64,000 nucleotides of DNA from Argopecten irradians. Taxonomy: Eukaryota; Mollusca; Bivalvia; Pectinida; Pectinidae. Where the stretch lies: contig NC_091140.1 of NCBI RefSeq assembly GCF_041381155.1, positions 28,746,952 through 28,810,951 of the forward strand. Reading direction: 5' to 3'. Positions 1 through 64,000 of the stretch are shown here, piece after piece (within the stretch, counting starts at the first letter, position 1; each line of letters starts with the position of its first letter). Under the pieces are notes generated by a model, which worked only from the letters and a program-made list of their open reading frames with translations, was not told the DNA's origin and did not search any database. The translations under genes and the position numbers were made by a program.

Positions 1-2078
1 AACAGCAAGTTAGTCCTTGTGATGACTCCTAGCTTATGTCCGTCCATATACGAATTGTACACAAAGTGCAATTTGATAGGGCGTACGATGTACTTTTTAC
101 GGGTGAATTATTTTATCATAAATCCGTAAAAAAAGGTTACATTCTTCATACTTCTTGAGATAAAAACATCCATGGTAGAGTGTATAAGAAACAAAGATAT
201 CTGAATTAATTTTTTCTTGTGTAATTGTGTAATTATTGATACATGTTTCCTTTTAAAGAAAAAGAAAAAAAAGAGAGAAAAATATCAGCATTAGCTTAAA
301 GCTAGTCCATTTCGAAAACAAACAATCAATATCACTGGTGTTAGTACCGATGAATTATTTTATTATGAATGAATGATGAAATAAAATTGTAAAAAAGCTT
401 ATACATGTGTTATTTCCTATTTTCTAGCACTACACGAGTTATTTCCCTTTGTGTCAACACGGCTCTAAGACACATATCTAAGATATGCTTTACTTGTAAC
501 CCCTACCTTGTATCGTATCACCGAGTTTTACTAAGATACAGGAAATGTGCTAGTAGACATATGTTGTGTCAGATTTTGGGAACAAATATCAACTGAATCA
601 ATGACAAAGACACAGCAAATGTATACCTTATAACCATCAAAAGATAATTATTTACATATCTTATTATTAATAACTTACATCATTTCTTGAATGGTATTTA
701 AAAAGACGTAAATATTATCAATATTTTTACCGTTTAGCTACGTAATTTTTACTTACATTGTACCTTGTACAGGGCATACCGTGTCAGCAAGGCGGTTTCC
801 GCCGGTTGTCACATGGTGATTCGCTTTTGTGTACTACCCTACTACAAGGTCAGAAGGGTGGGTGGTTTTTTATAAAAAAATACAAATTAACTAATATTCT
901 GTTACAATAACCGATACCGACAAAGTTAATTAAACACCATGAATACCGCACACCTAATGTGGTAGACATTAAGGTTCCCCAACAAATTACTGTTGATTAT
1001 CATATTAATCATACTCTCCTTAGTTAACTTTCAAATTTTGAAAAGAAACGAGCCTTTAGCCAAAGCAAAAATATCGCGGTGACAGAGTGGTTAAGGATGT
1101 ATTCTTCTGAGGTTTCAGTCCCTTTGAAGTCTCGTTTCGACAAAGTTCACAGAAGTAAGGAGATTTTCAAATACAATTTATCAATATCTGTAGCAAATTG
1201 CCAGTTGCAAATTTTGTCAAAAAATTGTATTTCTACTATTAATAGTAGATTTTGTTTTATTCGGGGATTTTAAGAAATGGCCCATTGGCGGCCATTTTGA
1301 ATTTGTATCTTTTTTCGTTTTGAGTAGAACCACCGTTTTACCATTTTTTAGTTAAATTGTTTTTACTTAAATCATCACTGCACCAGCTGTGTCGAGCTAG
1401 TTTTTGCTGTAAATCTTTACTAGGTATAGGGTTATTAAAATAGTGAGCATTAATGTGTAAAATGATACAATTTTGACACTTTGTTTTTACATTTAATTGT
1501 AATTTGAGCACTTTTATTTTTCAGTCTAAAATACTGAAAAATAACAAGTATTTAAATGTTGCAAATAAGTAAGCATACGGATCCCCCATTTTTCTGCCTT
1601 ATTTAGAAAGAACAACCCTTTCCCTATTTATATGCAAAATATTGACAAAAGTTTAATACCAAAACTTTTTCTGTAAAGGATTAAAATTTGCAAAAATGGC
1701 CGAAACTGGTGCTTTTTGTACTTTAAAATTAAGGGGTAGGGGTAGCATATGATGTGAATCTGAGAAAAAATATAAGTCAAATTAATTATTACTGGTATAT
1801 TTTTAAAGAAGACTACTTGAAAGTAAATTCTACAAACATCCATACATATCAAACACTTCATTTGGAAATTATGGCTTTAATCTCTTGTGTATATGGTCAA
1901 AACGGCAAAATTCCCATAAAAACCAATATTTTGTCAACTAGGTATATTTGAGTGACAAAAGCTCAAAAACGAGCACACGGACATATGTTTTTTGTCCATT
2001 TTCTTTTATGGTATGAACTACTGTTTCCAAAAACTATATGAGAAAAAAAGTTTAATACAAGAAAATTTTGACTTCTCA
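1..2078. other. Intergenic, no gene recognised
   Basis: AT-rich DNA with only short chance reading frames and no splice-consistent coding exon. Near 1076-1097 there is a tRNA-like 5' half (GACAGAGTGGTTAAGG, resembling a Leu/Ser-type A box), but no anticodon arm or B box follows, so it is at best a fragment of a tRNA or SINE head. Confidence 0.6.
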
Positions 2079-2265
2079 GATGAGCGCATCCTGAAGATGT
2101 CTCGACATATTACCACAAGCCCTCCACCTCTGGGTCGCGAGTTTGAATCCCACGTAGGGCGGTTGCCAGGTACTGACCGCGTGTCAGTAGTTTTTCTCCG
2201 GGTATTCCGGCTTTCCTCCACCAAAAGACCTGGCACGTCCTTACATGGCCCTAACTGTTAATAGG
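2079..2265 (+). repeat. tRNA-derived SINE, family S2
   Basis: A B-box-like stretch (GAGTTTGAATCCCACGTAGG) is followed by a core (GGCGGTTGCCAGGTACTGACC, then TTTTTCTCCGGGTATTCC) and a tail with CTGTTAATAGGACGTTTAAC. A reverse copy lies at 10222-10470. The reading frames here on both strands are shadows of this repeat. The tail is also shared with the R1 repeats of the window. Confidence 0.7.
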
Positions 2266-3239
2266 ACGTTTAACTAATAAAACCCACTTTTAGCCAATGA
2301 GAGTTTGCACTGGGGTGTGTTAACATAAACAATTATCAACTGTAGTTTACTATACAGGATTTTTATATTGTGAAACATGCAGAGATACGGGATATAACTA
2401 ATTATAAAACATAATATGAGCTATGTTGTATTTCAATAAATGTTATCAGTTATCACAAAAGGTTTTCGTATTTACGGTTTGCAAAATTTATAATTATGAT
2501 CAAAGCTTCGCACATATTACCAATTAACCTGTACACATGTTTAGTGTGCCATGATCAGAAATTTTCACATATTACCTGTAGATAAATGTAGGTTGGTGTG
2601 TATGTTATGCTACAGCTGAGATATAATATAAAGTGTGCGAACATGTAAGATATACCGCCACCTTTAATTCTAACACAACTGATAGGCATTACCTATATAA
2701 GCGTATTATCCCCCACAACAATGGCTCAAAGTGCTTTAAATCATTACAATAGAACTGTGTTTTACTAACGGGTGAATTACGACTGTTAGCAGGTGCGTAA
2801 CAGTATATTTCCCAAACATCACTGGAATACAGCCCACAAAGGTATGACCAGTAGAGGTTCATCGCATAAATACCAGATCAGGGATCTTCCGAAGCGTTAA
2901 TGGGTATCTATTATGCATTATTGCTTCGATGTAATTGTTATGACGTGGTATTCAATTTATCCTCGATACTCAGTTCCTATCAGTGTAATCCATTTTGTGT
3001 TTGCGTCTAATTCAATTTCGGAGACGATAAGAAATAAGAAATTGCCAAGACTACGCTGTAAAAAATAACTACTTTGTTCTATCTTCATGTTAGCTAAACT
3101 ACTGATGAATTTAAATGATTATGATATCCTGAAATCGAATAAAAATACAATGTATTTAATACGTTTTAATGCCTTTCATTCCAGCAGAAAGAAAACCTAG
3201 GCATAAATTATTTTAATAATTGATGAAGTTTTTTTTAAG
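2266..3239. other. Intergenic, nothing recognised
   Basis: No coding exon, RNA gene or repeat boundary could be supported. Confidence 0.5.
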
Positions 3240-3385
3240 AATTGTAGCGGAATTGGACTGGGTCGATCATCAGTGACCAGGTAGCTATATAGCTCAATCG
3301 TAAAGTATCCGGCTTGAGTTCAGAGGTTTCGGATTCGAACCCTGGTCTGGCCGCTACATTTTCTTCTCTCCTGTTAAATAGTATT
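3240..3385 (+). repeat. tRNA-derived SINE, family S1
   Basis: A tRNA-like head (TATAGCTCAATCGTAAAG, then GGATTCGAACCCTGG as B box) is followed by GCCGCTACATTTTC and CTCTCCTGTTA. The leader GGACTGGGTCGATCATCAG and the trailer are shared with the copy at 8540-8690, which shows a dispersed SINE and not a tRNA gene. The cloverleaf is imperfect. Confidence 0.7.
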
Positions 3386-4579
3386 GGTGGTTGTCATATG
3401 ACGACGATTCTATACTTTATTATTTCTCACAATGATTAACTTCGTAATTAATAACATAGGTATACATTCTCAATACTCCAGCGATTACTATCCACCTCTG
3501 GACTATATCATAATAAACCGGAGGCAACAGAAGATACAGTTAATCTGATCATTTGATGAACATCAAACAAATTGTAAAACTAAGGAGTTGTGCGTCGCTC
3601 TCTCTGTAATCTTTAAAAGAAGTCTCTGCAGACATGTGATTGATAAGTTTTTTATCTTCTGAATTGCCTCCAATTCTACCAAGAGATAGTCCAGAGGTGG
3701 GTTAAATGTCAGTGACCGTAGCCCCTGGAGTATCGAGGATGGTGCATGCGATCGATTTCGACAACTCTATTAGCATGGTTAAGCATTTTGCGACTCAAAA
3801 GTAGGTTGTATTGTTAGGATTGATTAATCAAGCGGTGGCGTTTGATATTTGTGAACTTTTGGACACCTGGGTAATGAAAGGGGCGTGGTAAAGTCAGGTA
3901 CGCAGGATATCCAAGTGGTGCTATAGGCTCAGATGTTAATGTGTATCACACAGTAGGAAATCAAATATCAGGTGTAAATATTGTAAATACATTCCAGGTA
4001 AGCTATAATACACCCATTAACTTGATTCCTTAAAACGATTAAATATAAACAAGACTTTAAGTAGCGTTCAATGCCGCTATAGTAAGTTAGTGTTTTTTGT
4101 GTCATAAATCCCGGCTTGTAATTCCTTCTGTCGACGTTACACTTGGACCACGGACGTGTGAATTGTGTGGTAGCTTGATTCTGACTCTGATTTTAATGTT
4201 TAAAGACTGGTCTAATGTGGAATAATTATATATCATGGCGCAGCATTACTGAAGTCAAATAGAATGTATTGTTTGCCTAACTGATGTCAATACACCTATT
4301 GTCTGCGGCACAATCTATGATTGCCGAACTACGATCCAATCAACGCCTTGATCGTCTGCCTGTCAGCCAGATCATCATACCAAGTCTGCTTTCTCCGTAA
4401 GGCTCTAATGCAATTCATACCACCGAAAAGAATATAAATTTTTAATAACATTGTGAAAATAGAAAATACTTTTATTGAACAGCGGAGCTCCGTTCTGCAG
4501 CTAAAGGGTATATTATTGCTGGTACGGGAAAGTTAACAACTACCAAGAGATACATTCTTGAGCAAGAGGAACGTAGTCC
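3386..4579. other. Intergenic, no gene recognised
   Basis: No long frame. Its last part may be promoter or 5' UTR for the predicted exon at 4580. Two similar short stretches (ccacctctggactat near 3491 and the inverted atagtccagaggtgg near 3684) could be arms of a degraded inverted-repeat element. Confidence 0.4.
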
Positions 4580-4631
4580 ATGGCTTCAGCTGTACCGGGG
4601 CATCGGGCTCGAGGGAGAACTACACACAAAA
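4580..4631 (+). CDS. Candidate alternative first exon of membrane-protein gene
   Basis: An ATG opens an Arg/His-rich stretch beginning MASAVPGHRARG that ends after 52 nt at a good 5' splice site (A|GTAAGG), leaving phase 1. The exon at 6774 needs exactly one incoming base, so this exon can join it without a frame break, as can the other candidate at 6220-6244. The protein would start with an 18-residue basic segment just before the membrane span. The choice rests only on splice phase and donor quality; an unrelated upstream gene or no gene at all remains possible. Confidence 0.3.
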
Positions 4632-5560
4632 GTAAGGTATGTATAGTGAAGGTAATTATGACCCTTAGATACCTGGATACATATCTCTCTCTCTTTACAG
4701 ACGCGTCTTGGATAAATAGATCGAATGTAAATCAAAATGAGTTGAATTTACCTATCTTGACAAAATGGAATACAATACATGTGTTATTGAACGCCAAGGA
4801 GCGATTGAGCCGAAAGTCAACAATTTAGAGAGTCGATAATCAAGGTAGGTTAAGTATAAACAATATGGCATGTCGATTGTCAATACACCACTCAAATCAA
4901 TTGTTTTATAAAGCTACGGTAATGGAGAGTCAGACCCAAAATCGATGTTAAGAATTGGTCTAAATTGGTTTCGGAAGACATGGAAGAATGGCAAATTGTA
5001 AAATATGGCATTTTCAGTGTTTCTGGTTTAATTTTCGTTCAGTATATGTTATTTTGATAAGTTAACAGCGAAATGAATATAGGCTGATGTGATATTTCGT
5101 TCGATTAGAGTTACAGTATACACAAATATATGTGTTACGATCCAAAACTATTTTGCGTGGTACACTACATTATCTGCATTGCAGTAAATAATAAATTTTT
5201 GTGCAGCGATAAACACAATTAAATAACCATACCAAGGTCCTAAAATATCAAATGATATATCTGTCTACGATCTGTATCTACTATTTCGAAATGGTGAAAT
5301 GCAGTTTCGGTAAATTGCTGTTTGTGGAATCCATATTTGAAAATCAATAAATGACGCGAGATTTTGTTTGCTACACATTTACAGTAAATAAATTAATACT
5401 GATTAAATCAAAACTCAATTTTGGGTAAATATGAACATAAGTAGATCAGGTGTTCGTAAAAAGAGTATATACCCCCGTATACACGTACTAATATTAGAAC
5501 CAGAAGCTATGGAAAGGTTGTTTTAGAATATAGTTGGCCTAACAGCAGACTTCATATTAT
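4632..5560. other. Intergenic or intronic, nothing recognised
   Basis: If the 4580 exon is real, this is intron. No exon, repeat boundary or RNA gene is supported. Confidence 0.4.
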
Positions 5561-5698
5561 TCTATTATGGTCCTTTCCAGAGGGAACTGTTCTCCTATAC
5601 AGTGTTGTCTGGCGAGTTATAGTCCCCGAGTACTACATGTTTACCTCGCCAGACAACACTATAAGAGTACTGTTCCCGAGGGAAAGAGCCATAATAGA
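5561..5698. repeat. Fold-back (hairpin) element
   Basis: Arms of about 55 bp at 5561-5616 and 5645-5698 are inverted copies at roughly 85% identity by eye. Both outer ends read TCTATTATGG/CCATAATAGA and both inner ends carry TGTTGTCTGGCGAG or its complement, around a loop of about 28 bp. It looks like a small fold-back MITE. Related GTTCCCGTAGTC motifs follow to about 5835. Confidence 0.65.
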
Positions 5699-6178
5699 TT
5701 TAGTACGTCACATGACATTAATTATGACGTCATATATTTGGTCGCGTGTTCATTTCCGGGGGACTGTACTTTGGTATATAGTTCCCGTAGTCAGGAATAG
5801 TCTCCCGTAGTCAAGAAGGACGGGGAACTGTCGCAAAATAGACCATGGCTGTTATCCAATCGTATTCCTAGTAATTATCATGTGATGTACTAAATGTAGC
5901 TGTCTACGTCTGGTGTTAGGAATAGAGTAGACTGAGTCACACCAGATGCGGTAATCAATTTAATAACTATAATCTTGCGTCATAAGCTCGTGACGTATCA
6001 AATGACGTCAAAATGTCGTCATGACGTCACATGGAGAAATTTTACATAACACCACAGAGGCAGTTCACAGATTTTCCCAGTAGAAAATCTGAAACTAGAA
6101 CTAGTTTTTTGCTGGTTTCTTATACTTTCTTTTGATTTGTTGTTTAAATTGACAACGTCCTTCTGTTAAATATTCCAG

Positions 6179-7114
6179 GTCATGTGAATTGAAGTTGGAC
6201 ATTGCAGCTTAGAGCAAGCATGCCGAGGGGTCGCGAACGGCCATGTAAGTATTCGATTTACTATTAAGTATTCGCTTTACTATTAAAAAAAAGTATTCGA
6301 TTTACTAGTTACAACATTGCTTTCAAACATAAAACAAATTATCATATTAATTATCACATTCATGAAGTGTATTCTTTGACTAATGTACTAAAACATCGCT
6401 TATGGACATAAACGGTAATAGTGTACTATGCCGAGGAGTATCGAATGAATTTAAACACTTGCAGGCATATCAAAACGCCTGAAAACGGACAAAATGAAAA
6501 TCATTGGTCCATTCCGTTGTAGTTTGCATGGTCTCGTTTTTAACGACGTAAATTGAGACACGGAACTCAACACTCTTTAATAATTGATAGAGACAATTAT
6601 TGCTAACCGATATGTGTGTGTAACGTAAGCTTATTTGATGGAAATTACGGAAATATATATAAATAACATTATGGATATCCGGGCCTTCATGATTAAATGC
6701 CATTCAAACCAGAAATAAATCAACTTTTCCTATCATTTTATTAATATTTATGACCTCATATTTTGAATTGTAGTGTACGTATGGATTGTGGGATTCTCAA
6801 TTTCCGGTGTGATTTTCGTGGTCGGACTCATTCTGTTTCTAGTCTATGGATGTAAGAGATGGCAAGAAAACAAAAGACTGAAACAACGCAGAATGGAACT
6901 TGAACGTGAAATGGCGAGACAAATAGACAAACCGAAGGAAGTGAAAGTTAGTACTTCCTGCCATCCACACAGGGGTAGCTCACGTGTCGGTGTATATGTA
7001 GGTAAAAGTGAGATGTCGGTCACTAAACATGACACGATACCTGAAGAACAGGAATCTGTTTTATTATCTGAAACCAGTCGAACTGTGACTTTTCAAGTTC
7101 CTAAATCTTCATAA
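6179..7114 (+). CDS. Small predicted single-pass membrane protein, unknown family
   Basis: Exon 6179-6244 follows an acceptor (TATTCCAG) and carries ATG at 6220, giving MPRGRERP before a strong donor (GTAAGT) in phase 1. The second exon starts at 6774 after TTGAATTGTAG and runs to the stop at 7114; the phases match, giving 121 residues. Residues about 10-34 are one hydrophobic span (VWIVGFSISGVIFVVGL), followed by a very basic, Glu-rich stretch (CKRWQENKRLKQRR) likely to be cytoplasmic and partly helical, then a Ser/Thr-rich tail ending PKSS. There is no cleavable signal peptide, so it may be a signal-anchor protein. An alternative N-terminus is offered by 4580-4631. A polyadenylation signal AATAAA lies at 7708-7713. 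I do not recognise the family; the second exon could also be the 3' end of a larger receptor whose other exons lie elsewhere. Confidence 0.45.
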
Positions 7115-7984
7115 CAGCATGTGTTAAAATGGCTGTATCGGTCACTTCCGGTTTCCTTCTTGAATCATTAATGGAACATGACTTTGGAAGAACTTCCGGT
7201 GTACACGTTGGCATGAAGGGACTGTACGTACTTCCTGTGTAAGCACGGTTCCAGGGTCCTGTGTAATATCTTCAGTGCGAGCATTACCAAGTATACTGCC
7301 CCGTTGTGTACCACATTTCTGGTGGATTAGTGAAATTTATTGGATTTAACAGCAAAAGCATGCTTGTTTTGTCATTTCTCTGATATTCTGAACATGTTTC
7401 ATATGTAGGCCTATATTATCTACTTCGGATACCGTGAGTAAATAACAGTGAACCATGTGCTATGACCGCACATTCTACAAATAGTCATGAGGTTAAACTG
7501 TTTTGATCACCTCATTTTTTATCAAATCCAGAATACTTTTTAAAAGAAACTTGTCTCTGTTCCCATCCTCTCATCTTCTATCGCATTGACAAAAAGGATT
7601 AGATGGTCATACAGAATAGGTGTGTTTTTGTTACCGTATTTTTTTCTTTTATTTATTGATATTCGCTCATCCATAACGCCATATTTTAGTTTCTATATAT
7701 ATAAATGAATAAACAAACGTTTTGAAACTGAAAATAGTTTTCATTCAAAACGATAATTATATACAACGTTACATTATGATTGTATTAACAATTATACAAG
7801 TTTATGTAACAAAGTCGGGTTTTATGTCAATCAATTCTCTTATTCAGTACTCACATTGTATCCTCGGTTACATAATAACATATAAGATAACCTTACATTG
7901 ACAATACATATAACAAACGTTTCATCGACACTTATAGACATGTAGCAGGTGTTAATCGTACATAGTGATACGGTCACCTAGCTT
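7115..7984. other. Probable 3' UTR, then intergenic
   Basis: After the stop at 7114 the sequence is non-coding. AATAAA at 7708-7713 is the best polyadenylation signal for the membrane-protein gene, giving a 3' UTR of about 600 bp. Nothing else is recognised. Confidence 0.4.
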
Positions 7985-7994
7985 CACACTAGGG

Positions 7995-8095
7995 GGAATT
8001 TCCCTTTAGCTCAGTCGGTAGAGTGGCGGACCCGCAAGTCCATGGTCGTGTGTTCGAGCCCGGCTGGCGGCACACTACTCTCGCCCTGTTTCAGA
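7995..8095 (+). repeat. tRNA-like SINE head
   Basis: TTTAGCTCAGTCGGTAGAG is a good A box and GTGTTCGAGCCCGGC a good B box, spaced as in a tRNA, ending GGCGGCACA. The following CTCTCGCCCTGTTTCAG resembles the trailer of the S1 SINEs. The acceptor arms do not pair well, so I call it SINE-derived and not a tRNA gene. Confidence 0.55.
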
Positions 8096-8539
8096 CGTTT
8101 ACTATGTTAACTACTCACTATATCGTTACACATAATATTACGCTTATTTTATTTTGATGAAAAAATATATTCTTCATACATTTTACGACACATTATAATA
8201 GATACATTTTGTTTTACAATTATACCGAAATGGAAATACATGTTCATAAACGTAGATTGGCAGTATTTACTGATATAAATTACATGTGAAAAAAATGTTC
8301 CTGCCGCAACAGACTGAAAAGAAAATTACCAAAATAAATAAAGTGTTTAGTACAACGCTTACATTTCATCCAAAATCAGAGCAAAACGGAAAGCAAACAC
8401 GATCTAACTAATGAATATGTATACATTTATTTAGAAACTAAGACTGTTAGTTATCGCAATCAAACGTTGCTAATGCTCTAAAAAAAACCATTTAGTTTAT
8501 CAACTTTTAAGATGCGGTTACGTCAAAAGGTAATATGTA

Positions 8540-8690
8540 CCGAGATTGGACCTAGTCGGTCATCGGTGATAAAATGGTGACAAGCTTAAGGTAGCTCAGC
8601 GGTAGAGACTGGTTATTTGGAGGTCCCGGCTTCGAATCGCTGTCTGGCAGCTACGTTTTCCATGTTTTTTCCTCTCCTGTTACATTTGAT
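8540..8690 (+). repeat. tRNA-derived SINE, family S1
   Basis: Leader GGACCTAGTCGGTCATCGG, tRNA-like GGTAGCTCAGCGGTAGAG, B-box-like GGCTTCGAATCGCTG, then GCAGCTACGTTTTCC and CCTCTCCTGTTACA. It matches the element at 3240-3385 in the same order and strand. Confidence 0.7.
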
Positions 8691-10118
8691 TATAATGCAT
8701 TAACCTTAATGGTGACAATTTTATTATGGATGTCTACAAATGCGTACAGATCCAAGAAATAAGAGATTTAGAGAATCTGCGACAGAAGACACATTATCTT
8801 TGCTGTTTTGAGGGTGGTAAAGGAATTATATCTGCCAAGTCCATGCCGTCTTTAAATATTACAGAGTTATCTACTCTTGCGGATGAATTTCTCTAACAAT
8901 ACCTTCCATAAACGGCCAGTATGTCAATTTGCCTTCTGCTACGTTGGGACATGAATAATCGTGCTATTAGAACAATGACACCAATGTTTTCTCCAACTTT
9001 TCGACCGTCCCATTACACCAGGGACACAATATACCTCCCCTCCCCTCACTCGCTAGGATTCAAGAATCGCAATCTAATTCCTATATAGAATACATGCACA
9101 TGTATGTATTGTAGACTTCTTCTCGCGCTCAACAAATCTTTGATGACGTTCTGCGGTACCTCGTACTAATTATATATTTTACATTACAGTTTTTTTTTAT
9201 AAACTAATTAAAACGTGGAAGATGGAATCCGTTCTCAGGTTTGTTGTTAAAGGGAGGTAACTCATATACACAATCGATCAAATATGATCCTTGTAACTGG
9301 ATGCGGGTGACCGATTTCCAGTGACGAGATTGCCAATCGTCTGACCAACCAGGAAGTTTATAATTCGACGAATGGAGCTGGAGGTGAGTTGTAGCTTATA
9401 AACCATATATTAAAACAACAATGTCAATATTTATAAATATTTAAACATTCATTTAACGAGATACCTAAAATCATTTAACTGTTGGTAATTTATATTACGT
9501 GGTTATTCACATGTAGGAAAGGATCACGGTGGTTCTGTAATGAAAATGCATGTATTCATGGTGAATTCCCAAAGAACTGTACCATTACGTATATATTCTA
9601 GAAAAAAGCAATATCGATACAATGTAAAAGGATGTATCTTACACTGTACGAATGAATATATACTAATATAAATATTGGGGGAATAAACACTGGTTTGTAT
9701 CTTAATTATAGTTAAAGTGAATAGTCGGGCAAAGAAAACTCTATCAAATCAATCAATGTATAAGATAATGAGTAGAAAGAGATTATTCCTATCTTATATA
9801 TTTTACAATGATATTTTGATACTAGCATGATTTAAAAACAAAGAAAACCCGGTATACACAGTGTCTGTATAAGGATTAACGACTGGCATGAGACGGTTAA
9901 CAAACTTGTGTATTGGGCACCGTACTATACGCTACTATCATTAAACTTATAAATACCCGTTGTGATCCTTCCATTCTTTTCATATTGTTGAATGTGTATA
10001 ACTTCCTTGTTGGTCGAAACCAACATGATTGGTAGATATATTATTCTGATCAGAAGTTCTACCGAGTGACACAAATATCAAATCAAAATGTAATTGGTTT
10101 GATACCACGCGTCGATAA
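8691..10118. other. Intergenic upstream of the HSPA12-like gene
   Basis: No long coding frame. Near 9371 ATGGAGCTGGAG runs into a donor-like GTGAGT, but splicing to the exon at 11554 would give an immediate stop, so it is not used in the model. AAAGGGAGGTAACTC near 9250 is a stretch I have the impression is common in mollusc DNA. Confidence 0.4.
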
Positions 10119-10125
10119 TATAAAC
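10119..10125 (+). promoter_or_regulatory. Candidate TATA box of the HSPA12-like gene
   Basis: TATAAAC lies 57 bp before the proposed start codon at 10176, which would put transcription start near 10148 and leave a 5' UTR of about 28 nt. This is inference from spacing only. No clear heat-shock element array was seen next to it. Confidence 0.3.
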
Positions 10126-10175
10126 AAAATTACACACAGGGCGTAACACTACACTTCAATAAGCGGTATTACTGG

Positions 10176-13100
10176 ATGGATCTTGGTAAGTCAACTTGTT
10201 ATTAGTTTTGTAATATAACATATACTATCCTTAGTTTGTTGGCGTTAACGTCCTATCAACAGTCAGGATCATAAGGATGTGCGTGGTTTAGGAGGTGGAA
10301 AAAAACCGGTGTGCCCAGAGAAAAATCACCGACCAGCGGTCAGTACAGTGAACCTGGCAACTGCTTCACGTGGGATTCTACCTCACAGCGTAAATGTGGA
10401 AGCCTTGTTATAAACTTGTAATATGTCGGGACATCTTAACCACTCGACCATCGCGTTCCCGAGGTCATAAAAATGAAACAATACGGTTGCTAGGGATTAA
10501 AGATAGTGTTTCGTATTACAACCATTTAAAATGTTTACAATGGAAACCGTGAATAACGATTTAAACAAACTTGTAAGGGATATCATAAACTTAAATCTTG
10601 AAATGTTTATCTATATAATGTACAATTGTAAATCAGTTTTAATGGCCAGGGGCCAGTTGTTCAAAGTTCTCTCAAAACATCGTTTACCTGTCTCAATTTA
10701 TATGTACATGTTCAAATTTTAGCAGACAAGCTTCTATACCATTGTTCTTCATCCGTTTCGTTTTTACTTGTTTACTTAAAAGTATTGATCGAAGTCTGAC
10801 ATTTTAACTTTCAAACTTTATTTATTAGTCTCTTGACAAAATACATTGTGTAGAGAAACATATTTACAACAGTCAAGAAATGCAACATAGAAGGAGGACA
10901 AATTATATGATTTTTTTAACCATAACTTTGATATGCTTACATAAATTTCTCATTATTTTTATATTCTTTGTGTTCAGAAGCTGTGAACATTTTATGATAT
11001 TTGGTCTGGTGTAATAGTACTCATTGATATATGATTTCCTTTCTAAGGTCAAAAACGGACACTTTAAAAAATAATGTAATTAACACCAATATCATTGGTA
11101 TCACAATAAGTACAAATTCTAAGAATATATTCAATATGGGGCGCTAGTTAACGCGCCTCATAGAATATATTCTTAGAGGAATTGCTCCATACAAGCATGT
11201 TGAACATAAAAGCACAATCCAATCCCTACGTGAACACTTGTATATTTCTATGCTTATCATAAATTTATATACACAGAGATCTAACATTTAAAAGAAAAAA
11301 ATGCAAACATCGTTTTCAATGTCTGATAGAGGTTAAACTCTTATTTTGATTGAAAATATTGAAAGTATTGAAGTGCGTGTATACCATATATCACTATTAA
11401 AGACTATTTTCCCAATACGACAACTTTTTTTGGTCTCTGACGGGCCAGCCGCAGCACAATTTGAGCACCCCTCTAAGACCTCTTTATTCAAATTGTATGT
11501 ATTTGATGGTGTTCATATAGCGGGAAAACATTCTGATTTTTTTTTCATTTCAGTTATGAGTAATCCACATCCTGCCCTTCCTACCTACTATGCCAATGTC
11601 GGGGGTACGATGGTCCCCATAGCGGTCCCTCCTGGACATCTCCCGTACGGACCAGATCCATACTACGTCTACGTCAACGGGGCGTTTGTACCGGTGGTGC
11701 AAGCAGCACCGCCACCTCAGCTAACCCGATACGCAGTGCCGCTACGTCAACCGGTTCCGTTTCAGACTGTTACCCCACCGCCACCACTACCACAACCCCC
11801 AAGGCAGCCACAGCGTCCACAGCGGCCACAGGCGAGTCACGTGGAAAAGGGAGGCGTAACTCCATCGGGAGCCGTTCCTCCTCCGCTGCCAGTGGTAAGG
11901 TCGAATATTTACAACCGACAGTAAACTCAGACGTAAATAAGACAGAATTGATAAAAAAAATAATGCAAATGTTAAAATAGATTAAACTATGGAAACTATC
12001 AACGTATTAAGATGTATATCTGTAATAAAATACAATAATGTACATGAATAGCATGTGAGAATCGAATTCAATATGGTAAGCAAGCACGTGACACATTTTA
12101 TTCCATAGCCTAAACGGAAATAGGATATTTCCTAATAAGCATTCTATTGTCGACTATGAAACGTCTTGAATTATGCATTGTCTATCATACTGGCGGAGTG
12201 AAACTAAGGGAAGTAACTCTGACACACTCAGAATGATTTCCAGAGACATCTCATAATCAGTTTCCTTTTAAGGTGTACTGTTGTATTTGCTGTATTTGTA
12301 CAGCATATTGTTTAGCTGAAAGATTCTTATTTCATATTTTCTTATAATATATTTTGTGGTATTCGATAACACTAATCTTGATTGGTGACATTTTAGGCGA
12401 AGCAATACGCGATGGTATGTGCCATAGACTTCGGGACAACCTACAGCGGGTACGTTTGTTCATGGACTGATGAATTCAAGAATGATAAACTGAAAATGTT
12501 CTGTCGTTCATGGAAGGCTGAGCAGGGCCAGACAGAGAAAACCCCTACAGTGGCCCTTTTTGACCCGAATATGGATTTGAAATATTTCGGATATGAAGCC
12601 GAGAAACGGTATGCCGAGCTAAGTCCAAGGGAACGAAAGCAATGGTATTTATTCCAGAAATTTAAAATGAAACTCTATGAAGCAAAGGTAAGTCAAGGTA
12701 TTCTTCTAAATATCAAAACATGCTTTAAAATGTTTGATCAGATTTTGATTATTTCTTCATGTTTTATCCGCTTTTTTGGTTAAGTCGCTTACATAGACAT
12801 GAATTTTCTATAAGACTTTAGTGAAAGGTCGGTCATTCAGTTTCTAATTCCTAGTTCCTAATTACGAAATAGCGAAGCAGACAATGTAAACTTAATATTA
12901 ATTTCTGAAAAAAAACCTGTTTAACCTTGCTGTTCACACATCAATGTTCTTTTGATATGCTTCGGGTTTTTATCTACAATTGTAGGTTGCTTCTCAGCAT
13001 TAACCACTTTATCATATAATAAATGCAGGATATGGTATATCCAAGCCAATATGTTATTCTATATTGCTAGTAGCGATTACGAGGATAAACAATCACAAGT

Positions 13101-15694
13101 GACAACAATCTTATGATAATTCTATACAATCAGTATTTATGTTCGGATAAACTGAATTTTATGCAATTTTGCTGTTGAAGGATCTGAGCTTAGGAACAAC
13201 GATAAGAGCGTTCAACAGAAATGACGAACAGCCAGCGCTGAAGGTGATATCAGAGGTTCTGAAATATCTAAAGAAAGACGTCCTTGAAACAGCAAGACGA
13301 AAGAGACGATTAAATCTGGACGAGGATAAAATTCGATGGGTCATTACAGTTCCGGCAATTTGGAGTGACAAAGCCAAAATCTTCATGCGAGCTGCAGCAG
13401 ATAGCGTAGGTGAAACATATTTGGCTTGCTTTATTAGGTTAAGTGTCCTATTAATTGTCAGGGTCATTTAAGGACGACCTCCCATGTATGCAATGTCTTA
13501 CGGCGTGTACATGACTGTATGGTTTTGGAGGCTGCAGTATATTCGTTGTATCTCGTTGAGATAGTGGAAATAATTTCTATGGCATGCCACGAAGACACCG
13601 AACAAGTTCACTCCACATGATCACGTGATACTGACACGGGAAAACCAGTCTTCCCACTCACTTTATACTTAACTTTATGCAAAAACAGACAATCTGTGAT
13701 AATCTGATGTTTGTTATTCATGCCTTCAACATATTGACATTTTGTGTAACCCATATTCGACCACTCCAGTCTAGTTTCGTCGAGTTCCGTTAAGACTTTA
13801 TATGCAATTTATATTGTCATTAGTCTGTTTTTGCATTTGTTAAACAGATTTTTAGGCTAAATTATTTTGACATTCTGACAACATTCATTATTTTCACTTA
13901 CCTAATTCAGCTGACTTTAAAATCTATGTTTCATTTCCAGCATTGCTCATATAAGCGCAAAATACTCCAAGTTCTTTTCAACTGAGCGCATGAATTGAAA
14001 TAAATATAAGTAACGTCGTTTATTGTAAAAGTATCGAAGGATATGTTCAAGTGATGAACATATTGATAACCAAATTTCATCTGTCTTGTATGACAGGCCG
14101 GAATTGAAGATGAGAATTTGATGCTCGCTCTGGAACCGGAAGCTGCCGCTCTTTACTGTCGTCACATCAAAGAGGATATGACGTCACCAATCACCACCAA
14201 GCCTTTGGGATCGGAAACGAAGTTCATGGTAGCAGATCTCGGAGGTAAGCATTTTAAATTTCAGAATTTGTTACCACAACATCAAACATCATATGTGTCT
14301 ATGTTATTAAATCCTTTTACGAAAAAATGCATTATGCAAAATTCTGAAGTTTGAATGTCGTATGTTAAATCCTTTAGCCTCCCAAAACATAACCACATAT
14401 TTGGATATGGAGTACAATGTCATTTTTCAAAAAGTTATAATTGTTGACTGGTTCATTTTGAAAAAAAATACCAGTTATTGAATTGCAATACAGAAACAAA
14501 TGTGACATGATTGAAACATAAAAAAACATCCAACTCAATGTTCTTGCATATTTATACAGTCAAGCATAGCGTGCTCTTTACGGTTTCGCAATTTCGTAAT
14601 GACAGATTATCCATTTGTTTCCCGATATCTTTTAAGGGGGAACCACTGATATCACCGTCTACAAGAGATTAGAAAGGGGAGCTCTTCAAGAATTACACGT
14701 ACCGACCGGAGGTCACTGGGGCGGAACAACAGTCGACAAAGCATTTCATAATATGCTGGTGGCTATATTTGGAGCTGAAGTTGTTAAAACTGCGAAGGAA
14801 GAAAGTCCAGGAGAAATGTTGAGTCTTCAACACAACTTTGAACGTGCTAAACGCGACTATGCACCTGGAGAGAGGAAAAACATATCAGTTAAGTTCCCAG
14901 CAATTATGGGAACGATTCTTGAGGAATTGACTGGTGAAACTCCGACAGAATTGATAAAAAATATTGGACCGTCAGCTCAAGGGGTGTCCTTTGTTGCAGA
15001 CAAAATATCTATAAATGATCAGAAATTTGAAACATTGTTCAGTGAATCCCTGGATAACATGATCGTTCATCTGAACGATTTGATGTCGAGGCAAGAAATC
15101 TTTCCTCTGGACACAGTCGTGCTCGTGGGAGGCTACTCTGAGGCGCGCATCATAAGAAAGCGATTTGAGGAATTTTTCAGTGAATCCAGGTTCGTTTCCC
15201 CATCTGACCCGTCTATGGCTGTTATGAAAGGCGCAGCTTTGTTCGGACATGAACCCCTGGCGATCACCTCGCGAGTATGTAAATACACTTACGGAGTGGC
15301 CATATCGGTTCCGTTTGAGACTGGAAAGCACGATGAGAAAAAGAAATTCAAATGTGGTGATGAATATATCTGTGATGACATATTTGATATTCATCTCAGG
15401 AAAGGGCAGAAAGTCGCCATTGGCTCGGAGCAAGTAGTGAAGGAACTAAAGGCTCCAGGGAATGATAATAAGGTTATAGTGGACGTCTACGCGTCCCCCA
15501 AAGTTAATCCCGTGTATGTGACAGAAGACGGATGCATGAGATTGGGCGAGGCGATTATTACTCTGTCAGAGAACATCAAGAAGGACGATCCAATCTTCGT
15601 CAGGATTCTTTACGCTGGAACAGAACTTGAAATGCAAGTGACGGAAGGACAGTCGGGAAAGATTTCACGTGCAAAATTCAAGTCTGTAGGATAG
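10176..15694 (+). CDS. HSPA12-like: HSPA12-like Hsp70-family protein
   Basis: Six coding exons are proposed: 10176-10185, 11554-11894, 12397-12687, 13181-13405, 14097-14244 and 14637-15694. All junctions have GT/AG ends and compatible phases, giving 690 residues; human HSPA12A and HSPA12B are 675 and 686. The first ~117 residues are a Pro/Tyr-rich tail (PPGHLPYGPDPYYVYVNG, then proline runs). The ATPase domain follows: phosphate-1 loop IDFGTTYSGY at about 127-136, VPAIWSDKAK, ALEPEAAALYC, the phosphate-2 motif DLGGGTTDIT near 339 and the adenosine loop VVLVGGYSEA near 500. The family has an atypical actin-like ATPase and lacks a canonical peptide-binding domain; mammalian members act in cytosolic signalling, and bivalves have many copies. 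The tiny first exon is the weakest part: translation could start at the in-frame ATG 11556. Its 3' end faces URAD, and part of the gene is duplicated at 34.6 kb. Confidence 0.9.
10222..10470 (-). repeat. tRNA-derived SINE, family S2, in HSPA12-like intron 1
   Basis: On the minus strand it starts with a Ser/Leu-type tRNA-like head (GGTCGAGTGGTTAAGATG, B box GGTAGAATCCCACGTG), then the core GCAGTTGCCAGG and TTTTTCTCTGGGCACACC, and ends with GACTGTTGATAGGACGTTAA. It is the fullest S2 copy in the window and lies inside the first intron of the gene model. Confidence 0.75.
13445..13680 (-). repeat. R1 repeat, antisense, in HSPA12-like intron 3
   Basis: It reads GTCCTATTAATTGTCAGGG, GGACGACCTCCCATGTATG, GGCATGCCACGAAGACACC and then a GAAAACCAGTC block, the antisense order of R1. 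It is diverged from the other copies, which suggests an old insertion in the intron between 13405 and 14097. Confidence 0.65.
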
Positions 15695-16619
15695 GTAAAA
15701 GTTATTCGTGAAATTAACATGTTAGGCTAATAATGGCGGAAAAACGAACGAGAACGATTCCACGTGCTAAGTGAAAGGTCATCCTTTGAGTTGATATAAA
15801 TGCAAATGATAATACATGTATAGATATTCGTTTGTAAAGTTACTGACTGCAATGTGATCTGAGTGGATTTGGTAACAGTTGACTGATCCGGTTGGTAATA
15901 GGACGTTAATTAATCAAACAAACAAACAGTTGTCTAGTCATTAAGTCAATTTTCAGCGGATAAACGAAACTTTAAAGTATGTGGGACTGAAAAGACAATA
16001 TACAATGTTTGATTTATATGATGGATAAATGAATGCCAAATCATATTTAAGTGTACGAATGCTTCTAAACATATATTTAAGAAAGAAATTTCAACTAAAT
16101 TAAATTTCAGCTGAACCTTTTAACAAGGTTTGTTTTATCATAATATCGTGTAATTTGCATAAAAATGAAAACTTAACTCGAGGGTTTTCACAAACCCAAC
16201 ACATGTATTGAGCGCAAAGTCAATAACATTTGTCCTATATGTCGTTGCAACTTTGATACAAAATATACTGCAATGTATGATTATTGTTCATAGTTCTAGC
16301 GTTTGCCCAAGCAATGTCAAATTAATTTCCTAATATAATGAAACAACAAGCCACCATGTAATAGACATTAGGGCTGTTATATTGCAATACAGTGGCGATG
16401 AATGTAGAAATAATGCATGATCAGTGACTTCAAGTAGTAGTTGTAATCTTGACAAAGTTTAATGCATTCTGCTATTTCATTTTGTCCAAGACCAAAATAC
16501 ATTTTGTGCTTGAAGACACACTATATTCTTATCATTATGCAGCATTTATCAAAATATATATTACGACAAGTAATCATCCAAATAAATATTGTCTTTACCT
16601 TTTTACACTTTCAATATTG
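15695..16619. other. Intergenic between convergent genes
   Basis: This lies between the stop of the HSPA12-like gene and the homologous 3' flank of URAD. 15870-15930 is the 3' tail of an R1/S2-type repeat (GGTAATAGGACGTTAATTAA then CAAACAAACA). No coding exon is seen. Confidence 0.5.
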
Positions 16620-16755
16620 TAGAGAAAGAATAACTGATAATAACTGAAAATATGTACACGTGTATCATGAACAAAATGAGTCTTAACTTTCAATTTGAAT
16701 GTTCCAATGGTGTACTATTCCCATCGTAACTCTCCATATTGTCCTTAAAGGAGTA

Positions 16756-19700
16756 TTATCCCATAATGCCCAATAGTCTCAACAACGCGATCTGTTTCAC
16801 TTGTTCCACTCCGTTGCTCACTTCCTCATCGATGTCATTTTCTAGCCGACTTTTCAGTCCCTCCAAGATTGCATCCTTTTTGTTTTTGCGGGCACAGATG
16901 ACAAAGGGAAAACCAAACTTGTTCCTGTATTTCGTATTTCTTTCTTGCATTGCTTCTTTTTCGTCTCGAGTTAAGCTGTCGATACCTGCAGCCTTCTGTT
17001 CGTTTTGGGACTCCACAGTTAAGGCCCCTGCAACCTTCCCGACAAGATCTGGATGTAATCGAAGGACTCCTTGCTGCCCTGAAAGTATACTAAACATATT
17101 TAATACACCAAACGATAACATTTCCACGTCATAAAATGTAGAATCATAGAATTCATACCAAAACACTTATCAATTATATTCACTCCGACGTTAATACGGT
17201 GTTCAAAAAGTAACATGTAGTTTATATATTAGTTTATTTTGCCCAATGTGACTTACCGTCATCCGGAAGATTGTCTAGGAAGTCACCCACAAGCTTATGT
17301 ATGTGATAAACATCCCTGAATGGACGGTGCTGCCACACAGCGGCAGCGCACAGAGAACAATGCTCGATGACGTTACCAAATATGGAGACAAAATCATCGC
17401 AATCCAGTTTGTTTACATCCACTATAGTAAGCAACGTCTCTCTAAACAAAGGACCGTAATGTTAAAACAATATCTAGACATTTTTTTTCAATTTTGTTTG
17501 GTTGTTTAGCTTTAACATCCTACTAACAGTCAGTCTCATTAAAGGTTGGTTATTTTTAGCTCTATTTACAGTTAAGGTCACATAAGGAAGCCCCCCACCC
17601 CTTGTATGCAATGTATTTGTGTGAATGACTGGATGTTTTGGGTACTGTGGCGTTTTCGTGTTATGGCTTCTTACAATAGCAAAACTTTTAGCCATTTTAT
17701 AGTGCTATCTCACTGAAGCATACTGCCAGAGACACCGGCCAGCACGACAGTCTCCAGTTGTGTGGGCATGTCAGTATCTTCATTTTTAAACATTAATCCC
17801 AGGTCCGGGTTGATTTTAAATACTTACGTTTACCAGTAAGATGTCGGTTTCCAAAAAGGTTATATTTTTGGGTTGAAGATATGTTATATAAAAACACCAA
17901 ATTCGCTACAGCATTATGCTCAGGATTTTACAAAAGCACATTATCGATTAGTATCAATGCTTAATTAGATGTTACATGCTTGGTCCCAATATGTCAAACT
18001 ACCTAACTGTTTTTATCATGTAATTATTTTATATACCTTAGCCTAAAATCACTCCAATTGTATTAAAGTAATGAACGTGTCTGTGGATGTAAATTTCTTA
18101 TGTAATGTATATAACTTAATTAGTAACCGTTTCTATGTTCTCTTGTACTATAATTATTCATTTCAAAATATTGTAACTTAATATCCACCTACGGAAAGAA
18201 TTTATATAGATTTTGCCTGTTAATCAATCCGTTTGACTGCAACATCATGTCAATACAGTTTGTTAAAATAAAAAAATGACGATGTTTCAAACACACTGAA
18301 ATTCCCATATCACACTGAATGATATAACACGCGTGTTATGACGTGTGATAAAATAAAAATCTAAATCTATTAATATCCCTTCAAAGTTTTCCGGTAATAG
18401 TCACTTAATAGACCAGATGGATTTCGCCATTCATTCTAGCAATATGTCCGATGTCCTATGAACTTATAGAGCTAAATGCAATGTATACGAAACTATGTCT
18501 TTCTATTGTATTACTTACTTTCACTTTAGGTGTTCCTTATTACAATCAAATATGTATTAGTATACTCCGTACCTCGTAGCGATAACAAGCTGTGACCCAT
18601 CATGATATAATTTATAACATCAGGCAGGTAGTTACTCCAGTGTATCCGCATCATTTTCTTGTTCATTTAAACGTTGAATGTCTTTCATTTGGCATTCATA
18701 GCCAAAATGAATACTAACTGGAGATAGGCAAATTGCATGAAGCGCGCTTTGAATCAGTCTCTGACCAGTTGGCTTTCATTTTGGCTATGAATGCCAACTG
18801 AACTTATATCAATGCCAACTGCGCCTGTTCAGGTTACATAGTGGGACTGCAGTGGATATGTTAATATTTCAATATTAATACTGATTACGTTTATATGTTA
18901 AATATGTACTTTAATATTACTATAATATTTAGAACGCGTAAATAAACAAATTAAATAAATCCTCTTAAAGTTGGTCGCCGATCGCTAACAGGACTCCCAT
19001 GGATATCTAAAATTCCCATCAAATTCCTTGCATGCCGAAATGTACATGGTAACTGTAGCGTTGTTATGAAATTGTATAATTGGATCTCCACTGTTGCCAT
19101 TGGCTAATACATGGTCATATGTAGGTAGATACAGCATAACCTCTATCTTAGAAAATCACTACAGCAGAGAGGATCCATATGCATTACTTGCATGAGGGGC
19201 ATATTCAACAGTAAATAACATATTTTTGGCATTGCATCCACATTGTTTTAACCATGGCTACGTCCCTGACATGCATGTACATCACGAGGGACACATGTAT
19301 ACGTTTTGTACAGTGTCAACTCATAGTTAGAATAATGCAAAATGTGTCCGTAAAATCAAATGACATTGGCCGGGTTTACATGCATACATGTTTGTTGAAA
19401 TATTATGTATCAATTCCACGCCGTAAAATATCAATGCGTTACAAGTATTAAACGCCTTGAATATCAATGATACATCACCAGCTGTTCCATGTTATGTATT
19501 CTCTTTTCATATCAATTACAATATAGGAATACTCAAAAGATTGGTAAGCGTGCATTATCAGTTCAGTAATATTATCAGTGTAGGGATCTTTATGTTTAAA
19601 CTCGAGAAACGCAGAGAACCACATCATGTAACATAGCATGTAAGTAATCATAATGCTTCTAGAAATCGCATCATGTAACATAGCATGTAAGTAATCATGT

Positions 19701-19903
19701 TAGTAATCATAATGTTTCTATAAATCGCATCATGTAACATATCATGTAAGTAATCATAATGATTCTATAAATCGCATCATGTAAGTAATCATAATGTTTT
19801 TATAAATCGCATCATGTAACATATCATGTAAGTATTCATAATATTTCTATAAATCTGCAATAGGTACATATAATATACAATGTAGGGTAACTTACGTCGG
19901 CAT
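16756..19903 (-). CDS. URAD: OHCU decarboxylase, copy A
   Basis: Exons on the minus strand: an 8-nt coding first exon (ATGCCGAC, nearest copy 19903-19896), exon 2 at 17441-17257 and exon 3 at 17078-16756 with the stop. Phases fit throughout, giving 171 residues (human URAD 173). The enzyme converts 2-oxo-4-hydroxy-4-carboxy-5-ureidoimidazoline to S-allantoin, the last of the three-step uricase pathway. Visible family motifs are DDFVSIFGNVIEHC, AAAVWQHRPF, LHPDL with the expected catalytic His at about 73, ESQNEQ with the partner Glu at about 91, and FGFPFVICAR at 119-128. The end (GIMG) has no SKL-type peroxisomal signal. Exon 1 is present in 18 near-identical tandem copies, any of which could supply the start codon and splice donor, so the true 5' end cannot be told. 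No inactivating change is visible. Confidence 0.88.
17505..17770 (-). repeat. R1 repeat, antisense, in URAD A intron 1
   Basis: It contains TTTAACATCCTACTAACAGTC, GCAATGTATTTGTGTGAATG, TTTTATAGTGCTATCTCACTG and GACACCGGCCAGCA in R1 antisense order. A collinear copy with the same extra spacer (AAGGTTGGTT) lies at 44360-44610 in URAD C, so this insertion predates the segmental duplication. Confidence 0.7.
18690..18800. repeat. Inverted repeat
   Basis: TTGGCATTCATAGCCAAAAT at about 18690 and its complement ATTTTGGCTATGAATGCCAA at about 18779-18798 flank about 70 bp. It could form a hairpin and may be a small fold-back element within URAD A intron 1. Confidence 0.6.
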
Positions 19904-20332
19904 TTTCTCCGTCTGTCGATGTACACACAATGTAGGGTAACTTACGTCGGCATTTTCTCCGTCTGTCGATGTACACACAATGTAGGGTAACTTACGTCGG
20001 CATTTTCTCCGTCTGTCGATGTACACACAATGTAGGGTAACTTACGTCGGCATTTTCTCCGTCTGTCGATGTACACACAATGTAGGGTAACTTACGTCGG
20101 CATTTTCTCCGTCTGTCGATGTACACACAATGTAGGGTAACTTACGTCGGCATTTTCTCCGTCTGTCGATGTACACACAATGTAGGGTAACTTACGTCGG
20201 CATTTTCTCCGTCTGTCGATGTACACACAATGTAGGGTAACTTATGTCGGCATTTTCTCCGTCTGTCGATGTACACACAATGTAGGGTAACTTACGTCGG
20301 CATTTTCTCCGTCTGTCGATGTACACACAATG
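18916..20332 (+). repeat. Tandem 1.4-kb duplication, first copy
   Basis: From ATTACTATAATATTTAGAAC to the end of the first 50-bp array, this block is repeated directly after itself at 20333-21732. The two copies are nearly identical; small indels (for example ATAACATATTTTTGG versus ATAACATTTTTGG) are seen. A region of about 47-bp direct repeats (CATCATGTAACATAGCATG units, 19619-19845) precedes the 50-bp array in both. The small reading frames in each block are duplicates and not genes. Confidence 0.9.
19881..20330 (-). repeat. 50-bp minisatellite, 9 units, carrying URAD exon 1
   Basis: Nine exact-length units start at 19881, 19931 and so on to 20281, almost without variation (one TTATGTCGG variant in the eighth). 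Read on the minus strand each unit contains GACAGACGGAGAAAATGCC, then GAC|GTAAGT: the URAD start codon, eight coding bases and a consensus 5' splice site. Single homologous units lie at 46561-46600 (copy C) and 32955-33000 (copy B). Confidence 0.93.
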
Positions 20333-21732
20333 ATTACTATAATATTTAGAACGCGTAAATAAACAAATTAAATAAATCCTCTTAAAGTTGGTCGCCGATC
20401 GCTAACAGGACTCCCATGGATATCTAAAATTCCCATCAAATTCCTTGCATGCCGAAATGTACATGGTAACTGTAGCGTTGTTATGAAATTGTATAATTGG
20501 ATCTCCACTGTTGCCATTGGCTAATACATGGTCATATGTAGGTAGATACAGCATAACCTCTATCTTAGAAAATCACTACAGCAGAGAGGATCCATATGCA
20601 TTACTTGCATGAGGGGCATATTCAACAGTAAATAACATTTTTGGCATTGCATCCACATTGTTTTAACCATGGCTACGTCCCTGACATGCATGTACATCAC
20701 GAGGGACACATGTATACGTTTTGTACAGTGTCAACTCATAGTTAGAATAATGCAAAATGTGTCCGTAAAATCAAATGACATTGGCCGGGTTTACATGCAT
20801 ACATGTTTGTTGAAATATTATGTATCAATTCCACGCCGTAAAATATCAATGCGTTACAAGTATTAAACGCCTTGAATATCAATGATACATCACCAGCTGT
20901 TCCATGTTATGTATTCTCTTTTCATATCAATTACAATATAGGAATACTCAAAAGATTGGTAAGCGTGCATTATCAGTTCAGTAATATTATCAGTGTAGGG
21001 ATCTTTATGTTTAAACTCGAGAAACGCAGAGAACCACATCATGTAACATAGCATGTAAGTAATCATAATGCTTCTAGAAATCGCATCATGTAACATAGCA
21101 TGTAAGTAATCATAATGCTTCTTTTCGCATCATGTAACATAGCATGTAAGTAATCATAATGTTTCTATAAATCGCATCATGTACGTAAACATAATGTTTT
21201 TATAAATCGCATCATGTAACATATCATGTAAGTATTCATAATATTTCTATAAATCTGCAATATGTACATATAATATACAATGTAGGGTAACTTACGTCGG
21301 CATTTTCTCCGTCTGTCGATGTACACACAATGTAGGGTAACTTACGTCGGCATTTTCTCCGTCTGTCGATGTACACACAATGTAGGGTAACTTACGTCGG
21401 CATTTTCTCCGTCTGTCGATGTACACACAATGTAGGGTAACTTACGTCGGCATTTTCTCCGTCTGTCGATGTACACACAATGTAGGGTAACTTACGTCGG
21501 CATTTTCTCCGTCTGTCGATGTACACACAATGTAGGGTAACTTACGTCGGCATTTTCTCCGTCTGTCGATGTACACACAATGTAGGGTAACTTACGTCGG
21601 CATTTTCTCCGTCTGTCGATGTACACACAATGTAGGGTAACTTACGTCGGCATTTTCTCCGTCTGTCGATGTACACACAATGTAGGGTAACTTACGTCGG
21701 CATTTTCTCCGTCTGTCGATGTACACACAATG
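20333..21732 (+). repeat. Tandem 1.4-kb duplication, second copy
   Basis: Direct repeat of 18916-20332, abutting it. The coordinate offset is 1415-1417 bp. It includes the 47-bp repeat zone (about 21036-21255, with slightly different units) and a second 50-bp array. The very high identity implies a recent event or ongoing homogenisation. Confidence 0.9.
21281..21730 (-). repeat. Second 50-bp minisatellite, 9 units, carrying URAD exon 1
   Basis: Nine units at 21281, 21331 and so on to 21681, each with the same minus-strand ATGCCGAC|GTAAGT cassette as the first array. It lies further upstream of the URAD coding exons. It is followed at about 21.75-22.15 kb by the conserved single-copy 5' region shared with copies B and C. 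Confidence 0.93.
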
Positions 21733-22209
21733 CTTTCGTTTTAATGTCCCGTTTATACAATGAAGGCTAAAGACATATTACTACTGAATACATTGACCTA
21801 CATATAACGTAAATTAAACCTACTGTACGTTAGTTGTTGTTCTACTGTGTAGGGAGATATGAAACCGTTGAACTCAGTCGTGAATAATACGCATACCATT
21901 TTTGCATACGGGTAAACACTCGAATTTATTGCTGCACAGAAAATTGGATTGAGATTTGTTTTGTCTAGACAATTTAGTTTGGTACAAAACATGTTGTCAG
22001 TAGTTATTTTTCATTTTTTTTGTATTTCAATTAACAATCGAATTTCGAATAGAGTAACGGAATTTGTACATAAAGAAAACCCTGGTTATATATTCATTTT
22101 TTCTTCAAAGTCATATCAACAAGTGCATTTAAAGGTAAGTGCTGACTCTTTCTCACTGATCACTATACTAAAATAATAAGGAATGCAGATATCGCGCGGA
22201 ACTGCAATA

Positions 22210-22330
22210 ACAATAGGTATTGTTTGGTTTAGTTTTTTAATCTAATATCCTATTAAGAACCAGGGCCATTTAACGACGGCCTTCCGTGTATTTAGGAGAC
22301 TTCGGTATATTCATGTTGTGACTCACTGTA
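22210..22330 (-). repeat. R1 repeat fragment, antisense
   Basis: TAATATCCTATTAAGAACCAGGG, GGACGGCCTTCCGTGTA and GGAGACTTCGGTATATTCAT follow the R1 antisense order, then a sense copy begins, giving an inverted pair. Confidence 0.6.
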
Positions 22331-22880
22331 ATAGTCTTTCCATTTCTTAAGCACTATCCCACTGAAGCATGCTTGCCCTGCTGTAGCTGCTGTTATTGTA
22401 TGATCGTAAAAGGCGACTTAATTTATGATCTTATCTGTTCTCCTCTTCCTAACAACTTACTTGACATCGCCTCACTTTAAGCCTTCTGGTGAGTGTTCGC
22501 CCCTGTGAGGTAGGCTCTGGGTTCTGTCCCCTAGCCGATACACCACCACAGTCTATAAAGTGGTAGTTTCTGCTCCTGCTTAGAACTCAGCATTAAGGGA
22601 GTATTGTTGTATTGGCCAAAGAGTGGGACGACTAGTTTGTCCATTGACAGTATAATGAGACCGGGTGTCGTGTGTTGCTTGGTGTCTTCGGTGGCATGCT
22701 TCAATGTATATAGCACTATAAAAAGGGCAACAGTTCTACTATACAAGAAGACACAACATGAATATACCGCAATCTTCCAAAACACGCACCTCGCACAACA
22801 TACACGAAACACACCGCATACATGTGAGGCCATCCTTACATGACCATAGCTGTTAATAGGACGTTAATTAAAAAAAGAAA
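22331..22880 (+). repeat. R1 repeat, sense, long copy
   Basis: This is one of the fullest R1 copies. It has GATCGTAAAAGGCGACTTAA, a tRNA-like zone (TGTGAGGTAGGCTCTGGG, TTCTGTCCCC), CTATAAAGTGGTAGTTTCTG, GTGACCGGGTG-like block (here GAGACCGGGTG), TGGCATGCTTCAA, CTATACAAGAAGACACAAC, CGCACCTCGCACAAC and the tail CTGTTAATAGGACGTTAATT followed by A-rich and CA-rich DNA. The tail is the same as in the S2 tRNA-SINEs, so R1 may be a SINE with a LINE-derived 3' end. The reading frames 22531-22843 are repeat sequence. Confidence 0.8.
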
Positions 22881-22909
22881 AAAAAAAACACACACACACA
22901 CAAAACCAT

Positions 22910-23115
22910 TGACATATAATGTGACCGGATGGGTTAGGTTTCTTGGTGTCTTCGGCGGCATGCTTTAGTGGGATAGAACTAGAAAAAGAGAAAGACATTC
23001 ACTATTACAGGGAGACACAACACGAATATACCACTCACCCACTCAAAGCATACACGGGAGGCCGTCCACAAATGACCCTGGCTGTTCATAGGATATTACA
23101 ATTATAAACCAAACC
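22910..23115 (+). repeat. R1 repeat, sense, 5'-truncated
   Basis: GTGACCGGATGGGTTAGG, CTTCGGCGGCATGCTTTAGT, GGGAGACACAACACGAATAT and GGCTGTTCATAGGATATTAC. Together with 22331-22880 it makes two R1 copies in a row. A similar shortened tail is seen at 30175-30345. Confidence 0.7.
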
Positions 23116-23639
23116 AAACTATAGGTGTTGGTACTGCAGCCGCACGAGATCTCTACATTCCTTATTGTTTACGTATATTGATAAGTGAGGTGAAATTATA
23201 TCGAGTGTTTACTCATATACATTGACATGGCCCCTGTGTATACAAGATTGTGCCCAGGGTAAATTTTTGTCCCGGCCAACGATTGGCTTGTTATTTATGA
23301 ATTTCCAAATGAAAATGTTTTCTGAGGTAATTATTCCTAGATAACAATGATATGAATTTGGTAATCAAGATATCAATTTTGATAATGAATAGTTAAACAT
23401 ATAAAAATTTTAGGACTTTTAGTGCAAAATGCACCTTATTTAAAAATGGTTACTCTGGTTTTAGTTTGAGCTGAAGGACTTTTATTCTATCTAATGTTAT
23501 ATGAAAACATAGACTTTAAGATCTCTGCATTAAAGAACACAGAAGCTAACTAATATTCGGTTGTTTTCATAATACATTACAAAACTTTAACACTGTGGTC
23601 TATGTAAAATTATTTAGTTGGTTGTTTTCTATAGGAGTT
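23116..23639. other. Intergenic, nothing recognised
   Basis: AT-rich, with no gene-like frame or repeat boundary seen. Confidence 0.45.
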
Positions 23640-23900
23640 AGTATGCATATTTTTCGAGCGGTTTCACGTTCCTCTAGATACTGACGATCCCAACTTACAT
23701 TGACAAAGGACACCAGCTTACGTACATGTACATAAGATGTAGATCAAGGCATATTTTAATGGCATGTCACTACCCGCCCATTACAAATTTGACGATAATA
23801 CGATACCATTGTGTGCACATCGACAACCGAATACAATGCCTCGTCCTTGAAATTATTCACCGAGTATACTGCTCAAATGGCATTAGATGGTATTCTGGTG
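23640..23900 (+). repeat. Inverted partial copy of the URAD 5' region
   Basis: Its reverse complement matches the URAD upstream region of copy C (GTAATGGCGGGT, CCTTGA-CTACATC-TGATGTACATG, AACGTGAAACCGCTCG) and copy B (CGTGACACCGCTCGAAAAAT). At 23825-23845 it has an exon-1-like stretch, ATCGACAACCGAATACAATG, with CCTC then GTCCTT in place of the splice donor. It is therefore a broken relic of exon 1 and its promoter, in opposite orientation to A-C. No exon 2 was seen nearby. Confidence 0.6.
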
Positions 23901-25142
23901 TAACAATATCTTTTATGTGTAAAATCACAAAAATCAACGATTTAAACGAATTGATAAAAACATGATTCATCCGATTATGGAACATGATATTTATCACAAC
24001 AGTTCACACTGACCCGAAAATATTTTTGACCAGGAATTTAAATCTAGACTGGAATGAAGGTAGACCGAATCACCTGTCTCTTAATAGGATACTCGGATAG
24101 TGTTTACCAATAAACAGAAAGTAAAAAAAAAAAAAACATTTTAAGAGACAGATGAAACATTTTAGCCGATACAGTAAATCATGTTGGTAATTTGTTGCTT
24201 AGTCATTGCTATTTCTTACATTCAATTTTTTTTTGATGACTAATATTTAGAGCAACTGCAACTTTAGAACCCGTGTCCATTACCTTTAATATGCGCAGAT
24301 GCATTTTACACATAAAGGTTTTCAACATAACATTTTAAACCATAAACGGCAAAGATATATCATGTACACAAAAACGTTACACAAAGGACAAAGGAACATT
24401 ATATGCATTTATGATATTCAATTCACTATCGTCTATTGATGTTTTACAAATAATTAACAACATTATATAGTTTAATGTTTGAAGTTTAACAGGGTGACAT
24501 GTTTTGCCCACTCTCATTCACTGTTTGTATTTTACAAAGTTATTTGAACAAACTTGAGTTTTGGTTTTAGACAGGGTTAATAAGGTAAGTCATTTAATGA
24601 ACTAAATATTTGAAATATTATTTGTTCACAAACTCTCATATTTTTTAATAAAAATGACAGTATATAGTTGAAGTTCTGCTGTTAATTTCAAAGGGTAAAA
24701 TAATCTTAGACTGACTATAACGTTTAAATCACGAAAATCTTTAGACAAGTTTTAGTACTCAGATGATTGAGGATTTTACCTTGATTCACGTCAAAATACG
24801 GACTGATGACTTTTTATTCCAGTCTTATCATCAATCGTTAATTTGCGTTGTACCAGAGTGAATCAAAAATACATGGGTAACAGAAATGTAAGACATGCTA
24901 TACATCTTTTTTCAACCAGTTTGATAAACATAAAATGAGCCACAACACACATGTTCTATAACTGACTGAAATTGAGCATTATAACAAATAAGGAACGTTT
25001 GGACAACCCTGTAGATGTCCACGTTTTGTATTGAACATCCTACATAAGAGTGGTATCAATTTGAAAGTTTACGAAGTACAAAGGTATACGGCAAGGTTAT
25101 GCTATTGACAAATATTCTTTTTTTTTCTAAACCAATGATTTT
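23901..25142. other. Intergenic, nothing recognised
   Basis: AT-rich DNA without coding exons or recognised repeats. Confidence 0.45.
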
Positions 25143-25485
25143 ATTAGGTCACCGGAGACGAACTCTCAAGTGACCTCTTTCAATTGTCTTTTATCCGTCG
25201 TGTGTCCGTTAACAATTTACATTTTCGACTTCAATGAAATTCAATGAAATTTTGATACTAAACTTTTAAGGCATAAGGCCAATCAAGAATTAATTTCATA
25301 TGTCCCGCCCTCCAAGGGACAGTGGGAGGGGCCAAAAGAGATTGAATTGACTAAACTTTCCACAGTCTTCATATGCAGACATGGTAGCATCAAATACTCT
25401 TCCTTGATTGAAAGATCGCAAGGCCTTTTACAAAAGAAATCCAGGTGAACTCAGATGACCGTTAAAGGGCATGGGTCTTTCGTTC
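25143..25485 (+). repeat. Mollusc-type interspersed repeat (GGTCACCGGAGACGAA family)
   Basis: It begins AGGTCACCGGAGACGAACTC, has TTATCCGTCGTGTGTCCGTT, GGCATAAGGCCAATCAAG and ends at AGATGACCGTTAAAGGGC. A reverse copy with the same order lies at 51150-51490. No coding capacity; the short inverted start (GGAGACGAACTCTC-like) is typical of this repeat type. Confidence 0.65.
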
Positions 25486-25569
25486 GTTCAAAACATGTGT
25501 ACATATGTTCAGCGTTGTTTCAGTTAGACAGACAATGTTGTCAATAACCTTTGTTTTACATGTAAGTAC

Positions 25570-25997
25570 AAACAAAGGCCAAATGGGCCTGAATCGCTCA
25601 CCTGCTATCTGGTAATCAAGGTGCAATACATAAGTGAGACTGTGATAATTTCTACCATGTCACAGTACGTCAAAGGTCCAATATAAGGTCCTTTGGCATC
25701 GTGGTTGCTAAGAAGATTTTAGCCTATTTGACCCCTGTGATATTGAGAGAAGGTGACGGTCATTCATTCGAAAGAACCTGGTAGCCCTTCATATCAACAT
25801 GTCCACGGCCCAATAACAGGTCCCAAGGCCTCTTAGTTATTAAGAAGTCATTTAAAGATTATAGTCTTTTTGACCCATGTGACCTGGAATGAAGGTCAAG
25901 ATCATTCATTTCAACAAAATTGGTTATTAGGAAGAATGCGTTTAATGGTTTTAGCCTATTTGACCCCTGTGTGACCTTGAATGTCGGTCAGGTGAGC
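25570..25997 (+). repeat. Interspersed repeat with internal tandem units
   Basis: Outer ends are inverted (GCTCACCTGCTATCTGG near 25597; GGTCAGGTGAGCT near 25985). Inside, roughly 90-bp units recur with TATTTGACCCCTGTGA, GACGGTCATTCATTCGAA and CCTCTTAGTTATTAAGAAG. It is the same class as the element at 28014-29012 but with a different internal unit. Confidence 0.6.
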
Positions 25998-26560
25998 TAA
26001 TAAACCAATGATTAATAGTTTGAATGTAAACAAGTAACATAATCTGTTCAAATTAATCTTTATACAGTAATTCAATTTATTAAAGATGAACTTCAGAGTT
26101 CCAAAGTCATAAAGTAATAAAGTGATGAAGTAATTTTTAAAGTCAATGTTATGAAAATTGAATTCATTTTGCTTACTTGGTGCCAAAGTCTATAAACTTA
26201 ACTAAATGCAATAAATCAAGTACAGACATACTAAAAACGATTTATAAATTATGTCTTTTAATTTTGATGTTGTAGTAAGTAGTTCATGATAAAGGACATA
26301 TAATAGTCATAAAGTCAATCTTCTCGATCTTTTTCCATCCCGGATAGTTTTTCCGTCGGTCCCTTGATCTACGATGGAATGTCCATTCCGTATATTAGTA
26401 TAACCTATTCCGGAATTTAGTATTACCCAATCCGTATTTTGTATGTAACCGGAAGTACCACATGGTAATAAAGTATCCAGCATGCATATGGCGGCCAGAC
26501 AAGTGTGATTGTCATCTATGTAATCATCACAAAACATCTGGTTTTACATCACACCCCTAT
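25998..26560. other. Intergenic, nothing recognised
   Basis: A stretch near 26330-26460 contains several ATTCCGT-like short repeats (GTCCATTCCGTATATTAG, CCAATCCGTATTTTG) but no gene or clear element. Confidence 0.4.
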
Positions 26561-27125
26561 AGAACCCCACATACGAAACATCGAGGTTTGACTTAGCGAT
26601 TGATTTCTGAAGCACAGAAAATTATCAACTTATCTGTTATCCTCGTTTATTCAGCTCGTTGTCGGTATAATTTGACCGGAATCACCGGGGCTAATCGTAC
26701 AAACCGGGCTACGCTATTTACGCTCGTGGAAACGCTTCTTTAACATAGAAAACTGTCGTCTTGGGAAGCGTTATGTGATAAAATATGTGATCGGTGTTCA
26801 AATCACGGTCAAGAATCCAAATATGCAAGTTGCCCACGAAACAGTAGAGTGTTTCACCAGTGGGTAGAAGCAAAATTGATGTTTTATTGTATTGAGACTT
26901 TGTCCTGTATTTCGCGCACAGTATAGACGGGTATGTCATACCATGGTTGAAAAATGTTTTTGTTAAATATTAAAACAGATATATATCTGAACGAGACATG
27001 GAGTTAAAACTGGATTTAGTTCATTAAATCATCTCAGATTTCAATGATTTGGTGACCTTTTCTTGTTGAATGTTACTGTAAAACTACATTTTCTAAATTA
27101 CGCATGCGAAAACACTACGGATCGG
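26561..27125 (+). repeat. Unclassified repeat U1
   Basis: Part 26565-26665 (TACGAAACATCGAGGTTTGA to GGTATAATT) recurs inverted at 34110-34218, and part 26690-27120 recurs inverted at 29286-29615 (ACAGATATATATCTGAACGA; TCTTGTTGAATGTTACTG; ATTACGCATGCGAAAAC). It has no long frame. It could be a non-autonomous element or copied gene-flank sequence. Confidence 0.55.
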
Positions 27126-27835
27126 TTATTAAAATAATAATACAAGGTAATTGATATTAGTTCTTGAAATGTAATTTCTTCAATCGAAAGTCATTTCCAT
27201 GACAACAGATATATATATATACACGTGATATTTTGTTTGTTTTATTACTCGTACAGTTAATCATTTCTTATGGAAACATATCGAGTTCGTTTAGTTTTGG
27301 TGGTCCCAAGAATTGAACTAGCAACATATGTTCCAGTTAGAGAACAGTATCCGTTTTTACGAACGAATTTGAAGTTCCGTCAAATTGAATACGACATTCC
27401 GTTGGAACGAAACTGGTTCATCTGCTACTTCTCGTTTGAGGGTTCAAAGTCCTAAGACGCTTATCCGTGATCTAAAATAATGCATGCTTAGAATGTGATT
27501 GGTTCAAATTGTATAGAAGAGAATGTTGGCTATGAAATCAGAATAGGTTAGATTACAGTGCAAAATTTGACTGAATTTATTCTTTATACACGGTACATGT
27601 ATTTCAATTCAAACACATGATAATCATATATAGTATAGTAAATCTTTGCTCAGATGATTAGTAGAAGATTCTCTTATACCTTATTGGATTATATACATAC
27701 ATGTATGAAAATGCTTAAAATAAAAAAAATATAGTTATCAGTAAAATATCGCGTGCGTATATATTTGTTTTACATAAAAAGGACTTTTGATTTTGTTTCT
27801 TTGGTTGATCATTATATCAACAGCCGAAGTAGTAA
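27126..27835. other. Intergenic, nothing recognised
   Basis: The 61-residue frame at 27270-27455 has no recognisable motif and no supporting splice signals; I do not call it a gene. Confidence 0.45.
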
Positions 27836-27975
27836 ATGGACGGCCTCCCATGTGTGCGGTGTTTTGTGCATGGTATTCGTGTTGTATCTTCTCTTTGTGA
27901 AAATCTTGTCATTTTTATAGTAATATAAGTATATTACCGGAGACATCAAGCAACACAACCTACCCAGTCACATTT
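27836..27975 (-). repeat. R1 repeat fragment, antisense
   Basis: GGACGGCCTCCCATGTGTGC, GTATTCGTGTTGTATCTTC, TTTTTATAGTAATATAAG and GGAGACATCAAGCAACACAA in R1 antisense order; the 3' tail is missing. Confidence 0.65.
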
Positions 27976-28013
27976 AGTCCGCTAAATCTGCTTATATTAA
28001 GAGGGTTATTTTT

Positions 28014-29012
28014 AGCTCACCTGGCCCGAAGGGCCGGTGAGCTTATGTTATGGCGCGGCGTCCGTCGTCCGTCGGCGTCCGTCTGTCCGTCAACATTTCC
28101 TTTAAATCGCTACTTGTCCTAGAGTTCTGCATGGATTGTAACCAAATTTGGCCACAAACATCCTTGAGGGAAGGGGAACAGAACTTGTATAAATTTTGGC
28201 TCTGACCCCCCGGGGGCAGGAGGGGCGGGGCCCAATAGGGGAAATAAAGGTAAATCCTTTAAATCACTACTAGTCATAGAGTTCTGCATGGAATGTAACC
28301 AAATTTGGCCAGAAACATCTTTGGGGGAATAAGAACAGAGTTTGTATAAATTTTGGCTCTGACCCCCGGGGGCAGGAGAGGAGGGGCCCAATAGGGGAAA
28401 TGGAGGTAAATCCTATAAATCACTACTTGTCCTAGAGTTCTGCATGGATTTTAACCAAATTTCGCCACAAGCTTCCTTGGGGGAAGGGGAACAGAACTTT
28501 TGTAAATTTTGGCTCTGACCCCCTGGGGCAGGGGGGCAGGAGGGGTGGGGCCCAATAGGGGAAATAGAGGTTAATCCTTTAAATCACTACTAGTCATAGA
28601 GTTATGCACGGATTGTAACCAAATTTGGCCACAAACATCCTTGTTGGAAGGGGAACAGAACTTGTATAAATTTTGACTCTGACCCCCCCCCCCCCCCGGG
28701 GGGGGGGGGGGGGGGGGGCAGGAGAGGCGGGGCCCAATAGGGGAAATAGAGGTAAATCCTATAAATCGCTACTTGTCCTAGAGTTCTGCTTGGATTGTGA
28801 CCGAATTTGGCCAGAAACATCCTCGGGGGAAGGGGAACAGAACTTGTGTAAATTTTGGCTCTGACCCCCTGGGGCAGGAGGGGTGGGGCCCAATAGGGGA
28901 TTTAGAGGTAAATATTCAAATTCCTTCAGAAAAGAAACAATGAACCTGTATTCAGAACATTACTTGGCATTACAAACCAGGTGAGCGATACAGGCCCTCT
29001 GGGCCTCTTGTT
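28014..29012 (+). repeat. Interspersed element with about five internal tandem units
   Basis: It starts TAGCTCACCTGGCCCGAAGG and ends CAGGTGAGCGATACAGGCC then CTCTGGGCCTC, so the ends are roughly inverted. Inside are about five units of 150-170 bp, each with CTAGAGTTCTGCATGGATTG, CCAAATTTGGCCACAAACA, GAACAGAACTTGTATAAA and a CTGACCCCC..GGGGCAGGAG..CCCAATAGGGG block. The apparent proline/glycine reading frames here are unit shadows. I know this type as a common bivalve repeat. Confidence 0.75.
28682..28719. repeat. Poly-C/poly-G run
   Basis: A C run of about 16 is followed directly by a G run of about 20 in the fourth unit of the tandem element, where neighbouring units have only CCCCC..GGGGG. 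It could fold into a strong hairpin or quadruplex, and its exact length may be a sequencing approximation. Confidence 0.8.
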
Positions 29013-29034
29013 TGTCGTATATATATAGGGGGAA

Positions 29035-29200
29035 AAGGCTTTATAATATAGGCAGTTATACTGATAACGGGGGAACCAGTCGTCTCACTCCATTTCTGCT
29101 GAGCGCTAAGAGCCTTAATCATACCTCGTGTCAGGCGGTGTCAAGGGAGACGTTTCGAAGAAATAAAAAAGTAGATAAAAGATAAGAACCTTATTTTAGT
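29035..29200 (-). repeat. R1 repeat fragment, antisense
   Basis: TATACTGATAACGGGGGAAC, CAGTCGTCTCACTCC, GCTGAGCGCTAAG and GGCGGTGTCAAGGGAGACG are R1 antisense blocks, with the middle shortened. Confidence 0.6.
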
Positions 29201-29285
29201 TGTTCGATCATGCGATAGGGGCAGCACGTACTATTCTACTGAAAAATGAAGAAATGATTTAGGAACTAATATGTATCCACTGCCT

Positions 29286-29615
29286 TGTATGTTGTTCACT
29301 ATGCTGGTAAGCGTTTTCGCATGCGTAATTTAGAAAATATAGTTATGACAGTAACATTCAACAAGAAAAAGTCACCTAATCATTGAAATCTGCGATACTT
29401 TTATGATCTGAATCAAGTTTTAGCTCTGTTTCTCGTTTAGATATATATCTGTTTTAATATATAACAAAAAATCACACTCTTCAAATGTTTGCGAAATTAA
29501 GGACAAAGTATAATACAATACAACATAAATTTTGCGTCTACGCATTGGCAAAATACTCTAATGTTCCGTGGTCAACTTGTATATTTGGATTCTTGGTTTG
29601 TACGATTAGCCCCGG
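29286..29615 (-). repeat. Unclassified repeat U1, inverted copy
   Basis: Reverse complement of the second half of 26561-27125: GTTTTCGCATGCGTAATTTA, CAGTAACATTCAACAAGAAA, GATATATATCTGTTTTAATA and CGATTAGCCCCGG match in order. The 2.2 kb between the two arms carries R1 and the tandem-unit element. Confidence 0.6.
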
Positions 29616-29674
29616 TGGGAATGGGATGTGGTTTTCCGTGCCATCGGTAGCATGCTTCAATTTGTTTTCTTGAT

Positions 29675-30170
29675 TGATTAATTAACGTTCTATTAACAGC
29701 CATGATCATATAAGGACGGCTTCCCATGCATGTGATGTGCTGCGTGTAGGGAGTGTATGGTGCGTGTTCTGGGGGACTAGTATATCTGTGTTGGGTTTTC
29801 TTGTATACTGGTGCTCTTTTTAGAGTGCATTATCACTGAAGCATGCCGCCGAAGACACCAAGCACCTAACACCACCCGGTCACTTTATACTGACAACGGG
29901 CGGCCAGTCGCCCCACTCCCTGTATGCTTAGCGCTACACAGCAGCAGAAACTACCACTTTTATAGACTTTGGTATGTCTCGGATAGGGGATAGAACCAAT
30001 CGTACCTCACAGGAGCGAGCGCTCAACTAAATGCCAAAAGTGAGGCGGTGTCGCGAGAGACGTTAGGAAGCCTAACGATATTAGGAAGAAAAGAAAAGAT
30101 CCTAAAATAAATTGTTTACGCATGAAATAGGAGCAGCAGGTACAATTCTGCCACCCTCCTTGTAGGACAA
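29675..30170 (-). repeat. R1 repeat, antisense, long copy
   Basis: Begins TTGATTGATTAATTAACGTTC, then GGACGGCTTCCCATGCATG, CTGAAGCATGCCGCCGAAG, GACAACGGGCGGCCAGTCG, ACTACCACTTTTATAGAC, the tRNA-like zone GCGAGCGCTCAAC and a 5' end GAAATAGGAGCAGCAGGTAC. It runs into a sense copy at 30175, again forming an inverted pair. Confidence 0.8.
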
Positions 30171-30174
30171 CCAT

Positions 30175-30345
30175 GCGTCAGTGACATAAGTACTATAAAA
30201 AGGGAAAGATATTCTCTATTACAAGGAGACACAACACGAGTATACCGCAGTCTCCTAAACATAGACATCCACTCACAGCATACACGGGAGGCCGTCCACA
30301 AATGACCCTGACTGTTAATGGGATATTACAATTATAAACCAAACT
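30175..30345 (+). repeat. R1 repeat fragment, sense
   Basis: ACTATAAAAAGGGAAAGAT, ACAAGGAGACACAACACGAG, TACACGGGAGGCCGTCCAC and CTGACTGTTAATGGGATATT. Very like 22910-23115, including the shortened middle, so these two form a subfamily. Confidence 0.7.
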
Positions 30346-30349
30346 AATT

Positions 30350-30840
30350 CTACTAATTCTAGAAAATGGTGGAAAATTGCTAAAACTACGGGGAAATTAC
30401 TAATAACAGCAAGCAATCATTTCCTTTTAAAAACAATTATGAAGTTTTTATCCGTCCACTGGATAAAGCTGATATTGCTGACTCTATTCTACCCGAATTA
30501 CCTCCCCTGTCCCATGTTGAACTATACGATATTACAATAACTGAACAAGATATAATTGATCAACTTCTCTTTTAAAACAATAATAAACCAGCTGGACCAG
30601 ATGGTATTTTACCAGTTTTTATTAAACATAATTCGCCATCTTTAGTATATTCTCTTAAATTACTATGTAACTATTACTTATGTTACAACACTTTATAAAA
30701 GGAAAAGTGAAGTTAGTGGCCTTAATAATTATAGACCCATCGCGGTCACATCTGTCTTTATCAATTTTTTAGAAAATATTTCAAGTCATGATATGTTAAG
30801 TGAACATCAGTTAGGTTATTCTTTTGAAAATACTTTGTAA
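30350..30840 (+). mobile_element. LINE (non-LTR) reverse transcriptase fragment
   Basis: One plus-strand frame (about 30355-30690) reads KWWKIAKTTGKLL, then ITEQDIIDQLL, a stop, NNNKPAGPDGILPVFIKH. A later stretch (about 30716-30836) reads LNNYRPIAVTSVF and LSEHQLGYSFEN. These match the fingers and palm start of L1/Jockey-type reverse transcriptases (K.AGPDGI.P.; .YRPI..TS). Sequence between them is missing, the catalytic YADD box is absent, and the fragment is truncated at both ends. It is a dead LINE piece. Confidence 0.75.
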
Positions 30841-30859
30841 ATTAATTTCTGAAATGAAA

Positions 30860-31040
30860 TGAAAGAAATGTGCAAGCGGCTCCACATCCACAAAACCATC
30901 AGTCAGATGGATGGTGGAGCGGTTCAACAAAACCCTTGTGAACATGCTCAGTATGTTTTTGAACTCACACCAAACCAATTGGAATGAGTACCTACAATAT
31001 GTGATGATGTGGTTTATTAACCCCTTTAGGCCATGGGCTA
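30860..31040 (+). mobile_element. Ty3/Gypsy-type integrase fragment (fossil)
   Basis: A short stretch resembles the end of the integrase core of Ty3/Gypsy LTR elements (QSDG then MVERFNKTL, followed by LNSHQTNWNEY). No LTRs or other gag-pol parts are seen next to it, so it is an isolated, broken remnant, probably old, joined directly to the LINE fragment on its left. Confidence 0.65.
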
Positions 31041-31255
31041 GAAGGGTACCACATGCAACCCCCCCCAAACCTCCGAACCAATATTTTTCTGAGCCCTTAT
31101 GACCAACTGATCACAAATCAAAATGTTAACATTGCATAAGTTGGGATGAACTTCTAGTTATGACGTCATAAAGATGGCCGCCATCTCGATTTTCACTAAA
31201 ATTTGAAAAAGAATCATAACATTGACATTTTTCAACCGAAAGAGACAAATGAGGT
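31041..31255. other. Repeat-like junction sequence
   Basis: Non-coding stretch with ATGACGTCATAAAGATGGCC that separates the integrase remnant from the truncated URAD copy B. Its origin is not recognised. Confidence 0.4.
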
Positions 31256-33390
31256 ATCAAAATGAATGGACGGTGCTGCCACACAGCGGCTGCACACAGA
31301 GAACAATGCTCGACGACGTTCCCAAATATGGAGACAAAATCATAGAAATCCAATTCGTTTACATCCGCTATATCTCTCTAAAGAATAGAACCAAATATTA
31401 TCATTAGATATAATATCATTCATTCGTTGAAATGAACAAAGTAAGTGGTGATATTTGCAAGTAGTCTGAATACAAGATGAGTTGGTCTGATACCAAACGG
31501 TGTCGGCGAGTTGTCATGTAATAGTGCGCTTAAGGCCTACCTGAGACATCTATCTGTCATCAAGTCTAATAGCAGGTGTGCAAGGCCAGAGTATCTCGAG
31601 GTAACATGTGTGAGATCTAACTTAAAACAAAGTCACATATGCATATGGTGTATATCGGGTAGCAGTATATATGCATTCAATTTTTTCGGGCCCTTATCAA
31701 TAATAAGCAGTAGTATGCAATTTCATGTATGATATCTAACTTAAAACACAATCCCTTCTGTGTGCATGTGCTCCACAATTTTAACCATTCACTTCTTATA
31801 AAATTGGTAAAGGTAAATTTCATATTTGCGTTCATCCATGCTATTCCATTCTTCATCACACGTGTCAACGTCTTTTATTGCACATTACATGTGTTCATCA
31901 TTACAATTAAATATACATTAAAATTGCTCGGCCCCCGTAACGATAATTAGCTATGACATATAGAATGTATGAAATAAGCACATTTATATGTATGCATGTA
32001 CATGCCGACAAGGCAAATTTATGTTTGTACTATGTAAAGAAGTAGTCAGCATAATACATATGGTGTATGTAAAAGTAATCGACACTGACCTAGTTTATAT
32101 GCATATGCTGCAATACATGTATTATGTATGAATTGCACGTCTTAAAGACCTGCTCTGGCGAAAAGTCAAAATTTTCTGTTGACTAACTTTTTTCAATTCA
32201 GATAATTGAGAATTGGAATTCACACTAAAGCTTTAAATGTAAAACAAATAATATAATGGTGTGCTTGATTTTGAGCTATATTGAATCAAAGATGATTATT
32301 TTTTATATACAATTTTCATTTCGGTGAACCTAAGAAAGATTCACAGAAAAAAATTACTTGATATAACTAAACATGTTGTAGCAACCGCGTGTTAAATAAA
32401 AATACCAAAAATTGTACCAAATTCACCTTTCACATCTCTACCAAAAATTGTACCAAATTCACCTTTTCAAAATGATCACCAAATTGTTCATTTCTTAAAA
32501 TACGTGTATAAAAAAATCTACAAGCATTAGAAGTCTAATTTTTTGACATATTTTCTTTATGGGAACTGGCTATCGATTGAAACAATTAGTTTTTGAGAAT
32601 CATAAAAACTCTTTGAGTACTGATAAACGAGACTTCAACGAGACTGAATCCTCACCAGGGCAGATTCTTAATTATCTAGTCATTACAAGTGAAGTTAACG
32701 TCTTGAAAATTAAAAATGAATCCTTACATTTCATATCATATGTATTCTCTATTCACTGCTAAAATAAAGACTTTTTCTAAGTTCTCGTGGCCCTGTTAAC
32801 TCTCAAGAATGTTCTAATAAGTGTGGATCTAATAATATTAAAAGTCGAGGAGTAGATCAGAGTATCGCACCAGGTAGTAATATAATATAGTATATATAAC
32901 ATAGCAATAAAAGCGCATCTATAAATCAGCAACACTTATATAATATATGCTATAAACTTACGTAGTCATGATTTTCGTCTGTTGATGTGCACACAAAACG
33001 TCTAATTTGTGTAATGGCAGGTAGCGAGTTAATGTAGGTCAGCTGGTATTCTGCTGCAGTGTAAGCGTACGGTGTTAAATCTAGGGAAACGTGACACCGC
33101 TCGAAAAATGTGCATACTATTGCACACCTTTATGTGTACGATTAAACACGTGAATGCCATGGAATTGCATTTAAGTAATATAAAGGTTTGTGTCTTTCAA
33201 TTTAAGGTTTATATAGCATATATGAAGGCATTTCAATCATCTCAAATACGTCTATTATATACTTTTAGGAACACTTTACATGGAACGTAGACTAGTTTTG
33301 AGAAAAATGTCTAACTGCTGTCTTTGGAGCAAAACATGTAGGTTTGTAGAAATTAAACTCCTGAATTAGATATTTTTTTCTTTAAAACAT
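31256..33390 (-). repeat. Segmental duplication copy B (URAD unit, truncated)
   Basis: Collinear with copies A and C from within URAD exon 2 through intron 1 (TTACAATTAAATATACATTA; GTAACGATAATTAGCTATGAC; GTTTATATGCATATGCTGC), exon 1 and the upstream region (GTAATGGCAGGTAGCG; GTGACACCGCTCGAAAAAT; GTACGATTAAACACGTGAAT). It ends abruptly inside exon 2; exon 3 and the 3' flank are absent. Confidence 0.75.
31259..32969 (-). pseudogene. URAD pseudogene, copy B
   Basis: Exon 1 is conserved (ATGACTAC|GTAAGT, coding 32969-32962). Exon 2 is recognisable at 31376-31259 on the minus strand (YDFVSIFGNVVEHC, AAAVWQHRPF) after an acceptor TTCTTTAG. Near its 5' end about 10 bp are missing relative to copies A and C, which shifts the frame after exon 1, and the exon is cut after QRPF. 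Exon 3, with the catalytic His and Glu, is not present. It cannot make the enzyme. It keeps a single 50-bp-type exon-1 unit, so it shows the state before the expansion seen in copy A. Confidence 0.8.
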
Positions 33391-33780
33391 TATTCCAACT
33401 TTGTTAAGATGGCATTATAACATTGAATATGTACATTGGTATCGATTGGGACGTCCCATATACGCCATATTTTCATGTTACAATCTACAGCCGCCATTGT
33501 TCTGACAAGGTCAAAAAGGACTCGATGTGTATGCCTATGCAAAGTCGAATCCGGTCAAACAAGCGCTCCTACTACATGCTACAACAATTAGCAAACATCA
33601 TGGCATAGTTATTTGGTGACAGAAATATGCACTGAACCTTGTGGACTTACAACAAAATTGTACAATTCTTTGCATATTTTGCCAAGATTAAGAACACAAC
33701 GATCAACGAGTCAACAGTGATATCTAAGGTTAGGACGGATGCATAGACACTTTATATTAACTAAGTAATGTCCAAGTCCA
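33200..33780 (+). repeat. Repeat block with inverted copy at 50.4-50.9 kb
   Basis: TTTCAATCATCTCAAATACG, CATTGAATATGTACATTGGT, CAGCCGCCATTGTTCTGAC, TGCATATTTTGCCA and GGACGGATGCATAGACAC recur as reverse complement at 50440-50890 in the same relative order. It overlaps the upstream end of the copy B segmental duplication. The small frame at 33423 has no motif. Confidence 0.65.
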
Positions 33781-33944
33781 CCTAAAAAGAATGATATATA
33801 AAGGCATACAAACAATCTCTAGTTTAAACAGATTCTAAACCTAACGTTATCAGTAACTTTTTTGTATTTTTAAGTACAAATTCGAATACAAATACAGCAG
33901 CGGGTAACAGTTGCTTGCACATTAAAGAAAAACTTGTGCTTCTT

Positions 33945-34100
33945 TATGCTCCTACTCCTGCTCAGCTATCGGCATTAAGGGAGTGGGGCGACTGATTCGC
34001 CCGTTGTCAATATAATGTGACTGTGTAGTGTTTTCGACGGCACGCTTCAGTGATATATCGCTATCAAAAGGACAAGAGTTCCACTAAACAAGTCTTGCAA
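33945..34100 (+). repeat. R1 repeat fragment, sense
   Basis: GCTCCTACTCCTGCTCAGC, GGGAGTGGGGCGACTGATTC, GCCCGTTGTCAATATAATGT and CGACGGCACGCTTCAGTGAT; ends inside the element. Confidence 0.7.
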
Positions 34101-34109
34101 AACTTTAAA

Positions 34110-34218
34110 CTTTAAAATTATACCTACAACGAGCGGAACGAACCAGAAAACAGGTAAGTTGTTAATTTTCTATGCTTCAGAAATCAATTGCTAAGTCAAA
34201 CCTCGATGTTTCGTAGAT
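34110..34218 (-). repeat. Unclassified repeat U1 fragment
   Basis: Reverse complement of 26565-26665: TCAGAAATCAATTGCTAAGT, CAAACCTCGATGTTTCGTA. It lies between two R1 pieces. Confidence 0.55.
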
Positions 34219-34221
34219 CAT

Positions 34222-34372
34222 GTTTGTTTGTTTGATTAATTAACACCCTAGTAACAGCCAGGGTCATTTAAGGGCGGCCTCCTGTGTATGCGGTGTGTAG
34301 CGTGTGTGTAGTGCGAGTTGGGTGTTTTGGAAGACTGCGGTATGTTCGTGTTGTGTCTTCTTGTATATAAAG
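34222..34372 (-). repeat. R1 repeat fragment, antisense
   Basis: TTTGTTTGATTAATTAACAC, CTAGTAACAGCCAGGGTC, GGGCGGCCTCCTGTGTATG, TTGGAAGACTGCGGTATG. Only the 3' part of R1 is present. Confidence 0.7.
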
Positions 34373-34564
34373 GGACCAACAAGAAAAAATTCTACACATC
34401 GAGACTTCAAAATATCGGTCTGGAAAAAAAGATCGATTATATGGCTTTATGATGAACGCTTGACCTTCCCGAAACAGACCCTGACATTCTTGATCAAAAC
34501 CACCTCTTGCCATGACTACTTGAATATCTGGATATGTAATGCAATGTCAACTGTTTAGATTAAA
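34373..34564. other. Nothing recognised
   Basis: Short spacer between an R1 piece and the HSPA12-like fragment. Confidence 0.4.
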
Positions 34565-34876
34565 GTATAATTATTTCATTTTTGAAAATCATATTGATTT
34601 CCAATACATATATCACAGTGACTTGAGAAACACATTTAACAATAAACTCAACGTTCTCGATTGTTAATACTTGTACATGTACCATTAGTTATTGTCAAGC
34701 GCAAAGTGCTCTTATTCCATTCCGTATATCATATAGGAAGAAACCGCTGATATCACCAAGAACAAAAGGTTAGAAAGTGGAGCCCACCAAGAGTTACACG
34801 TACCGACAGGAGGTCACTGGGGCGGAACCACAGTCAGCAAAGCCTTTCACAATATGCTGGTGGCTATATTTCAGGG
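34565..34876 (+). pseudogene. HSPA12-like fragment (intron 5 plus start of last exon)
   Basis: About 34739-34876 matches the beginning of the last exon of the HSPA12-like gene at 14640-14775 (TACACGTACCGACAGGAGG, TCACTGGGGCGGAAC, CAATATGCTGGTGGCTATAT); in frame it reads LESGAHQELHVPTGGHWGG. The preceding 170 bp also resemble the intron 5 of that gene (AACTCAACGTTCTCG-like; GCGCAAAGTGCTCTT against GCATAGCGTGCTCTT), so it is a genomic copy and not a retrocopy. The acceptor and the GGG of the phosphate-2 motif are altered, and homology stops after VAIF. It is a dead piece, placed between URAD copies B and C. Confidence 0.8.
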
Positions 34877-36480
34877 TGGTGAATCACGTGACTCAAAATG
34901 ATATGTTTCACGGAAAGATGGCGAAAATCCTGCCACTTCAGGCATATTTGCCGGGTAGGACAGCTACTCTTATCTTCCAAGCCTTACCATATGTGTTTTG
35001 GTATTCATTTAACTGGGTACTCTCGTGTACTAATTCATAGTAGTTTTGGAGAGCATTGCGCAGAAAGATCAAATTAAATATAAATGGTACATAAATGTGG
35101 TTCTGATAAGCTTCATGGATAAAATTGTTTTCCATAATATATCATGGATAAAATTGTTTTCCATAATATATTACATATATTTCTATTTCATTCATTACAC
35201 CCATATTTTATCTTTTTTTTTAAACACAAACTTTATTCCGACATAGGACCTTTATATAGCCGTACAAAACGTTGTTTGAGTTCTATGCGGTTACAAACGA
35301 ATGTATTTGTACCTTTCCTTTTGTATTACAAATATGTTTCAAATATATACATGTTTCAATATATGTCAAAAAGATATTTGTGGACACGTACCGTGCATTC
35401 CATTTGCGGATTCCTACCAGTTGTACTAAAGTGATACGGTACCGCCAAATGGAACGCGTTTGGATTTTTCTATGATGGCGGCACCCATATGACAGATACG
35501 CTTCGAATATAAAAGCCAAGTATTCCCGGTGTTAACGATAAAATGGATATAAAAGTGAAACATAAATAGTCACGGAATACATTGAAATAAATAATTCATG
35601 TAGTTTTATTAGGATTTAAATAATCTCTGTCTTGTTTTCAAAGGAAATAGATCACAAATGAAAAATCACGGGTCCGCCATCTTGGATCCAAGTGTATTTA
35701 CGCTTCTAAGCGAACTACTTGCACCGGTACAGAATTCTGCTGGTACGGCGCATTCCATTTGAGATACAACAGATTCACACGACGCGTTCGATACAACTGG
35801 TACGAATCTGCAAATGGAACGCACGGATAGTGTACAATTCTAGATTTAAATGAAAATGTATAGAACATGTAGAATCCGCCAATTGTACAAACAGAGAATT
35901 AGATGTTTTTTTCTTAATCTCTGTTGCTAAGTAAGTTCACTAGTGCACACTTAGAGCGGCGTTTTTAACATCAAGGGACGCAAAGCAGATCACACTCAAT
36001 CATAATATAGCACTCATTACTTTTTTATTAACTCTATTTGCATGTCATAGACATGAAATAGAAAAAAAAGAACAATGGTTTCTCTCCTTCCCAAACCTAT
36101 TACATCTTTAGTTCTGAGCATTACATACACGTAGACAAACGCGCACTTGACGTTCGTCTCAAACGTACACGTATACCCAAACGTAAGGCCAATTTCCTGT
36201 ACAATATAAGCATTACACCAGTGATAAAATTAGTGAAGAACAACAATATAACTGGTTTTGTAAATAGCAAGTTAAGGACGATCACCCCTAAACTTGAAAG
36301 AAAGTTAAAATATCGACCTTTTAAAAGATGTCTTTATTATAACACTTCCATACAAAATTATTTTGTAATTATAATTTTATGTCGATCTTCTTGTAAGATC
36401 GTAAGCTACTCGTGTTATTCTGAATCGGTAATTCAATAATTTAAATGCACACGCAAATCAATTATTATATATCATGTTCT
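34877..36480. other. Intergenic, no gene recognised
   Basis: A 29-bp direct duplication (GGATAAAATTGTTTTCCATAA) occurs at about 35117 and 35146. Near 35390-35455 and 35745-35825 two blocks share CGCATTCCATTTG and CAAATGGAACGC in inverted order with CCAGTTGTA between, like a small decayed inverted-repeat element. Small frames in this stretch show no motifs. Confidence 0.45.
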
Positions 36481-38389
36481 TTATACAGACTCAGTTCCTG
36501 TCTCTGAAAAAGAAACGGATGCTACATGTATGACAAATCGAAAACTAGAAAGATACAATGACGACGCCGATTATGTATAAGTCAAGAACAAAAAGTATGA
36601 CGAAAAACGTGTCAGAAAATCTTGGGTAACGTTTTATCCATGGGTTGTCCATGATGAAATCAACGATAACATGTACTGCAAGTACCGTACAAGTTTTTCA
36701 AATGTTGCAGATGTGAAATCAAACCTATATGTTGGCTGTGGATCGAACAGTCGACATCGCGAAGATTCTTTAAAACGCATGTGTTGTCGAAGATTCACAG
36801 GAGGTGTAGTGATGCATGGGAACGCAAGAATACAACCGCTGAAACGCCACGGCCGCTACTGAAATTAATTGAAGACATGACAAAACTAGAAATACGTCTG
36901 CTAGACATTAAGCGCTCGCTAACTACTTCCTAAAACCTTCCAGAACGATATGCATGTATAAGGCTCCTCCGGTGAGATATTTTGCACGTACAAAACTGTA
37001 ACAGCTAATTATACCCACAAGGCTATATGAAATCATCCTTGTCAACAGGTGTACGTACGTAGCACTATCGCTCATTATCCTTGGGAGAAGGTTTATGTCA
37101 TTGATGTATTGTCATCAATAATTTCCTTTAAATTACGTCATCAGAAATATAAATTTGAAATTACTTTGAACTTTGTTACTCGTGTTCTTTGTTACATAGA
37201 AGTTTATTTGTTATCTTATTGATATTGATACGATAGACCTGTTTGGCTGTTCAAAATAGTCGTCCGCTACAGCACTGTCCAGTCTCTGTGCACGTGGTGA
37301 CTTACCTGTGTCATGCTTGAATGCCTTACTGGGTACATCAGATTTAGAGCTCAGGCACCCTGACTGATATTGTTTAATGTTGTTTTTTACATTCTGTTTC
37401 TCTAACGCAAGGCTGGGTGATTTTATAAATATTTATTAGAACCGTAGCAAATGCGGTGCAGTTTGTACCTGCGCATAGCGGATGTACACAGACTCTACAT
37501 CCGACGAGGAAAACAATAGGGCGAGAGCACGCGTACGCTCGCCCTAAAAACTTGGTGATGCCTCGCAGGGTCGGATGAGAAAACTATTTAACACTGCTTT
37601 ATATGTTGCAAAACAGGACACATTCTCTATATTTGAACATTCATGCCAGCTGCAGCAAAAAAATGGTGTTGATCTCGGCACTTTGTATAAAAATGTTAGG
37701 AATATATCGAGACAATTGCAGATGTTGCAACAAAAATGACACAAGATCATTTAAATGATAGTAAGTTTCTGTGTGTTTTGTCTGATTGCTCAACTGATAG
37801 TGCTGTTATTGAACAAGGGACTCTTTGTAAGATATATTTCTGATGGAATTCCAACGACTGATCTTTTTGATATAGTACAACTTGATAATGCAGGTGCGAA
37901 TGGTGTGTTTGATGGTGTTGTGAAAGGCTTCGAACATGTAGAAATTGGTGAGAATGAATTAAAATCTAAATTGGGTGCAACTTTGATAGCGCATCCGTTA
38001 TGATGAGGAAAAAGAATGGCGTTGCAACAAAACTGAGCATCCTTTTGTCAAAATACACTGTAGCTCATAACCTTGAGCTTGGTTTCTTAGATGCTGTGAA
38101 AATAGTTATATCAAGATACAATATGTCCAATATATAAATTCCATCACTTTTCTCCTAAAAGGAGAAGGGAAATGAAAAAAGTAGCAGACATATTGGATGA
38201 AAGTCAAATTATGCAAACAGGTTTGAGGAAAACCAGATGGGTAGCTTCTCGTTTTTGAGCTGTGAAAGCTGTTATAAACAGCCTACCAACTATGATTACA
38301 CATTTCGAGAATGCTTCAAATGGGAAGGGCGAAGAAGCTGCAAAAGTCAAGCAGATTTTTAAACTTTGCACATTTTGTGTGTGATATGT

Positions 38390-39830
38390 TTGTTTGTTTG
38401 GTTAATTAACGTCCTATTAAGGTAGGTCCATACTTTTGAAAATCGCGCCAATTCATATGACGCTATACCGGAAGTTGCGGAGGTTGTTTTGAATTCCAGA
38501 ATGGTTTCCGATACGACACGACATTACACTTGAATATTTTTTCAATAGGTGAAAATTGTCTACATATAATATTGAATGTTTAAAATCATTAAATAAATCA
38601 AATAAAAGCAGTGAAGTGAAAATTATATGCTATCTCTGAGGTTTTTGCGGTCCCTGTCGTAAATGGGAATGGATTTTTAAACACCGGAAGTGCCGTTCGT
38701 CGCTATAAATCATAAGAGGGGACCCGACCCGACCGAAATTCCGGAATTCTAAAAAAATCGCATACGGATTTCCTTTAAACACACAATTTGGAGAAAATCA
38801 TAAAAACAAACAGACATAAACCAGATATAATATCACAAAAACGTATGAACTGATGTGGAATGTTTTTTGCGGCATGGTTTTCAAAAAATAATCAATTATA
38901 ACCCATCTTACCACTGGATGAAATGGGAGTAGGGTTGCGAGTTACAAACTTCAAGCTTACAAAATTGTGAAATTTTGATCGAGGACCTCGTGTTTTTATA
39001 TGATATTTGAAAAACATATTACCTTGGGCATATCATATACAAATATTGTGAAATTGACATGGGTTTTCATTTCCTTTTTGGCCTATTTATTGATTTTTTA
39101 CGGGCGAAAATATGGCAAAACATGATAACTACGTATAGAAACGGTCCTGGGAAATAACAAAAATTAATTAGCATTTGTAAAAATAAAATATTTTTGTATA
39201 TTGTTCTATCGTAAGAAATTTAGGACAAAAAATCAACAGGATCGAGACTACTACATTCACCCTAATATTACAGAAAACATAATTTTATGAATTTTTCTAT
39301 TTTCGGTCAGCAAATTTGCAGGGATGGTATATTTCAAGCTCAAATATCTCAAAAAGTAGCTCGAGAACACCCATTTGTCTTTATAGATTTGAAATCTACA
39401 TGAAAAATGCAAGAAAATAAGACCTGTTAGAAAAAAATGACATGGGTTTTCCCATAAGTATGGAGCTACCTTTTAACAGCTATGGTCATGTAAGGACGGC
39501 CTCCCATGTATGCAGTGTTTTGCGTGTTTGTTGTGCGAGGTGCGTGTTTTGGGAGACTGCGGTATATTCATGCTGTGTCTTCTTGTATAGTGGAACTGTT
39601 GCCCTTTTTATAGTGCTATATCACTGAAGCATGCCGCCGAAGACACCAAGCAACACACCCCATCCGGTCACATTATACTGACAACGGGCGAACCAGTCGT
39701 CCCACTCCCGTTATGCTGAGCGCTAAGCAGGAGAAGAAACTACCACTTTATAGACTTTGGTGTGTCTCGACCAGGGAACAAAGCCCAGAGCCTTCCTCAC
39801 AGAGGTGAGCGCTCACCTAAAGGCCAATAA
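38390..39830 (-). repeat. R1 repeat, antisense, inserted in the hAT remnant
   Basis: The 3' tail lies at 38390-38419 (GTTTGTTTGGTTAATTAACG) and the rest at 39473-39830 (AACAGCTATGGTCATGTAAG, GGACGGCCTCCCATGTATG, CTGAAGCATGCCGCCGAAG, ACAACGGGCGAACCAGTCG, and the tRNA-like GGTGAGCGCTCACC). The copy is split by the TIR element at 38420-39471. Confidence 0.8.
38420..39471. mobile_element. Non-autonomous TIR DNA transposon inside R1
   Basis: The ends are inverted: AGGTAGGTCCATACTT at the left and, as reverse complement, AGGTAGCTCCATACTT at the right. It splits an R1 tail at GTCCTATTA / TTAACAGC, suggesting a short TTA-type target duplication. The 1.05-kb body has no coding frame. Superfamily is not certain. 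Confidence 0.7.
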
Positions 39831-40423
39831 ATGTACTGTCAGAAATGTCCAATCTTAGCAAACTGTTTCAATCAGATCTTTTGACAGCCAATGATGTTAA
39901 AGTAAAAATTGAAATTGGAAAGGCTGAAGACTAGATATGGGGATTTCTTGACAAAATTTAAAGCCAATTTTGATGCCGAACAATCAATTCTCACATGCGG
40001 AAAGAGTGTGTTTCAATGTGAAGTCTCCAAATCTTCAATGAATTTTCCAAAGCACTTCAGAGAGTTCATTGACAAAACCATTGCTTTGATTCAAGAGATT
40101 GAAGTCTCTTGATAAAACACCTATTAAGAAGTTTGGTATATTTGACTATAGGCACTGGCCTACAAACCGAACAGAACTTGTTGATATAGGTGATGATGAA
40201 GTGTCAGGTTTGGTTGAAATTTTATTTGCAGTTTTGACAGAAAAAGAGAAAGAGTTAGCAAAGAAAGAATGGCTAGAACTGAAGGTTCGTGTGTCACCTG
40301 TCAGGTCTGCACTTCCAATTGAGTTGTACTCCTCTCTTATTCAGTCGAAACCAGAAAATGCATTTGATCTGAATTACACGTGGTATAAAAGTCAACCGAA
40401 CATGACCCTTAATGGGATGTTCT

Positions 40424-40480
40424 CAGATGCTCTATTGAACGGAGTGGTTATAAGGATCTGTATTTCAATCAGATTGCAAT
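40424..40480. repeat. Half of a fold-back MITE
   Basis: GTGGTTATAAGGATCTGTAT and TTCAATCAGATTGCA match one arm of the fold-back element at 63225-63340. Only one arm is found here, at the end of the hAT remnant. Confidence 0.5.
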
Positions 40481-40666
40481 CCAAAACAAAGAGACATATA
40501 GTAAAAAAAAAACAAAGGGCAGGACCAAGTTCATAATCTGATAACAACACTTCTTTGGAGGTGGCAAGTGGAACCACTCTTCAACTCTCACAGTTAGCTA
40601 CTAGGGCTAGTGATGATGATATGGGGGAGTAAATTAAAATGAAAATAAATGATAAAACAAACATTG

Positions 40667-41748
40667 TTAGGTCATCTGACTCGGAGCCATTTGGCTGAAA
40701 CTTGCATGAAATGATACTGACGTGGTCCCGACAAAGTGTTGTTATTTTTCGGAAAGATCTGAAATCCAAGATGGCCGCCACAGCCGCCATCTTGAAAACA
40801 CATTTTGAACTTCTCAAGTTCTACCGATGCGATTTGGATGAAACTTGCATGAAATGATCCTGACATGGTCCCGACAAAGTGTTGTTATTTTCCGGATCGA
40901 TCCGGCAACCAAGATGGCCGCCACAGCCGCCATTTTGAAAAACACATTTTGAACTTCTCAAGTTCTACCGGTGCGATAAGGCTAAAACTTGTATGAAATG
41001 ATCCTGACATGATCCGACAAAGTGTTGTTATTTTTCGGATCGATCCGACATCCAAGATGGCCGTCACAGCTGCCATTTTGAAAACACATTTTGAACTTCT
41101 TCTCAAGTTCTACCGGTGCGATTTGGCTGAAACTTTCATGAAATGATCCTGACATGGTCCCGACAAAGTGTTGATTTTTTTGGGTCGATCCGAAATCCAA
41201 CATGGCCGCCACAAATGCCATCTTGAAAACACATTTTGTTTTTCTCAAGTTCTACCGGTGCGATTTGGCTGAAACTTGCATGAAATGATCATGACTTGAT
41301 CCCGAAAAAGTGATCCCGAAAAAGTGTTGTTATTTTTCGGGTCGATCCGAAATCCAAGATGGCCCCCACCTTGAAAACACATTTTGAAAATCTCCTCAAG
41401 TTCTACCGGTGCGATTTGGCTGAAACTTGCATGAAATGATCCTGACATGGTCCCGACAAAGTGTTGATTTTTTTGGGTCGATCCGAAATCCAAGATGGCC
41501 GCCACAAATGCCATCTTGAAAACACATTTTGAACTTTTTCTCAAGTTCTACCGGTGCGATTTGGCTGAAACTTGCATGAAATGATCATGACTTGATCCCG
41601 AAAAAGTGTTGTTATTTTTCGGGTCGATCCGAAATCCAAGATGGCCGCCACCTTGAAAACACATTTTGAAAATCTCCTCAAGTTCTACCGGTACGATTTG
41701 GATGAAACTTGCATGAAATGATCCTGACATGGTCCCGACAAAGTGTTT
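40667..41748 (-). repeat. Satellite-like tandem array, about 145-bp units
   Basis: About seven units, each with CATGAAATGATCCTGACATG, CCCGACAAAGTGTTGTTAT, TTCGGATCGATCCGAAATCC, AAGATGGCCGCCACAGCC, CATTTTGAACTTCTCAAGT and TACCGGTGCGATTTGGCTG. Units vary by indels, and two adjacent units (around 41250-41730) share the same deletion, indicating higher-order duplication. The reading frames on the minus strand are unit shadows. Confidence 0.9.
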
Positions 41749-42900
41749 TTAACAATATTCAAAATAGCTATATATTACGATGCAATATCTATTTCATTTT
41801 TATTTGTTGTGGGAGTTACCTTCCCTAAACACTACCTACCGAAAATACCATGTATCTTGATAATAACACAGGTATGTATAAACAATGACATAAATACTGC
41901 TTACACTCTTTACTTATACATCGCATTCAAGAAACGTATTATTGCCTAACCCATCTGATCAAGTCTCAAGAGATCGATTTTGAAGACCCTAATCAGTGGT
42001 GGGTCCACCCAATATATTGGTTTCTCAGTCCACATGACCATGGGTAGTATTATTCAGCTGCTGACATTTTGTTTCAATATACAACTTAATATGACACTTG
42101 AAATGAAGTTTCAAATTTAGATGCTTAGTGTTTCTCGATTGCGATCTTCAAGTGTGCAACGACCGCCGAAGTGAAACGAAAGGAAGTAACTCTTAAGAAA
42201 TTTTCTCCATGTCTCGTGAATATATAAGGTTGTATTTCATAACATCTTCGACGTGTAATATGTATCCATTAATTTTTTTTCCAATTTGGTGTGGTTTTCC
42301 GTTAGTGTTGTTGCAATTTTAATGCACACAAATGACGGCAAAGTTTTTTTTCTTACCATGTGATGTTAGTCAATTATTCGAGTAATTGATCCAATCAGAT
42401 TGCTAGCATTGTTTTCAATTTCCATCACATAAGGCTTTGTCATAGTATAAGTGCAAATACGTTGAGACCTAAAACGTTTTTATATTATTCGTAAAAATAT
42501 TTCTGATTGTGATTTTAAAATATTGAATAAAAATAAAGCATATTGATGAGTGTACTGATGACTTTATTTTTGTTTCCATGGCTTATTTTTATCGCGAATG
42601 ACATCGAGGCTACTTATGAAGTCACAAGAAGCTTCACTGACGGGGGCAGCGAGAAATTTGATTTAGCAATAGCGATAACAATATACACTAACACGCGTCA
42701 TTCAATTTGTCTGCACTCCTGGGCTAATTATGGGACCATAAATCCCCCAAGAAGATAGTTTAATGCCTATATAATGTACAAGTCGAAAACTTACTTGTGT
42801 GGCTAAATTCATTGTCAACTCTCGTTCATTGATATTCAAGGAAATAAAAACGCTACCAATCATACCAATTTACGGTATCAAATCGAATTTAATTACAACT
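41749..42900. other. Intergenic, includes a relic of HSPA12-like intron 2
   Basis: Near 42165-42235 GCCGAAGTGAAACGAAAGG, AAGTAACTCT and TATATAAGG resemble 12194-12290 in intron 2 of the HSPA12-like gene (GCGGAGTGAAACTAAGGG, AAGTAACTCT). A 71-residue frame at 42543 begins with a hydrophobic stretch but has no recognised motif and is not called. Confidence 0.4.
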
Positions 42901-43262
42901 TATAAATTATAGTTTTAAGACTTTAAACATTCATTGTAGATAAAGAATAACTGATTATAACTGAATATGTACGCATGTATCATGAACAAAATCAGTTTTT
43001 TTCTTTCAATTTGATTGTTCTAATTTTGAGCTATATCCATTGTAACACTCCATGCATTGTAGTGTACATGAACTATTCCAATGGAGATAAGTTCCACCAT
43101 AAAAGTTTTCATTAAATTCGTTAAACCAAGATGGTGTTGTAACGTTTGTGAAGCTGGGGATTTCTAGGGTTGAATCCAGAATATCCCAAGGCATGGATAC
43201 TACATGCATCATTTGCCTTTTACGCCTTTTTTTATAATTACAAAAGCATTGTCCTTAAGGGA

Positions 43263-46200
43263 TCATTCCCTCACAATGCCTAACAGTCTCAACAACGCGA
43301 TCTGTTTCACTTGTTCAACTCCGTTCGTCACTTCCGCTGTGACGTCATTTTCTAACCGACTTTTTAATCCCTTCAAAATTGCATCCTTTTTGTTTTTGCG
43401 GGCACAGATGACAAAGGGAAAACCAAACTTTTCCCTGTATTTTGTATTTCTTTCTTGCATTGCTTCTTTTTCGTCTCGAGTTAAGTTGTCGATACCTGCA
43501 GCCTTCTGTTCGTTTTGGGACTCCGCAGTTAAGGCACCTGCAACCTTTCCGGCAAGATCTGGATGTAATCTAAGGACTCCTTGCTGCCCTGAAAGTAAAC
43601 ACACATGTTCAATACTCCAAATAATACAATCTCTCAATTCTACTGTAGTTTTTTTTTAGTTTTTTTAAAGTTGCCGTCAATATAGACATTTTTGTTTGGG
43701 GAATTTCCTTCACTTGTTACAGTCTCAAAATTGTTGAAGATGTGATAACTCATCGCTCGCTGTGCATCTAAATTCTTCACATGAAAATATTTCCATTTGA
43801 TTGGATAAAAGAGAAATAAGCGCATATTTCCATGTTACCAATCATTGCACCGTGATATCATAATTTGTATAAAAGTACTTATTATCATATTTACTTCAAA
43901 TTTATTATCTATCAAATTCAACCAAACTAACATTATCTATCACGTAACACATCTATTTCACATATAAATCTAAATGTTTTCAACCATGACTTACCGTCTT
44001 CCGGAAGATTGTCTAGGAAGTCACACACGAGTTTATGTATGTGATAAACATCCCTGAATGGACGGTGCTGCCACACAGCGGCTGCACACAGAGAACAATG
44101 CTCGACGACATTACCAAATATGGAGACAAAATCATCGCAATCCAGTTCGTTTACATCCACTATACCAATCAATGTCTCTCTAAAAGAAAATTGCATATAA
44201 TTAAGCAATAATTGCAAAATAAATCGCCTTTCTCTTTAAAACACAAATTGTGAAATTCGCATTGACCTTTAAAGCCAGGGGTGATTTTAAAGTCGACTTG
44301 ACCTTTAGGATAATGAACACCAACATGTAGACAACATGTACAACAACATGTAGACATGTTTATGTTTTGTTATACTATATTTAACGTCAAGGTCACTCAA
44401 GGTTGGTTGTTTACTTTATTTACGTCTTGGGTCATTTAAGGACGATCATACCTGTATGCAATAATGTGTTTGTGTGAATGTCGGTATATAGTGGGAGGCT
44501 GTGGTGTGTTCGTGTTGTGTTTCTATAAATAGTGAAAACACTTTAACTTTTATAGTGCTATTTTACCGAAGCTTTCCGCCAAAGACAGCAGACAGCAAGG
44601 CGACTTCCAAAGTGATGCGTGTGTGTGAATGTCTGTATACTTTTTGTTATGGAACTAAGATTGACCTAGGGTTGATTGGATTACACCTTTAAAATGTTAG
44701 TTTCCACGAAGGTCACATATATCTCTAGCGTATGGATTTATAATTAAGTGGATTCAATATTTTTCTTGAATGAAATATTATATTAATATATTAATACCAA
44801 ATTCGCTACTGCATAATGCTCTTTATCACGGCCATAAGGATCTCTGCTCCTGACTTTCTTTTCGTGCAGAGGTAACAACTCAATCAAAATAGAAATTTGG
44901 TGTTATTTCACAATATCGGGATTTTTTTCGGTTATTAGCAATGTTTGATTATTTTTACATGCTTAATTCCATTATTGAAAAAGGTCATCTCCTAACCAGA
45001 CGGTTTAATACAAAACATTGCCACCGAGAAGCGCCACTTACCTTGATCTTTTAAACAAATTAATAATTCGTCTTCGCCATTTTCTCATAATATGTAAATC
45101 GTCTCTAATGTCGACGGATATTGTTATGTGTAGATAAATTATCAATTTCTTGAAAGGATCAAGTTAAGTGGTGCTTCTCTGTGGTAATGGTTTGCATGTA
45201 GTCTGAATAGGAGATGACATGGCTAAGTATGGTGTGTCAGGGCCATAGTACGTATATATGCATTCAACCTTTCTGGACTCTTACCGATAACAACCAGTGT
45301 TATACCATATTATGTGTGAGCTCTAACTTAAAACACAGTTCCTGCTGTGTTCTTGAAAATTTTAACCATTTATTACTTATAAACCTGACATAGGTAAATT
45401 GCATACGTGCATTCATCCATGCCATTACATTTATCACGTGTCGACGTCTTTCTATTGTTATCATTACTTTCACTTTACATGTGTTCACCATTACAATGAA
45501 TATGCATTAAATGTTTCGGTTCTGTGATGATAACAAACTGTGACATTTCATATAAGGTATGGAAATAAGGACATTTGTATGCATGTACACGACGAAAGAT
45601 ATATATGTTTGTACTATGTATACGAGTAGTTAGCATAGTGCATATGGTGACTGATTTTGATGCACATGTCATTTTAAATTAAAACGACAACTGATGTCAT
45701 CCAAGACTACACCCATTTACACACAATTCCTCAAATAACATTCCAAATAAGGCCAGCATTTTGTTTTTATTACTGAAGCTGACCGTCCACTAAATATATT
45801 CTTGCGCCTACTCGCCCGAAGACGATCTGTATGCCAGGGTTGCCTTTAAATGCACTGATTTTTATATATATTTTGCACTTTAAATTCTAATAAATATATA
45901 TAATTTAAACTCAAGAAACATAATCACTCTTTTCACTGCACATGCTAATCCATTTCAATGATTGTATAATCAATTGATATAATTATATATATGTATGTAT
46001 AAACGATGGTTTATTTTTACCGTCAAAACAAACGAGAGACAGATAGACTAAATACTCAGTATAGACAGGTCTTATTCATACCTATATGGGTTATATATAA
46101 GGGAATTGATATGAAATATTATCTACAGTTTTACATGTGTTTAAACTCTCAATGTATAGACCTTTACTTAACTTGTCTGATATCAGCGGCTTTAAAATTC

Positions 46201-46575
46201 CACGGTGTCGCTTTAAAAACCTACCAACGGGGGTGGGAGGGGGGGGGGAGAAGAATCCCGGCTAAAATGGCAATGACTTGGTTTATATGCATATGATAGA
46301 ATATTATGTTAAAAAATTCATGTCTTTAAATATGCAATCATTAGAAGCGTATTTAACCTCTTGAAAATAAATGATAAATTATTACCTTTCGTATGTTATA
46401 TATAGTACTGTAATCTCGCATGGCCCCTTGTTAAGACTGGTTAGCGGTTAGCATGCTTATCAGTATGGATACAATAATGTTAAAGCTCAGAGAATCACAC
46501 CATGTAAGTAAAATTCATCTATATATCTAACACGTTTATATCGTATATATACTATACCATAACTTACGTAGGCAT
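43263..46575 (-). CDS. URAD: OHCU decarboxylase, copy C
   Basis: Minus-strand exons: 46575-46568 (ATGCCTAC|GTAAGT), 44179-43995 and 43588-43263 with the stop. Phases agree, giving 172 residues, one more than copy A; the C-termini differ (GIVRE here, GIMG in A). Family motifs are intact: DDFVSIFGNVVEHC, AAAVWQHRPF, LHPDL with the catalytic His, ESQNEQ with the partner Glu, and FGFPFVICAR. It differs from A at scattered positions (for example DLAGKVAGALTAES against DLVGKVAGALTVES), including many conservative ones, consistent with a kept function. It has only one exon-1 unit and so has a normal 5' structure. No peroxisomal SKL-type end. Role: last step of urate to S-allantoin. Confidence 0.9.
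44360..44610 (-). repeat. R1 repeat, antisense, in URAD C intron 1
   Basis: AAGGTTGGTTGTTTAC, GGACGATCATACCTGTATGC, AATGTGTTTGTGTGAATG and TTTTATAGTGCTATTTTAC correspond block by block to 17505-17770 in copy A, so this is the same ancestral insertion. Confidence 0.7.
44611..46560. other. URAD C intron 1, remainder
   Basis: No exon or gene. Stretches match intron 1 of copies A and B (CACCATTACAATGAATATGC; GATGATAACAAACTGTGAC; CTTGGTTTATATGCATATG). A run of G (46230-46245) and a small A/T-rich spacer are present. Confidence 0.55.
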
Positions 46576-46610
46576 TTGGTTCGTCTGTTGATACTCACAC
46601 AATAGTATCG
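46561..46610 (-). repeat. Single 50-bp-type exon-1 unit, copy C
   Basis: AACTTACGTAGGCATTTGGT, TCGTCTGTTGATACTCACAC is the unexpanded counterpart of the copy A minisatellite unit, followed by unique DNA. It holds the URAD C start codon and splice donor. Confidence 0.85.
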
Positions 46611-47059
46611 TAGTATCTTCCTGTTAGAGTGTAATGGCGGGTGACGACATACTAGTATGAAATACGTACCTTGACCTACATCTGATGTACATGTTTGTTT
46701 GTTCGACTTTTCGGCAACTAAGGTCATTTAGGGCTATGATGTACATCAGCCGCTGTTCTACTACATTGTTTGGCGTAGAATCATTAATATCTAGAGAGAA
46801 ACGTGAAACCACTTGAAATGCGCATAAAAAGCCCCATTATGTATACGAATAAACATTCGGATTTAATTGTATTAAGAAATTTAAATGTTTGTATCTAGTC
46901 AATTTAAATGTGATCAGTAACATGATTTGCATTTTTAAGTACAACCGAACTTCGAATGTTTGTACATATAAAGAACGTTTCCTCCGTTATCAGTATACGA
47001 AAACATTAAGGAATGCGATTGCGTGCTGCTGCAATAATGACACGTATAGTTATATTGTT

Positions 47060-47115
47060 TGAGTTATAATATTATCCTATTAACAGTCAGGGTCATCTAA
47101 GGACGGCCTCTGGCT
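47060..47115 (-). repeat. R1 repeat 3' fragment, antisense
   Basis: TATTATCCTATTAACAGTCA, GGGTCATCTAAGGACGGCC, then cut by the start of the fold-back element at about 47120. Confidence 0.6.
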
Positions 47116-47119
47116 AATA

Positions 47120-47475
47120 ATTCAATTTTGCTTGTTACGAGCATTTTCATTGGCTTAAAAATTTACTTTATCAGCCCATACAGGAAAAATGGCGTCGCCT
47201 TTTGTGACGTTGCTTCTGATTTGCTGAGATGACGGCGTAATGATTTCATAGACAAATGAGTCCCAAAATGAATTTTGAGTACTGAAGAGAACATATTTTG
47301 TAAACTGAATTATAAGGATTAATTTGAATAGATTTTTTTATGTTATGGAGATATAACACAAAAATCTGAGTGTACTCTCATCATAAACCGCTTCACGGTT
47401 TATTTAGAGTACGCTCAGATATTTTGTTATGTCTCCATAACATAAAAATCTATTCAAGTTAATCCTTAATTAAAG
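47120..47475. repeat. Fold-back MITE, copy 1
   Basis: Two arms of about 65 bp (47317-47385 and 47403-47471) are inverted: GGATTAATTTGAATAGATTT, ATGTTATGGAGATATAAC, AAAATCTGAGTGTACTCT. A side region 47120-47316 (TTGCTTGTTACGAGCATTTT, ATGGCGTCGCC, TTGCTTCTGATTTGCTGAG) is part of the same element, since it accompanies the arms in the copy at 61851-62520. No coding capacity. Confidence 0.8.
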
Positions 47476-47479
47476 TCTG

Positions 47480-47815
47480 CAAGTAGAGCGTCAGAATGGT
47501 ACCTGCAGCTCATATTGCATAACCGTAAAAGGCGACTATTTTTAGGAAATTATCTTTTGTTTTCATCCTAACGTTTCCCTTGACATTGCCTCACTTTTGT
47601 TTTGCCTTAGGTTGAGCGTTCTCACCTTTGAGGTACGCTCTAGGTTCTGTCGTCTTACCGAGACACGCCATATTCAATAAAAGTAGTTTCTGCTCCTGCT
47701 TAGCGCTCAGCAGTAAGGGAGTGCGACAACTGTTTCGCCCGTTGTCAGTATAATGTGACCGGGTGGGGGTGTGTTGCTTGTTGTCTTAGTTCGGTTGCAT
47801 GCCTCAGTGATCACT
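47480..47815 (+). repeat. R1 repeat, sense, 3'-truncated
   Basis: CATAACCGTAAAAGGCGAC, TTAGGTTGAGCGTTCTCACC, GGTACGCTCTAGGTTCTGTC, CTCCTGCTTAGCGCTCAGC, GGTTGCATGCCTCAGTGATC. The 3' half with the tail is missing. Confidence 0.75.
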
Positions 47816-48407
47816 GTAAACACACTGGTGACCGTAATATATATTACAGTCATCATATGTTACGGTCATCTCAAAGATGGATGCCGGCGAAATCGCTAAG
47901 TTGCGGTTTTCGGCTGATTTTGATGGTTTAAGATGACGTTGAATGTTTTCCATTGTTCTTCGAAGGAAGAGTTTTAACGTGCTGTATCTGAAAATCATAT
48001 CGGTTTACACTGAAAGTGTATACTTTTAATGCAATAGACGCTAGGAAAAATATCTCCGAGATGACCGTAATATACAACGTGTTGTCAAAACCAGATGACC
48101 GTAATATGAAATATAGATGACCGTACTATGCTTTGAGAGGTTCTTCCAACTGAAGTTTTAAAAGTTGCATTTTGATATAAAGCGTTAATTACATGTAGTT
48201 ATATGCAACGCATATGTTATAACATGCTAATATCGAATCAATGTATGTGTACATGCGATGCTTTTCACGTGTCGGTTATGTACCAGCACTAATAACAGAC
48301 AACGAAATAAGTAAAAATGGATTATAGCGTCGTTATATGGAGATAGATCTTTATATAGACAACATTTAAAAAAAAACAAAAACATTAAATTTCCTGTTCC
48401 TAGATAT
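47816..48407. other. Unrecognised stretch with repeated GATGACCGTAATAT-like motif
   Basis: GTGACCGTAATAT, its complement, and ATGACCGTAATAT/ATGACCGTACTAT occur about five times between 47830 and 48130. The 64-residue frame at 47998-47804 has no recognised motif. No gene is called. Confidence 0.4.
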
Positions 48408-48560
48408 TTTTGTTTGTTTAATTAACGTCCTATTAACAGCTATGGTCATGTAAGGACGGCCTCCCATGTATGCGGTGTGTTGCGTGTATGTTGTGCGAGA
48501 TGCGTGTTTTGGGAGACTGCGGTATATTCATGCTGTGTCTTCTTGTATAGCGGTGATATT
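48408..48560 (-). repeat. R1 repeat fragment, antisense
   Basis: TTGTTTGTTTAATTAACGTC, CTATTAACAGCTATGGTCAT, GGACGGCCTCCCATGTATG, GGGAGACTGCGGTATATTC. Very close to the copy at 39473, so probably young. Confidence 0.8.
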
Positions 48561-48890
48561 GCAAACACATCAGGCTCGGTGATTATCATTACATGACCTA
48601 TCCAGTTCATGTGTGCTAAACTAAACCTTTTAAAAATTTTATAACCTTGGTTTATAAATAATGTTAAGTACCAATTGAACTTTTTAGATATAGGCAAACG
48701 ACATTAATACAGGTAACATCAAAGTTGTCGTTCTTGTTTGTTTTGTTTGCTGTTTTGGTTGGAAAACATGATTATTTTGAACAAATAATATTTTGAAATA
48801 TTTAATCCTTTAAATGACTTAAACTGTATGCCGATGGCTGACTAATGTCCCTTACCTCTTATTAGAGGTGTCTTACTTGTTCTTAAAAAA
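48561..48890. other. Intergenic, nothing recognised
   Basis: No gene-like frame. Confidence 0.4.
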
Positions 48891-48894
48891 AATA

Positions 48895-49680
48895 TCATGG
48901 TCACAGGAAATTAACATGTTGTCCTGACAAATTTTAACCTGTGTTTATTGACCTAGTTACTATGGCAACTAAACTTTTGACTAACGAAAACCTGCGTACC
49001 CGTTCCCACATTATCCCAAACAATTACTGTCAAGTTTCATTGAAAATGATCCAGTAGTTTATGTGGAGTTGTTGGGACACAGTTTTTAACATGCGTATCG
49101 TGACATGGTTACCACGAGGACAAAAAAAATCTGAATGCACATCCTAAAATGGTTCTCAACAATACTGCTATTTATCATTAAAATCGATCCAGAAGTTTAG
49201 GTGAATTGTTAAGACAAATTTTAAAACCTGTGTAAAGTGACTTTGTTACAATGGTAACCAAAATATCGAAAAACGAAAACCTACATGCACATCTACACAT
49301 GGACATGGTCTAAAACAATACTGCCAAGTTTCATTGAAAATGGCCCAGTAGTGTAAGATAAGTTGTGTGGACAAAATTAACCTGTGTGTAGTGACCTGGT
49401 TACCATGGCAACCAACATTTCGACAAACAAAAACCTACATGCACATCTACACATGGTCATGGTCTAAAACAATACTGCCAAGTTTCATTGAAAATGGCCC
49501 AGTAGTGTAAGATAAGTTGTGTGGACAAAATTAACCTGTGTGTAGTGACCTGGTTACCATGGCAACCAACATTTCGACAAACAAAAACCTACATGCACAT
49601 CTACACATGGTCCCCAACAACACTGCCAAGTTCCATTGAAATCGGTCCTAATTTCGTTATGGGGGGGGGGGGGGGTAATC
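48895..49680 (+). repeat. Tandem array, about 155-bp units
   Basis: About five units with GTTACCATGGCAACCAACAT, TTCGACAAACAAAAACCTAC, ATGCACATCTACACATGG, CTGCCAAGTTTCATTGAAAA and GTTGTGTGGACAAAATTAAC. The first units are diverged and the central two almost identical. It ends in a G run (about 49660-49675). Reading frames within are unit shadows. Confidence 0.85.
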
Positions 49681-50439
49681 AAAATTTTACAGTTTGTTCA
49701 AAATAACTATGTGAATACAAATGGTTGAACAAACGTGGGCAAATCATGCCGCCCTGTTAGTGAGAGCCAGTTAACCTTTGTGTTTTCATCGTGATTTCTA
49801 ACACGTTTTATTCATTGAAATTATCTTATTCTTAGTAAAATATACACACATATATATATAATTGTGTATATTGTATAAATATGATCCTAGTGTCTAACAC
49901 AAATTATAAAAGAATAAAAGATTATGTTATAATTTATTATTGACAGTTTCTTTGTGTGTTTGTGTGTTCACACACCGTCACTACAACGCTCATACACATA
50001 TGGACACCTTCGTGAGGTGCGCTTTTGATTACAAAACATTGTACTACGTACAGGTGTACTAAGGAACGATTACTTTGCACTTACTGAAAATGATACAGAT
50101 TTAAACTGTCGGTGAACGAGCCGTGTATAACCACGAATTTTCAATATGGATTCCCCTGTGTATACCACATTATGGTTTAAGACCCCGTTTAAAAGTTAAA
50201 AGTATAATAAGCAGAGATAACGTCACCATTATCTCTGCGCCCTGCAGTCAACCATTACAAACAAGAAACCGAACATCTTTATATATCACTTGTGTGTTCA
50301 GATTTTGACCTAGACCCCATCTAACCCCCAATGAAAGCTATTTTATTGATGCCTGTTTTGCGAGGTATCTTAATGTTTACGACCTTATTTAAAAGTGATG
50401 TTTTGTATGCCTATATATCACGTTTTTGGTGTACTTGAA
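49681..50439. other. Intergenic, nothing recognised
   Basis: AT-rich, with a short TATA-rich run near 49850 and no gene. The 61-residue frame at 50123 has no motif. Confidence 0.4.
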
Positions 50440-50890
50440 CATAACGTAGTTGATATAAAGTGTCTATGCATCCGTCCTAACTTAAGATATTTTGTTAACT
50501 CGTAGATTGTTGTATAGTTTGTAAATCCTGGCAAAATATGCAAATACATTTCAGTTCTGCAAGATCACAGGGTTCAGTACATATTTCCGTCACCAAACAA
50601 CCATGCCATTATGTTTAAAAGTGTAGTATGTAGTAGCAGCGATGGTTTGACAGGATTCGAGTCTTTTTGAACTTGTCAGGAAAATGGCGGCTGTAGATTA
50701 TAACATGTAATGGCATATATGGGACGTTCCAATTGATACCAATGTACATATTCAATGTTATAATGTCATCTGAACATAGTGGGAATATTTTTTTTAAATG
50801 TTTTATTTAAGAGGTAAATATGTTTCGTTGTGTTCAATGTACCTAATAGTATAATAGGCGTATTTGAGATGATTGAAATGCCTTCCTATA
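50440..50890 (-). repeat. Inverted copy of the 33.2-33.8 kb block
   Basis: AAGTGTCTATGCATCCGTCC, GGCAAAATATGCAAATAC, GGCGGCTGTAGATTATAAC, ACCAATGTACATATTCAATG and GTATTTGAGATGATTGAAAT match the reverse complement of 33200-33780. No URAD exon was found next to it. Confidence 0.65.
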
Positions 50891-51149
50891 TGCTATATTT
50901 GCATCATGTAATCTACAGCTGCTATTTTCCTGACAAAGTCAATAGAGATGATGAAGAGAAATCTAAAAGATACTACAAGGAGATAAAATCTATAGAACAC
51001 ATATCAACGAACTAACAAAGGGAATGAAGATATTAGTATTCGCTTTACACTTGACAAGAACGCCAGTGCCAATACATCGCTCAAAAATCTGTTGCAGCAC
51101 TTGTATCCGAAATTCAGGAACTACAACAGAGCAAATTAGACATGGCGAA
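50891..51149. other. Intergenic, weak coding-like stretch
   Basis: Around 51062-51170 one frame reads ALVSEIQELQQSKLDMAKQI, a possible coiled-coil fragment, but no exon boundaries or longer frame support a gene. Confidence 0.3.
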
Positions 51150-51490
51150 ACAAATATGTGAACTTAACAAGGGGCCTATGGGTCTTAACGGTCATCTGAC
51201 TATTGGCACAATACCAGGTCGCTTGATCCGCATCATGCTACAAGTCCAATATCAAGTCTCTAGACCTCTTCGTTATTAACAAGAAGTCTAGTTTAGCCTA
51301 TTTGATTCCTGTTTTCACAATTTGGATTGGCCTTATGCCTTATAAGTTATGTGCAAAATTTCATTGAAATTGCTTCAGCAGTTCTGGAGAAATCGACAAT
51401 GTAAATTGAGGCACTACGACGCACAACGGATGACGACGGACAAAAGGCGATTAGAATAGATCACTTGAGACTTCGTCTCAGGTGACCTAA
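51150..51490 (-). repeat. Mollusc-type interspersed repeat, reverse copy
   Basis: On the minus strand: AGGTCACCTGAGACGAAGTC, CCTTTTGTCCGTCGTCATCC, GGCATAAGGCCAATCC, AGATGACCGTTAAGACCCA, in the same order as 25143-25485. Confidence 0.65.
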
Positions 51491-52564
51491 AAACTCTGAA
51501 AATGGTATGCACCATTTCCTCGAAGAGAAACGCGTTACTATATAATTATTTTTTCTCGTTTTCGAGAGGAGCTGGAAACGAACTGCCTAGGCTCAGTTAA
51601 AGGTGGTTGGTGACGCACACAACAAACTACAAGACCCATCCTTCTGGCCGGAAGGCCTATCTGTTCGTCCGTGTCTTTCAAAGAATGTTTTTATCAACGA
51701 ACATGAACAATATGTTTTGGAACATAAAATGTGTAATGGCAGGTACGCCGTACCTCCTAAAATGCCCTAAATGATTATAATAGTGTAGTTAGTGGTTTGT
51801 CTGAACACTGGATAAGAGAAATATAACCTGTCATTTTTCGATACTTATTACTCATTGTGGATACTCAAGTATAGTAAAACCTGTACCTGAGATATACCCA
51901 TTCCGCTATAAAAGCAAAATTCGAAGGAATGATTGTGTTCTTAACAAAGAAAATGTTCAGGAAATTGTGTGCAGTAGCTCTCGCATTGTATGTGTTGAAA
52001 TTCAAGAGTCTGATAGTAACTATATTTCGTCTTCTCCGCATACATGCCAGCGTCATCAAGATACGTAGATGTTTTAAATAGATCCTTGATATATGTAAAA
52101 ACGGAGGTTTATTATTATAGGTGATGTAATGTGAAAATCAGCGGTGCACGTTATATTTTCCAACGGAGTGAAAGATCCACTTTGTTCGAAATGTTCTTTA
52201 TAATTATAACCTTCTCTCGGTAAATGTTCACACCGAATGTAAAGGTTCAGGATATACATTGGCCGTTCCTCAGGAAACTATAATTGAGCATATTCTTCTT
52301 GAATATAGTAAGGTAGACTAAGTTGAAAGGTCTTGCAAAGGTCCTAGACGAATGTGAAATCAAAATATGAACACCTTCATGTATATGTATTTGCTCTTCA
52401 AGGACTCCAAGAATTTTAATCAAACAATTTAACGATGAATTTGTTAGGTACAATTAGAGTAATACTGTAAAAACGTCGACCTGTCACGTTGTTGATTATT
52501 ATGACACACTAAAATCTGTTTTGTTGAATGCTTCAAAACGTATTTGAGAATGTAAATGACAAGT
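51491..52564. other. Intergenic, nothing recognised
   Basis: Small frames only. No gene supported. Confidence 0.4.
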
Positions 52565-52597
52565 AAACGTTTGTTTATTTGTTTGCTCAAACGTCTT
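52565..52597 (-). repeat. R1 3' tail split by the LTR element
   Basis: GTTTGTTTATTTGTTTGCTC then AAACGTCTT is the start of an antisense R1; it continues after the LTR element at 60702 with GTCTTATTAACAGCCAGCGT. Confidence 0.7.
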
Positions 52598-52720
52598 TGT
52601 TATGTTGATAGATTACGACACCTTCATCTTCCTTGACATCTTTATTTGAACTGACTTACGAGATGATGTCACGTCAGACCATTGACTATGACGTCATAAT
52701 CACAATAATAATTCACGACA
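52598..52720 (-). repeat. 3' LTR of BEL/Pao element
   Basis: 123 bp beginning TGTTATGTTGATAG and ending ATTCACGACA, with TG...CA ends; matches 60579-60701. Confidence 0.88.
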
Positions 52721-55700
52721 TCCTCGGTGCCGCGGAAAGTTATTAGATATAATAACACATAAAAAGAATATTTATAGTATAAATTTACACAAAGTTATTG
52801 ATAAAACAATGTCCATTAAAAAGCGTACAATGAAGTGCTTCGCGTTGTGTTTGTTATGCTCACTAGATAATTAAGTTTTTTGTATACGATATTTATAAGT
52901 TATTTTGACAATTGCTTATTTCCATTTACCTCTTGCCGAATTATCATGAATTTGAACAACGTCTCCCTCTTTGATCGTTTGTGTAGTATGTCCGGACTTT
53001 TTGTAATATTCACGCAATGAAGCGACATATTCTTGTTTCCATCTATGCCAGAAATGTTCGATAAGTTGTTGCTTTCTTAAAAATCGTTTTAAAAGTTGAT
53101 CATGGGAAACGTCCTCTATAATTTCATCCCCATTAGAACTGCTTTCATCGGGATACGGTAGTCCTTTAAGCTTTCTTCCATACAACAAATGTGATTGGCA
53201 GAGTGGATCTGGATCGTTGACATCTGATGAAATATATGTTAATGGCCGGTCGTTAAGAATAGCCTCAACCTCTGTTGTTATTGTCGATAATAATTCCATC
53301 GTCACATATGCGCGTCCGAGTACTTTCTTTATGCAATCCTTGGTTATCCCAATCAGTCTTTCCCAATATCCACCATACCCATGCTCGCTTAGGTATAAAT
53401 TTCCATACAGTCCCTGCTTGGCAAAGTGCGACAGTTACGGCAACAGATTGACTTAGTCGTCGAATATTCTCCACCGCAGAAACGAATGTAGTACCATTAT
53501 CTGACATCATAATTTTAGGTAAGGACTTTCGGCTGATAAATCGGCAAAAAGCTCGAAGAAACGATTCTTCGGTTAAGTCAGGTACTATCTCTAAATGGAC
53601 CGCACGTAAAAAGGCAAATGTACACCTTTTTTATCTCTTCCGTTTGCTATTTCACGTGTAGTTCTCCTGTAAAGTCAACTCCAGTAACAGAGAAGGGTTC
53701 ACTGTCCAGCATCCTATCTTTTGGTAAAAGAGGTGGAGCTTCAGCCAAATATGGTTTCCCGGATACTTTTTTTTTACATGAAACGCATTTCCGTAAAACA
53801 GACCTAATTATCTGTCGAGCTGCAGGGATCCATACTCTTTGCCTTAATAGAGTGATAACTGTTCCTGTACCAGCATGGCAGTTTCTTTGGTGAGTGTCTT
53901 GTATGAGGAGATGTGTGAATTTATGTTTCCCTGGTAACAGCAACGGGAACTTTGCGTCTGTAGAAATTGGTGCGTTGTTAATACGCCCTCCACATCGTAG
54001 CATGTTGCCAGGATCTATGTAAAGCTTGAGCTGTCGAATCAAATGGTGTTGGGTCCTCGATCGCAAACATTCCAGTTCCGTAGAATATATGTTGTGTTGG
54101 ATGTCGCGAATCCACATGTTTGCGGCACGTTGAAGCTCTCCTGCTGTCATTTTCCCTTGTCCTCACGTTTAAGTAAGTTGTTAACAAATCGGACGACATA
54201 TGCTGTGACGCGTAAAAGTTTAAGATATGAATTAAATCTTTCTATCTGGACTATGTCCGCCATGTTGCTCGTGGGTTCCATTCCTTTGTCCTTTGCAGTT
54301 TCAGAACAATTCTCATTCCCAGTGTCCTCAATGGCTGACAACACAGCTGTGTCGCATTCTTTCCATACAGGCCAACTCTGGGGTTGGGTTATCCAAGGTG
54401 GTCCATGAAACCATAGTCTGTTGTCTTGAAATTCTTCAGCAGATATGCCCCTGGTTTGTAAATCTGCCGAATTACAATGCGTAGGAACATATCGCCAGTG
54501 TTTGGATCCAGTTAAATCGTTGATTTCTTTCCTTCTGTTTTTTATGAATTTGTTTTGCTGTTTCTCCGACGATAGCCAATGTATGACTATTTGACTGTCA
54601 CTCCAATATACAACACGTTCAAGTTCTAATTCATCCAGTAAATCTCGCCCCAAGCGAGCTCCTAATACTGCAGCCATCAACTCTAGTTGTGGTAATGTCA
54701 TTCCCTTTATAGGAGCAACTCGATTCTTGGCCATTACGAAAGATGCTTCAGTATGATTGACAATGTATGCGCAAGCTCCATATGCTTTTTGACTTGCGTC
54801 TACGAAGACGTGCATTGTAGAATCATTTATCGTATTGTCGGATTCGACAAAATACTTTCTGGGAATCGAAGTTTTCGCGGTAACGAGTGCTGTATCTACC
54901 AAAAATATCTATCCATGAAGTTTTTACTTCTTCTGATAGTTTTTCATCCAATGAGAGTCCATCCTTCCAAAGTCTCTGCATCAGTAATTTTGCGCGAATG
55001 GTGACTGGTCCAAGTATGCCTAATGGGTCATAAATTGGTGCTGATTGTTTCAAAACTTCACGTTTTGTGGCTAACAGGTTGTCGATATCCGCTCTTGCTT
55101 TCTCGGCGAAAGCGATAGTGTCCGACACCGGATTCCATCTCATTCCAAGTATCTTAACAACATTGTCGGTGTCATGTACATTCTCATTCTCGGCTGCCTT
55201 CCGTAAGTCTTTACTGTTTGATGACCAAGACCTCAGATTGAATCCAGCTTGTCTCAGCAAATCTCTTGAACCGCGGAAGTAGTGTAAAGCTTCCTGTTCA
55301 GTGTTCACGGATGAAAGTATCTACATATAGATTTCTTTGTAGATCATTGACAATTCTGTCTGACTGCCGTTGAAATGTTTCAGAAGTGTCGCGTTTAAAA
55401 TGAATGGAGAACACGTGGCGTCGAAGAGTAACCGCTTTGAATCTGTAGGTTATCAATGGACTATCTGATGGATCACGAAGCCAGAAAAATCTTGTCACAT
55501 CTCTGTCTCCTTCATCAAGGTTTACGTTAAGGAATGTCTTTTCAATGTCTAGATATTCCATATTTCTTCACTCGAAATTTCGCGATGAGTCCTGTAATGT
55601 CATTAAGTTTAGGAGGAGTGGACAGTAGACAGCCGTTTAAACTTGAAGATTCTGAATCTTGATGGCAACTGCAATCGTAAACGATCCTGATTGGTGTAGT

Positions 55701-56921
55701 TGTCGAGTCTTTTTTCACAGGGTGGTGTGGTTATGTAATGTATTTTGTCCCCTGATTTGATGTTGTCATCCGAAACTTTCTCTATGAATCCTCTCTTTTC
55801 TTGGTCAGATTGATTTTTGTTTGATTTATCACGTCCTTGGTAACAGTATATGATATCTCCATACATCTTCAATAGGATGTTGCCTTTTTAGTGGTTCTCG
55901 AAGAGCGAGTCGTTTTACGACATTAATCGTTCTGTTTCTTGTGACAAATTCATTTGTCGGAAGTTCTTGGTGGTCCTCACGCCAGGGCAACTTAGCAGTA
56001 TATCTGTTGTTATTGAAGGATATGGAAGTATTCTGATATTCTTCCATGTAACTCGTAGAACTAGTAGAGGTGTCTGGTGTATCCTTTACTCCAAGAGATT
56101 AAATTTTTCAAAACTTTTTTAAGTCAGCTTCCTCGGATTTGTGGTTTATCAAAATGTTTATGACCGCAGTATTCATGAATCCCATCGAAGATGCAACAGT
56201 TGTTGAGTTTTTGTGTGTGATGATTGGACCGGATAACAGATATCTTAATTTGGACTTGACAGCTGTCGGTCCACTCCCACGAATCACTTTGTTCTGTACT
56301 ATTGACCAATAGTAGTCTGCTCCAATTAGAAGGTTTATGTTGAATTTCTCATGATGTGTCACAGCGTGAGCTAGCTGTAATCCTCGTAAATAAGGCAACT
56401 TTGCAGCGTTAATCCGGGGCTTTCATCTCTATTGGCGCGGCTATCTTTGGTAAGATTACTACCTCCATCGGGATTCTCTCTCCGCTGACAGATTCAATGT
56501 ATATGCGTGCAGTTTTTAGATGACGTATCTGACCTTCACTTCCCCCAAAAGCAGCTATTTTCATGTTAATAGTTCCAGTAGTCTCGATATTCAGTTATTT
56601 GGCTAAATCCTCGGTCATGAAAGAATTCTGTGCTCCTTCGTCTAAAAGAATGCTTGCTGTAGCGTGTTGAAATTCCGGCCATACTGGGGCTATAGCGGTC
56701 TTTAATAAAACCTCAAAATGAGATGTAATCGTTGTTGAGTGAAGCGCTGCGGTTTTCTCCTCCTTGTCAGCACCATTATTTCCTTCCGATACATATACCT
56801 TAGGATTCCACGATTGTGGAATCTGGTCATTACATATACTAGTGTGATGTCTTTTCCCGCATTTTCTACACTTGAATTTGGAATGACAGTTACTCACTTT
56901 ATGCGAACCAAAACAGTTTAA

Positions 56922-59394
<2,473 letters not shown>

Positions 59395-60578
59395 TTAAAC
59401 AAACGTTCTTGGACTTCACAATGTCTATGCGTGCTTTGTAATCGGTAATGTTTGTACATTGGTTAGGTGAGTGCATCTCCCGGCAAAACAAACACGGCTT
59501 TCTAGTATTGGCGCTTGTATTCGGTATACCTTGTGTCTTTCCTTTTGTCCTCTTGTTGTCTGAGGTTCCGGTTACAAAAGTTGCCGTAGGTATAACTTCC
59601 GGTTCATTTTCTCCGGCTTCCAAAATGCATATTTCCTTCCCGATAGCCTCGCGCAAGGATTTCAACTCCAATTATCGCCTCCGTTATCTGTAGTGATATT
59701 CTGTCTTACGTTGGGCGGTAGTTTGTTCTTGATTATTGGTGTAAGGAGAGACCCAAATGATTCCTCACACTGTCCTAAAGACTCTAAACCTCTGATGTAC
59801 GACTCCATCTTAACGTGAAATGATCTGAGACTACTTGCGTTAAATCGCGGGGCAGGGATATTTATCAAATGTTCCATGTATGCGTTTGTAACTTTGTGGG
59901 TCTGTCCAAACCTTTTCAAGAGAATGTCTATAGCTTGTAAATAGCTATTGTTCGTGACAGGAAGACCTTCAATGCACTGTGACGGTTGGCCATGTAATTG
60001 CGCTTTTAGATAACTAAATTTTTGAATGTCTGTCAAACAAGTATTGAAATGAATCGTTGACTGAAGCGATTCCCAGAATGTTTTCCACTGTAACATATCC
60101 CAATCAAAAATCGGGAGACTCAGCTTAGGAAGTTTATGAAATTGAGAAGATACACTTGAACTTGAAGAAAGCTGGTGTCCGCTTAAGTTTGTATTAATTC
60201 TGGGGGCAAAGTTCTGTGCGTTGACATTTAGCGGCTGTGAAATTTCATTCTGAGCGTGGTGCGAAACTGGTATGTTTAACTGGTCAATGTATTTGAGAAT
60301 TTCAGCGATTTCACAATCAACTTCAAATATATACTTATCTGAGTTTTCGAATTCATCGGCAATGTCGTCTTCTTCAATTAGGGTATCTGTTCATTGATTT
60401 TCTGGATGTTTGCCTTCTTTTCTTGTACCGATGTCAAGGCTGTGTTGATTCCGGTAAAGTCATCATTTGATTTAAAATCCTCTAATTTTCCTAGCAGTCG
60501 TGTTATGGCCCGCTTGTTGCCAGTTCTTATGTTCTTTAGCTTCTGTAACTTCATTCTTTACGTTTGTCACGGCACCAA

Positions 60579-60701
60579 TGTTATGTTGATAGATTACGAC
60601 ACCTTCATCTTCCTTGACATCTTTATTTGAACTGACTTACGAGATGACGATACGTCAGACCATTGACTATGACGTCATAATCACAATAATAATTCACGAC
60701 A
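60579..60701 (-). repeat. 5' LTR of BEL/Pao element
   Basis: 123 bp, TGTTATGTTGATAG to ATTCACGACA, about three differences from 52598-52720, followed by the GTCTT target duplicate. Confidence 0.88.
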
Positions 60702-60795
60702 GTCTTATTAACAGCCAGCGTCATGTAAGAACGTCCTCCCATATATACGGTGTGTTGCGTTATGAAGTGTATGATGTATGTCGGCGCTGCCGGTA
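60702..60795 (-). repeat. R1 repeat, antisense, remainder after the LTR element
   Basis: GTCTTATTAACAGCCAGCGT, GTAAGAACGTCCTCCCATAT and GGTGTGTTGCGTTATGAAG continue the R1 begun at 52565. Confidence 0.7.
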
Positions 60796-61200
60796 GGGCG
60801 TTAGAACTGCTGCCCCTTTGCATGATCGTAAAAGGCGACTAAATTTAGGATTACTTTGTTCTTCCTAGCGTCTCCCCTGGACACCACCTCACTTTTGGCC
60901 TTTGGTTGAGCGCTCGCCCTTGTGAGGAAGGCTCTGGGTTCTATGCCCTGGCTGATACCACCAAAGTCTATAAAAGTGGTAGTTTCTACTCCTGCTTAGC
61001 GGTTAGCATAACGGATTTGCCTGTTGTCAGTTTAATGTGACCGGGTGGGGTGTGTTGCTTGGTGTCTTCGTTGGCATGCTTTAGTGATATAGCTCTATAA
61101 AAGGTCAATAGTTCCACTATACAAGCAGACACAACACGAATATACCTCAGTCTCCTAAAATACGCACCTCGTACACATACACGCAACACAATCTGAAATC
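60796..61200 (+). repeat. R1 repeat, sense, long copy
   Basis: GATCGTAAAAGGCGACTAAA, TTTGGTTGAGCGCTCGCCC, GGAAGGCTCTGGGTTCTATG, AAGTCTATAAAAGTGGTAG, GTGACCGGGTGGGGTGTG, TTGGCATGCTTTAGTGATA, CTATACAAGCAGACACAAC, CGCACCTCGTACACATAC. It ends before the usual tail. With the antisense piece at 60702 it makes another inverted R1 pair. Confidence 0.8.
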
Positions 61201-61640
61201 TGAAACTGTGAAATGTAGATACGCCTGAACGTTCAACTGAACCGCTAACTCTAGAAACAAACTAGAACATTGGGATGGTTATGTAAACTTGCATTTGCAA
61301 AATTCAAGTCATTAAGAATTTTAATTGTTGCATTGTCATAAGCCATTTTTTCATTATTGGGTAATCACGGACTTATGTTTTTTTTTTTTTTTTTTTAATT
61401 ATTCAAGTTATTTCAAATTGGAACCAGGAAGTCAATTACACGTGACCTCATTTTGCTCAATGGTTTGACTAACTTAATTATCGGTAGTAATTAGATATTT
61501 CCCTGGCAAGGAATATAACAGGAAAAGAGAATAATTTTCACTCACTTCTTCACCATAACAAAAGTTCTATGTTGAGCATATCAACCAACCGAAACTTTTG
61601 TGGTGGATAGTCGATTGATTCAATAGGCTTAATATTTGTT
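61201..61640. other. Intergenic, nothing recognised
   Basis: Includes a T run at about 61377-61396. No gene. Confidence 0.45.
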
Positions 61641-61850
61641 TGTTATATCAAATTAACGTTCTCTTAACAGCAAGGGTCATGTTTGTTTGCTTGATTAATT
61701 AACGTCCTATTAAAACAGCCAGGGTCATGTACGGACGGCCTTCCATGTATGCGCTGTGTAGTTTATATGAAGTGCAAGGTGCATGTTTGGGGATACGCGT
61801 TATGTTCGTGTTGTGTCTTCTTGTACAGTGGACCTCTTTACCTTTTTCTT
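61641..61850 (-). repeat. R1 repeat, antisense, with duplicated tail
   Basis: The tail motif appears twice: TTATATCAAATTAACGTTCTC with AACAGCAAGGGTCATG (61644-61682) and directly TGATTAATTAACGTCC with CAGCCAGGGTCATG (61692-61730). The R1 body follows to GACCTCTTTACC, then the fold-back element begins. Confidence 0.7.
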
Positions 61851-62520
61851 TAAGGATTAACTTGAACATATTTTTTATGTTATGGATATACATGTATAAC
61901 ACAAAAATCTGAGTGTACTCTAAATATGATGAGAGTACACTCAGATTTTTATGTTATATCTTCATAACATAAAAAAATCTATTCAAATTAATCCTTAAAT
62001 TCAATTTACTAAAGATAATCTCTTCAATACTCAAAATTCACTTTTGTCCATGAAATCATTCCCTGGCCGAGACACACCAAAGTCTATAAAAGTGGTAGTT
62101 TCTGCTTCTGCTTAGCGCTCAGCATACAGGGAGTTGGACGACTGGTTCGCCCGTTGTCAGTATAATGTGACCGGGTGGGGTGTGTTGCTTGGTGTCTTCG
62201 GCGGCATGCTTCAGTGATATAGCACTATAAAATGGGCAACAGTTCCACTATACAAGAAGACACAACATGCATATACCGCAGTCTCCCAAACACGCACCTC
62301 GCACAACATACACGCAACACACCGCATACATGGGAGGACGTCCTTATATGACCATAGCTGTTAACAGGACGTTAATTATTCAAAAAACAAAGAAAACGCC
62401 GTCATCTCAGCCAATCAGAAGCAACGTCCCACACGGCGACGCCATTTTTTCCTTTGTGGGCCGATAAAGTAAATCTTTAAGCCAATGAAAATGCTCGTAA
62501 CAAGCAAAATTGAATTATAG
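61851..62520. repeat. Fold-back MITE, copy 2, split by R1
   Basis: Arms at about 61853-61920 and 61931-61998 (AAGGATTAACTTGAACATAT; TGAGTGTACTCT; ATTCAAATTAATCCTTAAA) match 47317-47471. The side region, in reverse order relative to copy 1, is found as 61999-62058 (CAATACTCAAAATTCACTTT) and 62398-62520 (ACGCCGTCATCTCAGCC; GGCGACGCCATTTTTTCC; GCTCGTAACAAGCAAAATTG), separated by an R1 copy. Confidence 0.8.
62059..62397 (+). repeat. R1 repeat, sense, inserted in the fold-back element
   Basis: Starts CCCTGGCCGAGACACACC, then AAGTCTATAAAAGTGGTAG, GTGACCGGGTGGGGTGTG, CGGCGGCATGCTTCAGTG, CTATACAAGAAGACACAAC, CGCACCTCGCACAACATAC and CTGTTAACAGGACGTTAATT. 5'-truncated: the tRNA-like zone is missing, as expected of a SINE or LINE-mobilised copy. 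Confidence 0.8.
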
Positions 62521-62690
62521 TGCTGTATCACTGAAGCATGCTGCCGAAGACAACAAGCAACAAACCCCATCCGGTCATATTATCGTCTCGGCCAGAGGAC
62601 AGAACCCAAAGCATACATCACAGGGGCGAGCACTCAACATGAGGCCAAAAGTAAGGCTGCATCAAAATGTATTTTGTATTTCAAATTTAT
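62521..62690 (-). repeat. R1 repeat fragment, antisense, internally deleted
   Basis: GTGCTGTATCACTGAAGC, CTGCCGAAGACAACAAGC, CATCCGGTCATATTAT, then a jump to CGTCTCGGCCAGAGGACAG and GGGGCGAGCACTCAACATG. Confidence 0.7.
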
Positions 62691-63224
62691 TCTTTTCTGT
62701 GGCCGAATGAGTCTAGTCCAATAGTTTTAAATGCTAGTGACGCTATATTATATGAAATATTGTAACCTGCAGTTGCCATATATACTGACCAATATTTACT
62801 GCCGGATAAACTTGTGCTTTATCAGTCAATACGAAATCATTTATCCGTCAACACGATTCGCGTGAATTTGTTCCATATATGACGTAACTTTTCAAACTTG
62901 ACACCGAAACTTAACCTTCCGGGGATTTTAACATCATCCAATTTCGCCGAAACACGACGTCACGTCCACATGCATGACGTCAATTTTGACGATATCAAAA
63001 CCCTTCTATGACGGTCTTTTTCTTGGCTCATAGCAACGGTCTGTATTATAAATAATTTTTTATTTGGGGAATTTCCATGTCTCCGCATTTTTAAGTCTCT
63101 CACCAATACAAAATTCATTTTTGTACACGTATTGTAATCCGAGTTTTTTTTCTCGGATTTTCGTCTCCAGCACCAAAGTAAGCCTTGTAATATAGATACT
63201 AACCATGTAGTATCTATATAACCG
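62691..63224. other. Intergenic, nothing recognised
   Basis: No gene. A short hairpin (AATCCGAG, T-run, CTCGGATT) lies near 63137-63160. Confidence 0.45.
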
Positions 63225-63340
63225 TTATGCAAGCCAATCTGATTAAAATACAGATCCTTTTTATCACTACGTTGGATAAGAGAATTGAACGTAGTGGTTA
63301 TAAGGATCTGTGTTTTAATCAGATTGTATGCAAGCATGTT
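63225..63340. repeat. Fold-back MITE
   Basis: Arms TGCAAGCCAATCTGATTAAA, ATACAGATCCTTTTTATCAC and GTGGTTATAAGGATCTGTGT, TTTAATCAGATTGTATGCA are inverted around GGATAAGAGAATTG. One arm alone is present at 40424-40480. Confidence 0.75.
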
Positions 63341-64000
63341 TTGATTACATTAGTTTCGATATCCTTTGTCGTAAGAATAATATCAATGCTTGATTTTTAA
63401 ATTCATCTGTTGAAAGTGAAGTCAGATTTAAGAGATTAAGTAGCGTTTAAATGTGTACCAGTCAGTTGACTCGAGTCTATGAATAAAAATATACTGTAGT
63501 TGATATTTTTCATATTGGTTTAATATATTTTATTGAAGAATCAAAACCTAGTCAGAAAATGTATACAAACAATTTATGACTTACAAAGAAACAAAGGGAT
63601 TATTAAAGTTTGAATTATTGAATTAAAGAAGATTTATTTTGAATTATACATTTTGCAAAATAAGCAATGCATAGTATAGCAGTGTAAGGGAGATAACTCC
63701 TTAGTATAGTTTCTCAGTCGTGTTGAATGAAATAGTATCGGTTTACTGTCACTGAGCGTCAAACTATATTGGCATAATGTCTAGCCATTTGTATTGGCAA
63801 AATCCCTTAACCCTGGCGAACATTAGATTTACACTACATACCATACTATATAATTCATAACATCTAATTATTAGCAAGGAGAGAGATACCTTTACCATTA
63901 CCATGGTGATAGCGAAAAATTATCGTTTTAGCCCATCGCCAACTACGTAGAATATATTTACAGGTAAATAACATTGCCTTTGAATGTTTAGTCATCTGAA
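63341..64000. other. Intergenic, nothing recognised
   Basis: AT-rich, no gene-like frame. Confidence 0.45.

Follow-up and report, generated by a model that had tools for sequence, protein, structure and literature searches.

The predicted start-codon exon of a scallop URAD copy lies in two tandem arrays of nine 50-bp units

URAD copies at the locus

The window, by which we mean the whole 64-kb stretch of Argopecten irradians DNA analysed here, carries on its minus strand three copies of URAD, a gene for uric-acid breakdown, which we call A, B and C. Copy A has an exon 2 at 17257..17441, with 17441 as its 5' end, and an exon 3 with the stop codon at 16756..17078. When the eight coding bases ATGCCGAC are placed before these two exons, exon 2 completes the phase, as had been proposed from the letters alone, and the joined frame is open over 171 amino acids. 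The encoded protein is an OHCU decarboxylase (Pfam PF09349, E 9.9e-44, 150 bits), with residues 13-166 matching positions 1-154 of the 155 in the profile, and it also matches solved structures of the OHCU decarboxylase family. In copy C, a single exon 1 (ATGCCTAC, 46568..46575) with the donor GTAAGT at 46567-46562 is followed by exon 2 at 43995..44179 and exon 3 with the stop codon at 43263..43588; joined, the three exons give an open frame of 172 residues, again an OHCU decarboxylase (PF09349, 155.9 bits).

For copy B, we found a single relic of exon 1 (ATGACTAC, 32962..32969) with the donor GTAAGT at 32961-32956 and a fragment of exon 2 at about 31246..31377, which by eye has a short deletion near its start. 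Beyond these two pieces the search gave no other exon of copy B, which, judging from its remnants, is a pseudogene fragment. About 1.6 kb upstream of the partial exon 2, the first exon and its donor can still be made out. The sequence-only reading had claimed that copies B and C carry the first exon once, at a distance from exon 2 that matches that in copy A. The single exons were found as claimed, and the distances agree between copy A (2454 bases from the nearest of the repeat units described below) and copy C (2388 bases), but not in copy B, where only about 1.6 kb separates the two.

An 8-nt first exon

The evidence that an exon of only eight nucleotides begins the protein comes from P0001, a 172-aa protein with five member sequences that was read from a 1153-base contig; its source code, lgn, we take to denote the Logan assemblies. 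P0001 is identical to the predicted protein of copy C at 171 of 172 residues and sides with C at all 15 of the differences between A and C within residues 1-169. Its N-terminus, MPTETL, is the product of the 8-nt exon 1 joined to exon 2. The start and stop codons of copy C lie about 3.3 kb apart, far more than the length of the contig, and P0001 must therefore derive from spliced RNA. Judged by this protein, copy C does have a coding exon 1 of 8 nt, which in copies A and B is conserved as sequence. The earlier prediction that this is the first exon of URAD thus found its support in copy C, with no different first exon in P0001.

A chance motif was rejected on the basis of P0001 and of the background frequency. 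Outside 19800-21800, the minus strand has two occurrences of ATGN5GTAAGT, namely the exons of copies B and C, and 100 second-order Markov sequences contained it 0.23 times on average and three times at most. Two other translation starts were rejected as well. In copy A, no ATG lies in frame within exon 2 or between it and the nearest upstream stop, and an in-frame ATG just upstream of exon 2 in copy C would begin the protein with MQFSFR, which is not how P0001 begins.

The N-termini of relatives differ at this end of the protein. Pecten maximus P0002 begins with MSEKTLL, of equal length; P0003, P0004 and P0010 have other N-termini, and P0005 begins later. The NCBI-named P0003, also from Argopecten irradians, has a different N-terminus where MPT stands, and a start-codon exon of such a size can easily be overlooked. 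We take P0003 to be the product, with another first exon, of a fourth URAD copy, D, whose first match lies 45 bases past the end of the window, within C7:28810700-28818700. No ATGN5GTRAGT was found in the approximately 16.6 kb upstream of exon 2 of copy D, a stretch that includes 23 N, which suggests that exon 1 is not universal in the URAD cluster. By eye, the first exon of P0003 matches a stretch that precedes exon 2 of copy D by about 0.2 kb. Because this stretch is, presumably and by its look, a tRNA-derived repeat, the gene model of P0003 may be wrong.

Two arrays within one tandem duplication

The first exon that is single in copies B and C is present in 18 tandem units in copy A. TRF reported arrays, each of period 50 and 9.1 copies, at 19877-20332 (99% matches) and 21277-21732 (100% matches), and a fuzzy unit search found 18 units, every one in minus-strand orientation. 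The distal array (21277..21732), which would be transcribed first, consists of nine identical 50-bp units (21283-21732) and a 6-bp partial unit, CATTGT (21277-21282). The proximal array (19877..20332) likewise has nine units (19883-20332) and a 6-bp partial unit. In this orientation, a unit contains a single ATG, that of ATGCCGAC, and a splice donor comes immediately after these eight bases. Seventeen of the units are letter-identical; the exception is unit 11 (20233..20282) in the proximal array, in which a single base change, CpG to TpG on the plus strand, turned the donor GTAAGT into ATAAGT. The arrays are hence donor-bearing minisatellites, with a canonical donor in gene orientation in 17 of 18 units, and the 18 cassettes of start codon and donor counted previously come down to 17.

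The identity of 17 of the 18 units suggests that the array is young or has been homogenised, and active homogenisation or selection could also account for such near-perfect identity. More can be said about the relation between the two arrays. They lie within a tandem duplication of 1.42 kb, the left copy of which occupies 18916..20332 (left edge good to about two bases) and the right copy 20333..21732, ending exactly where the distal array ends. The unique part of the duplication aligns over 701 columns with one mismatch, located at the edge, and three gap columns, one of them at the edge and the other two a two-base indel, and the 50-bp arrays differ by one mismatch in 456 columns. The two arrays are one array copied within a very recent tandem duplication, and an independent origin of the two was rejected on this ground. 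Two minisatellites of nine units, as the sequence-only reading described them, are indeed present, but as a single array duplicated together with its surroundings. Over its 262 columns, the third part of the block, a stretch of 47-bp repeats, shows seven mismatches besides 15 gap columns and is more diverged than the unique part; one clean duplication does not by itself explain this. These repeats, about 47 bp long but also present in forms of 35 and 59 bp, are less regular, adjoin each array (19637-19871 and 21037-21270) and are where the two duplicated blocks differ most.

Searches of the genome (1508 contigs; all match counts are lower bounds) placed the unit at this locus only. A 200-base query made of two units and the promoter-side flank gave at least 8 matches, all at this locus, with the flank in only one of them, and a dispersed satellite was accordingly rejected, for a search that skips very common words and scored two candidates. 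With a 671-base piece of the duplicated block, at least 45 matches were obtained, that is, the two tandem copies and 43 partial matches of 72-93% identity, which have the look of a dispersed repeat. The family includes part of the duplicated intron, at 18930-19280.

A three-way alignment of copies A, B and C delimits a conserved core from TTGTGTG to GTAAGTT, and in copy A the array has CATTGT on both sides, a 6-bp direct repeat. Direct repeats were also looked for near exon 1 of copy C, and none was found. We infer that copy A once had a single 8-nt coding first exon, as B and C do, and that two CATTGT repeats enclosed this start codon together with its donor and the last part of the leader. 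Slippage of this single 44-bp core, or unequal exchange, would have produced nine 50-bp units, and the later 1.42-kb tandem duplication would have copied the array together with its intron flank to give 18.

Donor choice and coding outcome

A promoter-side flank that can be aligned with copies B and C (21733..22050) adjoins only the distal array; in the genome search its first 100 bases came up a single time, and the proximal array is preceded by the duplicated intron. The flank of copy A contains TATAAA at 21757-21752, absent from B and C and possibly a chance occurrence. With near-identical units and a flank found once, the arrays differ from a cluster of alternative first exons, each with its own sequence and promoter flank. 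The idea that 18 usable cassettes multiply the choices of initiation finds no support in this arrangement, nor in the identical coding outcome described next.

We built in silico the mRNA for each GT donor. Donors 1-9 yield an identical 171-aa protein and leave 0-8 copies of a 3-codon uORF in the leader, since every unit left there reads ATG CCG ACG TAA, or MPT-stop. Donor 10 and donors 12-18 yield the same protein behind at least 63 upstream ATGs, and donor 11 is dead. We would expect little translation from donors 10 and 12-18 unless transcription started inside the intron. The amplification is coding-silent, as all 17 GT donors encode the same 171-aa protein. Pairing with U1 was calculated at -5.3 kcal/mol for all GT units, against -8.9 for the donor of exon 2, and of the 429 minus-strand GT sites in 17442-24000, 36 equal or exceed the unit donor in strength, the 17 units being among them. 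Because all units pair equally, strength cannot choose between them, and position might choose instead.

If copy A is transcribed, its RNA would most likely start at the flank beside unit 1 and meet that unit first. The first or an early donor would then be used and the other units lost with intron 1, which would make the amplification close to neutral. Exon 1 of the promoter-proximal unit 1 (21696..21703, donor GTAAGT at 21695-21690) is accordingly, from its position, the most likely copy to be used. We therefore favour, with a probability of roughly 0.6, an origin by slippage between CATTGT repeats followed by the 1.42-kb duplication, the result being tolerated as neutral, with the promoter-proximal unit in use if the gene is transcribed. 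Since every usable unit gives the same protein, the amplification is probably a neutral accident. That the dead donor of unit 11 has stayed uncorrected is in keeping with this.

Alternative explanations

The alternative that survives best, although we consider it improbable, is that copy A is silent or nearly silent, its arrays having expanded in a promoter region of no further importance. Copy C is represented by P0001 with its five member sequences, and no protein or transcript of copy A is among the best 120 of 129 protein matches, in which the highest identity to A is 90%. Copy A matches P0001 at 153 of 171 residues, at the edge of 90% clustering; a copy A protein of full length would probably be placed in a separate 90% cluster, and a hidden member of an existing one is conceivable. 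This absence is weak evidence, because 50-bp repeats and near-identical paralogs break short-read contigs. Against silence, the 171-aa frame of copy A is open between consensus splice sites, and dN/dS between A and C is 0.26 at a dS of 0.19, one pairwise value that is not attributable to A. Measured against seven outgroup proteins, derived changes number seven in A and eight in C, with three undecided. The HPDLVG of copy A was considered as a sign of decay and rejected, as this motif occurs in 49 and HPDLAG in 61 of the best 120 of 129 matches.

Somewhat less probable still is that the array tunes expression, with donors competing and the amount of protein set by the MPT-stop uORFs that each later donor leaves in the leader. 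Unit number together with the donor point would then act as a dial on URAD output, and unit number would vary between animals, a proposal to which we give the same low weight. The series of 0-8 uORFs before an unchanged protein is what such a dial would need, and donors that are equal to one another and weaker than that of exon 2 would permit competition. However, the array looks young and is common to no paralog, and use of the first donor would remove all other units and leave no uORF.

An assembly artefact, with two haplotypes joined or reads misplaced in the 1.42-kb duplication and an incorrect unit number, has a slightly smaller chance. Near-identical tandem blocks with an equal unit number, as seen here, are typical of false duplications. 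However, the block was found as a tandem pair only, the genome search having given no haplotig of it elsewhere, and its differences are concentrated in the 47-bp stretch with nearly none in the unique part. Even if the second copy of 1.42 kb were false, an array of nine units would remain.

We regard it as quite unlikely that transcription starts in many units, as a multiplied promoter plus first exon similar to MSY2 of DDX3Y. Such a model could draw on the core TTGTGTG..ATC.ACAGACG, which lies just upstream of the ATG inside every unit, and a start directed by the TATAAA of the flank would fall close to the border of unit 1. It is difficult to reconcile with a flank alignable to B and C that was found once, beside the distal array, and with the duplicated intron that precedes the proximal array. 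The least probable model, which can hardly be correct, uses the units as internal exons of 17 nt, through the AG before ACGGAG that the cores of A, B and C have in common, and would give leaders with several mini-exons, but this AG is preceded by 10 pyrimidines in 18 bases against 12-13 at the acceptors of exons 2 and 3, and adjacent units would leave an intron of 33 nt, shorter than usual animal introns.

Known parallels

The human IFI6 gene (G1P3, 6-16) contains a minisatellite that reportedly, according to Turri et al. in 1995, provides several splice donors. Tandem units supply donors at an exon/intron boundary in IFI6 as in copy A, but the unit of copy A also holds the start codon. In IFI6 the start codon precedes the donors, and the isoform depends on the unit used (PMC4526556), in contrast to the single protein given by each GT donor of copy A; several IFI6 donors are reported to be in use, whereas those of copy A are predicted. 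The MSY2 unit of DDX3Y was amplified in primates, and in testis transcription begins within its repeats (PMC3039753). Like the unit of copy A, the MSY2 unit lies on the 5' side, single in a relative and tandem in one lineage; it is about 100 nt long, present in 3-4 copies and non-coding, in contrast to 18 units with a coding start.

The W repeats of Epstein-Barr virus are long units, each with a promoter and exons, and the repeats add to the protein. This repeat (IR1) includes the Wp promoters and the exons W0, W1 and W2 (PMC5834210). The W repeats resemble copy A in being tandem units with an initiating exon apiece and differ in being long and viral, whereas the units of copy A have 50 bp and leave the protein unchanged. 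Protocadherins and UGT1A have many large, diverged first exons with their own promoters and one shared set of downstream exons. Copy A resembles them in joining many first exons to one downstream set and differs in its near-identical units and single promoter-side flank. Among the matches listed in searches of open-licence full texts, we recognised no minisatellite or other tandem unit that carries a start-codon exon with its donor. The sequence-only reading knew of no described gene like this, which goes too far in view of IFI6 and DDX3Y; minisatellites that bear donors or start sites are known, and one that bears an initiating coding exon was not found in our searches.

Copy A thus offers a clean, coding-silent amplification of an initiating exon, probably young and most likely neutral. 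The gene could survive such an amplification with the same coding outcome for every choice of unit. Nature has here built a construct in which 17 equal donors, set in near-identical surroundings at 50-base intervals within each array, face one acceptor, which makes it a very good substrate for tests of donor choice. The donor picked would tell whether distance from the cap, order of transcription or competition decides.

Other features of the window

A literature search gave no paper combining scallop with ureidoimidazoline decarboxylase. Elsewhere in the window, reading frames of an HSP70/HSPA12-like gene lie at 12412-15694, where a 313-aa frame has 30-38% identity to its best database relatives. 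A tandem repeat of 145 bp with about 7.4 copies occupies 40682-41751, and minus-strand frames at 52916-60096 resemble, by eye, a BEL/Pao-type retroelement.
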